Below, in pieces: positions 1 to 64,000 of a DNA stretch of 64,000 nt. The notes beneath the pieces were generated by a model. It made no database searches. It was given only the letters and a program-made list of their open reading frames with translations, and was not told where the DNA came from. The position numbers and the translations under genes were made by a program. Numbering within the stretch: the stretch's first letter is position 1; every line of letters begins with the position of its first letter. This DNA comes from Physcomitrium patens (Eukaryota > Streptophyta > Bryopsida > Funariales > Funariaceae): assembly GCF_000002425.4 (NCBI RefSeq), contig NC_037263.1, forward strand, positions 11,968,951-12,032,950, written 5' to 3'.

Positions 1-3000
1 AGAGAAGACAAAATCTTTCACATCCTTCCACATTTGGGGCCACCAAAAATCTCGGGAAATAAGCTCCAAGGTCTTGTTGAATCCAAAATGTCCCGCAGCT
101 AGAAAATCATGGCGAGATTGAAGAACTCGGAGTCGTGCTAGTCCTTTTGGAATGTACAATCGCTCTTCAAAGTATAAAAGATCTCCCTCCACCTTGAACT
201 TGTCGTCATTGGTATGTTGCTTGATATCAATGGCTACTGAATCTTTAATGGTCATAGCACGTACCTGGTTTAGGAAGTCAGCATCAAATGATACAATAGT
301 AGTACAAAGTTGAAATCTCTCTGGCTTTAATAACGTTGTACATTGTTGATCAAACACTGCTTCTCCAACCTTTGGTGCAAGATACGATCTCCTTGATAAA
401 GCATCGAATAGTCCTTGTTGTCTTCCAGGTCGATAAGTGATAACAAAATCGAATCTAGATAGCGACATATTCCACCGAGCTTGACGCCGATTTAAAACTC
501 GAGCCGTCATGAAATACTCCAAATTCTTGTGATCCGTATATACGGTTACTGGATGTGCAACTCCTTCAAGAAAGTGACGCCATTCTTTGAAAGAATCCAC
601 TACAGCAAGAAGTTCCTTATCGTGGATCTCATAATTGATTTCAGCAACAAAGAACTTCCGAGAATAAAATGCAACTGGATGGAGCTTCTTATCTTCACTC
701 ATTTGTGAAAGCACAGCTCCCAAAGCAAAATCTGAAGCATCAGTTTCTAAATAAAAGGCCTTTGTAAAGTCTGGATGTACCAAAATCGAGTGAGAGGAGC
801 AGCAACTTGAGAATAATTCTTGATGAAGATCCGATAGAAGTTAGCAAAACCAAGAAAGCATTGTACGTCTCTAACCGTCTTCGGAACCTCCCAAGACATG
901 ATTGCTTCTACTTTCTTGGGATCCATCTTCAAACCTTCTGTAGTCGCAATGAACCCCAAAAATTCCATCTCCGTCTGGTGAAATAAACACTTTTCTAATT
1001 TGGCATATAGTCCTCGCTTGCGTAGTTTCTCCAAGACCAAACGAACATGCTCCTCATGCTCTTCCTCGTTTTTAGAAAATATTAGAATATCGTCTAAGTA
1101 GATGACAATAAAATCATCGAGGTGTTCTCGAAAGATGTCATTCATCATATGTTGGAAAACCGCTGGAGCATTGGTAAGACCAAAAGGCATGACATTATAT
1201 TCGAAATGACCATACCTTGTACGGAATGCTGTCTTCCACTCATCTCCTTCCTTGATTCGTACGAGATTATAAGCTCCCCTTAGATCAATTTTTGTAAAGA
1301 TCTTCGCACGTCCAAGTTGTTCTAAGAGACTAGAAATCAAGGATAATGGGTAACGATTTTTCTTTGTTACCTTGTTGAGGCCTCGATAGTCCACACACAT
1401 CCGTAATGATCCATCTTTCTTCTTCACAAATAAGATGGGTGCTCCAGCTGATGATTTTGAATGACGAATGAAGTTCTTGGCTAGATTCTCATTGATGTAC
1501 TTTCGTAACTCTGCCAACTCCGTTTGCAATAGATTGTAGATTGGGCCAAAAGGTGGTTGTGCTCCTTCTTGCAAGTCTATGGCACAATCATATGGTCGGT
1601 GTTCCGGTAGTATGTCGGCATTCTTCTTTTGAAACACGTCTTCAAAATCTTTATATTGCTCCGGTATACTTGCTGTTGAGATCTTCTCCTCGGTAGTTGG
1701 AGCCGCATAAATGACAAATGAAGTACCTTCCTTAGATGATCTTATAAAGGCTCTTGCTCCAATGAATAAGGATTTCTTTTTTCGAGGTTTTTTACTAGGT
1801 TTTTTCTTGGGTGGTTTTGTGGGAAAAGTCATCTTCCGCAACCTCCAATCTATCAATGGATTGTGTTTTTCCAACCAAGAAAGACCAAGAATAATAGGAT
1901 TTGATGGGGTTCTAATAATATTAAAAATAATATGACTACTATGGTCTTTAAACGTTACTTCTATAGGTTTTGATTCATGGGTGATGCTACCAGACAATAA
2001 AGGTCGCCCATCTATGACCTCAATATGAACAAGTTTTGATTTTTGTACTAAAGAGATCTTATGACGCTTTGCAAATTCTTCGTCTAAAAAACAAGCAGAT
2101 GCTCCTGAGTCTAGTAGTGCTAAGGTTCTCAGTTTTTGAGGGCCGATAAACAGAGGGATTGTAAAACAAAGTGCAGGTTGGGCAGAAAGAAAGGAACCTG
2201 ATTGTTGTTGGGATATTTCATTGTCCAGCCGCACGGTTCTTATTGTGGCTGGGCATCCTCGTTTTCCTAAACAAATACTCCCCTAGTCTTGACTATGCCT
2301 AGATTTTGCTTTTTGGGGCAGTTTCCGACATTGTGGCCTTCTCCACCGCAATACAAGCATAAATTTTCTTCCATACGTCGCTTTTTTTCTTCTATAGTAA
2401 GAGATTTGATACGTACCACATCAATTTGCATGTCTTCCACCTCTGAATGCGAATTCACACCGCTTGCCGACATAGTTGGAGCATGGCGAATTGTATGTTG
2501 TCTTGAGCGTTGATCTTGGCGACGTTGGAATAGGCGATTATCGCACTTCACAGCTTGGCTAATGGCTTCATTGAGCGTTCGTGGATCAGGAAGAGTTAAC
2601 AACAAATCCTTCACATCATCTCTTAAACCCCAATAGAATTGACTCATCAACGCTTCTTCATCCCAATTGATGTCGTATACTAATTGCCTGAAATCCGAAG
2701 CATAGACTGATGTAGAACGCATCCCTTGTCGTAGCGACCGGATCTTTGTTGTAGCCCATCGAACCTTATCGTGTTCACCAAATGCTTCCGCAAATGCTTC
2801 CAAAAAGGTTTCGAAGTTGTTTAATATGGATGATCATTTCTCAAACAAAGGAGCAAACCATGATAGAGCTTGTCCCGTAAGTAAGGTTCCAACAAGCCCA
2901 ACACGTGACTCCTCCGTTGGATATCGTTCGGGCTGTAAAACTGTTATCAATCTGATTTGATTGACGAATCCTCAAAACTTGGAACGTGTTCCATCAAACT

Positions 3001-3308
3001 TATCTGGAAGGCTAACTCGAGGCTCCTTATGTTGTAGAACTAGTGGTTCTTGTCGAACCTGAGGTAAAGTTGTTTCTCCAAGTGCCAAAATTTGAGGCTG
3101 GTGTAGTTTAGATTGTGCTATCCCTGATACTCCATCATTATGAAGCCTTGCCACCACTCCTTCAATCTCTGCATTTCTTTGTGATAACGTAGCGAGGGCA
3201 TTCATAATAGCATCTAACTTAGACTCCGAACTTTCTGTCATACTAATGTCTTGACCTCCGACCATTCTAAAAGAAGGACAAAAATGACCCTATAAGAGGC
3301 AATATTGG

Positions 3309-3497
3309 TTTATAGGAGGGTAATCCACAACCTATAAAACGCCTTAAGAATTTCAAGAAGAGGGGTAATCCACTCTCTCCAAGAAGAATAAGACTCCAAT
3401 ATTGTAACAGAAGAAGTATCAATTTAGAGGAGGGTAATCCGCAACCTCTAAAAAATGCTAGTATATCTTCAAGTAGAGGGGTAATCTACACTCTACT
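3309..3497 (-). repeat. Leader hairpin cluster of element A
   Basis: Short inverted repeats share the loop core GTAATCC (or GTAATCT). Clear ones pair TTTATAGG (3309-3316) with CCTATAAA (3331-3338), TTTAGAGG (3423-3430) with CCTCTAAA (3445-3452), and AGTAGAG (3472-3478) with CTCTACT (3491-3497). A weaker one lies near 3,359-3,377. They fall between the primer-binding site and gag. Equivalent hairpins with different stem sequences occur in the leaders of elements B, C and F, pointing to a conserved RNA structure. Confidence 0.72.
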
Positions 3498-3705
3498 AAG
3501 AAAGAACTAGCTCTGATATCTCAAGTTAGTGTAGTCTCGACAAACTGTCACGGACACAAAATACAGACTTGAAATCTAATAAGAAGTTCAAGAAGAAGTG
3601 GCAGAACTAGATTAAACAGATGAGTACAAGAACAACACCAAAAAGGTGAGCTAGAACTCCAAGAGATATATTGTTGAGACTGAAGAACTCTTCAGCCTCG
3701 ATCCC

Positions 3706-3713
3706 TATATATA
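3706..3713 (-). promoter_or_regulatory. TATA box of element A LTR
   Basis: TATATATA followed on the element strand by GGG. It lies immediately downstream of the heat-shock-like array in element sense. The same CTATATATACT context is found in the LTRs of B (about 8,053), C (about 30,110) and F (about 35,800), which supports a shared promoter core. Confidence 0.6.
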
Positions 3714-3726
3714 CTCCTACTTAGGA

Positions 3727-4025
3727 AGCTTCTCGAGCTACTTCTATTAACTAGGAAGCTTCTAGAAGGTTCTAGAGGCTTCCTTTCTAGAAGGTTCTAG
3801 AAACTTCTCGAGCTACTTTTATTAACTAGGAAGCTTCTAGAAAGTTCTAGGGGATTCCTTTCTAGAAGCTTCTAGAAACTTCTCTTCTAGAAGGTTCCAG
3901 AGACTTCTTTTCTAGAAGCTTCTAGAAACTTCTCTCTAAAAGGTTCCAGAGGCTTCTCTTCTAGAAGGTTCCAGAGGCTTGTTTTCTAGAAGGTTCTAGA
4001 AACCTCTCTCTAGAAAGTTCTAAGG
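3727..4025 (-). promoter_or_regulatory. Tandem heat-shock-element-like array in the U3 of element A's LTR
   Basis: The 8-mer TTCTAGAA occurs exactly 12 times, starting at 3760, 3785, 3795, 3835, 3860, 3870, 3885, 3910, 3920, 3959, 3984 and 3994, with degenerate copies between. The array has a period near 25 bp and a larger 75-bp duplication containing CGAGCTACTT. Four pairs are 10 bp apart, giving the alternating nTTCnnGAAnnTTCnnGAAn pattern of plant heat-shock factor sites. In element sense the array sits upstream of a TATATATA box at 3,706-3,713. Sibling LTRs carry only one or two such units. The pattern is seen directly; binding by heat-shock factor is inferred. Confidence 0.7.
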
Positions 4026-4040
4026 AATATGTTCCTAACA

Positions 4041-7000
4041 ATTGTCAAGAAAGAGCTTAGCTATTTCTTCACTTGTGATAGATTTTGTACATGGTACAAA
4101 ATGTGCCATCTTAATAAAACGATCTACTATCACGAATATAGAATCATAAGAACCTGAAATTGGAAGATCCATGATAAAGTCCATAGAAACAGAAGACCAT
4201 GGTTGTTCTGGAATGTGTAATGGCTGAAGAAGTCCAAAAGGTCGATGACGAGGAGTTTTTGATCTTGAACAAACATCACATGATTGTACAAAATCTTTGA
4301 CTTCCTTTCACATTTGAAGCCACCAAAAATTCCTAGATATCGGCTCTAAAGTCTTATTATATCTAAAATGTCTTGCTGCTGGGAAGTCGTGACGAGCTTG
4401 AAGAACATGTAAACGTGCTTCTCCTTCTGGAACATATAGGCATCCTTTGAAATAGAGTAGGTTATTCTTGAATTCAAATCTAGAGGGATCATGAGATTTA
4501 GAAGAATTATTCTTGATATCATGAATAAGAGGGTCTGAAGACATACTTAACTAGACTTGCTTAACAAAAGTTAAATCAACAGTCAATGTTGATTTTATTG
4601 CTTGAAGGTGAAATTGCTTCGACTTTAAGAGAACCGTTCTTTGTTGCTCAAAAGCTGCATCTCCTTCTTTTGGTGTAAGATAAGAACGTCTAGACAAGGC
4701 ATCGGACAAACCTTATTGTTTTCTCTTACCGATAAGTGATGATGAACTCGAATCTTGATAAAGACATGCTCCAATGAGCTTGACAATGATTTAATACGTG
4801 TACTGACATAAAATATTCGAGGTTCTTGTGATCCGTATACACGGTGATTGGACTAGAAGCGCCTTCTAGGTAATGATGCCTTTCTTGAAAAGAATCCACA
4901 ATTGCAAGAAGTTTTTTGTCGTGGATCTCATAATTGATTTCTGCTACTGAGAATTTTCTTGAATGAAAGGCTACTAGATGAAGTTTGTCATCTGTTCCCA
5001 TTTGTAATAAAACCGCACCCAGAGCAAAGTCTGATGCATCTGTTTACATAAAGAATGCTTTGGAAAAATCAACACAATACAAGATTGGTGCAGAAACAAA
5101 TGCTGTCTTCAATGATTCAAAAGCGACTTCCGCTTCTTGATTCCATTGGAGTTTGTCTTTACAAGTCAAACGTATAAGTGGAGCTGCAACTCGAGAGAAG
5201 TCTTTGATGAAGATTCGATAGTAGTTGGCAAATCCCAAAAAATATTGGACATCTCTTACCGTTTTTGGGATCTTCCAATCTATAATAGTTTGAACTTTCT
5301 TAGGATCCATCATAAGTCCATCATTTGAAATGATGTAACCTAAGAAATCGACTTGAGTAGTATGGAATACATACTTTTCTATCTTCGCATAGAGCCTTGC
5401 ATCTTTTAATTTTTGTAACACGTGACGAACATGAAATTCATATTCTTCTGTATTCTTAGAATAAATCAAGATGTCGTCTAGATAACAGACCACAAAATCG
5501 TCTAAAAAACTCTCAAAAAACATCATTCATTAAATGTTGAAAAGCTGCTGGTGCATTTTTAGTCCAAAAGGCATGACGTTGTATTCAAAATATTCATACC
5601 TAGTTCAAAATGCAGTCTTCCATTCATCTCCTTCTTTGATGCATACTAGATTGTATGCTTCTCGAAGATCTATTTTTGTATAGATCTTAGCTTGATTCAG
5701 TTGATCAAGAAGTCCAGATATTAAAGGTAGTGGATACCTATTCTTGATGGTAATCTTGTTGAGTCCTCGATAATCAATACACATCTGCAATGATCTATCT
5801 TTTTTCTTCACAAATAGAATTGGAGCTCCTGCTGAAGATTTTGAATGGCGTATAAAATTCTTGGCTAGATTTTCTTCAATATACTCCTTGAGTTCAGTTA
5901 ACTCATTTTGTGATAAACTGTAGATTGGTCTGAATGGCGGTTGTGCTCCTTCTTGAAGGACAATTGAGCAATCATAGGGACGATGTTCCAAGAGTATATC
6001 TGCATTCTTTTTTTCGAATACATCTTGAAATTCTTGATATTGGCTTGGAATGCCACTTGAAGTCGTTTCACCAGTAGAAACACGTGTGGCATAAATAATA
6101 TATGGTGATTCTTTCATAGCAGCATGCAAAATAGCTTTTGCACCTATAAATATGGGTTTAATTTAACTGAACTTATGACTCTCTACTTGATTAATTACAC
6201 TGTTAGTTATACTTTTAGAGAAAGTAAGAGTTTGGAAAATCTAATCTATTTGAGGGTTGTATTTTTCTAACCACGATAAACCTAAAATGACTAGATTAGA
6301 GGGAGATCTAATGATATTAAATACTACAAAACTATTATGACTATTGATTATTACTTCTATAGGAAGGGTTTTGTGAGTAATATCTTCAGAAGACAATGGA
6401 CGACCATCTATGACTTCTACATGAACAGGTTTAGTTTTCTTTTCTAAAGATATGCTATATCTTTTAGTAAATTCTTCATGTAAAAAATATGCTGAGGCTC
6501 CTGAATCTAACAAGGCAGAGACTTTGTAATGTTTAGGTCCTAACATAATATTTAATGTAAAATAAGGAGAGGGCTCTGAGGAGAGAATAGGACCTTTACT
6601 AGATGTTGTGCAAGGTTTCAGCTACACGGTCCTTATTGTAGCTAAACAAACTCGTTTTTCGACATATTGTCTTCTTTCACAGCCATACTCCTCATTTTGT
6701 GATTACGTCATTTCTTTGGATAATGTTGAGCAGTGTGCTTTGGTTTTCCACAATATAAACATAATCCTTCTTGACGACGACAAGTCTTTTCTTGCTCAGT
6801 AAGAGGTTTGAAACGTACTGCATCAATTTGTATATCCTCTACTTCCGAATGTATGTGTTGAAGAGGTGTTGGTATTGCCATTGAATTATAGTAACGTTGA
6901 GGTTGGTTCTCAGATCGGAATTCAAAAAGGCGATTGTCGCACTTCACAACAAAGTCAATTGCTTGACTCAATGTTTGAGGATCAAGTAAGTTGAGTATTA

Positions 7001-8404
7001 ATTTTTTTACCTCATATTGTAATCCGTAGAGAAATTGGCTAATAAGTGCAGCATCATCCCACTTGATATCAGTTGCAAGTTCTCAAAATTGTGAAGCATA
7101 TAACGTTATTGATCGATTACCTTGTCGTAAAATACGGATCTTATTGGTTGCAACATGAATTGTATCATGCTCTCCATACATGGATCGAAACTCTGCCAAA
7201 AAAGCCTCTAGATTATCCAATATTGGATCTCGTTGTTCAAGAAAAGATGAAAACTACGATAGTGCTGAACCTGAAAGAAGCATACCAATGAATCTAACTT
7301 GCGATCCTGGAGTTGGATAGCTTTGGGGTTGAAGTTCTATCACAAGTTGCACTTGATTGATAAATCCTCGAAACTTGGATTTGGTACCATCAAACTTCTC
7401 GGGTAGGGCAATTCTTGGTTCTCTAACACTGGAAGGGCGTTCCACTATAGGAGAAAGGACATGGTTTGGTGCAGATGTTGAAGCAGCTCCAACCATTTCT
7501 ATATCTTAACTTCCTGTCAATCTTATTATTCCTTATAGTGGTAAATTGAGTTGATGCATCGCAAGCATTAACTCCCTCAATTGCTCTTGTATTTGTGCCA
7601 TTGCACTCTTCATTTCAACAAGTTTTGCCATGATAACATTTAGAAGAGAAAAGATGTCTAATATCACTCAAGACAAATAGAAGAGAGGACTTGGGAACAA
7701 AGAAAATACTAAGGGCAATATCAGTTTAGAAGAGGGTAATCCGTAACTTCTAATATGCTTATATCTTATCAAGAAAAAGAGGTAATCCACTCTTAATCAA
7801 GATTAGACAAAGCTCTGATATTGTAGGTGTACTCTTGTTAATCTGTCAAGGACAAAAATTTGATGAAAAATCAATTCAGACAAGTGAGCCTTTACTCAAA
7901 GAAAGTTAATAAAATATAAATAAATAAGTATGTATATTGAAAGAGAAACTAGAATGGCTATTGCCAAAAGACAAGAAAACTAGAGATCCTTGAAACTAGA
8001 GTAGAAGCAAGAAAAGAGTTGACAAAAGTGAAGAAGGCTTCATTCTTGTCTCTATATATACTATCTAACTAGGGGCTACATGGCGACATTCTATAGGACC
8101 CCCAATATGTGTTGACTTTGTAGGACACATGCCTTGACTTACAAGGCAAGTTTTTCTATTTGTGGACCGCACAGTTAGCTTGATCTTCAAGCTAACAACA
8201 TGTGTGGCACATGGCCAACTTGTTGACCACGTTTCTAATCCAAAAAGTCAATTAAAGACACTTATGAAGTCAAAGCAGCATCTATGAAGCTTCTAAGAAG
8301 CTTCCATATTAAATACTATAGAATTAACTTACTTTTATCTATTTTTACTTACTTCTATCTATTTGTATATGTAATTACTAGCTTACATGAGTATGTCCGT
8401 GACA
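4041..8404 (-). mobile_element. Element B: Tcn1-like Gypsy element, host of A
   Basis: Same family as A. Parts in element order: 5' LTR 7,844-8,404, PBS-like word 7,812-7,821, leader hairpins about 7,726-7,794, gag about 6,700-7,500 with a CCHC knuckle (CLYCGKPKHTAQH), protease ([11 protein letters not shown]) about 6,500, reverse transcriptase about 5,200-6,050 with YLDDILIYS, RNase H about 4,730-5,050, and integrase about 4,041-4,550. The rest of integrase and the 3' LTR lie beyond element A, left of the window. It is broken, with roughly ten breaks, so inactive and older than A. It is inserted in the pol region of element C. Confidence 0.86.
7844..8404 (-). repeat. 5' LTR of element B
   Basis: 561-bp LTR bounded on + by TGTCAAGGACA and TGTCCGTGACA, an 11-bp nearly perfect terminal inverted repeat. 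A TATA-like word lies near 8,053. A single heat-shock-like cluster (GAAGCTTCTAAGAAGCTTC) lies near 8,286. Immediately right of 8,404 the sequence becomes the integrase end of element C. Confidence 0.82.
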
Positions 8405-10786
8405 CTGCCTTCCACATTTTCGGCCACCAAAAATCCTTAGATATTACTTCCAAAGTTTTATTGTATCCAAAATGTCATACTGCTAAAAAGTCATGATAAG
8501 CTTGAAAAGCATGTAATCGAGCTTTACCTTCTGGAACATATAGGCGTCCTTCAAAATATAATAGATTATTCTTCAATTCAAACTTGGAAGTATCATGGGA
8601 CTTAGAGAAAGTATCCTTGATATCCTGAACAAGAGAATCAGAGGACATGCTTGATTGAATTTGATTCACAAATATTGAATCAATAGTTAATGTTGATTTG
8701 ATAGCTTGAAGATGAAAATGCTCGAGCTTCAAGAGAATTGATCTTTGTTGATCAAAAGATGCATCTCTTTCTTTTGGTACAAGATAAGAACGTCTAGAAA
8801 GAGCATTCGATAGACCTTATTATTTTTGTATCGATAAGTGATCTTGAAATTGAATCTAGATGACGACGTGTTCCAACGAGCTTGACAACAATTCAAGATA
8901 GGTGTGACATGAAGTACTCAAGGTTCTTATAGTTTGTATACATGGTAATTGGACTTGAGGTGCCTTCTAGATAATGATGCCATTCTTAAAATGAATCCAT
9001 GATTGCAAGGAACTCTTTATCATGGATTTCATTATTAATCTTGGCTATTGAAAATTTCTACAACTTGAAAGCTATTAGGTGGAATTTGTCATCTATTCGT
9101 ATTTGTGACAACACAATACCTATAGCAAAATCTGACGCGTTTGTTTCCATAAAAATTATCCTGGAGAAGTCAATACAATATAAGATTGGTGCAGAAGTAA
9201 ACTCCTTTTTTAAAGCATCAAATGATGCTTGTACTTCTTTATTCCATTCAAGTTTGTCTTTACAAGTCAAACGTGTAAGTAGAGCTGCAACTTGAAAAAA
9301 ATTCTTAATGAAGATTCGATAGTAATTAGCAAAGCCCAAAAAGCATTGTACATCTCGTATTGTTTTTGGAATCTTCCAATCTATGATAGTTTGAATCTTC
9401 TTAGGATCCATCATAAGACCTTCGTTGAAAATGACGTACCCTAAAAAGTCAATTTGAGTAGTATGGAATAAATACTTTTTTAACTTGGTATATAACCCTG
9501 CATCTCTAAGTTTCTGTAACACATGGTGTACATGAAGCTCATATTCTTTTGTGTTCTTAGAGTAGATTAGAATGTCATGTAAATAGCAAACAATAAAATT
9601 ATCTAAAAACTCACTAAAAATATCATTCATAAGATATTGAAAAGCGGTCGATGCATTCATGAGTCCAAAAGGCATGACATTATATTCAAAATTTCCATAC
9701 CTAATTTGAAAAGCAGTCTTCCATTCATCTCCTTCTTTGATACGAATTAAGTTGTATGCTCATTGTAGATCTATTTTGATATAGATCTTTGTTTGATTGA
9801 GTTGGTCAAGAAGTCCTGAAATCAAAGGCAAAGGATACCTATTTTTGTTAATTATCTTGTTGAGTCCTCAATAATCCACACACATTTGCAGAGATCTGTC
9901 TTTTTTCTTCACAAATAAGATAGGAGCCTCGGCTGGAGATTTAGAATGGCGTATGAAGTTCTTTGTCAAATTTTCATTAATGTACTCCTTTAATGCAGCT
10001 AACTTATTTTAAGATAAGCTATAGATTAGTCTAAATGTTGGTTGAGCTCTTTCTTGCAGATCAATTGAACAATCATAAGGTCGATGCTCAAAAAGAATAT
10101 CTACATTTTTCTTTTCAAAATGTCTTGGAATTCTTGATATTGATTAGGAATATCACTCGATGTTGTTTCACTATTAGAAATAGATGTAGCATATATAGCA
10201 AAAGATAATCCTTCTTTTGCAATATGCATGAAAGCTTTTGCACCTACTAGTAAAGGTTTGGATGTACTGGACTTACGTACTTCTACTTTACTAACGCAAT
10301 CTTGGATTATACTATTAGAAAAGTTAAGGTTATGAGAAATCTAATCTATTTGAGGGTTATATTTTTCTAGGCATGATAATCCTAAAACAATCGGATTAGA
10401 GGGAGATTTTATTACATCAAATACTATTACATTGTTATGATCATTAATTGCTACATCTAAAGGAATAATTTTATGAATAATATTTCTACGAGACAACGAA
10501 CGACTATCTATGACTTCTACATGTACAAATTTAACTTTCTTCACTAAAGATATTTTTTGATTTTTGGCAAAATCTTCGTCTATAAAACATGCTGAGGCTC
10601 TTGAATCAAACAAAACAAAGACTTTGTGATTATTAGGTCCTTTCAAATAAATGATTGTTGCATGCAATGGCTTAAGTAATAAATTCTTCTAAAGAATCTA
10701 CTCTAGGCATTGTTAATGATAAATCTTTGATGCTATCCTTCAATTCATATCAAAATTGGTTGATAAGTATTTTATCGTTCCAGTCT
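8405..10786 (-). mobile_element. Element C, left segment (integrase to gag), Tcn1-like Gypsy
   Basis: Same family as A and B. In element order from the right: gag end about 10,680-10,786, protease about 10,560-10,640 (ACFIDEDFAK), reverse transcriptase about 9,400-10,100, RNase H about 8,930-9,200, and the start of integrase about 8,405-8,730. It is broken, with ten or more breaks. Element B interrupts it at the left edge and element D at the right edge; the gag resumes at 28,311. It is older and more AT-rich than A and B. Confidence 0.83.
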
Positions 10787-10791
10787 ATGTT
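10787..10791. repeat. Left target-site duplication of element D (ATGTT)
   Basis: ATGTT here matches ATGTT at 28,311-28,315. Comparison with gag of element A confirms that the host sequence of element C continues across the two copies, fixing the ends of element D. Confidence 0.75.
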
Positions 10792-11188
10792 ATTGTATTA
10801 CGTGCTTTCTTGCTTGAGAACGCGCCGGGCATCTGGCTGTAGAAGGTAGTATGGAGATTCGTGAATAGTCAAGCAGTCTATCAGTTTTTGACTGTTAGAA
10901 TATAAACGACTACAAGAATACACCGTAAATCTATATGGATTCCCCTTCGACTGCTCGTCGAAGTCCTTTTCATCCCGGTCGGTAGGTCTCTAAACGTTAC
11001 AGAGAACCCCGAACAACCCAAACTGTTAATCTTTGATACCGCTTTGTACTTACAATCTTGTATCCACTGACTGTCTTGTTAGATTAACCCAATAAATTTC
11101 ATTCACTCCGCATACTCAATCCTATAGACACCCTTTTAATTCTTCAATCTCAGACGTAACTCGATTTCACAAAACAGTCAAGAGTAAT
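10792..11188 (-). repeat. Left LTR of element D, outer part
   Basis: Matches the first 400 bp of the right LTR (from 26,982) with about two dozen differences. The sequence stops at AGAGTAAT where element E entered and resumes after the second GTAAT at 20,978-20,982. Confidence 0.88.
11184..11188. repeat. Left target-site duplication of element E (GTAAT)
   Basis: GTAAT is repeated at 20,978-20,982. The uninterrupted right LTR of element D reads AGAGTAATCAAACCC at the matching place, giving the pre-insertion site directly. Confidence 0.95.
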
Positions 11189-11897
11189 TGTGATTGTCGT
11201 TTTACTTACTCTAACTTATCTAATCAGAGTAAACCTGTATAGGGGAATTCGAACACAGGGAAAGAATACCGCATGAGCTTACACGTTAGGGTCACACAAT
11301 TAACTGTATTCCGCACTACTTAAAACATCCAGGAAACACTACAATGCTTTCCACTTCCTAATAATACTCCACCATCACTGATAACAACAACATGTAATCC
11401 CGCACTATCCTAAATGACAGGACATAATCATACTATAATCCAAATTCTGGAGTTCTTCACCATTAACTGCCTTCACATTACAGTGTTTCACACAAACACA
11501 GACTCATTCTCTCTGCTGAACTACATTCAGATTTCAGCATTCAATCTCTCTTCTTCTCATTCAATAACATATAATTCCATTCACACTTTCATTCCATGAT
11601 TCACTTCACAATATTCAGAAACTCTCAATACTCTTATTTCAAAGAACATAACAACAAAAGAAAAGAAGTAGCACCAAGCTTACCCCGGCTCACACTATCA
11701 CAGTAATGGCCCCTACTTCCTCTCTCCCATCCTCCTTATGCTACCACGAGATACCAACTGCTACATCTCTAATGAAAACTGCTTTTCCTAACTATTCATC
11801 CATTTTACCTACTGAACTACCTTTTCAACAGTCATCTATCCCTGTTTACACTATGAACTAAGTATCTACAATTCAACAAATAACTACTTATTCTACA
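11189..11897 (-). repeat. 3' LTR of element E
   Basis: 709 bp, from TGTGATTGTCG to TATTCTACA on +. Identical to 20,269-20,977 except for one base by direct comparison. It carries no gene of its own; a 61-codon frame inside it is repeated in the other LTR and has no recognisable features. Confidence 0.95.
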
Positions 11898-11976
11898 TAG
11901 CCCCACTCCCATCTGTGCAGCGTCCTCGCAAACATAGAACCGATACATAACTAAAAAAAAAACTTCTCCAAAATTT

Positions 11977-12537
11977 CTATTTATTTGATATATCCAATTG
12001 ATCAATTACTACATTATCCATTATTGATTCCACCGATTCTGGCTCTAGTGGTACGTCTTCATCCTCTTCCAATATTTCAAGCGACTCCTTTCTCAACTGG
12101 GCTGAAAGATCTTCATTGTATTCTCCCAATTCACGGATCTGAGCTTCCAGTTTCAGGATCTGGGCATCGCGAAGTTCCAACTGATGTTGCTGCGGACTCA
12201 TCCCTTCTGGGACATCTTTAATCGACACTTGAGATTGGCTCCTCACAGTTAACTCTTCCGTCAGTTTTGACACCTCATTTTGTAAAACTTCAATTTCAGA
12301 CCTCATTTTCCCCGTTTCACATCTCAATTGGTCACACAATAACGCTTTCTCTGTCGCCAATAACTCTGTCTTGTCCACTTCCGCTTGCAACTGGCATTTG
12401 AACTTCTCCCGTTCCAAATCCCATGACTTCCTATTCTGAATCAATTCGTCCCGTTGTCCTTCCACAATCCGTGAAATCTGTTCTTTTTCCTTTGTCCAAG
12501 CCTCATATTGGAGAACCAATTTCCGCTCCAGGACCAA
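11977..12537 (-). CDS. Element E accessory frame 2: coiled-coil protein, 186 aa
   Basis: Sense-strand frame in the region after pol where Athila-type elements carry an env-like gene. The protein is rich in Glu, Lys, Gln and Leu with heptad-like spacing over most of its length (for example EVLQNEVSKLTEEL and LRDAQILKLEAQI), so a long coiled coil is likely. The tail is strongly acidic (LEILEEDEDVPLEPESVES). There is no signal peptide or membrane segment, which argues against an envelope role. I do not recognise a family. It nearly abuts the 333-residue frame upstream on the same strand. Role in the element is unknown; multimerisation through the coiled coil is a reasonable inference only. Confidence 0.6.
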   Translation of the reverse strand: MVLERKLVLQYEAWTKEKEQISRIVEGQRDELIQNRKSWDLEREKFKCQLQAEVDKTELLATEKALLCDQLRCETGKMRSEIEVLQNEVSKLTEELTVRSQSQVSIKDVPEGMSPQQHQLELRDAQILKLEAQIRELGEYNEDLSAQLRKESLEILEEDEDVPLEPESVESIMDNVVIDQLDISNK

Positions 12538-12563
12538 CTTGACTTCTTCAATTTCTTGAATCC

Positions 12564-13565
12564 TCAGTTCTTGCTGATGTGCTTCAATACGGCATTTTTA
12601 AGAGATACTCCTTCAGGGAATCGACCCTCTGGAAATGCCAACTGGTTGATATCTATCAATAATGGGACTTGATTCTCCTCTTCCACCGCAAGACCACTTG
12701 GAACCCTTCTCGCTTCGATAACCGGAGCTACCCCTTGAACCACTGTACGACTTGATTCTCCAATTTCGTGTATTACATCCGCTACATTGTGATTCTGTGC
12801 CAACAAATTTCGTTCTCTCTGCAAAGGTGCTGACACTGGTATAGGGTTTTCCTCTTCTGACGGTGGTTGACGCAATGTGTGCGCGATGACAGCATACACA
12901 TAATTTGAACAAAGCAAGGATGTGAACTTCCCCAATTTGAACTTGGCTCCTATCTCCGCATGAATACGAGTAGCTACGTAAGCCGCCCAGTTGAACACCA
13001 TCCCCTCAAACGCCCCTACTGCTGCATACAATAATCGTTTTGACACATATGTGGGGTGTCGGTACAATCCTAACCGCCTCAGCACGAACCGCAACCATTC
13101 CACATATTCTGGTGTAATCGCCTCCTGAGTCCGCCATCCTTGGCTCCTTTCAAAGGATGACATTCCTCCCTTGAAATATCTACCTGGGCTGAAATCGCCT
13201 GACTCATCAGTCCCAACTGCCATCTCTCCAATGGGAAGAAACAACACCTTTTCCAGGATTGTTTCATCAATCCCAATAATTCGCCCTTGAACGACACTCG
13301 ATCCATCCTCGGGGTCGTAATTCTCAATGTATTCCTCCACTAATGACACATTGATTGATGGTAAACGCTCTGAATGGTGCAAAAACTGGAACAGCTTTGC
13401 AGTCCGAAAATCCCTTATTTTTCTCTGCGTCCAACAGATTTCTAACTTCATCGGCTCCATATTGGTAACGATTATCACAGCCGGTGGTTTTGCTGTGCGT
13501 TTAGCTCTCACATTCCGGCCACTTTCATCTCTGTCTACAGCTCTCTTGGTACTTTCAATCGCCAT
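12564..13565 (-). CDS. Element E accessory frame 1: unidentified protein, 333 aa
   Basis: Sense-strand frame starting about 320 bp after the end of pol. The N-terminus is basic (RNVRAKRTAKPP), resembling a nuclear-localisation stretch. The middle (about residues 55-230) is a globular-looking block with motifs such as LFQFLHHSERLPSIN, VQGRIIGIDETILEKVLFLP and EYVEWLRFVLRRLGLY. This is the style of plant retrotransposon accessory proteins (the Athila ORF-1 type or 'putative plant transposon protein' domain), but I am not certain of the match. The C-terminal third is low-complexity. No membrane segment is visible, so it does not look like an envelope protein. Confidence 0.6.
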   Translation of the reverse strand: MAIESTKRAVDRDESGRNVRAKRTAKPPAVIIVTNMEPMKLEICWTQRKIRDFRTAKLFQFLHHSERLPSINVSLVEEYIENYDPEDGSSVVQGRIIGIDETILEKVLFLPIGEMAVGTDESGDFSPGRYFKGGMSSFERSQGWRTQEAITPEYVEWLRFVLRRLGLYRHPTYVSKRLLYAAVGAFEGMVFNWAAYVATRIHAEIGAKFKLGKFTSLLCSNYVYAVIAHTLRQPPSEEENPIPVSAPLQRERNLLAQNHNVADVIHEIGESSRTVVQGVAPVIEARRVPSGLAVEEENQVPLLIDINQLAFPEGRFPEGVSLKNAVLKHISKN

Positions 13566-13886
13566 GACTCAAACGCTTACAGGTCCTAACCGTCAATGCC
13601 ACTCTCCAGTCTGCCCGAAACACTAAAATGAGACACAAATAAGCAACAACATAATATAACACCACATAATAACCCTTAGTAGGAGCCCCACTCCTATTCT
13701 ATTACCTAGTGATGAGAGCGACAACATGGTACCCATACTGTCCATTTCTCACTTCCTTCGCATCTGACACAATAGTGATTACTACATATCCTTGCAGCCG
13801 CCTCTACGTCTTATACCATAATTAGGTCCCTCTTGAGTCCATTCGAAGTCCCCTCCCCTCAAATGAAATAAAACCCGTCCCGGGTT

Positions 13887-16800
13887 TTAGGTATTATATA
13901 ATCGTAAACGATTTCCATTAATGCGGGTACTGAAACGATGGCCCGTGAAATCCTCCAATTGAACAGACCCATTGGAAAATCCTTCAATTACGCGATATGG
14001 CCCATGCCAGCGAACTTGAAATTTTCCCGGAAAATGGTTGAATCGGCTGTCATACAGCAATACCAAATCATTGGGCATAAAACACTTCGGCCGCAGTTTA
14101 CTATCATAGTAACTCTTCCTCCGTTTTTGAGTGGCTTCCATGTGGAATAGAGCGACAGCCCGTATTTCATCCAATTCCTCCAATTTCATCAACCGAGAGT
14201 GTAATGACTCAGTGTCACTGAGGCGTTCGTCTAAGGCAATTCGTAAACTGGGAACCTCCAATTCGATAGGTAAAATTGCCTCTTGACCGTAAACTAATTG
14301 GAACGGAGTAGAGTGGGTAGTTACCTTATAGGCGGTACGATAAGCCCACAAAGCTGCAAAGAGTTTGGTCTCCCAATCAGTACCGGCCCCTGAAATTGTC
14401 TTAGTCAAGACTTTGCACAAAATGCCGTTGGTCTTTTCCGTTTGCCCATTGGCACGAGGATGGTAGGGAGTGGTCTTACGATGCTTGATCTCATATGTGG
14501 TCGTCAAGGCGGCGATGGTAGCATTGATGAAATGGGTGCCTCGATCGCTGACCAATTCCTTGGGACACCCAAAGCGAGTGATAATATTCTCATACAGAAA
14601 AGTTGCCACCGTACTGGCATTATCGGTGCGGGTAGCAATCGCCTCTGCCCATTTGGTGACATAATCGGTGGCGACTAAGATATACCGCTTTTGACCAGGT
14701 TTTGACGCTGGTGCAATGGGACCAACAAAATCAATACCCCATTTTTCAAACGGAACCTGGGCCAAGATTGGGACTAACGGCATGGCGGAAGTACCCGTAG
14801 ATCGACCAATTCGTTGACAAGGATCACAACGGCGAACGAACTGGTGGGCATCAGAAAACATTGTGGGCCACCAATATCCGGCCATTAAAGCCTTGTGGGC
14901 AGTGCTGTCTCCCACGAAATGACCACCACAACTATCCAAATGACAACCTGTAAGTATCGACTGTACTTCACTGGGAAAGATACAGCGCCGTAAAAGACCA
15001 TCGCGTCCTTGTTTATACAAAGCATCACGAATCATCGTGTATGGGGCACTCTTCAGAATAAGGCGCTTCTTAAGCTTGTCCGTGAAAGTCGGCGGAAAAG
15101 TATGGAAGGTCAGAAACTGAATAATTTCGCTATACTCGGGGGATATCACATCCACCACAAATAATGCGGCGTCGGGAAGATCATCGGGAACAGGCTCGTT
15201 GCCGAGAATATTAGACAACCGGGATAAATGATCTGCGTTCGCATGTTGCTTCCCAGGTCTGACAACCACCGTAAAATTGAACTCCTGGAGGAGTAAGACC
15301 CAGCGAGCAATGCGCCCACTCAATTGAGGCTTATTAATCAGATATTTGAGGGCATCATGATCCACATAAAATACAAACGGATACCCAAGCAAATAGTGCC
15401 GAAATTTTTTAACCGAGTATATCATACCCAACGCCTCTCGTTCAGTAGTAGTATAGTTGCGTTCGGCAGCCACCAATTGTCGACTGGCATAATATATTGG
15501 ATGATCGAATCCCTTATCATCCTTCTGGCTTAACACCGAGCCAATAGCAGCATTGGATGCATCAACATACACATGAAATGGCTTTGTCCAACAAGGAGCC
15601 ACCAATATTGGTGCAGAGACCAATTTTGACTTTAAGACCTCGAAGGCTACGGTACACTCCTTGGTCCAGAGGGGACTAGTACCATCGGACGGAGGTTTCT
15701 TCAGTAAGTTCGTTAAAGGTTGACAAATAACCGCAAACGAACTTATAAATCGTCGATAATAACTGACATGACCAACGAACCCTCGAACACCGGAGACTGT
15801 CTCCGGTCTGGGCAAGTTCATGATATGCTGCACTTTGTCAGGATCTGTAGCAATACCACGACTGGAAACAATATGGCCCAATAATTTTCCGGACGGAACA
15901 CCAAATTGGCACTTCTCCGAATTCAACGATATTCCAAATTTGGCACACTGAGCCAAACATTTGCCTAAACAATGAAGATGATCTTGTTTGGTACTGAATG
16001 TACAAAAGTCATCTAAAAAGATCTCCATAAATAGTCGGAGATAATCTTGAAAAGCCTGAGTCATCACGCATTGGAACGTGGCTGGGGCGCTACATAACCC
16101 GAAAGGCATCACGCGATAAGCAAATGTGCCCCAATCCGTAGTAAAGGTTGTCTTGAGCTGGTCTTCTTTTGCAATTTGAACTTGATTATACCTGGAGAAA
16201 CCATCGAGAAACGAATAGCATTCGTGACTGGCGACGGCGTCCAATATACTATCCGTGAATGGTAACGGAAAGTAATCTTTCTTGGTGGCTGCATTAAGTT
16301 TTCGGAAATCTTGACAAATTCGGATTTTTCCGTTCTTTTTCGGCACCATCACAATTGGAGAAACCCACTCACTATTCGGTACCGGGTAAATGAAACCCAC
16401 CGCAAGAAGCTTGTCCAATTCTTCCTTCACCATAAGGGAATATTTAGGATTAAGGCGATGTTGCCTCTGGCGTACCGGTTTAGCGTTTTCTTCCAATATG
16501 ATACGATGTTCACAGACATCAGTGGGGATACCTTGTAGATCATTATAAGTCCAAGCAAAAGCGGATTTATGATGTAAGAAAAAGTCTGTCCAACAGGTCA
16601 ACTCTTGTTCCTTAATACCTTCGTAGACCTTAATTAGCCGAGGTTCGGCCGTGGTCGCTAAGTTAATAGTTTGACATACAGGGTCAGCAACAATATTCTG
16701 TTTCAATTCCCGCAGTGATTTAAAGTTACTCGGTATGTCCGACATATGCGAAGTAACGAATCCCGTCTCGAGGGCACTAACATGGTGCACATCGTACCCA

Positions 16801-19800
16801 GGTTTCCAGTCAATACTTACATAAGCAGAGTTTTCCGAATCCTTCGGGTATATCAAGTACTCCCCCGGACCTCCACATTGGTACACCACCTCAGGGTGCT
16901 GTGCTGCCTCCACATTGGCCTCCGTACTCGGTACTTCTGTGTCATCATCGGAGCTAAGCCCTTCGTCCGACGTCAATTCAGATACTGGCAACTGAGACTC
17001 CCCGTGATAGCGTACTGGGTACATTTGTAACACCATTTTATCTACGCCCTTACCAATTGTCAAAGTACCTCGACCCCAATCGTTCTTGGCCTTCGCTTGA
17101 TACAGCCAGGGTCGTCCCAATAAAATAGGGTACGATAAAGTCGAACGTTGTAAGCGAAAGACAATGTAGTCAATTTCATAGGCAATACCTGCAATTATAG
17201 TTTGAACACTCCGTAAAATACCCATTGGCTTAACTCGGCTATGATCTGCCATCCGTAATACCAATGTCGTGGGGACTAATTGTTCCAGACCTAAAGCATC
17301 CATTGTATCAGCGTTCATTAAATTGACGCTGGAACCTCCATCTACCTGGACGCCAGAGATCCGAACACCATCAATCGAAACATCAATGGTTGGTGCACCT
17401 GGATCAGGGTTCAAACTAACTTCACAAACTTCCATATTACGATGCCGATGTCTTGTTAGGGATGAATTCAAGGTGGAACGACACTCTGGTGCGACTGCTA
17501 GAAGTTGCTTCATAGAGATTGAAGGCCGAATAGCGTCCAAATCCTTTAAAATGTCGTAGGGTTCCATATTTAGGGTAATTCCCAATGCCCTCTTCCGTTT
17601 CATGGGTTTGAGCTTAACTCCGTGAGGTAATTTATTCTGCCGCCCTGGACTTGGAATTGGAACAGCAGATTGAGCTTCCTTGGGACTTCCTTTCCCAAGG
17701 GGATCTTTCAACGGGTATGATGCTTCTTGGAACTGTGGTGGGAAAAGACCGGTTCGAGACGGAACTGAAGACTCCGTAATTGGGACCTCATTGGGCTTCG
17801 CAACCAAATCAGGGCTCAAGACTTTCCCAGTTTCCGGGCCTGAATGGGATTGGTCCGTAATTGGGTGTGATTGGCCCTTCGCTTTAGGATCTTCCAAATG
17901 TTTAATTGGGCCTTTCCCTTTTTGCTGGCTCCTAGTAAGAACGGTATGGATACATTCCACCCGATTTACTGGAGAGTCTTGAGGTCCTCGATTTATTCCC
18001 TCCATTTTTCCTGGACTCTGGATCTGCTGATCCCGATTATTGAAATTGAATGGAGCATTACATTGCTGATACGTATGCCCTGACTGCTTGCAATTCCCAC
18101 AAACTGGGGCATAATCGTCACTGGCTCTTGGATTGGGACATTCATTGGCATAATGACCAATCTGTCTACAACGGAAACAACGCAATGGCCTTTTTGCACC
18201 CCCATCAGGCATATTGGGTGTCTCCACCGGTATATACCTACTAGGTTTGTTCCATGTAGGTTGAGAAAACGATCCTGGTTGTCCCGGTTGTACTTGGTTC
18301 AATGGCATCGATGGAGCATATGGCTGATACCCATGCTGCTCCTTACCATAGTTCCGAGGATTTGATACAAACCCCTCACTATAAGTGGAATTCTGAAAAT
18401 GATTGACTGCTCGATTTTGTCGGTTAGATCGATTTCCATGCCATCCAAACGTATTTCCTGTTTGAACTTGATTGACATCCCATGGAGTTGGTGGAATCAT
18501 GGTCGGATTACTGAATTGATGTTGTCTTTGCAAATTCCAACAATTAGCGGTTAAGTGCTTGCCTCCACAAAATGTACATTTACCCAACACTTGTGAAGGT
18601 GACGGGCATTCCGTTACCAAATGACCGTGGCCCTGACAATTACTGCACCATACATTGGTCCTAGTATTGGTTGGCTTTTGCCTCTTCTCCTTATCTTTGG
18701 CCATATTAACGGCCATTTCCTCCATTTTCTTCGTCAAGTTCAATAACAAGGCTTCATTGGAATCTTTTGAAGCTGATATTATTTGTTTTTCCGCCAAAGT
18801 TGACTCGTGTGTTTGATATGGAAAATATGGGGCATACGCTGTTGTTACTTGCGGTGGTAAAGCTTGCAATGGGGTAACATTAACTGGCCCCTGAGTATTG
18901 GCACTTGACTGGGCAACTGTTTCGATCATCTGTGGATAACTACCCACTGATCCGTTCAAAGCCGGATATTGATAATTGCTTTGAACTGGTATCATCGTGG
19001 CACACGCAGTTAAAAACTGATCATAATGGCATTCCTCCCAAACCTTGGCTCTATCAAGGGATGCAGATATCGTAACTGGTTGAGCTTCTTTTACAAACAT
19101 TTTTAGCTCTGGTGGGTGCAAACCATTTATTAATATAGATAATATAAATGCCTCCGGCATTTGGTGGTTCGGCCACTTACTAAGTATATCAGCCACTCGG
19201 CCATAGAATGATTCCACCGCCTCTCCTAGGATCATTTTGCTGTTCATTAACCTTCCTCGAAGACGGTCTTTAAAACCAATTGGTCGAAAACGGGTCAAAA
19301 ATGCATTCTTCAATGCTTCCCAGTTCGAAAATTGACCAACTGGTTGACGGTTATACCATTCAAACGCCGTATCCTTTAAGGTTGCTGGCAACCATCGTAA
19401 CCAAATATCCTCGGTTCTCCCATTATTGGCGACACATGCTGTCAAAAACTGCGACAAATGTTGATCTGGATCCGCACCCGGAAAACCCCTAAAGGTAGGT
19501 AATGGAGCCACGCTAGTTGTGCAATCACTCACAGTACCCATTTGTACTGCTATGGGAACCGCTGGACCTCCCGTCGTCATTGAATTTGACAATGTGACAC
19601 TTAATCGTTTGTTAATATAGTCTGCGTCTCTCCTAAATATATTTTCCGAACTTTCCACCCTGCTCAATTTGCTATTATTATCCTTGAACAAGTTTATTGG
19701 TTGAATAGGAGGTGAGAATGACGGATTTTGAAACACACTGAATTGGCCCTTATTGACCAATAATTTATGCCACTCTATGGAACCAGTTTTGACGGAATCG

Positions 19801-20156
19801 GCAGTTTCCGCTATTGGAAACGTACCCAATGGAGTACCCAACTCTTCTGTGATTCCCCCACTCTCAGTTAACGGTCTCAGAAGAAACCCTGGCCTATTGA
19901 TCAAATTTTCAGCAAGTGCTCTTGGCAATTTCTCTAACGGTATATACTTCTGAAATATTAAATGTCGATTAGCTTCTGGGTATGCTCGAATATGACGACA
20001 GGCATGCAACCATGGCTTAATCCAGCTTTGTCTATGATTCCTTTTTAACTTTCTTTGTTGCTCGTTTCGCAACAAATTTCTTGCTTGCGATCTCTCTATT
20101 CTTTCTCTTGACTGCCGTATTTTCTTTACTGTTAAGTTCTCATTCTTAATAACCAT
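13887..20156 (-). CDS. Element E gag-pol polyprotein, 2,089 aa
   Basis: One long frame. Domains in order: gag about residues 220-390 (GFPGADPDQHLSQFL, FEWYNRQPVGQFSNWEALK); four CCHC-type zinc knuckles at about 503-518, 527-539, 660-673 and 686-699; aspartic protease around 937 (VDGGSSVNLM, a DGGS variant of the usual DSG); reverse transcriptase about 1,250-1,420 with FLDDF at about 1,377; RNase H about 1,500-1,620 (VYVDASNAAIGSVLSQ); integrase with its HHCC zinc site about 1,740-1,780, a D,D,E core from about 1,808 (WGIDFVGP) and a GPY/F-like end (GKFQVRWHGPYRV). The FLDDF box and the LLYDSRFNHFPGK end are typical of the Athila/Tat branch. There is no chromodomain. Gag and pol are fused in one frame. 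Confidence 0.95.
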   Translation of the reverse strand: MVIKNENLTVKKIRQSRERIERSQARNLLRNEQQRKLKRNHRQSWIKPWLHACRHIRAYPEANRHLIFQKYIPLEKLPRALAENLINRPGFLLRPLTESGGITEELGTPLGTFPIAETADSVKTGSIEWHKLLVNKGQFSVFQNPSFSPPIQPINLFKDNNSKLSRVESSENIFRRDADYINKRLSVTLSNSMTTGGPAVPIAVQMGTVSDCTTSVAPLPTFRGFPGADPDQHLSQFLTACVANNGRTEDIWLRWLPATLKDTAFEWYNRQPVGQFSNWEALKNAFLTRFRPIGFKDRLRGRLMNSKMILGEAVESFYGRVADILSKWPNHQMPEAFILSILINGLHPPELKMFVKEAQPVTISASLDRAKVWEECHYDQFLTACATMIPVQSNYQYPALNGSVGSYPQMIETVAQSSANTQGPVNVTPLQALPPQVTTAYAPYFPYQTHESTLAEKQIISASKDSNEALLLNLTKKMEEMAVNMAKDKEKRQKPTNTRTNVWCSNCQGHGHLVTECPSPSQVLGKCTFCGGKHLTANCWNLQRQHQFSNPTMIPPTPWDVNQVQTGNTFGWHGNRSNRQNRAVNHFQNSTYSEGFVSNPRNYGKEQHGYQPYAPSMPLNQVQPGQPGSFSQPTWNKPSRYIPVETPNMPDGGAKRPLRCFRCRQIGHYANECPNPRASDDYAPVCGNCKQSGHTYQQCNAPFNFNNRDQQIQSPGKMEGINRGPQDSPVNRVECIHTVLTRSQQKGKGPIKHLEDPKAKGQSHPITDQSHSGPETGKVLSPDLVAKPNEVPITESSVPSRTGLFPPQFQEASYPLKDPLGKGSPKEAQSAVPIPSPGRQNKLPHGVKLKPMKRKRALGITLNMEPYDILKDLDAIRPSISMKQLLAVAPECRSTLNSSLTRHRHRNMEVCEVSLNPDPGAPTIDVSIDGVRISGVQVDGGSSVNLMNADTMDALGLEQLVPTTLVLRMADHSRVKPMGILRSVQTIIAGIAYEIDYIVFRLQRSTLSYPILLGRPWLYQAKAKNDWGRGTLTIGKGVDKMVLQMYPVRYHGESQLPVSELTSDEGLSSDDDTEVPSTEANVEAAQHPEVVYQCGGPGEYLIYPKDSENSAYVSIDWKPGYDVHHVSALETGFVTSHMSDIPSNFKSLRELKQNIVADPVCQTINLATTAEPRLIKVYEGIKEQELTCWTDFFLHHKSAFAWTYNDLQGIPTDVCEHRIILEENAKPVRQRQHRLNPKYSLMVKEELDKLLAVGFIYPVPNSEWVSPIVMVPKKNGKIRICQDFRKLNAATKKDYFPLPFTDSILDAVASHECYSFLDGFSRYNQVQIAKEDQLKTTFTTDWGTFAYRVMPFGLCSAPATFQCVMTQAFQDYLRLFMEIFLDDFCTFSTKQDHLHCLGKCLAQCAKFGISLNSEKCQFGVPSGKLLGHIVSSRGIATDPDKVQHIMNLPRPETVSGVRGFVGHVSYYRRFISSFAVICQPLTNLLKKPPSDGTSPLWTKECTVAFEVLKSKLVSAPILVAPCWTKPFHVYVDASNAAIGSVLSQKDDKGFDHPIYYASRQLVAAERNYTTTEREALGMIYSVKKFRHYLLGYPFVFYVDHDALKYLINKPQLSGRIARWVLLLQEFNFTVVVRPGKQHANADHLSRLSNILGNEPVPDDLPDAALFVVDVISPEYSEIIQFLTFHTFPPTFTDKLKKRLILKSAPYTMIRDALYKQGRDGLLRRCIFPSEVQSILTGCHLDSCGGHFVGDSTAHKALMAGYWWPTMFSDAHQFVRRCDPCQRIGRSTGTSAMPLVPILAQVPFEKWGIDFVGPIAPASKPGQKRYILVATDYVTKWAEAIATRTDNASTVATFLYENIITRFGCPKELVSDRGTHFINATIAALTTTYEIKHRKTTPYHPRANGQTEKTNGILCKVLTKTISGAGTDWETKLFAALWAYRTAYKVTTHSTPFQLVYGQEAILPIELEVPSLRIALDERLSDTESLHSRLMKLEELDEIRAVALFHMEATQKRRKSYYDSKLRPKCFMPNDLVLLYDSRFNHFPGKFQVRWHGPYRVIEGFSNGSVQLEDFTGHRFSTRINGNRLRLYNT

Positions 20157-20248
20157 ACTCTTTCATTATATTCTTCTGCGACTGCTACCTATTTCCCATC
20201 TACTTCAACCGGCAGTTAAAACCTAACACTCCATGCTATTATCAATTT

Positions 20249-20265
20249 CCCCGGCAGCGGCGCCA
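20249..20265 (-). other. Primer-binding site of element E (tRNA-Asp type)
   Basis: On the element strand it reads TGGCGCCGCTGCCGGGG, three bases inside the 5' LTR. It matches the 3' end of plant tRNA-Asp at all but one of 17 positions, as I recall that tRNA. Athila-type elements are known to use this primer class. Confidence 0.8.
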
Positions 20266-20268
20266 AAA

Positions 20269-20977
20269 TGTGATTGTCGTTTTACTTACTCTAACTTATC
20301 TAATCAGAGTAAACCTGTATAGGGGAATTCGAACACAGGGAAAGAATACCGCATGAGCTTACACGTTAGGGTCACACAATTAACTGTATTCCGCACTACT
20401 TAAAACATCCAGGAAACACTACAATGCTTTCCACTTCCTAATAATACTCCACCATCACTGATAACAACAACATGTAATCCCGCACTATCCTAAATGACAG
20501 GACATAATCATACTATAATCCAAATTCTGGAGTTCTTCACCATTAACTGCCTTCACATTACAGTGTTTCACACAAACACAGACTCATTCTCTCTGCTGAA
20601 CTACATTCAGATTTCAGCATTCAATCTCTCTTCTTCTCATTCAATAACATATAATTCCATTCACACTTTCATTCCATGATTCACTTCACAATATTCAGAA
20701 ACTCTCAATACTCTTATTTCAAAGAACATAACAACAAAAGAAAAGAGGTAGCACCAAGCTTACCCCGGCTCACACTATCACAGTAATGGCCCCTACTTCC
20801 TCTCTCCCATCCTCCTTATGCTACCACGAGATACCAACTGCTACATCTCTAATGAAAACTGCTTTTCCTAACTATTCATCCATTTTACCTACTGAACTAC
20901 CTTTTCAACAGTCATCTATCCCTGTTTACACTATGAACTAAGTATCTACAATTCAACAAATAACTACTTATTCTACA
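20269..20977 (-). repeat. 5' LTR of element E
   Basis: 709 bp, one base different from the 3' LTR. Followed by the second GTAAT target duplication (20,978-20,982), after which element D's LTR resumes. The gag-pol start lies about 110 bp inside, so the leader is very short. Confidence 0.95.
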
Positions 20978-20982
20978 GTAAT

Positions 20983-21913
20983 CAAACCCACTTCATTAAA
21001 AATCCCGATTCACCATTACAACACTGACTTCAGCAACGATTGCCTCAGTCTTCCCAAAACCCTATGAAGAAAAAAAACCCAATTCTCTGTCTTCTTTCCC
21101 CGCCCGAAGCATGAAGCTCCTCTCCCCCCGATCTTCAAAAAAAACCTCCTAAAAACTTATTCTCCCCCTAACCTTATCCTCTGAATTTCTTCAATCTTCC
21201 GTCTTGGATCCAGAATTGGCTCCCATTGTCAGAGCTTAGATCCGAAATTGGCTCCCGCCGTCAGAGCTTTCTCCTCCGTTTTTACCTTTAAGAGATCCAT
21301 TTACCAAAAACAACGTTCCTTGAAACGACATATAGAATAGGACAGCCTGAAACAGAATCGAAACCCCGTACTTGGGTCCACATTGAGTCGCCCGACCAAT
21401 GCAGGTCTCATATTGAGTAAGATGCCCATATTAACTTGGATGTTTGCGTAATTGGGTCAAATTGGTCCTCGCGTCAGATTGGCTAAGAGGCCCATAGTAA
21501 GACCTAGATGTTCCCGTAATTGGATCAAATTGGTCCTTCGCGTCAGACTGACTGAGGCCCGTAGTAAGACCTCGATTTTCCCGTAATTAGACTGTATTGG
21601 ATTGCCCGACCAATGTAGGTCTCATATTGGGTAAGAGGACCTGGATTGGATTCTTGAAATAGGATCCAATTGGCTCTTTGAACCAGGCTCATCCGTCGTG
21701 TGAATTGGTCCTTTCTCTTCCTGCCGACTTCCGTTATTGGAATCGAACGGAGCATTTTAGTATGTCCCGGCTGACTGTAACGGAGTGACTGAACCTAGCC
21801 ACTCAGTATTTGCATTGGAGTTGGTCGTTGCTCCCAATATTCGAGGTAATTGAACATTAATAAAAGTCCCCTTTCTTTATATTTTCACGGTATACTCGTG
21901 TTACAACACGACA
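20983..21913 (-). repeat. Left LTR of element D, inner part
   Basis: Continuation of the LTR broken by element E; it ends TTACAACACGACA, as does the right LTR at 28,310. Contains a run of about 66-bp repeats at 21,423-21,600 (units beginning GCCCATA, GCCCATA and GCCCGTA and sharing TCAAATTGGTCCT) and a wider duplication of GCCCGACCAATG...GGTCTCATATTG at about 21,389 and 21,603. A purine-rich tract on the element strand (AGAGGGGGTGGA) lies immediately inside, as expected at a 3' LTR. Confidence 0.88.
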
Positions 21914-24900
21914 TCCACCCCCTCTGAACCTGTGCATCCTTCGGTATGTACCAATTTACCCAATTGCTATTTGATTTAGAATATATCCTCTATGTCTTTG
22001 TCCTGTTTGTCTTCGTCACCTTCATTATCCAAATCACTTTCATCTTCTTGCTGCGGAATCTCTATACCTTCATTAAGGTCTTCCATATTCATCTCCGCGT
22101 GTCTTCGTTTAAATATTTTTACTCGCTTCCCTGCAATTGGTATTTTCAATTTTGTACCATCTAACTCCCGTAACGAGTAAGTCGCATTATCATGAACAGT
22201 TGTTACCACATATGGTCCAAACCAATGTTTTGAAAATTTTTGCAAAGTACTATGTTGATTATCCAAACTATTATCATAAACAAGTACCCAGTCACCTTCC
22301 TCGATTGCTTTTGGTCTCAATCAATGTTGCTTATCGAATCGTGCCTTGTTTTGTAACCTTGCTCTTTTTAACCTTTCCAATGCTATTTGCACATCTTCCG
22401 TTCTTTGCTCCAATTGTCGAATCCTAATAGCCAGAAGTTCTTCTCTTGTCAATCCATCTTCCCATGGTAGCATACTCCAAGTAAGTACCTTTTTTTCAAT
22501 CGACATATTTGGTTTTCTACCTGTCATAAGTTCTACTGGCATATATCCTGTCACCGAACTATTTGTTGTTCAATCAGCCCATAATGCAAATGACAAAAGC
22601 CGTGGCCACTCTTTAACTTTTCCATTACAAGCTTTAACCAATGCTTTCACAATCGGTGGGTGACCACGTTCGCTTTTTGCATTCCCTTCTGGATTATAAG
22701 CAGTAGTCAGTGATAGTTTAACTCCACATCTTTCAAAGAACTTATGAGCTTCTTGTGCATTTAATTCTCCATGATCTGCACTGATTTTTTCCACGCATCC
22801 GTAGCGGCAAATGACATCTTCAAGCAAAACCTACAAATTCCCTCTGTAGATTTTGTCCTCAATGCTCTTCCTTCTACTTGATTTCATAAATCTTTGCGAG
22901 CTAAAACCAAATATCTCATCTGCCATAATCCAACAGGCATAATCACCAAATCAACAATCCATTTAAAATGAATAGCCAGAGGATACGTAGGATGAAGACC
23001 ATCTCGATGTCGGATATTAGAATACGATTGACAGATTTCACATGACTCTACAAATGAGAGCACATCTTGATACATATTTTTCCACCAATATCGTTCCTTG
23101 AGTTTAGCAAAAGTAGCCCAGATTCCTCTATACCCTGCCCATAAACTATCATGAAACTCCTTTAATAATTTTAGTTTTTTTCCTTTTTTGCCTATCACTC
23201 GTCGTGGCATCCCAATTCCTTTCTTCGGTCTCTTCCATAAGAATCCATCTCGAAGTAAAAATTCATATGCTTTTTTTCTTATTTATTCTCCAAGCCGAGT
23301 TAAAATCTTTTCACAATCTTGTATATGATCAACAACATATTTGCGACACCCCCTCGTATCTAAAGTTTCATCCTTGTCTCTTTCTCTACACCCTTTTATA
23401 GGAACATCATCCAGAAAAAGCATAGTCTTTTCCGGAATAAAATCTCTCAATACCTTATTCATCCCATTCATCATATGCGCAACTGAGTTGGTCGCGCCTT
23501 CAGGAAGAGTGTACATTCTAACCAATCCAAGTGGTGTCCTCATAGTTGTCATATCTCTACTTCCTTCGACAAGTTGAAATTGATCATAACCTGAATACAA
23601 GTCACCCATTGAATAGATCGCCCTTCCAGCAAATGCCTCAGCAAATTCATCCACAATAGGTCTAATTCTTGCATTCCTGACAGTTACTGCATTCACCGGT
23701 TGCATATCTTGAATAAACCATAGTGACCCATTCTTCTTAGGTACCGTAAACCATCGACTAAAATACGGCGCAAACGAGGGTTCCAATATTTTCATCTTTA
23801 TCTTTTCTTTTAATAGCTCAACCAATTTAGGTAAATGTGCCCTCGATACTGGAATCGGTCTTAGATTCCAAGGTACATGTGGTACAGTGAAGATAACCAT
23901 AGGTGTTATAATAATTGGATCCACACACCCAATTTTATGAGATTCGAAGGCAAACGATCTACCTTGTTTAGCCAACATCTTTTTGAAGCAAGTAATTTCC
24001 TCCGATAATAAAGAACCATCAGAACCAATCTTCAATTCTTCAAAAGTCTCTTTAGTAAACTGGTGTCCAATACTCATTGGATCTCTTAAACTTGCTTCTT
24101 TTGATGCTTCTCCCATTTTTTCTTTAGAATCTTCTGGTAATGGTCTGACAACAGGCTTTACCTTCTTATCTGCCGTTTTATATCTCGTCTCTACAGTGAC
24201 TTCTGGTGCTTGAAAAGATTCAAGTATGGTATAAACCTCTCTTGAATGAATCTCAACAATCTTATCATTATCCCCTAATCCAATAGATGTAATCAATTCC
24301 AATGAATCTTCTAGTCCATTTTCTTCATAAACACCTAAAATCCTCTCATCATCTTGCAATGTACCTAACTTGCATAATTGTCCTTCAATATCATATAATC
24401 TTTTTCTTTCATTTCTTTTAAAATCATCAACTTTCTTATACATAATATTTCCATTCTCCAATATACCAATAAAACTCGCATCAAAGGCCCCTTCATCTCA
24501 CGAGAGTACCTCCTCTTCTGTACCTCCATAATCTCGCTTTACAGTGGTACCTCCCCAAAATCCTTAAATCCTTCAACAATCTTTAGCAATGGTTTCTCCC
24601 TCAACCTATCTCGATTCCGTTCATGGTTAGGAGGTACTGTTAGAAATTGTACAGCTTTCCTCCCATCTTTGCTCCGTACCCTTGCATAAGCAGAACCATC
24701 GTCAAGTACTTTTGTTTCCATCCCTGTTGTCGAGATATAAGGTTGTCCTAAAATCAACGGATAAGACATTGTATCTTGAACAAAGAAATGTTGCTCCATC
24801 GCAACATCCCCAATTCGAATTTTGACATCTGGACAAGCTCCATATAATTCGCCCCGTATGTTATTAGCCACTCGAATTACCCATCTATGTTCCATATCAA

Positions 24901-26981
24901 TTGGCCATTTTTGCTTCTTATAAAGATCTTTAGACATGAGATTTATTTCACAACCATGGTCGACTAAAGCAACTATTGGTTCTTCTATATCTCCTACTTT
25001 CACCAATACCTCAGTAGTTGCCCTTGTCCAATGCTTTCGAGTATAATAGCTCAAAGTTTCCATTTCCTTATCAATATAATCTTCGAAACGTACTCGTTGA
25101 TTATACCCATTCTTTTTATTTGTTGGTTGCTTGTAACCAATATCAACCTCTTCTTCTTCTTTATATATTCTTGCATCAATAGCATGACTCATTCCAGTTT
25201 CACCCATTAATTGCCTCTTTCGCTTAATGCTGTCAATGATAACATCATGAAACTCCTTCTTTGCAATTTCCAAAACTTCTTTCAATGTGAATTCCACCTT
25301 AGCATTTAATATACGTTCTTCCAACACCCCTTTCAAATTTGTTGCTGCTTCAATGTCAGAAAGTAGCTTATAAGCAATTGATTTGCCCTTATCTTTTGTC
25401 TCCTTTGTTTTTTCTCCCAATGATGCTGAGGTATCCCTTACAGGCAATTCTTGTGAAGCTACCTCCCGAGCCTTGTCTCCTCGAGTTTGCCTCTTAGAAG
25501 AATTTCCTTCTCTAGTATCATCAAAATTTCCTCGTCTCTTTTCTTCCATCAAAGCTTCATGTTGGCTCTTAGCAATATATGCATGAACTGAAAGAGACTC
25601 AACAGGATCCTCCGAACCTGTTCTACCTCGTATTGTAGCTGTAGTTCTCAATAATGCTTCTCGAGGTAATTTCCCTTCTTGCATTATAGAAACGGCAGAA
25701 GTCCAAAACTCACTAGTTTCCTTACTTCCACCAATTTCATCATCTACTCTAGCACCATAACTTGCACTTTCTCGTGCTATTGTTTCATACTCTTTTAGGT
25801 AATCTTGAACCAATGCTCTCATTCCTCCCTTGCCAAAATTGATTTGAAGAAGATCCTCTCTATTTTTCAATGCTATCTTCCCATCTTTCCAGCAAATAAT
25901 TCCCTGCCGTATCATATTATTAAATTCATTGCAATCTTTTCTAGTGTGTGAAGCATCATCACACCAAATGCATCTTTGTAAATATCCTTGTTTTCAAACA
26001 TTCTTCGAATTGTTTGTAGAAGTATTCTCTTCAAGTCTTGCCAATTTGATTTGAAGATCTCGCATTCCTCGTATAATTTCTTCCATTCCCATATCTGCTT
26101 TCTTTGATAAGGATGTCGAAGGTTGAACTGTAGGCATTGTTGGTGGTGTTGTATGTACTGGAGCTTTAGGTGCTTGTACTGTTTTCGGAATATTACTCCT
26201 ATCCTTCCTCCTTTCTCTTTTTGTAAGCAACCCCACCGCATCTTCAACATTCTTCCACTTCGTTGTCAATCCTTCATCTTCTTCTTTGTCTTCAAGAAGG
26301 AGTTCTAATTTCCCTTGCAATTCTCCATCAGCAGCTTGAAGAAATAGATCAACTTTGTTCGGCTCCAATGTCATTTTTTCTACCTTCGACAATTGAGAGT
26401 ATTGCCTCTCAAATTTCCTTAGTAGCTCTGTTGCTTGTAAATTCTTATTGGGTCGTTCAATCCATTCCAAAAACAGCTTCTTAGTAACGCGATCAACATC
26501 TTCCAAGAAATATTCGTCTTTCAATGCATGTAAAAAAACCTCCCATGAATTCCCATAACGATCCGTAATCGATGTAATGTGGTCTCTTATCTCCAATATC
26601 GTGGCAAGTCCAAATAGTTCAACCATTTTCTTCTCAGAAACCCGATTTAATTCCATTTCACGAACATAACATCTTAAATACCTTGAAATATTCCTTCCAT
26701 CAAATTGATCAATTTTATTGACCACTGCTTGCAATGCTTTGGTTGCCAAAGCTTCCTTTCGATCATTGCTTTGCTGTTGCTGCATTGATAATGAGAAGGC
26801 TTGAAACATACTAGCAATAGACGGATCCATGTACATATCTTGTCCTTTAGAAGAATCCCCACCAGAAACTTCTCCCAAAAATCCTTTAAAATTTTTATTT
26901 TCGTTTTCCATAAAATAAAAATAAAATCAACCGAAATCCAATACCTTCCACCTCAAGCTTTCACGTCGGGTTCACCACTTT
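21914..26981 (-). mobile_element. Element D internal region (gag, protease, RT, integrase)
   Basis: Gag begins about 26,911 (YLRCYVREMELNRVSEKKM). The protease region carries LVDHGCEINLMSKDLY, a DHG-type active site, followed by LILGQPYISTTGMETKVLD. Reverse transcriptase has VPKKNGSLWFIQDMQPVN, LPEGATNSVAHMMNGM and FLDD. Integrase shows a zinc-binding end (CEICQSYSNIR), a core (ADHGELNAQEAHKFFE, YNPEGNAKSERGH) and a chromo-less tail (WFGPYVVTTVHDNATYSLREL). The DHG protease and LPEGATNS reverse transcriptase are the style of a Gypsy group I know best from basidiomycete fungi. A possible primer-binding site at 26,961-26,977 (TGGTGAACCCGACGTGA on -) lies four bases from the LTR; I could not assign its tRNA. 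Broken. Confidence 0.82.
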
Positions 26982-28310
26982 TGTCGTATTACGTGCTTTC
27001 CTGCTCGAGAACACGCCGGGCGTCTGGCTATAGAAAGTAGTATGGAGATTCACCAATAGTCAAGCAGTCTATCAGTTTTTGACTGTTAGAACATAAACAA
27101 CTGCAAGAATACACTGTAAAGCTATATGGATGCCCCTTTGACTGCTCGCCGAAGTCCTTTTTGTCCCGGCCGGTAGGTCTCTAAACGTTACAGAGAACCC
27201 CGAACAACCCAAACTGTTAATCTTTGATACCGCTTTGTACTTACAATCTTGTATCCATTGACTGTCTTGTTAGATTAACCCAATAAATTTCATTCACTCC
27301 GCATCCTCAATCCTATAGACACCCTTTTAATTCTTCAATCCCAGACATAACTCGATTTCACAAAACAGTCAAGAGTAATCAAACCCACTTCATTAAAAAT
27401 CCCGATTCACCATTACAACACTGACTTCAGCAACGATTGCCTCAGTCTTCCCAAAACCCTATGAAGAAAAAAAACCCAATTCTCTGTCTTCTTTCCCCGC
27501 CCGAAGCATGAAGCTCCTCTCCCCCCGATCTTCAAAAAAAACCTCCTAAAAACTTATTCTCCCCCTAACCTTATCCTCTGAATTTCTTCAATCTTCCGTC
27601 TTGGATCCAGAATTGGCTCCCACCGTCAGAGCTTAGATCCGAAATTGGCTCCCGCCGTCAGAGCTTTCTCCTCCGTTTTTACCTTTAAGAGATCCATTTA
27701 CCAAAAACAACGTTCCTTGAAACGACATAGAGAATAGGACAGCCTGAAACAGAATCGAAACCCCGTACTTGGGTCCACGTTGAGTTGCCCGACCAATGCA
27801 GGTCTCATATTGAGTAAGATGCCCGTAGTAACCTGGATGTTCACGTAATTGGATCAAATTGGTCCTCGCGTCAGATTGGCTAAGAGGCCCATAGTAAGAC
27901 CTAGATGTTCCCGTAATTGAATCAAATTGGTCCTTCGCGTCAGACTGACTGAGGCCCGTAGTAAGACCTCGATTTTTCCATAAGTAGACTGCATTGGGTT
28001 GCCCGACCAATGCAGGTCTCATATTGGGTAAGAGGACCTGGATTGGATTCTTGAAATTGGATCCAATTGACTCTTCGAACCATGCTCACCCGTCGTGTGA
28101 ATTGGTCCTTTTTCTTCCTGCTGACTTCCGTTATTGGAATCGAACGGAGCATTTTAGTATGCCCCGGCTGACTGTAATGGGGTGACTGAACCTGGCCACT
28201 CAGTATTTGCACTGGAGTTGGTCGTTGCTCCTAATATTCGAGGTAACTGAACATTAATAAAAGTCCCCTTTCTTTATATTTTCACGGTATACTCGTGTTA
28301 CAACACGACA
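26982..28310 (-). repeat. 5' LTR of element D
   Basis: 1,329 bp bounded by TGTCGT and ACGACA inverted ends and uninterrupted. It includes the same 66-bp repeats (about 27,820-27,990) as the left copy. Followed directly by the ATGTT duplication and by element C's gag. Confidence 0.9.
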
Positions 28311-28984
28311 ATGTTGCAAGCAAGATTTTGTAATTTAGCAGCATATATAGTGGCTGATCATGATTCTTGTCGTAAGAATAAAAGTTTGATTTCTGCTATT
28401 TGTTCTGGATCACTTTCTTCGAATGTGGCCGTAAATACTTTTAGATATGAATTCAAATCATAAAGGAGTCATGAATCTTTTTCTATTAAAGGTGCAAACC
28501 AAGAGAGAGTACTTCTTGATAGTAGAGTGCCTATGAATCTGACTTGGATAAATCCATCAAGATATTGGAAAGGGTGCAACCTTACATAGAGCTTGACTTG
28601 TTGCAAAAATCCTCGAAATTTTGATCTTGTTCCATCCTACTTCTTAGGCATATTAATCCTTATCCCTCTCATATTTGTGGAAGCAAAACTTCCTAGATTT
28701 GATTGTGATATTGATCTACTTGCTTCTTTCAACTGCGCAACTTCTTGTCTTAGACTTTGAACTTCTCTCATAGGCGTAGGCATAGTACTTCCATGATTCA
28801 CATTGGAAATACGTGAGATTTTCACTCTTAGAGTGTTGACGAGCTCATGAAGATTTATCATAGTTGCAAATCTATTCTCACTTTTGTTAAGAGTAGCATC
28901 TATAATCTTTCCTTCTATAGACAACTCAAACGAATTCAAAAGTTAAATTATGGGAGGATAATCCGCAACCTCTAAAAACAAAAC
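28311..28984 (-). mobile_element. Element C, middle segment (gag N-terminal part and leader)
   Basis: Resumes element C's gag after element D. The reading matches element A gag across the junction (compare TCCAGTCTATGTTGC with A's TCCCAATTGATGTCG at about 2,660-2,680). The N-terminal gag lies about 28,640-28,940, rich in helix-forming residues and including LRQEVAQLKEA. A leader hairpin with the GATAATCCGCAA loop is at about 28,953-28,975. It is broken and interrupted on the right by a solo LTR. Confidence 0.8.
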
Positions 28985-29735
28985 TGTAGAATAGATATTA
29001 GTTTGTTTTTATAAGATATTGGTAAAATAGACTAATAGTCGATAGAATAGTTAGTTCAGGAAGACATATGGTTAATTTAGTTATTAAAAGTAGTTAATTA
29101 TAAGATTACAGTTAGAATGTGGGAATAGGGAGTAAATGTATAGGAGTTATAGAAGTTAGTCTGAGGACCAGACTGTGATAGTCATGAGCCAAGGTAAACT
29201 TGGTGCTACCTCTTTGTTTCTTTATTTCTTTGTTATTGAAGAATAATGGATAGTTTTTGAATACTAAGAAGTAAGTCTGTGGAATAAATCAGAGATTGAT
29301 TTATGAATTATCCATTATCTAATTGAAGTATTGTGTGATTGAATTATATAAGAAGTTATTGAATGATTGATTATGGATGGAAGATTATGATTGTTGTTTA
29401 TTGAGAGCTATGTGTGTTTTGGATAGAGAAAGTGTGTGATTACAAAAATTATGTGAATTCAGATTGTTAGAGTGAAGTTTGTTATTCCTGGTGTTGGATG
29501 GAAATTATGTCTTTTGAGAGTGCAGGGTTGCATATTGTGGTTATCAGTTGATGAAGGAGTATTGTTATTCGGAGAAAGCATTGTAGTATTTCTTGGTATT
29601 TTAGTGGTTCGAATTACGATTAATTGAGTGACCCTAATATGTAAGCTTATGCGCTTAGTCTTTCTTTGAGTTTGAATCCCCTTCTACAAGTTTATTTTGA
29701 AAAGAATTTGTAGAATAAGTAAAACGATAATTACA
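28985..29735 (+). repeat. Old solo LTR of element E's family, in element C's leader
   Basis: 751 bp, starting TGTAGAATAG and ending ATAATTACA, in the opposite orientation to element E. Its right third clearly matches the reverse complement of E's LTR (for example GAGTGACCCTAA, TGTAAGCTTATGCG, AATAAGTAAAACGATAATTACA against AGTAAAACGACAATCACA). Flanks are AAAAC and AAAAT, a target duplication with one mismatch. Divergence from E's LTR is large, so this is a much older insertion of the same lineage that later lost its body by LTR recombination. Confidence 0.8.
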
Positions 29736-30459
29736 AAAATCCACAAAGAAGGGTAATCCACTCTCTTTAAGAAAAAGTTCAATGTTAAAAAACAAGATTT
29801 TTCGTTTAAACGTGGGTAGTCCGCAACCTTCAAAATACAACAATAGAAGTGAAATAATCCACTCACTTCTAAAACAAGACAAAAATAATATGTTAGCACT
29901 TTTGTCAAAGTGTCAAGGATATAAATCTCAAAGAAAGAGAATCCTCAATACACTCTTCTATCACTAAAGAGAACTAGAAAGTCACTCAAAAGGTGATGTA
30001 ATATTAACTAGAATGGCTATTGCCAAAAACAAGAAGACTAAAAAGTCTTGAAATAAGACTAAGACTAGAAAGGCATTGACAAGATTGAAGAAGGCTTCAC
30101 TCTTGCCTCCATATATACTATCTAACTAAGAGCTACGTGGCAATGTCTTATAAGACCTTCAACATGTATTGACTTTGCTAGCCACATGTCTTATCTCGCA
30201 AGGCAAGTTATCTATATATGCGCTATGTAGTTGGTTTGTTCTAAAAGCTACTACATGGAGGTAACTTGTTCTATAAGCTATCAATACATGGTTAGCTTTT
30301 TGGCTAAGTTTCTAACCTATAAATACATCTAAAGTCAAAATTGCATCTATGAAGCTTTTAGGAAGTTTCTCTAGAAGACTTTATGAAATTATTCTATATT
30401 TACTTACTTCTATTTAAACATATAAGTAACTATTGAGGTAAATGTATATATCCATGACA
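29736..30459 (-). mobile_element. Element C, right segment (leader and 5' LTR)
   Basis: Leader 29,736-29,910 with hairpins, the best pairing AGAAGTGA (29,845-29,852) with TCACTTCT (29,863-29,870). The LTR is 29,911-30,459 (549 bp), beginning TGTCAAGGATA and ending ATCCATGACA on +. A TATA-like word lies near 30,110, and heat-shock-like TTCTCTAGAA near 30,368. Right of 30,459 lies the integrase region of element F, so C is inserted in F. Confidence 0.82.
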
Positions 30460-31836
30460 AGTAATCTATGATAGCAATAGATGTTGTCTATGAAGAATTT
30501 AGCTATTCTTTCATTTGTGATAAGTTTTGTACATGATACAAAATATTCCATCTTTGTAAAATAATCTACAATCACAAATATGGAATCATATGAACTTGAA
30601 ATTGGAAGATTTGTGATAATATCCATAGAGATAAAAGATCATGGTTGTTTTGGTATAAGTAATAGTTATAAGAATCTATAAGATCAATGACGAGGAGTTT
30701 TTGATCTTCAACAGACATCACATGTCTGCACAAATTTTTTAACAATCTTCTACATTTGAGGCCACCAAAAATCTCTAGATATAAGCTCCAAAGTCTTATT
30801 ATATCTAAAATTTCCTACTACAGGAAAATTGTGACGAGCTTGAAGAGCAAGTAATTGTGCTTCTCTTTTTGGAACATATAAGTGTCCTTCAAAATAGAGT
30901 AAGTTTTTCTTAAACTCAAATTTGAAAATATCTTGAGACTTAGAAGAATTATTTTTAATATCATGAATAAGAAGGTTTGAGGACATACTTGCTTGGATCC
31001 GCTTGAAAAAAGTCAAATCAATAGTCAATATTGATTTCATTACTTGGAGATGAAATTGTTTGGCTTCAATAAAATTATCTTTTCTAGTCAAAAGCTACTT
31101 CTCTTTCTTTTGGTATAAAATAAGAACATTTAGAAAGAGCATGAGACAAACCTTGTTATTTTCTTGGCCAATAAGTGATATTAAACTCAAATCTTGATAA
31201 AGACATATTCTAACAAGCCTAGTGACAATTCAAAATACTTGTTGATATGAAATACTCGAGATTCTTGTGATTCATATATATGGTGATTGGACTTGAAGCG
31301 CCTTCTAAATAATGACGTCATTCTTAAAAAGAATCCATAATTATAAGAAGTTTCTTGTCGTGGATCTTATAATTAATCTTGGCTACTAAAAAATTTCTTG
31401 AATAAAAACCTACTAGATAAAGTTTGCCATTTGCTCCTATATGTAATAAGATTGCACCCAAAGCAAAGTCAAATGCATCTATCTCCATAAAAAATACTTT
31501 GAAGAAGTCAACATGATACAGGATTGATGTAGAAGTAAAAGGTTTCTTCAAAACTTCAAATGATACTTCTGCTTCTTTACTCCACTTGATCTTGTCTTCA
31601 CAAGTCAAGCATGTAAGTGGCGCTGTAACTTGAGAAAATTTTTTGATGAAGATCCAATCGTAATTGGTAAATTTCAAAAAGTATTGTACATTTCTTATTA
31701 TTTTTAGAGTCTTCTAATCTATGATTGTCTGAAATTTTTTAAGATCCATCATTAGACCATTGTTTGAAATGATGTATCTTAAGAAGTCAACTTGGATAGT
31801 ATAGAATATACACTTTTCTATCTTGCCGTACAATCC
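30460..31836 (-). mobile_element. Element F, left segment (integrase to RT), Tcn1-like Gypsy
   Basis: Integrase core and zinc region about 30,460-31,090 (MDIITNLPISSSYDSIFVI and RYNKTLELISRDFWWPQM), RNase H about 31,270-31,500, and the C-terminal half of reverse transcriptase to about 31,836. Same family as A-C. It is broken, with well over ten breaks, and clearly more AT-rich. Element C interrupts it on the left, and a 1.29-kb unidentified sequence interrupts reverse transcriptase on the right. Confidence 0.8.
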
Positions 31837-33126
31837 TGCTATCAGGGTAGAGAGAGTTTGCCTCAAGAAAGCACTGGACTTCTTGCTACCACTAAATACT
31901 CAATCAAGTCCAAGATATTAAAATACCAATTTTATATAAATAATATTTTTTGGGGGCAATTACATCAATACATAAGCCAAGTACCAAGAGAACATCCAAA
32001 TGTATGATAAAGTATCCTAAAACCTTATATATCCTTATAAAAAATGTTTCTTAAACTTCAAAAATTCATATCTCACGATTGGACCATCTAAAAAACCTAA
32101 AATTTTATATAAAGTATTGGTATACTATCAAAAGCTACCATAAAAAAATTCAACTATAAATTCATTACGAATCTTGAAATATCACTAAAATCCTAACAAT
32201 AGCTTTAAACCCTAGCTTACATACACCCATGTACTATTTTCTTTATATCTCACAAAATAAGTATTCAAATATCTTGAAACTTTGATCTATAGCTTTTAAT
32301 CTAATAAATTATACTTACAAAAATTTTGAATAAAAAATTCGTCCAAAAACTCAAGATATGGCTCCAACCATTACTATCAACAAAATGACTCACTTATTGC
32401 CTTTGAATTACATGTGCTATTTTCAATGCCCTATAACTCCTTTATCTAAACTTGGAATTAGTCAAATAATATATGTGAAGTATAGCCAAGAAATTTTTCT
32501 CTCCAATTCCAATTTCTGATCTTTCATTGCTCTCCGTACGCATATGTTATGCTTCAAAGAAAAATAATAGGTACAAATTTGACACCTTAACTTTGAACAC
32601 CTATATCTCCTTCATAAAAAATCGAAATCATACAAATTCTTCACCCAAATTATATCCAAAATCCTGAAATTTTTGACCCTAGCCTCCAAAGCTCAAATGC
32701 CTTCGAAAGAGAGACCCTAATCCCTAGTAAGGCCTTGGACAGCCTCCTTGAAATCCATTGGGCATGGCCTTCGACCAATAGGAATGAAGTTTTTCATTTC
32801 TTGCCTTCATCCAACCATGCCTTGCTTTCATTCCTCCCAATAAGCCTCTTACTAGTTAAGAATTTCTTCTTTAGGCTCTAATCTCCTCTCAAGGCTTCAT
32901 ATTAAACATTTAGGTTCTAATCTCCTCTCAAGGCTTCATATTAAACATTTAGATTCTATAATTTTTTTTTAAATGCTATAATTAAAAAAATAAAACTCAA
33001 AATAAAGTTTCTTAAATCCACTCTCTTTAAATTAATCTATTGACTATTCTAACATACACCAAGACTTATGAACATATTATATGTTCTAATTAATTTTTAT
33101 ATACTAAAAATATTTATAATATGACA
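31837..33126. repeat. 1.29-kb unidentified insertion inside element F, possibly a solo LTR
   Basis: Element F's reverse transcriptase homology stops at CAATCC and resumes at CCGCATCTCTAAG. The inserted 1,290 bp start TGCTATCAGG and end TATGACA, which would fit TG...CA LTR ends, but I find no convincing target duplication and no coding capacity. It contains a 39-bp tandem repeat (32,881-32,919 and 32,920-32,958, starting ATCTCCTCTCAAGG). It is not a member of either LTR family named above. Confidence 0.5.
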
Positions 33127-36100
33127 CCGCATCTCTAAGTTTTTGTAACAAACAATGAATATGAACTTCATATTCTTCTACATCCTTAGAGTAAATTAAA
33201 ATATCGTCTAAGTAATAGACAGTAAAATCATCTAAAAACTCATGAAAAACATCATTCATAAGATGTTGAAAAGTAGCTGGTGCATTTGTGAGTTCAAAAA
33301 GCATGACGTTATATTCAAAGTATCCATACCTTATTTGAAATACAATCTTTCATTCATCTTCTTTTTTAATATAGACCAGATTGTATGCTCCTTGTAGATC
33401 TATTTTTGACTAGATCTTAGCTTGATTTAATTGATCAAGAAGTCTAAATATCAAAGGCAAAGGATATCTATTCTTGATAGTAATCTTGTTGAGTCCTCAA
33501 TAATCCATGCACATTTGCAATTATCTATTCTTTTTCTTCACAAATAAGATAGGAGCTCCTATATGAGATTTTGAATGGTGTATGAAATTTTTGGCGAAGT
33601 TCTCATTAATGTACTTCTTGGCAAAGTTCTCATCAATTCAGCCAACTCATTTTGTGATAAACTATAGATTGGACCAAATAGCGTCTGAGTTCCTTCTTTG
33701 AGATTAATTGAGCAATCATATAGACGATACTCTATGAGAATATCTGCATTCTTCTTCTTAAAAACATCTTGAAAATCTTGATATTAACTTAGAATTCCAC
33801 TTGAAATCTTTCCATCATTTAAAATGGCTATGGCGTAAATAAAAAAAGACGATCTTTCTTTTGTAACATGCAAAATAACTTTTCCACCTACAAATACAAG
33901 TTTAACTATATTAGACTCATGACTTTATATTGGATTAGAAAAACTCTTAATAATATTTAAAAAAAAATCAAGTTTATGAGAAATCCAATTTATCATAGGA
34001 TTATACTTTTTTAGCCATGATAAACCTAAAATAATTAGATTAGAAGGAGATATAATTATATTAAAAATTCTGCAATTATTATGACTATTTATTATTACAT
34101 CTATAGGAAATTTTCATGAATAATATCTCTAGAAGATAATGGACGACCATCTATGATTTCTACATGTACAGGTTTAATTTTTCATACTAATTGTATATTA
34201 TGACTTTTAACAAATTTTTTATCTAAAAAACAAGTAGAGACTCTTGAATCTATTAAGGCAGAGGCTTTATGGTTATTAGATCCTAAATGTACATCTATTA
34301 TAAAATAAGAAGAAGGTTTTGAGGAGAAAATAGGACCTTCATTAGGAATTGTACAAGATTTCAGGTGCACAGTCTCTATTGTAGTTAGACAAATTCGTTT
34401 TCTGACATATTTTCATCTTTGACAGTAGTACTCTTCATTTTGTAGTTGCGTTGTTTTTTTAGACAATATTCAATAGTCTGCTTAGCTTCTCCATGATATA
34501 AATATAGTCTTTTTTGACAACGACAAGTCTTTTCTTGTTCGGTAAGAAGTTTAAAATGTATTGCATTAATTTGTATTTTTTTTACTTTCAAATACTTAGT
34601 TTGAGAAGTCATGGATATTTTCATTGAATTACAATAACATTGAGGTTTTCTTATGTGATTCTCAGATTGAAACTCAAAAAGTTGATTATCACATTTCAAA
34701 ACAAAGTCAATTGCTTGACTCAATGTCTAAGGATCACGTAAATTGAGCATCAATTTCTTTACTTCATATTATAATCCGTAGAGAAATTGGTTGATGACTG
34801 CTGCATCATTCCACTTGATATCTATCACTAATTATCAAAATTGTGAAGTGTATAATATCATTGATCAATTGCCTTGTTATAAGATACAAATCTTGTTGGT
34901 TGCAATATGGATTGTATCATGTTCTCCATACATGGATCAAAATTCTACTAAAAATGCTTCCAAATTATCTAATATTGAATCACGTCATTTAAAAAATGAT
35001 AAAAATCATGATAAAGTAAAATTTGAAATTAATATTTCAATAAACTTGACTTATGATCCTTGAGTTGGATAACTTTGAGGTTGTAGTTCAATCACCAGTT
35101 GTACATGATTGATGAATCCTCAAAACTTAGATCTTGTACCATCAAACTTCTTAAGCAATCCAATTATTGGTTCCTTAAAACTGGAACGACGTTCCATTGT
35201 AGAAATAGTAGTATATCTTGGTGTAGATGTTGAAGCAACTCCAATCATCTCTATATCTTCATTGCTTGATAATCTTGTTGCTCCTTCTGGTGGTAGATTG
35301 AATTGATGCATTGCAAGCATTAATTCTTTCATTTGCTCTTGTATTTGAGCCATTGAACTTTTCATTTCAGCAAGCTCTACCATACTAGCACAATAAAATG
35401 AAAGGTGTCTATTCTCACAAAATACAATACTCAAGAATAAAAAAAAAAAAAAAAAACATCTAGAAATAATATCAATTTAGAAGAGGATAATCCGCAAATT
35501 CTAATATACTTATGTCTTATCAAAAGACAAGGTAATCCATTATTAATCAATAAAAGATAAAGCTCTGATATTATATATGCACTCTTGTCAATTTGTTAAA
35601 GACACAAATTAGAAGAAGATACATAAAGTCATGGAATCTATATCAAAAGAGAAGTGACAAAATAAAAGAAAGTATATATATTCAGGAAAGAACTGGAATG
35701 GCTATTGCCAAAGACTAGAAAACATAAGACTCTTGAAACTAGACTAAAAAGCAAAAAAAAAAGTTGACAAAAGTGAGGAAGGCCTCACTCTTGTCTCTAT
35801 ATATACTATTTAACTAAAGAATACGTGGCAACATGCTATAAGACCTCTAATATGAATCTAACTTGTAAAACACATGTCTAATTTGCAAGGCAAGTTTCTT
35901 AAGTATGTACCATATGTCCAACTTATACTACAAGTGATGAACTTGTCGACACTTGGCCTCCTTGTTGAGAAAGTTTTCAACCTATCAATCACCTATAGAC
36001 ATCTATAAAAGCAAAACAACATCTATAAAGCTTCTAGGAAGCTTTCTTTAAGATATTATCATATTTATTTACTTTGACTTGCTTTTATCTATTTTTATTA

Positions 36101-36139
36101 TCTAGATAATTATCAGGATAAATATGTATGTCCATGACA
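33127..36139 (-). mobile_element. Element F, right segment (RT, protease, gag, 5' LTR)
   Basis: Reverse transcriptase about 33,130-33,700 (YYLDDILIYS), protease about 34,000-34,370 (ALIDSRVSTCFLDKKF), gag about 34,390-35,430 (coiled N-terminus MKSSMAQIQEQMKELMLAM), leader hairpin TTTAGAA (35,476-35,482) with TTCTAA (35,499-35,504), PBS-like GCTCTGATAT at 35,562-35,571, and 5' LTR 35,594-36,139 (546 bp, TGTTAAAGACA to TCCATGACA). It is broken, with many breaks. Right of 36,139 the sequence is element G, read on the other strand, so F is inserted in G. Confidence 0.8.
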
Positions 36140-39100
36140 CCTTCAAGAAGGAGATCAACCACTATTTGGACCAATCTATAGTTTATCACAAAATGAGTTG
36201 ATTGAATTCAAAGAATATATTGAAGAAAATTCGGTCAAGAACTTCTTACATCATTCTAAATTTCTAGTATAAGCTTTAATTTTTTTTAAAGGAAAAAAAA
36301 TAAATTATTATACATATATATTAATTATTAAAAACTCAATAAGATCACCATGAAAAACAAATACCTACTACTTTTGATATTCAGACTTTTTAATTAGTTG
36401 AATCAAGATAAGATCAATATAAAAATAGATCTATAAAGAGTATACAATCTAGTATGTATCAAAGAAAGAGATGAATGGAAGACAATGTTTCAAATTAAGT
36501 ATGGATATTTTGAATATAATATCATGTCTTTTGGACTTACAAATATACCAATAGCTTTTGAACATTTAATGAATGATGCCTTTTGAGAGTTTTTGGATGA
36601 TTTTATTGTTTATTATCTAAATGATATCTTAATCTATTCTAATTATATATATAAAAAAAATAAAAAAATAAAAAAAATAAAAAAAACTAAGAGGTACAAG
36701 TTTTTATGTGAAAATAAAAAAATATATATATTTTTTTATTATTCAAATTAACTTCTTAGAATACATTATTTCAAATGATATACTTATGATAGATCCTAAG
36801 AAAGTTCAAACTATTATATATTGAAAGATTTCAAAAATAATAAAAGATGTCCAATGCTTTTTGGAATTTGCTAACTATTATTGGATCTTTATCAAGGACT
36901 TTTCTTAAATTATAGCTCCACTTGTATATTTGACTTGTAAAGACAAACTTTAATGGAATCAAGAACTGGAAGTAGTATTTGAAACTTTAAAGATAGCCTT
37001 TATTTTTGTATCAATCTTGTATTGTATTGACTTTTCTAAGCCATTTGTTATGGAAATAGATGCATTAATCTTTTCTTTAGATGAAATATTATCAAAAATA
37101 GAAATAGATGATAAACTTCATCTAATAGCTTTTTATTTTAGAATATTTTTAATAACTAAGATCAATTACAATATCCACAAGAAAGAACTTCTTATAATTG
37201 TGGATTTGTTTCGAGAATGGTGTCATTATCTAAAAGGTGCTTTTAATTCAATCACCGTATATATGGATCACAAGAAGATTAGGTATTTCATGTCAGCATG
37301 CATTTTGAATCGTTGCCAAATTTGTTGGAATATGTCCTTATCAAGTTTCAAATTCAAAATCATTTATTGATGACAAAAATAATAAGATTTATTAGATGCA
37401 TGTTTTAGACAATCTTACCTTATATCAAAGGAAGGAAATGTTGCTTTTCATCAACAATAGATAATTCTCTTAAAGCCAAAGCATCTTTATTTTTAAGCAA
37501 TAAAATCAATACTAACTATTGATTCAACTTTCATTAAGTAATTTTAGTCAAGTATATCTTTTGATCCTCTTATTTATGATATTAGGAGAAATCCTTCAAA
37601 GTTTCATTGTACTTTATAGTTTGAATTCAAAAAAAATATATTATATTTTAATTAGTATTTATGTGTTTCAAAAGATAAAGTTCAATTACATGTTCTTTAG
37701 GCTTATGATGACTTTCTAGCAACATGACATTTTGAGTACAATAAGGTTTTAGAGCTAATATCTACGGATTTCTAGTAGTTCCAAATATAAAAGGTCGTGA
37801 AGGATTTCGTACAAATATATAATATTTGCTCAAGATTAAAAACTCCTTTTCATCAATTTTATGGACTTCTACAACTATTATCCATCTCAAAAAAACCATG
37901 GTCTTTTGTTTCTATGGTTTTTATCACAAATCTTTCAATCTTAGGTTCTTATGACTTTATATTTATGATAGTAGATTATTTCACTAAAATGGCATATTTA
38001 TACTTTGTAAAAAATCTATTTTAGATAAAGAAACAACTAAAATTTTCTTTGAAAATATCTATTACTATTATAGATTATATAAAGATACTATATTGGATTG
38101 GAAAACTGAATTTATATCAAGATTTTGGATAATGTTTTTTAAAATTTCAAAGATGTTTGTTGTATACAACAAACACCTTTCTTTGTTAAATATAGTTATC
38201 ATCTACAATTTGATGCTTTTGAATTTTTAAAAGTTATTAATCTTGTGGCAAAAGATTTGGCAAATCATTTATCTAAGCTATATACAACAATAAAGGCACA
38301 ACTAAAAGAAGCTCAAAAATAATAAAAAAAAAAATAATACAAATGCCTACTGCAAGGAACAACGTCATTTCTACATTGCTGATAAGGTATGGTTACTTTA
38401 TTGTAATATTAAAATTATTTGCCCTTGTGACAAATTCGATTACCATAGACTTGGATCATTTTTTATTTGTAAATAAGTCAATCTAATTGCTTATCAATTA
38501 CATCTACCAAATCTATGAAAATTCATCATGTATTTTACATATTTCTTTTGAAGCCATATAAGATAGTAAATATCCTAAGAAGGAGATAAATACCACTGCC
38601 TCTTATAGAAGTGGATAATAATAAAGAATTGAAGATAGAAGAAGTCTTAGATTTGAGATGGCACTAACTTATGTTAAAATAACTTATTCATTGGTATAGA
38701 TACGATATTAGAAAATGTACATGAGAGCCAATAAAAAATCTTATAAATATAGTAAAGAAGGTCAAAGCTTTTCATCAATGATATTTTCAAAATTAAGATG
38801 AAGGATAATAAACCTTTGTTATAAAAGAAACACAATTTAAAAAAGATTGCATTCTAATTTCTATCTTTATTTGTAATTTCTATATAAATTGTGGCATAAG
38901 GAGAAAGAGAATCAATAGTAAGCATATTCAATTCTAGAGCCATTATTTATTGACATAATAGATGAAACATTGCAATTATTATAACCTTCAAGACTACATA
39001 ATAGGGATGAAGATCTTAAAGAATAACATGTTTTTACTTGAATAGATGGCAAGCTACAATGCATTTGATATCACAACCTTCAAAAGAATTCTTGATGTTT

Positions 39101-39916
39101 GGTGATTTTATCAAAGATAGGAATGGCTCTTGATAATATTATAAATATTTTCTTTGAATGTAATTAGGAAGGTTTCAATAATGATCAAATAATATGGTGG
39201 TTTTTCTACCTTTGAATGGTATATTATTGATGGCTAAGAAAACCTTTCAACTACCTTCAAAAGAAACAAAGATTAGAACATGTGGCAAATATAATTTATT
39301 GCATCTTACACTTCTTCAACATATAATCACTATTCCTTATAAAACTCATTTCTAGAAGGGAAAATAATATCAATGACATGTATTTATTATAGTCATTATT
39401 TAAATAATATGAATAAATAGAAGTAAATTAATTTCATAATATCTTATAGAAAAGCTTCCTAGAAGCTTCATAGAAATTATTTTGACTTTACATGTATTTG
39501 TAGTTGATTGCTACATTAGAAACTTAGTCAACAAGTTAACCATGTGCTAGACATATTGATAGCTTGAAAAATAAGTTAATTATATGGTGTCTATATAGAA
39601 AACTAGCCTTGTAAGTTAAGATATGTATCATACAAAGTCAACACGTTTTGGAGGTCTTATAAAACATCACCACATAGCTCCTAGATAGATAGTATATAGA
39701 AGCAAGAATAAATCATTTTTCACTCTTGTCAATTCTTTACTTTCTTCTAGTTTAGTTTTAATAATTCTCTAGTTTTCTTGTCTTTTTCCAATAGCCATTC
39801 CAATTTTATTTAATATATATATATATATATATATATATCTTTATTTCTATTTTTTCATACTTCTTTGAAAAAGCCTTACTTATTTATTTGCTTTCATTGA
39901 GTTCTTGTCCTTAACA
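36140..39916 (+). mobile_element. Element G: oldest Tcn1-like chromovirus, outermost host of the nest
   Basis: Read on +, its left half lies left of the window beyond elements A-F. Parts: start of reverse transcriptase about 36,150-36,250, RT continuing to about 36,900, RNase H about 37,020-37,370 (MYCIDFSKPFVMEIDA), integrase zinc region and core about 37,500-38,350 (YDFIFMIVDYFTKMAY), a chromodomain-like end about 38,610-38,790 (including EPIKNLINIV), 3' untranslated region, and 3' LTR 39,374-39,916 (543 bp, TGACATGTATT to GTCCTTAACA). It is heavily broken and extremely AT-rich, so old. The chromodomain-like end supports placing the whole A/B/C/F/G family among chromoviruses. Confidence 0.75.
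39374..39916 (+). repeat. 3' LTR of element G
   Basis: 543 bp in the sense orientation, the mirror image of the LTRs of A, B, C and F. It retains a CTTCCTAGAAGCTTC cluster near 39,450, a TAGTATATAG TATA-like word near 39,690, and a (TA)n tract at 39,812-39,838. The right edge of the nested stack is at 39,916. Confidence 0.72.
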
Positions 39917-42900
39917 TTAATTTATATCCAAAGTATCAAATTTTAGATAATATTTTTAAAAAAAAAAATACCAAAATTCAAAGTCTAGTCAATAAATCTT
40001 TATATTCATTTTTATTTAGTTTGGTATATTTTTAACTTCAATGAATTTATTGATAGAATATTTTTTTATCAATATAATATTTAAAATTAATATTTAATAA
40101 CCATAATTTTAAATATAAATTTATAAGATTTATTACTAAAATTAAATTAATTCTGCTAATATTTGACTACAACATTGCACCAAGTGATTACATCTATTAC
40201 CTACTTACTTGTGCTTCTACCTACAAGTTCTAAACTAATCTTCACTAACAAATTCTAAACTCCAATGTTGTTAAATTGGTAGAAAGACCTTTAACATCTT
40301 CTATATACTTTAATCATATACCACTAGGTATTCCAAGATCTTAACTACATTTTTTTTATGGTAAACTTCATGTCAGTATTTTCTTCTTGTTTCTATAAGA
40401 CTTGCCAATTCATCCTATCCAAACATAACATGCCTTCATCTCTTATATATCTTGTATTTTTTATATTACTAACTCTACAAACAAGTTTATTGTTCACCAT
40501 TACTTTGAAGGTCATCAACATATAGGTTTATGAATATGATATATGTCTAAAAAATACATATCCATAAGCTTTGTATTACCATCAATCTCAAGGACAAAAT
40601 ACAAAAAATTATTAAACTTGGCTTATTTAATAATAACCTTTAAAATGCTTGTAATTACTAGTTTATAATATATACTATAATAAATCTACTTCATTTATTT
40701 AAAGACACTTTGATTGTATTTTTAATTTTGGTATAAATTTATTTTTATTTATTAAAAACCATATTTTTAGTTTTGTGACTTGCACCAAGTTACAATTAAT
40801 TTTTTTTATATTTATTACAAATCCATAATGTCATTAATAATAAAATTTATAAGCCTTTATATAGAGACATTTTTATTGACTTTTGTATTAAATTATTGAA
40901 ATAAATTCATATTTCTATGCTTAGTCTTTTGTGCAATATCTTATCTAATATCCTAAGCTTTGCAATGTAGGCTAAAAGAAATTATTCAAATCAGACTCTA
41001 CTATTGTTACTTCATTCAAAATTCTATGAAAATAATGTTATTAATGTAATAAATCAAGTTGTATGTGGCTCACATGCTTTCAAAATTCAAACACTCAATT
41101 TTGACAATCTAAAATCACTTCTCCTTTTAAACTTATAACAATTACTACAATCTCATCCACATTATTGGTCTCAATCCCACAACTTGAAACAAAGCCAATT
41201 ATTTCATGGTTCCTCTCTCATTATAAGTACTTATATATAAGTAGTATCTATCATCACTATATTAATGTATTATTTCAAAATCAACTTGAAAATTTATTGA
41301 ATATCTAGATGTAGAAGGATTTGATCTTATCTTCAAATTAGATTTAGAATCTAAAAACTTAAATTTATAAGGTATTTAGAAACACCTTTAAGGCAATCTT
41401 AAACCATCTAAAATATCTTATTATATAATATTCAACTTCAATAAATCTTAAAAAATCATTTCAATTTTTTTATTTAAATCTTAAATAAGTTATAAAAAAT
41501 ATCAAAAAAATCTTAAAGAAATTATAAAAAAGTCATATGAAAATTAAGATAATTCTTTGGTAAAACTTAATTTAAATTTAATTAAATATTAATTATATCA
41601 CAATCAAAATTTAATTAAATCCTAAGAAAAGCTTAATTGAATCTTAATAAAATTCAAAAAAAATCTTTAAAATCTTAATCAAACTTCAAACAAATTTTTT
41701 TTAAATTAATCCAACCTTTAATAAATTATATAGAAGATTTTAAATCTTAATAATTACTATTTAAATTATTAATCTTAATTCAAATTTTTTTATATATTTT
41801 ATTTTATTATTAAAAAATATAAATAATTTGAAGTTAATATAATATAAAAATTCAAAGAAAATGCTCCTAATCTACTTAGATATTAGTTTTTTTCTTTTTT
41901 CAAGCTTAATGGAAAAAATTTAGAATTAATGTCTCTTTTTTTAGATTACTAAATTATTTTTAAATTTTGTAAGAATCTTAAAAACTTGGTCAACAATGGC
42001 TTTGAAGAAATTGAGTACATACGGACTTTATGAAAGCATTGCAAAGTTAGAGTTTTTTTTAGTGATTCTATTTCAAGTTAAATAAAAAAAAAAATGAATT
42101 TGGGTGAAATATGTAAGTTTTTAACATTCTTCTTAAAATCTTAATCAATCTTGCTTTCAAACTTTGCTCTTCAAGTAACAAAAAAGATTTCATGTTTGCC
42201 ATAGGTATACAGTTTTATACCTTAGGATTTGGTTTCAATCCTAGTTTATAATTAGTCCATTTTATGTACAAAACTAAGATTTTTGTAAGAAAGTTTTGCT
42301 GAAAGTTACTCTTTACTTTTATCTTAAGATACCAAATGTTATTTTTGCTAACCTTATTTGCATTGTCTAATTTATGATACTCAAAAGTAAGTATAAGTAT
42401 TTTTTTTATAAAATGATAATATTAGCATTAAATTATTTTACTACCTTTTAACTTTTATCAATTTTTTTAAAATATATTTCTAATATATATTAAAATAATT
42501 TCTACTATGATATAATTTTTTTTTCTTTTGCCCAATAGCCATATTACAATACAACAACACTATCTATTTCAAGTACACAATCAATGCTAACAAGCACCAA
42601 TATTATTTCTACTATCTCTAAACTAAAACCTTCATTAAAAAATAATTTGGCTATTAAATCTACATTGGCTATATATTTGACATAAATAAAAGATCTTTGT
42701 ATAGCAAAAGTAATTCTTATTTTATTGTGATATAAATAGTTCTCATTTGTATAATAGCATTATATCTTTTTTTACTAAGAAATTAAATTAATTATTGATT
42801 TATATTTATTTCTTTATATATATTTTGAAAAATATATATTTGGTTTGATTTGAATGATTTCTTGTATTTTTAAAATATAAATTATGTTTTTTAAAGAAAT

Positions 42901-43841
42901 AAATAAAAAAAAATCTTTTATAAGCTTCGAAGATTGATAATTATAGAATGAGCAAGTAATTAACTTTATTATATTTTGGATTTTAAAAGAAATAAAAAAT
43001 ATAAAAATATGAAAAAATGATTGTAAAATTTAAATTAGATATAAAAGTAAAGAGTTTGTTGTAATTTTAGTATATTTATAGTATTTGGATAATAATGAGT
43101 GCTTGTAAAGGATGCTCAACATTTTTGATGTAAATAGAAGTGAATACATTAAGATAGAAGAGTTTATGAGATCAATACAAAGACATAAAATAATGGTGAA
43201 TACATTTAATACTAAATGGTTCTTTAGTTAGAACAATTTAAAATATTAGATTAAGATCAATGAATATATTGTGGTACTTAAAATATAAAAAAACTATATT
43301 TAGTTTTTATTAAACTTCGATGTTTTTACTTTGGTAACTCAAATAATTCAAATACAAGTTTTCATATGTAACTTTTAAAGCATTAATAATTCAAATTATA
43401 GAACTTAAAGCTTGGAATGATTTTCAATTAGAGAATCCTTCAAAATGATGTTAGTATTTTTTAAAATCAGCCAATAGTAGAAATCTTGTCACTCATTGTG
43501 CATCTTATAGTTTTGTTTTAGCTTAGACTAAGAATCATTCTCCAATCAATCAATACACTAAATAATCAAAAAAAAAAAAAAAAAAAAAAAAAACTCTTTG
43601 ACTTGTAACAAAATTTGGTTGAAATTTTGAACTATCAAACTATGGACTAATTTATATTTGAAGTGCAAAAATTTGGATAATGTAATTATTGAAGAAATAC
43701 TAGGATTTGGATTATTGAAAGTCTTTGTGCTAACTTTTCCTTAGTTTTATATATTTTTTACTTTGATAATTTTATTGATAGAATACTTTTTAGTCAAAAT
43801 AACATCAAAATTTAATACTATACAATTTCATACAGAAAAAT
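39917..43841. other. AT-rich decayed intergenic DNA
   Basis: No coding region is supported. Composition is extremely AT-rich. A segment near 41,390-41,770 is built from recurring AATCTTAA-like words. A roughly 75-bp stretch with TTTATTGATAGAATA at about 40,020-40,095 has a diverged partner at about 43,755-43,830. An A26 run lies at 43,568-43,593. This looks like old transposon debris, but I cannot assign it. Confidence 0.6.
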
Positions 43842-44032
43842 GTTAAATAAATCCAAATTTTTACTGAATCAACTTCCATCCATCTCAACCATCATAAAAA
43901 AACTATAATGGCCTTTGAATTCATTTCTCCACTATTAGATATGCAACTAATAAAAACCAACCACATTCATCACAATTATCATATTCTTCATCAAGGATGG
44001 ATCTATTTGATAAAAGCATGGATCTATTTAAC
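43842..44032. mobile_element. Small foldback (MITE-like) element, copy 1
   Basis: 191 bp with inverted ends GTTAAATAAATCCA and, on the other strand, GTTAAATAGATCCA (13 of 14 match). The left half is homologous to the reverse complement of the copy ending at 61,126, sharing TTTACTRAAT, CATCATMAAAA and TTCTCCACTA. No coding capacity. No clear target duplication is visible. Confidence 0.55.
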
Positions 44033-45178
44033 ATTCTCCATCATATATCGTCTATTTAGATGCATCTATTTATAATACTCATTAACCTTGAAAAATATTT
44101 AAAAACCCAATATTTTTAAAATAACAATTAATATTTAATTTTAATAATAAATAAATAAATTTGTATTATATAAAAGTATCTTTAAATTTTAAATTTTAAA
44201 GTCATCAACTATTATTTTTTAAATATTTATTCTAAAAAAAATTAACAAACTATTCTTAAATCTTAAAATTAATTTAAAAAATATATTTTAGTATAAAAAA
44301 TACACACTAAAAAACTAATATATACATCAATTGAAATTAAAAGAATTAAATTCTTTATCCCTGGTTATTTCATTGAAGTCCCAACTAGTTAAACTAGGAG
44401 CTTAATATAATCAAGTAAGATTGAGCATTTGATTGTTGGGAAGGACAAGAACCTTTAGAATAGGTCCCAAGCCTATGCTTGAGGATTATATACTTATAAG
44501 TATCTTCATCTATAAATAAAGTGATGAAATTTTGATACCAGGAATGGAAGAAAAGAAAAAAAAAAAAAAAAAAAAAAAAAAAACATACAAGAAAATGCAA
44601 ACGAGGATCCATTAGGATGGCAAGCACCGACCCACCTATGGACGAATTTGCGACTGAATGGATGATAAATAATGGATGGATGAAGAAGGGGATGGAATTC
44701 GGAGCGAGAATGTAGGATAAGGGAATCCACAATGGAGAGAGAGAGAGAGTAGAGACGTGGCCGCGGCGTCTGCGTGACGACCCCGTGTTGGAGAAGCAAT
44801 CCGACTTGGCTGTGTCGTGATCTGGCACAGCTGGAGCTCTCGAATCGAAGCAACAACAGTCATGCTCACTTGGATCATAATTTGTTTGCTTCACCAGCAA
44901 TGCGGCAAACTCGAGGCAGCAGCATCACCATTACCCCACACACTTGAAACCGATTGAAGCGTGCACTGGCAGAGGTCGGAGATGGCCTGTTGTTGAATCT
45001 ATCTAGGTCATTCGTTGTTGCACTGCGAGATTTGGTCCCATGCTGCAATTGATACATCCCACTTCTCGACTGCTTGATCACTCGCTTCTTCATTCGTGAG
45101 CTCGTTCTTGCCACTGTTTGAGATTCGTCGTGAGAGGAACCGTGGGTGTTGGTTTCAGACCGGGTGTATGGAGTAACG
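44033..45178 (+). promoter_or_regulatory. Upstream region of the GH27 gene
   Basis: Composition changes from AT-rich to balanced at about 44,600, just after an A28 run (44,556-44,583). A GA-repeat at about 44,732-44,749 lies within 450 bp of the start codon, a common kind of plant promoter or leader element. I see no convincing TATA box. Frames on the - strand here are low-complexity and unsupported. The range is treated as promoter plus 5' leader by position only. Confidence 0.4.
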
Positions 45179-48100
45179 ATGTCACGGTTCAAATCAGCTG
45201 CTGTGTCGTTCGTGACGTTCTTCTTCCTGATTCTGTGCAAGTGAGTTTTGCGATGCAATCCAGTCTGTCTAGAATTTCTTTGTCGAAGTTTTGGCTATGG
45301 TGCCGGCGGTTTACAGTAATGCCCGCAGTCGTCCCTCGACGCAGGTTATTTAGTTGGTAACGTGGAAATCTGATTTTTGTTATGGGGCTGGGCAGAGCTG
45401 AGGGAGCAGCTGCGCATGTGAAGTTGGCTGAAACACCACCGCGAGGATGGAACTCGTACAACTCATTTTCGTGGATCGTCTCAGAAGCAGAATTCCTCGA
45501 CAATGCTAAATTCGTCTCCCAAAATCTTCTCAAGTTCGGCTACGAGGTACTCTTGGGGCAACCTAATCTGCTTCCCTGCTGCGTTGCATTACTGCTGCGT
45601 CCGAGCATTCAAATGTCCCCGAACTGATAGGTTTGTTGACGATTGTGGGATTGAATGATCGCGCAGTATGTGGTGGTGGACTTCTTGTGGTACCGCAAAT
45701 TTGAATTGGGTGCATCAGTGTGGTCAGCCGGTCACGACGTGATCGACGAATGGGGTCGTCCAATTCCGGATCCCGGTCGCTGGCCGTCGTCTCGCGATGG
45801 TAGTGGCTTAGCTCGCGTTGCAGAACAAGTGCATGCTATGGGTTTGAAATTTGGGATTCATGTGATGCGGGGAATCAGCAGCGCTGCTGTGGAGGCGAAC
45901 ACTCCAATCTTGGGCGCCAAGGTGCAGCTCCTGACCTAATTTCTGGGAACACTGTAGGCTTTCCAATTCTGGGTGTGTAAAATTCATTGCAGTCACGACC
46001 AATTGATGTGTGTTTAACGGATGCACGGAGTATTTTGGTCAGGGCAGTCCGCACAATACGAGTAGGCGGCCATGGCTGGCTGCGGACATCGCAGTCCCGG
46101 GAACGGCGTGCAGATGGATGTCCTGCTGCTTCATGGGCGTGGACGCGACTTCTGAGGGAGGGCGCGCTTTCGTCAAATCTCTCTACGACCAATACGCATC
46201 ATGGAGCGTAGATTTTAGTAAGTCTTCAACCTCAACTATCAACTGGCCGTGAAGACTGTACGCAAAATACCGGTTGTTTGCACTTCATAAATAAACCGTT
46301 GATTACACCCCCAAGTTGTTATGAAATGATGCATTTTTGCCTGTGCAGTCAAGCACGATTGCGTCTTCGGTGTGGAGGACTTTCGCTTGAGCGAGATAGA
46401 ACTTGTAGCGAACAGCATTGCAGAAACTGGAAGGCCTATTGTGTACTCTCTGTCGCCGGGTGTGCAGGCATTCCCGGACATGGGCAGGGAGGTATCAAGC
46501 TTGGTCAACATGTATCGTGTGACTGGAGACGACTGGGACTTATGGTCGGACCTGAAGACGCATTTTGATGTTGCCAGGTGCGTCTACTCGATGTTACTAC
46601 TAGGCATGCGCAGCATTGACAGGCATTTGTCTCTCCTTGAGCTTTGTGTTGAGTATTTGATGAATTTCTCGATTATCTGGACAACAGAGACTTTGCAGCA
46701 GCAGGATTGATAGGAGCTACGAATGCACGAGGCCGTTCCTGGGCAGACCTGGATATGTTGCCGCTAGGATGGCTCACCGACCCTGGTAATTCCGCGCCTC
46801 AATAGGGAATTGTGAATAATCCGTCTTTGTGGTGCTATCTGGGGTTGGTTGATCATCTAGCGCTTTATGTGGAGTGGATTCAGAGATAATTACCTGTCGA
46901 AGCGAAATTTTTCAGGTGCTCCTGTTGGCCCTCATCGATGGTGCAATCTAACTCCAGCTGAACAGCGCACGCAAGTAAGTCTTACGTGCATTTTCGAACC
47001 CCTCCGCATATCTGGCCTTGCCATCGTTCTTTTCCAATTTTGGCGGGTATATTTGTTGAACTTTTGCACAGTATCTGTAAGACTTGAAGATTGATTCCAA
47101 TCAATAGGTCCCTTGTGTATCATCACCAGCCTCAACGTCCAGTGTTAAATCCTTGTCTGTAGGTGTCTCTTTGGGCGATAGCGAAAAGCCCCTTGATGTA
47201 CGGTGGGGACTTGCGGGCCATGGACAGTGCAACCCTGTCTTTGATCACGAATACTCGGATGCTGGAGATCAACGCTCATAGTGTGGGAAATCATGAGGTA
47301 CGCCGTCCACAGAACTTTCGGCGAATTGAGAAGTGGTGGCTGGAGTTCATCATTCGACGAGTTTGTTGGGTTTCAAAAGGATTTGGTGCAAAATTTCAAA
47401 GTTGAACGATTGTTCGCACGTTTCGCAGCTTCTGAGTAGGTCGCCTTCCCACTTTGGATTAAGTGAATGCAAGAACACCAGTCCACGGCGATGGTCACTC
47501 AGGCCTGGACCTCATTCCAAGCACGGCTATGAGGTCTGTTGGACTAGTGAGGCGCCGAGTAAGAAGATGTGGCGCCGGGGTGGGGATCCACTGCTTGAAT
47601 GCTTTAAGTGGACTCCCTTTACAAATGGGTCACAGGAAGTCACCACCTCTTCTAACCTTGGCTTCATTTCGTCACCCCGCGACCGAAGTGGATGTCTTGC
47701 TGCTGACGTCCTTGGAATTCCGAACAGCGACGTGCAGCAAGCAAGGATGTCTGAGAGTGCAGGATGTAGTCGTGGAGAACCAAATCAGGTCACACATCCG
47801 ATTTCGTTTGTTGAATGCTCTTCACCACGCCCTAATCTATCCTTAGTCAGGATATGCTGCCTCGAGTCTTGTCTTGCTTGCTGATGTCTAAGAACGCATG
47901 TGCACAGTTATGGCGATTGACACTTGACGGGGAACTTCGGAACGATTACACTGGTTTCTGTGCCTCTGTTGCCGACACCGCTGGGGAACGCATTTGGGTG
48001 GCAAGGCATCCTTCAGGTTTGACCTCGATATTTCAAGTGCCTTATCTTCAGAACTCGCGAGGACTTTTGAATGTGTGAAAGTTCAATTTTGAGGCCACCT

Positions 48101-48535
48101 GAGTTGCAGTGGTATTTATGAATAATGTTGGATTATACAGTGTGTGAATCTGGGTGTTTCTGTACTAACTGACTTCTGAATTGTTGATAATTTTGTTCAG
48201 ATAAGGTATTCTATGTGGTCTTCTTCAATTTGGATGCCAAGGAGGCCCAAATGTCAGTGGGTATTGATACAGTGGTCCGCAGATTCGTGCCGTCTCTCAA
48301 GTCAAGAACGGTTTTCTCTCGGTTTCACGAAATATTCCCTGATGCATGGTCGTATCTTGCTCAGATGTGGCGAAACCCTCCTAGACGTGGAGTAGTCGCA
48401 GAGAACACCTACTTGGTCTGCAAGGCTGTCGATTTGTGGGACGGACGTGATCTAGACGTGGTCGAGAAGTCTATCGGTGCTATTGTGGAAGCGCACGGTG
48501 CCGCTGCGTTTGCTCTCACTTGTGCAGGCCTCTGA
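45179..48535 (+). CDS. APSE: GH27 glycosidase, plant alpha-galactosidase / beta-L-arabinopyranosidase (APSE) type, 11 exons
   Basis: My exon model is 45179-45240, 45396-45546, 45667-45921, 46031-46217, 46349-46577, 46688-46785, 46916-46974, 47163-47297, 47429-47788, 47893-48016 and 48201-48535, with GT-AG at every intron and phases that all agree: 1,995 nt, 664 residues. Exon 1 encodes a signal peptide (MSRFKSAAVSFVTFFFLILC), so the enzyme is probably secreted. The TIM-barrel start is TPPRGWNSYNSF; the nucleophile Asp is about residue 222 (DFIKHDC) and the acid/base Asp about 279 (VTGDDWD). GPHRWCNL and WAIAKSPLMYGGDLR follow, then a C-terminal beta-sandwich-like part (FYVVFFNLDAKE). Layout and length resemble Arabidopsis At3g26380 (APSE), which acts on arabinogalactan-type sugars; the substrate here is inferred. 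The least certain joins are exon 4 (weak acceptor) and exons 8-9. Confidence 0.9.
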
Positions 48536-48989
48536 TCGACAAAGATGATCTCAAATATTGAAATCGTCTTTGAAACAAATGTAAGCAAAGTGCAACCTAT
48601 GAATCAACAAGGCTTCGAGTAACCCTTCATAGGATCTTTGTATCCGTGTGATTGAGATGTGCAATTTTGTTAGTTGCACTGGTGGATGTGTGATTGCTAT
48701 AATCCATTTCGGTTTCTGGTGCCATCTTTTGCTGCTGGAGCTTCGATAATTCTCGCCAAGCTTATCTTATTTGAAAATCCACATGAACTATGTGCTCGTT
48801 TTTGATAGCGTATGGACATGGTCGATTCCATTTCAAGCTGTTGTGGGACCGATCCTCAGGCAAAGAACTTGCTTTACACTAAAGATGATGCGGAAGATTC
48901 TTTCAACCATCATGGACCTCTAAATATTTCCTGCGCTCTGTGAACATTAATTCGCCCGAACCTTAATTCTATTTTAAAGACATAATAAA
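48536..48989 (+). other. 3' untranslated region of the GH27 gene, with AATAAA
   Basis: Balanced composition continues past the stop codon. AATAAA occurs at 48,984-48,989, followed by an A-run and then a change in composition. The true cleavage site cannot be fixed from sequence alone. Confidence 0.45.
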
Positions 48990-49766
48990 AAAAAAAATGT
49001 GACCATTGAATAGAAATGGTGTAATGGGTGAATGAACATTAGGGCAAATTGCTGTGGAGATGTAGCCGAATGCTCTAGATTTATTAAATCTAGAGTAGAG
49101 GGACTGAAACTGGCTTGATCCAGGGTGTGGTTATGGCCGTATCTGCTCAAAGTTGTGATCATAATCAATTGCGGTTGCACGTGTTGATTCGAATTGTTAA
49201 TATTTTTAAATCATTTTTTATTTTTTTATTATTAAGGTTTCAGGATAGGGGAGGTACATTGAAGTCGGCAAGAATTGTGAATTCAAGAAAAGAGAGAACT
49301 TGATAGCACTGAAAGCAAAGCAGTTCTACAGGGAGAGATTGAGTGCAATATTAATGCAAACCAAAAAAAAAGAAAAAAAAGATAAAGGACGTATTATCAA
49401 AACGTTTTGTAGAGCTTGGAGTCAACTGAAGATGTGTCAATTGATTGCTTAGAATCAACTAAGAGATATAGACGTGGGTGAAGACATTGTTTGTGATAAA
49501 ATGGAATATCTATCTAATTGTAGCAATTGTTTAATTTTATAGAGAAAAATCATACAAGTAGAAGTTTGAAACATAATTAGAATTATTTAATAGAAATAAA
49601 TAAATTCAAAAAAAACAAATAATTAAATAAGAGAATAAAAGAATAATTATATATTTATATACAAATACAAAAGACATGATTGATATTAGAATATGTACAT
49701 TTGAAAGATAAGACTCTAATTTTAACCTAAGAACTATATGAAATCTTAAAATTTTGGAAGAATTAG

Positions 49767-49801
<35 letters not shown>

Positions 49802-52800
49802 TTAGATTAACCTAAAAGGATTATTAAATAAATTTCTAAAAGTTGCCCAAAATATTATAGCCAATTTTAACCAAGTGGTAGAAACTAGCTATTTTAACAA
49901 AGATTTTTAGAGCAACAACTTTTCTTAGCCTTAAATTTAGGAAATGCTTAAAAAATTAAGATTCAAATAATTAATCCTATTATCTATATAAAAAAATTAA
50001 AAATAATTAATTTATAAAATTTTATTATTTAAATATAAATTCTTTTTGGAAACTAAGTATAGAATCAAAGATTATTGAAGACGAATTAAAATTAAATAAA
50101 AACAAATAAGAAGGTAATTCTCCACCAAAGCTAAATATGTCATTTTAGGAACATAAAAGGAAAAATCTTAAAATGATAGAAAATCATATAAGGAACATGG
50201 GCCAAAGAAGTTAAGCAATGTTGAGAGATCCATATTAGTTAAAAAAAGAAGAAAATATTTAAATATACAAAGAAAAATAAGATCACTTAATAGTTTTGGA
50301 AACAAATTAAAAAGATACAAGGAATTGATCAAAATAGACAAACCAAATGCTACAAATTTTGGTTTGTAAATTCAAAAGAAATTACACATAAGAAAACATC
50401 AAGTTAAGCCAAACATTTGGACAAGAAGTACTACTATTATTAAATTCAAACCAAAACCTAAAAGTAACCAACAATGTTTAAACAATACAAGCCTATATCA
50501 ACTTAATAGTCCAAAAATTATGGTATGACAAATATATAACAAACTTTGTATAAATGATAAAATAGACTACTATCTATTTAAAAAAGAAGATTTATAAAAA
50601 TTCATGCCAAAAATATATTTTAAAATAGAGGAAATTTAATTTATGTAACTTTGAATGAAAAACTTATGTTGAAAAAGAAACTATATTAGAAAAGCAAATA
50701 TTCAACTCAAGCAATTGTTGACAATCAAAGTTTTTTTCCCTAAGATAAATTTTTATCTAAATTCATGAAATTCCAAGCCTCAGAAAATGAAACCACATCT
50801 TGTTTATTTATAATACTTGAATCTCTTTTAGTATAAATTATCTTATAATAATAATTTCGTTTTTATATAAATTATTGTTAAAATGAGACATTAATACCAT
50901 GGTGTTATAACATCTCCCAAAAAATAAATGATAGAATAAAATAAAATAAAAAAACAATAAGTTGGTAATGTAATAAAATATATTAATTATAAAAAAGATA
51001 AAAAATCAATATAAAAAAATAAAAAGGCCATTGATAATAAATATTTCAAATCAAAAAGACTAAAAAGAAATTGGTACATTCTCAATTCTTAAAGGAAGGA
51101 AAATAAAGTGATTACAAGATATCTCAAGAGAAATTACCATAAGCCAATCAAAAAAGCTCAAAAGATTATTATATAGTTTATTGTAGTAATCAAAATAAAA
51201 GAAATGCTAATAATAATTTCTAATATTAATTAAAAGATAATAGATGCAAATATCTAACTATCCAAAGATATTAAGATAAGTGGCTAAAGAAGTTTTAAAT
51301 ATATGATAATAAAAAATACCAAAATAGTTTTTAAGTAATAATTTAGAAGCAAGCAAGCATTTAAATCTAATTTTATTATCAGTTTAGTCACCATCATTAC
51401 TACAAGAAGATAGAGGAGAATAGAATACAATATTAAAGGATACTAAAAATTCTTATACTTTTCATTTCTACCATGATGACAACTTGTAAGATCGAAGAGA
51501 TAATACCAACACTTAGCACTGTGCTCAAAAAAAATAAATCAATCAATTAATTGGCAAGAAGTACATGGGATTAAAGATATTACAAGGATTTACAAGGTGA
51601 TAGCCTTGAGTAAAAAAAAAAACATTATTGTGATAAAGGTCTAAAGAAGAAAAGACATGTCTATGGTAAGCTTTCTTTACAAACTAGCTAAAAAAACAAA
51701 AAGTACTAAAGTATGAATATTATTTGCAAGGCAAGATTTATTTGAAGCAAAAATAAATAAAAAATAAAAAAATATAACCACCCCCTACCAGTAAAACACA
51801 TCAATTGGGCATAGAGTGTCGACCAATAATCCAATAAATAAACATGAGAAATAGACAAATAACAATAGTTATTTAGAAATAGACTTATAATATAATAAAA
51901 AGAGATTCTAAATTGAAACGAGCCATGTCTCTTAGATCTTTGATAGAAATTAGAATATGAAAAACTACAAAAAAAGACATAAAAATTGTGGAAGATTGGT
52001 TAGAAACAAAGAAACATCATAGAACATATTGAAGACTAGTCTCTACATTAAAGACTACTTGATAGTAAAAAGATACCTAAAATACTCATATAAATTTAGA
52101 AAGGATGAATTAAGAGTCTTATGTAGATAAAAAAAAATTATATTTTAGTTAAGACTACTTTAACACTAATATAATTTAATCTTATTATATTTATAAAGAC
52201 AATACATTATTTAATTATCTCAATATTTAATTTTATGTTCAACTTTAAAATAAACAATCCAAAAACTTGGCTTTTAAAATAAATTTCAAATTCCCTAATA
52301 ATCTAATAGTGTGCAATTAAATGCAATGCATTTTAGTCTATACTCTTAGTGATGGAAATTTTCTAAAGGTAAAATTTTAACTTTTAAGATTCCAAAAGAA
52401 TTTTACAAAGAAAAAACAATCAATAGAGGTTTTAATAATATATATTATAAAAGAAAAGTAAAAGAGGCTCACAACAACCCACAAAATAATCTACAAAATT
52501 TATACTTATAACAAATTCTTGAGGTACTATAAAATAAATCATCTAAATTTGAAGAATAAAAAATTCAATACTAAAGACTAAAATTCCATCTTAGATGGAA
52601 GAAACATAGAGATATGTACTCTAAAATATTATTTAAAGATATTAAAAAGACACTTTAAGTCTTGTATTACTATATCTATAAAAATAGATAAAATTTATTA
52701 CTGTAGTTAAGAAAATTTTTAAAAGTCTTATCTAAAATATTATCATAAACTATATATAAGACAAAAATAATTTTTATTAGATTGATGGTTTGATCTAAAA

Positions 52801-52969
52801 TTCTAATAAAAATCTTTCTAAAGTCACTATATGAATTCATTTGTAGACTTATAAAACCTACTCCTTGTAAATAACTACAAAACATAATTGAAATATGGCA
52901 ATATACAAGCTCCAAGTCTTACTGGAGTTAAAATATGATTTTTAAGACCTATTAGAACTAATCATAAAG
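48990..52969. other. AT-rich intergenic DNA
   Basis: No supported gene. A perfect palindrome with 11-bp arms around one base lies at 49,073-49,095 (arm CTCTAGATTTA). A (TA)15 tract lies at 49,771-49,800. From about 51,400 on, the + strand may contain the decayed upstream part of the LINE described next, but the resemblance there is too weak to annotate. Confidence 0.5.
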
Positions 52970-53375
52970 ATTTATTTATCATAATGAATAGTACATTTAG
53001 TACAGAGACTTTTCTACAATCCATAGTTAGAGATAATGTAATTTTTTTACTAAAAAAAATTGTGAAATCTAGTACAAACTTATCACTTTTTTTAAACTCA
53101 TCTTATGAAATATATATATTTAAGCTTATAAAAAAAATTCCGAAAGAATCCTATAGACATTATTAATCTTATTCAAATTATTTTTCTTTCCTTAAGATAC
53201 ACTCATGATAACATATTATTAATATCAAAAATAATATTTTTGGCCAAAAAGTCCAAATAATCTTTTCTTTTGTTTAAATTATATCTTTTTAAATTCTATA
53301 ATCAAATATGTTGATATTTTTGGATTACTATAAAAAAATAATTTTTATAAATAATTTATATAAATATTATATATA

Positions 53376-53411
<36 letters not shown>

Positions 53412-54070
53412 TTATAGAATTAAAGCCAAAAATTGTATATGCAACAACTTCATCAAGAAATTTTATATCCAAAGAAGCACAAGACAAGAGTGTTTTCTTA
53501 TACCCTGCATCTTTTTAATTTCCAATTAAATTCTTAAGCTAGGAATAGAAGAACTAATCTAATCTAAAAGAGTTAGAGAAAATATAATATAAAGATATAA
53601 AGACCAAAGAAATCTAAGTCAATATGCAAATGATTCTATCTTAATTTTAAATAGTAATGAAGAATCCTTAATCAATATAGTTTTTATATTATATAGATTT
53701 AACCAAACTTCAAGGTTATAAATAATTAGAGTATATTATGAATATAATGGCAATAAAAAATCAAAATAAAAACATATCCTTTTCAAAAAATTATTTTAGC
53801 TTGGCTTAGGCAATAAGTAAGAAGTAAGTAAACTCCAATGTATTAGTTGGTATTTTTTACAAGCTAGAGATTTGAAATTTTTCTTAAGTTGCCTATAAAA
53901 GAAACTTAAGTATTGGTGTTGTCTATGGATTAATATTACAAAAAGAACTATCAAAGTAAATATTTTTTTCTTATCTTTACTATATTTATTTATTTTTATA
54001 TAAATTAGGTCTATCAAAGTAATTGAAAAGCTTAAAAAAATAACTATAAAATTTGTATGAAGTAGCATCT
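52970..54070 (+). mobile_element. Decayed L1-type LINE, reverse transcriptase region
   Basis: Translating + in changing frames shows L1-clade reverse transcriptase landmarks in order: DNILLISKIIFLAKKSK (about 53,210-53,260); the KLDFSKVYDKVSW-like block degraded to LYLFKFYNQICWYF (about 53,275-53,320); QRSTRQECFL, equivalent to the RQGCPLSP motif (about 53,470-53,500); SQYANDSILIL, equivalent to YADD (53,616-53,650); and a downstream KKLKYW segment (about 53,900). There are several stops and frame changes plus a (TA)n expansion near 53,380-53,409. A non-LTR retrotransposon remnant; the ends are not determined, and the poly(A) tail and target duplication were not found. Confidence 0.6.
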
Positions 54071-55212
54071 AAAGATTTATTAGATCTAAGATTACTAAAT
54101 AAATTTATTATTATAATAAAAATAAAAATAAATCTATGCATTATTAATTGAATGCTAAGGTTGTAAGAGTAGTTAAAACTACTAAATGTAAAACCAAGAA
54201 AAAAGAGATGAGTTTTTTTTTGTCTTATTTCAAATATACTCTTTAATTCTTATGTATATTTTTGGAACTTTAGTTTTAAAATTATGACATATTTTTTTAA
54301 TTTAGAAAAATAATTTTTAGAAACATATAATTAATATATAGTTTTATTTTATTTTTTATAAAATTTTATTTTTAATCCATACTTTTAATTTGATTATAAA
54401 TATTTATGGTTTAAATTAAGAGCTAAAATTTTAAAAAATCACATTTATTTGTTTAATATGGCATAAAGGCATGATTTTCAACAAATACAAAACAAAAGTA
54501 ATTGAAAATATTTCTTTATATTATACAATGTGTATGTCTAATATAGAAGAAAACATTCTTTAGATTTGTTTAGAGTGTATTCAAGCATAGAGACTATGGA
54601 ATTATGCCACTTTGTCTATTTATATGTTAGCCTTTGATCTATACAAATATAGGCCTTTTATGGTAGGAAGTATTTTTTTATGACTTTTTTTTTCTCAAAT
54701 TCAATGGTTTTGGGTAATTTGGACACTACTACAAGGAATATGCATCTGGATAATTCAAACACAAAAAAATGTCCTAATCTTTGAATTATAAATTTGGAAG
54801 TATTATTGAATAAGACAATTGATATATGCCAACATCTTATACTACATAAGAATGATGTGAGATAATATTTGTAAACACATACATAAAACATCCAAAACAA
54901 CTAGATGTTGCATTAAGTTGGTGAAACAAAGTGACCAAAAACATATTAAGCAGTAGAGAAAAAATAAAAATCCAATGTAACAACAAAAACTCCTTTTAGC
55001 AACCTTTGTCATACCCTGAATTGAGGTATAGTAAGCCAAACCTATAGTTTTTGTATCATACATTATGCTACAAAAACTCACCTTTCCAGTGACAATAGAA
55101 CCCAGATAGTTTATGTTCTTCCTACACTTTCATCAGCCAATGTTACAAGTACACCCTGTTGTTTCAAAAAAAAAATAAAAACCGACACATTCACGTTACA
55201 AATGTGTTCACA
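54071..55212. other. AT-rich intergenic DNA
   Basis: No supported feature. Short frames on the - strand near 54,660-55,080 are hydrophobic, AT-driven and match nothing I recognise. Confidence 0.5.
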
Positions 55213-56420
55213 TGCCAATGGGTTCTAACGTCGAAACCGGTTTGAATCACGCTCATGAAAATGGAAATCTGTTCGGCTATGAGGAATGAATTGGAGACTG
55301 TAAGAGCAGCTGATCAAGTAAATTTAATTAACTGGATTGGTTTTGGAGGCAACACATTCAATGAATATACTACAAAATATGGTCATCTGCACAATCTGAT
55401 GCGTTGCAATGCTGTATCTCAGACGCATCAAAGTGTGCGTCTCTCTATTTGGACCGACAACCACGGTATTGTCCAGTTTGCAACCTTAACCTGCTTTGGA
55501 TCAATCAAAGTCCATCGCTACACAACTTGATGCTGCAACACGTTTTGATTGCAGAGATGCCGGATTTTGGGTCATTCCCTCAATCTAGAAAATATTCGTC
55601 AAGTTCGGATGAGGAGGCTTAATATGGTTGTGGAGCACGTTGGCCAGATTCACCACCGCGAAGGAGATTCACCACGATTTCGGGAAGTCTGTAGAATTTT
55701 CTGGTTCTGCCGGCTCTACACCTGAAACCGTCGGTAGCAAACCAGTGAACAGCGCGATTAGAAAACTACAAAAAGGAAGAGACCAGGTAAGCCCTGGATC
55801 TGTGGTTTTTTTTTGCCGCCCACTATCTCGTTTGGACCTCGCTACTGTGTCTGTTGCTCAGCACGATCGCTTGCTAATTCCATCGCCGAACTGGTGAAAC
55901 ACTTCACGCCCAAATTCGAAACTCACAAAAATGTATTTGCTATTAATACTGTGTTGATTTTGAGTGGATTGCAATGTGTTGACCGGGTAAGATTTGCTTG
56001 TATTTGGTACAAGCGAGTGGACTTGGCCTTGCATCTCTGCTTTTGGACTTTGGCGAAGTGGTCTTCCGAGTGAAACCAACTAACGTTGCCAATTCATGAG
56101 CTCTAGAATCAAAACACCGCAACGCAACTCTTTGCCTGGCTGTGAAGATCCTCTGCAAAAGCTCATTTCTAGCGCTGAGATGCCCTGAATGTGACCCATT
56201 TGCAAACAAAGCCACTAAAGACAATATTGATGAGTGTGTAAACACAGTATTGATGAGCACATACAGAAAAGAAAAGGTGCTCAATGTCAAGTGCCCAATA
56301 GATGTGCAGTGCAATTTTAAAAAGAAACTAATGTGTCATAAACAAAAACAAAAAGCAACACGTAATCTGGAGACCATTATTCTTAGCATTGTGGGTGTGT
56401 GTGTAATGAGCAGCCAGTAG
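55213..56420 (+). pseudogene. Gene-like island of unknown identity
   Basis: Base composition rises sharply here compared with both flanks. On + one frame (about 55,390-55,622) reads CCISDASKCASLYLDRQPRYCPVC, in pieces reminiscent of a RING- or zinc-ribbon-type C-terminal half, ending SSSSDEEA and a stop. A second block (about 55,628-55,786) ends at a good donor (CAG/GTAAGC). A third (about 55,861-55,986) follows a good acceptor (TGTTGCTCAG), reads ELVKHFTPKFETHKNVFAI and ends at another GTAAGA donor. The phases of these blocks do not agree in any join I tried, so this may be a broken gene, or a real gene whose exons I have not placed correctly. I do not recognise the protein. Confidence 0.3.
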
Positions 56421-56837
56421 CATTCAATTAAGGGCACAAACTCGGCACAGTAATAAAACTGTATATTGATTTAAGGACGTTGAACTAACATATGTAATGA
56501 ATGCATGAAATCCTGAACTAGATGATTTGATCTTAAAAACAGGTCACAAATTACTGACCATGTTCTTTTAATAGTTCCAAATCAGATTTGGTTTGCAAAC
56601 ACCAATTTGTGATAGCTTCATAAAGTATCGCAAATTGGTGTTTTGAAGTAGGCTCAATAAAATCAAGGTTTTGACTTGTGGATTGTTTATTTTTTCAATT
56701 ATATAAAAAAGAAAATTCTAATACTTTGTTGTATTTTTTATTTTTTATTTTTTTACATGGTTTTGTAATTCAAATGATACTAACTTGAAAAAATGACAAA
56801 ATTGGTCATTTTTACAAAAGCAAATCTAAAAATGAAT

Positions 56838-56879
<42 letters not shown>

Positions 56880-58955
56880 CATATAAATCAATAACCTCTA
56901 TCTTAAAATCATAACCTGAAATGATTAAAATTACATCAATGGCACATTTTAAATATGTATGTATGAATGTATTTATATGTAAACATAACCCTTTTTTTTA
57001 AAGACGTCTTATCTAGAAGTATATCAACTTTATATAAAACAAAATAAAAGAATTGAAGTTTATTTGCAAAATTCAGTGATTGATTAAATTTCAACTAATA
57101 GAGAATAAGTATAAGCTTTAGTCAATTCTCTTATTGACTAAACTTCAATTGTGATTTATATATATATATATATATATATATTTGAAATTTTTATGAAAAA
57201 TTATAATATTACATGATAATACATGTAAAAGATGTATTACTGATATGAAAATAATAGTATAATTTTAAAGCATTTTATAGGCTTAAAGACTCTTCTACAA
57301 AAAGGAAAAATGAATGTACAAGTTTGTCTTTGGCTCCAAAAACAAATTGCTATTTTCTTAATTGTTTGTTGTTATGACCAATTAAAAATGTGCTTGCAAT
57401 CTTTTGTTGATGTTTGAACACAATGCTAATAATATTTTCTAATTTGTAATTACTAAATATTATTCTTTGATACTCTTATAATCATATGTTTTCTTTGAAT
57501 AATATGGGATGGATTGACAATATCATATTTGTTTGCATATTGAAAGTTAAAAGCCATCATTGTAAATAAGAATAACACTTACTTGACAATGGATCAAACA
57601 TTCACAAATGAATGCTGTACTTTTTTTAAAAGGTATTATGAAATTTGAATGAAGGATATATTCTATGTAAACTAAGACCATTAAGGTTTATTTTTTCAAT
57701 TCTAGAATTTTTTGCATTTGTCTCACAAAACTATTTTCTTATATATATATGTTGCATGTGGCTCTATTTTTAAATACTTATTTCATATATACATATATAC
57801 ATATATAAAATATTGATAATATTTTTGTTTCTTGCTTACAAAAAACACCATATGAATTTGAGGAATAAATAGTCCATATCTAGGAAGTATTTGTTAACAA
57901 ATGTAACAAACTTAATATCACCTTTAACATGCATGTAATTGTAAGACAAGACTTAATCATTTGAAGTGTCTTGTGATCATGGAGCAACAAAAGTTTCAGT
58001 TGTAGTTGGAATTTTTGAAAGCATTGCAAAGTTACAATCACAAAATTGAAGCATTCCCTTTCATCTTTGATAGGTTGATATTATATAGATCATGATTTAT
58101 AACATTTATTTAGAATGGTGAAATTTCAACTCATTATTATGATATCCTTCAGTTTTGAATCTTCCAATCAGTGTCATACCACACCAAACAAACATTTACA
58201 TTTTCACTTAAAATACAGACAATAATGTATAACAATTCTTAAGGAAAATACGAATTTTCAAAATAATCAATCAGAGATAGATGTGGTAGGTATTTTCTAA
58301 AGTAAAGGCTGATCATGTAAATGTTGTGCGTTCTAAGAAAGAGTTAAATAACAAGTGGACCACCAGCCATGCAAAACTGCTAGTAGAACTTGCATTTGAA
58401 TTTCATGAATTAACGAGAGACTAGACTACTCTCAATCCACAACAAGATAATGGCGTAAGACAATGCATCACATGTCCGCGAGCAGCATGACAAGGTAGAG
58501 CAATTCCTTCTCAGCTACTGTATTACTGCAAAGCTCTGATTCGTTTTGGCCTTTCATCTTCTAATTACAAGACCAAAAACAAAAGATACAGATGTAACAC
58601 ATTGCTTCAGGCCACATATAAAAGCATCTAGTTGATTGAAATGTGGCAAGCTTAGATATACCCTTTTGTGGATGTTTCTGCCCTAACTTCTGCTACAAAT
58701 CACCATGAAGAGACTGGACCATGCAAAAGAAGAAAAGGTGAAAAAGGTTTAAAAAATTCTTCTCTTTTGTTCTTCTATTGACAAAAATTGCAAACGTTGT
58801 TCCAAAGACACCAAAACTGGGCTCAGAGTTCAAATCTTGGGCAAGATTGAAACCTGCACTGAAAACCGAAAACTAAGGTGGGCATTGTTACTATGATGTT
58901 CTCACCTTGGAAGCTGAAGGAAGGTCCGCCAAGTGGAAGGGAATATGAAATCTAG
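56421..58955. other. AT-rich intergenic DNA with TA microsatellites
   Basis: No supported gene. (TA)n tracts lie at 56,840-56,875 and 57,157-57,180, with a shorter TA-rich run near 57,740-57,810. The stretch 58,300-58,950 is less AT-rich but has no recognisable coding frame. Confidence 0.5.
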
Positions 58956-58959
58956 GCGT

Positions 58960-60075
58960 GAGTCAACAAACCTAGAAATCCGAGCATCTGCAAAGTCGTG
59001 AACAGTCTCAGCTTAAACCAAAACATAAGCTACAGTTATAGATTCCAGTGTGCTCGCAAAGTAGGAACCCAGCATCGGCAACCAGCGGGAATCCACTAAG
59101 TGGAAGATTCTTTAGGTTGACACCGAGAAGCTGGAGGGAGGTCCACCAAGAACCCGACCAGTGGAAGCAAGGTCAGGACTATGTAACATCATCGAGAGAT
59201 AATTCGGATGCATCCTCTCGGGCTGCCGGAAGAAGATGTGGGCAATCTCCGCCGTGGGAGCAAATTTGAAGACCCTCTTATAGGTTCAGATCCACAGTCA
59301 CCAACGGCCACACAAATGAATTCTCCATGACATCATCACCGACAATTAGGTCAACAGTGTAGACTCCCGGACGGTTTAGCTTCACCACCATCTGGGCGAA
59401 GTCCTAAGTGGGCTCGTGCTGCTTCCCTGTCATAGGCTCAAGGTAGGTTTGCTCTGCGCCACTCTCGCCTCTGAGCTTGAGCATGGCATGTTGGGGTTTA
59501 AATGAGACTCCAGGTGGACCACTGACCTAAAGTGCCACATTGAGCTTCTGGAAGTAGCTCGCTGATAACGTTGCCGTCTGCTCGAACTCCGGTTTGACAT
59601 CCGACCAGGGAAGGGCCTCATTCGCTATCCAATAAAACCGTGTTGACATTGGACACCGAAATAGGAGCAGTCACCATAACCATCGTAGCCAAGAAACCTT
59701 GTACCGCTGTTCAACAATGCACAAATCTGCAGCTTGTCCTTCCCCAGAGAAAAATCGTTTGACAGAAGCGCCAATTCATACTTTCCGTTTCAGAGGGACG
59801 CAAACTCCTGCTGATCTGAGATCGTAGCCCGGGAACCAACCCCGCTGGAGTTTGCTGAGACGAGAGTCATCAAAGCAACAGGAGCAGGCGACCCATCTGG
59901 CGAGGTCACAGCCATCTGGAGCTTGCGTGCATCCGGTCCAAGGAACAAATCATCAGTAGCAACACCACCCCCAATTACTGCAGCAGCAGGAAGCGAGAAC
60001 CCATCGCAAAAGCTTCCAAAGAAATCCTTCGGATTGTTCCTATCCTCGCATTTTTGAAAAAAATAAAAATAAAAA
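58960..60075 (-). pseudogene. Ribophorin II (oligosaccharyltransferase subunit RPN2/SWP1) pseudogene, C-terminal part
   Basis: Reading - from about 60,070 downward gives, in shifting frames: KLQMAVTSPDGSPAPVALM (about 59,880-59,940), GKYELALLSNDFSLGKDKLQ (about 59,730-59,790), FKPQHAMLKLRGESGAEQTY (about 59,445-59,505), DDVMENSFVWPLVTVDL (about 59,290-59,345), KFAPTAEIAHIF (about 59,220-59,260), VLTLLPLVGFLV (about 59,145-59,180) and LFTTLQMLGFLGLL (about 58,965-59,005). These appear in the order of the C-terminal half of plant ribophorin II, ending with its membrane segments. At least three frame changes and several stops make it non-functional. No introns are evident across about 1.1 kb, consistent with a processed copy. 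The N-terminal half is absent, and an AAAAAT-rich tract (60,057-60,085) marks the upstream edge. Confidence 0.72.
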
Positions 60076-60085
60076 TAAAAAAATA

Positions 60086-60767
60086 ACCCCTCAATCACCT
60101 CATCACCACAGCTCTCCAATCACCTCAGATAATCTCGAGGATACGAAACTATAAAAAAACTCAATATACAATACAAAACCGCAGAAATGTACTTATAAAA
60201 ATATTCATATGGTGGGGTTAAAAGCTCACTATTAAATCAAGAGGGTAAAGGCAGAGTCCCTCAAAAAAGCAATACTACAGATTCCCGTAAGCATTATAAT
60301 TCGTGTGTCCCCAGACCACCTTCCAGCGCAATGCTGCGACGACGGGCCACTGTTATCGAAAGAAAGCGAAGACATAGAAGCTTCACAGACAAAAAGCTAG
60401 ACACGAAAGCGGATCACTGGATAACAACGAAGGGCGTACATTTCAGGAATCTAGGAAATCAGGAAGAGTGCATTATGGATGGGCCAATGGATGAATGTAG
60501 TTGTTACCATACGGATGAGACCGTGGAGGCATTAGCTTTTTGACGTTGGACGTCGGTTATTGGGTACGACGGAAGTGGTGGGCCAGCGTGGAAATGTGAA
60601 CGGAATCCATTTATTGGAGATTTATCAACTAAATTTGCTAAATTTAGCAACTATTTGAAGATTATCGCATTTCATCAATGTGTTATGCATACATAATTAA
60701 GTGAATTAATAAATGTTTGATTTTTTGGAATTGCATCAAATTACATATTATATATTCAAAGGGAATT
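60086..60767. other. Intergenic DNA, partly GC-richer, no identified gene
   Basis: A 70-codon + frame at 60,331-60,543 (MLRRRATVIERKRRHRSF...) has no recognisable domain and no supporting context. It may be another fragment of host sequence. Nothing else is supported. Confidence 0.4.
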
Positions 60768-60922
60768 GTTAAATTGACCCACCCATCCTAACCGTCATCA
60801 AAAAAAAAAAAAAAAAAAAAAAAAATCCATAGTTGTATGAGGAGCTCAAGAGGAGCTCAAGAATTTGTGTGCATATGTATGATGATGGGCGGGTTGATTT
60901 AGTATATGCTTGGGTCAGTTAA
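60768..60922. mobile_element. Foldback (MITE-like) element, copy 2
   Basis: About 155 bp with ends GTTAAATTGACCCA and, on the other strand, TTAACTGACCCA. It includes an A26 run (60,800-60,825). It shares end sequence and the TTTAGTAWATGC segment with its neighbour at 60,963-61,126 and with copy 1 at 43,842-44,032. It is separated from the neighbour by a (TA)n tract at 60,942-60,961. Confidence 0.5.
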
Positions 60923-60962
60923 AATTTTTAATCATAGATGAATATATATATATATATATATC

Positions 60963-61126
60963 AAATTGACCTATGCATTTACTAAATCAACCCACACATC
61001 ATCATTGGGTAAGGGTCCAACCATTTTATCATTGGTTTTTGACCAATATGGATTTGGTAGTGGAGAAGTTTTTGATGATGGTCAAGATAGATGAATCCAT
61101 TTAGTAAATACTTGAGTCAATTCAAC
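60963..61126. mobile_element. Foldback (MITE-like) element, copy 3
   Basis: About 164 bp with ends AAATTGACCTATGCATTTAC and, on the other strand, GTTGAATTGACTCAAGTATT. Together with copy 2 it forms a larger imperfect inverted repeat: GATGATGGGCGGGTTGATTT (60,881-60,900) against the complement of ACTAAATCAACCCACACATC (60,981-61,000). No coding capacity. Confidence 0.5.
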
Positions 61127-62000
61127 AAATCCTTATATATATTGGGTCTTGGGAATGGAGTTTGTTGTTTAAAATGGGTTAGAATACCAATATGTCATCG
61201 TGCAAATTTGTAATTTACAAATAATAGTGTTGAAACCCACTCTTCCTTTCTTCTTCTTTTCACTTCTCTTTGTTCTTTCCCCAATTTCAACGTATTGAAA
61301 TTTTTGCAATTAATTAATTAATATATAATTTAAATTATGTTACATTCTTATTTTATTTTGATCATGAAGGTGTCTACTTTTACATATTCTCTTTTGAAGT
61401 TTCAGACACGTAGGTACAAGTAACCGACTGAGTTAGCGGTGGATTGGATTGAATGTGTTGTTGTATGGAAATAAAACAAAAACATAATACAATTAATGCT
61501 CTTTATAAGAAAAATCACAAATATCCAACAAAAACAATCACACTTGCGCACTATGCTTCGATGTATACTCTTAACATAGACAGATTCTTCAAACTAAACA
61601 AACTCCAGTACCATCGTCAAAAAATCAGAGAAAGAATCAAAGTGCTTTAAACTGCAATGAAAAGCCCATTGTTTGAATAATCGAGACCGGCTATAAAACA
61701 AATAAGAATAAAAGCCCCCTCATGTACTCTCTATCAATGTTTAACACACGCTGACAAAACACAAAATTGCCATGTCATAAACAGCCAAGAATCATATGAT
61801 TTTTTAAAAAAGTTTAATAACAAGTTTTTATTTATTTATTAGTAGTGGAACGTAAACCAAATCAGGATCTAATAGCCAAAGTCAATACCGTAGATCCTTC
61901 AAATAAACGACCCAGGTTGGATCCAAAAATAAATACCCGAGCTGGATTTAGCTCGACCTTAAAATGAACCAATACAGCTTAATTTTCTGGGCTGGAGGTG
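61127..62000. other. AT-rich intergenic DNA
   Basis: No supported gene. The 65-codon + frame at 61,453-61,650 has no recognisable features. Confidence 0.5.
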
Positions 62001-64000
62001 GCCACTTGCGGTGACAAAGCTTCATGCAATGTCTTCATACAAGGTCGCGCCGAGGTCGCGGCAAATAGTGCTTCAGCTGAGGGAATCGGGGCGCAAAAGC
62101 TTCGCGACGACACATACCGGTCTCACGAGGCCTCCGACTAATGTCTGCTAGACGGAACGAAGGTGAAACGAGGGGGAGGAGCATCCTGCACCCGCCGACT
62201 GAAACCACCTCACACAGTTCGAAATCGCTGAGTCGCGGAGGTGCACACGGTCCAAACGTGCCGACTTAAGCCTGCGATCAAAGGGAGAAACTATTCCTTG
62301 GATTGTTGACGCTTTGAAAATGAGGAGTCAACCCACGAATGCCCGTTGCAGGGGACACCAGTGAAATCTGACATCCCAGCAACGCCAATCTTAATCGTAA
62401 ACCGGCCTTGTGAACTTCCAAGCACGTGCTCTCGCATTGTCGTCACCGGAACGCGATGTTTCCACGGTACTAGTGCAGTGAATGTCAGTTGTGGCAGCGG
62501 GGGTGACAGCGGCACCAACTGCGTTTTTCCCGTGACATCAACCGTTCCACAATTCGACGCCACTGGAATTCCACCGTTCCACTTCCCCTCGTGAGGTAGA
62601 CGTTTGGACCCAGCTTTGTCTTACGCTAGAGTGTCAGTCTGTGTATACGCGTACTATAAATTTGGAGAAGCGAAAGTCGCCGCTAATCATGTGGGGGGTG
62701 CAGTTGCTAGACGGTGAATGATTAGCAATCTGGGATTAAGGTGCGAGCTTTGTGCAACCCTTCCCACTGGTTTGTGATTAGGATTGGGGGGGATATTTGT
62801 GCATCTATGGGTTGGTAGCGTTCAACGCGCTTACCCGTGCATCAAGCAAGGGTTCCTTCCCCTGTGGATTGAACCAACGCGGTATTGCGCCATACCAGGG
62901 GACTCGGAGTGTGCTCACATCCGGCCCTATCGCACGCAAGCTTGATCTGCGGCGCAGGCGCTGGTTTCTCTCTCTCGCTCTCCCGCAGAACATCGTTTTC
63001 GATTACCGACCAGATCCGCGATCTCCACCTCATCACACGTCGTAATTATTGGGTGGCCCTATTTTCATCTCTGGTTTCAGCTTTTCTTCTCGTTTGATTC
63101 CGTCACGGCTCGTCGCAGTCGCGAGCTCCCCTTGCCTCCTTCCCTGTGCGTTGCGGTAGACTCTCTTCGCCCTTTCTGGTGCGTGGTAACGTTTTGATTT
63201 TGATTTTGCTTTTTATTTCTTTTTGGTTAAATAGCGAAACCCATGCCGTTGGAAGGTCTCGTTGTTTCGCACCCCTCACTTCCCGCTCCCGCTTGCTTAA
63301 CTCGGCTTTCACTTGGCTTGTCTTCCTTTGGATACTGCTCGTTGGTTCAGTGAAACCGCACCTGTATTTTTACACATTTGTTTATTTTCAACACCATCTC
63401 ATTTCGGGGTTGCATGCTCTGGTCACGGTACTAATCTGCCTTCTCGCTGCAAACCCATCAGTTGTGTATATTTTTTTCCCCTTCGTTTCTAGTTTCTTGT
63501 TTTCTAGTTTTTGCGCTGGTCGAACGAGTTGTTGCTGTTGCGTGCGGGACTTGATAAGAGATCACAGAAAGGGTAGCACGAGGTGTTATGATTTTTTTAG
63601 TGATCGTGTACATTGTGACGGTGTATGTGTGAACAAGTAGTCAGTTTATTTTCTCGTGCGGGGGTTAGACTTGCTCACACGAAAGAGTGGCGCGAGCGTG
63701 CTCTTATTGACGTCTAGCCACTACTTTGCTGCAGATCAACGTTGGAGCTACTTGACTGATTTTTCTTAAAGGCGAGTTGTAATTGTCACCAACAGGTATT
63801 CACTAGTATTGTGATGCTACCCTGTGGTGGAAGCCTGCGGTTATCGATATGCAGAAGTGCCAGGGCGTCTCTCTCAATGATCCGGTGATGTAGTTCATTT
63901 TGTTCATGCCCACGACCTGTAGTGGGTACAGCTTCTGAAGCTCCAGTTTAGTATATTGTGTACGCAGATGCCCTCCTTGCAAAACAACTCATTTAAACAA
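62001..64000 (+). promoter_or_regulatory. GC-richer stretch, possible upstream/leader region of a gene right of the window
   Basis: Composition shifts to roughly balanced from about 62,000 to the window end. A pyrimidine-rich run (TTTCTCTCTCTCGCTCTCCC, about 62,965-62,984) and many T-rich blocks near 63,180-63,550 look like leader or first-intron sequence. A 164-codon + frame at 63,146-63,640 is hydrophobic and biased but matches no family I know. Frames around 62,291-62,594 on both strands overlap and are unsupported. I cannot place exons, so the reading as a gene's 5' region is inference from composition only. Confidence 0.3.

Follow-up and report, generated by a model that had tools for sequence, protein, structure and literature searches.

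The window, a 64,000-nucleotide stretch of the P. patens genome, contains at its left end the 5' part of a retrotransposon (element A), whose long terminal repeat (LTR) carries a long array of putative heat-shock elements (Table 1). The ends of this LTR were fixed by comparison with the element's own 3' LTR, which lies just beyond the left edge of the window (in L011), and with 15 further LTR pairs. The two LTRs of element A are identical at 488 of 495 positions, all seven differences being transitions (K2P 0.014). Beyond the window the coding region continues with RNase H and integrase (L011:6590-7840) and with the C terminus of the integrase (L011:5852-6586, minus strand), which exhibits a Tf2-1-like SH3 domain and a chromodomain (Chromo PF00385, E 1.6e-15); a polypurine tract (AAAGGAGGGGATGA) precedes the 3' LTR. 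The domain order, gag followed by protease-RT-RNase H-integrase, together with the chromodomain, assigns element A to the Ty3/Gypsy chromoviruses. This supports the original prediction of a Gypsy chromovirus in a bryophyte (the host is a moss) with the array in its U3 region. Identity of element A with ONSEN / ATCOPIA78 itself was considered and ruled out, as element A is a Gypsy element with a chromodomain and not a Copia element. The protein search with the reverse transcriptase (RT) found 7955 relatives among 7956 scored candidates; the best of the 120 listed are unnamed and 83% identical, and those with a name come from frogs, plants, algae and fungi. No relatives of the RT were found in viral contigs.

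Table 1. Features of element A and its surroundings in the window (positions in the window; L011 is the sequence just left of it)
Feature	Position	Strand	Remarks
5' LTR of element A	3546-4040	-	495 bp, TG...CA; element reads toward lower coordinates
Target-site duplication ACAAT	4041-4045	minus-strand reading	5 bp, at the site where an older element is broken; same bases after the 3' LTR in L011
gag fragment, open frame	2267-2833	-	PF03732, E 6e-10
Protease and reverse transcriptase, open frame	747-2282	-	PF00078, E 1.5e-40; PF08284, E 7e-6
RNase H and start of integrase	1-840	-	runs off the window; same frame as L011:6590-7840
U3 heat-shock-element array	3725-4020	-	period 25 bp; two-box sites at either end
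Alternating-box chains	3984-4001, 3959-3971, 3910-3932, 3885-3897, 3860-3882, 3830-3847, 3785-3807, 3755-3772	-	
TATA box TATATATA	3706-3713	-	11 bp beyond the last box in the element direction
Predicted transcription start / self-primer	3671-3681	-	AGTCTCAACAA in the window copy; 32 nt from the TATA start
Predicted primer-binding site TTGTCGAGACT	3533-3543	-	begins at the third base past the LTR
Older element B	4046-8404	-	interrupted by element A, in B's integrase frame (read by eye)

Analysis of the U3 region revealed 12 exact copies of TTCTAGAA within 3760-4001, four times arranged as pairs at a distance of 10 bp (3785/3795, 3860/3870, 3910/3920 and 3984/3994), in agreement with the counts originally claimed. 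The entire window contains 14 copies against 2.7 expected, a number that none of 100 shuffles reached. Tandem Repeats Finder reported periods of 25, 50, 74 and 75 across 3725-4022, and TATATATA follows in the element direction, so the assertion of a 25-bp tandem array upstream of a TATA box also holds. Read on the minus strand, the LTR comprises eight heat-shock chains, i.e. series of strictly alternating nGAAn boxes (three chains of five boxes, three of four and two of three, 33 boxes in total). The alternating TTC/GAA pattern is thus stronger than had been proposed: dinucleotide shuffling of the LTR (3520-4039 in this test), repeated 2000 times, gave at most 2 chains and 6 boxes, and none matched the observed values. 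The rest of the 64 kb contains one more chain, of three boxes, at position 4951. The classical heat-shock consensus, CTnGAAnnTTCnAG, is matched exactly eight times within the array, and the six chains of four or five boxes place at least four adjacent alternating nGAAn upstream of TATA, in the manner of ONSEN. The motif GAAGSYTCTAGA has ten matches in the window (both strands counted), all ten of them in the LTR of element A; according to the available part of PMC7073223 (Table 1) it is the common motif of rapidly heat-induced P. patens genes (49 sequences, HSFA1E). The array unit itself is a perfect five-box element, which fits this motif of the host's own heat genes.

The genome comprises 101 contigs with a total of 470.4 Mb, and the window lies on contig C11. 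A 26-base genomic primer of P. patens taken from PMC4228350 has exactly ten exact matches in this genome, its reversed control none; eight other primers or primer pieces from that paper are absent from the two of these ten loci that were examined, so the 26-base primer lies in a repeat. Exact TTCTAGAAGNTTCTAGAAACTTCT was found 2690 times in the genome, compared with none for the reversed control. The 100 listed places, all on C1, form 44 clusters, which were paired greedily at 2.5-15.5 kb into 20 pairs and 4 singles; 13 of the spacings are 5.6-5.8 kb. Extrapolation from the C1 clusters gives approximately 1,180 LTRs that contain exact TTCTAGAAGNTTCTAGAAACTTCT one or more times and approximately 540 pattern-bearing LTR pairs. 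From the C1 clusters and the window, 46 LTRs were delimited (45 distinct sequences); one of them, in L028, belongs to a subfamily without the 25-bp array, and both LTRs of another copy of that subfamily, in L043, were excluded. All 46 possess 3-9 chains of at least three boxes, with 12-36 boxes each, and all contain GAAGSYTCTAGA; since the loci were picked by the array pattern, these numbers describe array-bearing LTRs and do not give the share of LTRs lacking the array. The array is therefore a property of the family (hereafter the A family) and is not peculiar to the window copy. In U3, the distance from one GAA/TTC to the next is a multiple of 5 in 80% of cases on average (51% in the lowest LTR), as opposed to 10% in the R-U5 tail. 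The original prediction had named the presence of the same array in unrelated non-LTR repeats as an argument against it. No such repeats appeared in the 266 kb of fetched DNA, where all 203 chains of at least four boxes lie inside A family LTRs, most of the loci having been chosen by the array pattern; the other fetched DNA (237 kb) contains nine three-box chains and none longer. A separate search with the TTCTAGAANNTTCTAGAANNTTC pattern returned two viral contigs, in each of which the stretches examined contain two TTCTAGAA; we read this as chance.

Identical 5-bp target duplications flank 14 of the 16 first LTR pairs, the divergence between the two LTRs ranges from 0.012 to 0.087 (median 0.031), and the RT DNA of four A family copies is 96.9-97.9% identical to that of the window copy. 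Five C1 groupings have their LTRs 12-15 kb apart, and all three interiors examined contain another element nested inside an ordinary copy. As a side observation, L030 and L033 (C1, approximately 7.80 and 7.93 Mb) exhibit identical LTRs and identical following bases 130 kb apart, which could reflect either a segmental duplication or an assembly repeat.

How did the array originate? It had been proposed that it expanded in the window copy, as the youngest member of a stack of siblings whose LTRs (B, C, F and G) retain one or two units. The RT DNA at 5363-5810, 9438-9911, 33154-33540 and 36410-36642 is only 70-72% identical to that of element A, therefore the so-called siblings represent other families. 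Their LTRs are indeed array-poor, with chains of at most two boxes in the stretches taken as LTRs B, C, F and G, but these stretches contain no exact TTCTAGAA; a single copy, at 39350, is located on or immediately beyond the border of LTR G. In element B's own LTR (approximately 7830-8404) no chain exceeds two boxes. With at least three chains in each of the 46 delimited LTRs, expansion of the array cannot be attributed to the window copy, and this part of the proposal has to be abandoned. The window copy is young, as suggested, but not the youngest: one sampled copy has a K2P of 0.012, and another element of the window has nearly identical repeats. The latter, a Gypsy-type element, is delimited by LTR-like repeats at 11186-11897 and 20266-20977, which are 99.7% identical over 712 bp, hence it looks younger than element A. 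It contains a single frame of 2091 codons (13887-20162, minus strand) running from gag to integrase; a search with this 2091-aa sequence found 341 relatives, the 120 listed being mostly unnamed proteins and plant proteins, with Riccia sorocarpa as the best named bryophyte among them (54% identity over 37% of the query). Elsewhere in the window, at 30000-44000, G+C content drops to 0.20-0.34, and the observed/expected ratio of CpG is 0.07 at 40-44 kb, which would agree with heavy decay of old, methylated elements.

A closer relative of the A family is the subfamily found in L043 (LTRs at about 2462-2933 and 8525-8996) and as an LTR in L028 (945-1416), which shares the LTR ends of element A, with the RT DNA of L043 85% identical to that of A. 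Its U3 lacks the 25-bp array; it has one or two TTCTAGAA chains, with up to six boxes in L028, and carries GATTC and GAATATTC repeats. It is possibly an alternative version of a heat-shock U3. By analogy with ONSEN, whose heat-shock element originated from a two-box proto-element that was duplicated, according to the accessible part of PMC5059998, these comparisons would fit growth of the array within one branch from a two-box precursor.

The LTRs differ in length, and mostly by 25-bp steps or within one base of them: among the 46 delimited, 26 are 495 bp long, eight 420, three 445, three 446 and two 321, with one each of 530, 496, 472 and 421. In 6 of 16 elements (L012, L013, L016, L020, L021 and L025) the two LTRs differ from each other, by 35-75 bp, which indicates that the array changes during or after insertion; among five further LTR groupings one is unequal in length, and that one lacks a matching target duplication. 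Short tandem arrays are common in U3. This, and the 25-bp length steps even within one element, would be expected if the array were a neutral minisatellite, grown in U3 from chance TTCTAGAA/GAAGCTTC sequences and having no effect on transcription. In line with that explanation, no selection on the boxes was detected in eight elements, where columns with inherited differences are 5 in cores and 8 in spacers, compared with 17 and 40 for post-insertion differences (Fisher p 0.53; six pairs gave p 0.48). In 18 LTRs, differences from the window LTR per site per copy are fewest in box cores (0.019, as compared with 0.043 in spacers and 0.045 in the tail), but the copies had been chosen by a 24-base array pattern, and the post-insertion differences lean likewise (0.022, 0.033 and 0.026, respectively). 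As selection is undetectable, the neutral minisatellite keeps some probability, yet we regard it as unlikely. The repeated unit is in itself a perfect match to the heat-gene motif of the host, the array adjoins TATA, the family has by estimate 1,180 LTRs bearing the pattern, and the L028/L043 subfamily still retains heat-shock chains in a different U3.

The position of the array relative to the predicted start of transcription can be estimated from signs of self-priming. In Tf1-type chromoviruses the 5' end of the RNA pairs with bases just past the LTR to prime its own reverse transcription. Among 23 A family copies with a 5' LTR, 11 exhibit exact complementarity of 11-12 nt between (C)AGTCTCGACAA and the post-LTR bases at +3, in each case 31-32 nt from the TATA start, while 4 others match over 7-8 nt at this position. 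In the other eight, including the window copy, the longest exact match is 6-7 nt, lies elsewhere and is no better than in shuffles (mean 5.9 nt; 2 of 460 reach 10). AGTCTCGACAA occupies the self-primer position in at least 11 copies, and the window copy has one differing base in this stretch. The older elements B and F revealed no exact self-primer match of this kind. A candidate tRNA primer site, TATCAGAGC at 3510-3518, was dropped, as it lies 27 bp beyond the LTR and the self-primer match fits better. We infer that the A family has the arrangement of self-priming (Tf1/sushi-type) chromoviruses, with which it shares the complementarity of about 11 nt at the 5' end as well as the Tf2-1-like SH3 domain and chromodomain of the integrase; it differs from them in its moss host, and its mode of priming is predicted here from sequence. 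The match would place the start of the RNA at about 3681, and accordingly the heat-shock boxes would occupy about -45 to -340.

Together, these features suggest that the U3 of the A family is probably a heat-shock promoter, in which an array of varying length keeps its boxes in register upstream of TATA and the start site, and that the family is likely to be activated by heat. The window LTR presents eight heat-shock elements in 25-bp tandem on a common 5-bp lattice, adjoining TATA and a start presumably marked by the self-primer; upon heat stress the class A heat-shock factors (HSFs) of the moss would bind the array as trimers, leading to synthesis of element RNA. The array gains and loses mostly whole 25-bp units, presumably through slippage or unequal exchange, either at the DNA level or during reverse transcription. 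Such whole-unit changes keep the boxes in register and may vary the strength of induction among copies. Regulation by HSFs is favoured by the match to the motif of rapidly heat-induced host genes (PMC7073223, as far as its accessible part goes), the register of the boxes, the proximity of TATA and the presence of HSF genes. The genome contains eight matches to the HSF DNA-binding domain, so that, as in an ONSEN-like system, host HSFs are available.

Could the boxes serve another purpose? TTCTAGAA is palindromic and as such could suit another DNA-binding factor, or play a structural role, apart from HSF. We consider this highly improbable, as the alternating 5-bp lattice is what HSF trimers need, and the GAA-TTC spacers often vary among units (GT, CC, CT, GC; by eye), even though the inherited differences between copies exhibit no significant sparing of boxes despite this variation.

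A different possibility is that HSFs bind the array but drive basal, developmental or ABA-linked expression, or that class B HSFs repress it, with heat lowering or barely changing the output. Class B factors are present in the host: L045 (C21) encodes a two-exon HSF-B whose best named relatives are from Sphagnum (63%; 120 of 362 relatives listed, none of these 120 from Physcomitrium), with HSF B-4 among the best listed, and L049 (C22) contains a frame similar to it. The available part of PMC7073223 reports two heat-induced HsfB2-like genes of P. patens (Pp3c21_18820 and Pp3c22_9250). Published RNA-seq of three families of Gypsy LTR elements of this moss, RLG1, RLG2 and RLG3, one of which the A family may represent, is also relevant. 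According to PMC7466625, heat shock represses RLG1, whose transcripts are present in protonema without stress, both heat and ABA strongly induce RLG2, and no expression of RLG3 was detected; the text consulted gives no description of cis-elements for RLG1-3. Two of these three outcomes would tell against heat induction of the A family under the conditions tested there. The same text gives 5,092 complete elements for RLG1 and 529 for RLG2. With approximately 540 estimated pairs, an order of magnitude fewer than RLG1, the A family is unlikely to be identical with RLG1 as a whole, while its size is near that of RLG2. On the other hand, 25 of the 529 RLG2 copies are reported there to match RLG2 RNA at 80/80, a poor fit with the 96.9-97.9% RT identity of four A family copies. 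Moreover, LTR clusters of at least four boxes have so far correlated with heat induction, reaching up to a thousand-fold for clusters of four nGAAn in Brassicaceae, according to the consulted part of PMC5059998. HSF binding with an output other than heat induction is therefore, in our opinion, a quite unlikely alternative to the heat-shock promoter.

Heat-shock elements in LTRs have been described for several Copia elements, namely ONSEN, COPIA37, TERESTRA and ROMANIAT5, in the literature that could be consulted in part. ONSEN / ATCOPIA78 and the related Brassicaceae elements (PMC5059998 and PMC3907296, accessible in part) resemble the A family in having such elements in the LTR, but ONSEN is a Copia and not a Gypsy element, it has a cluster of four nGAAn (and, in A. 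thaliana, also a gap-type element) as compared with 12-36 boxes per LTR in the A family, mostly within a 25-bp array, and its heat response is proven, while that of the A family is predicted. The array of the window LTR, with its 33 boxes, is thus far longer than the cluster of ONSEN, as originally claimed. In Cryptococcus, TCN3 (Ty3/Gypsy) and TCN12 also have putative heat-shock elements in their LTRs, and their mobilisation is favoured at 37 C; however, these are fungal elements with two putative sites in TCN3, one in TCN12 and no array (PMC12810828, in its available part). Caenorhabditis Helitrons also carry many sites, with 9, 30 and 96 heat-shock elements in three insertions and almost two-thirds of the genome's heat-shock sites, according to the accessible text of PMC6927752, but they are DNA transposons for which HSF-1 binding and effects on host genes have been demonstrated. 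In the parts consulted of the open-licence literature, outside which most subscription papers lie, we found no report of such an array for any element of a moss or for a Gypsy element of any plant.

The sequence feature is real and striking, and the mechanism is of an ordinary kind at an unusual dose. Heat-switched retrotransposons are a textbook example of how mobile elements borrow the stress response of their host. The proven plant cases in the literature consulted in part are Copia elements with few boxes. The A family, a Gypsy family of high copy number whose LTRs each contain dozens of phased boxes, would allow heat output to be related to array length across hundreds of natural copies, in a host that is very likely the best genetic model among mosses and for which heat RNA-seq has been published (PMC7073223 and PMC7466625, both available in part). 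Approximately 1,180 LTRs, each containing at the median six sites of at least three boxes, would amount to approximately 7,000 strong HSF sites, possibly most of those in the genome. It is conceivable, though we put it forward only tentatively and with considerable doubt, that the array acts as an adjustable heat-shock enhancer, whose consequences would include mobilisation of the family in heat and either an HSF sink during heat or a response of neighbouring genes. The A family would also show whether this abundance of HSF sites attenuates or rewires the response of the host, and if the enhancer interpretation is true, neighbouring genes may gain a heat response, as with the Helitrons of nematodes.
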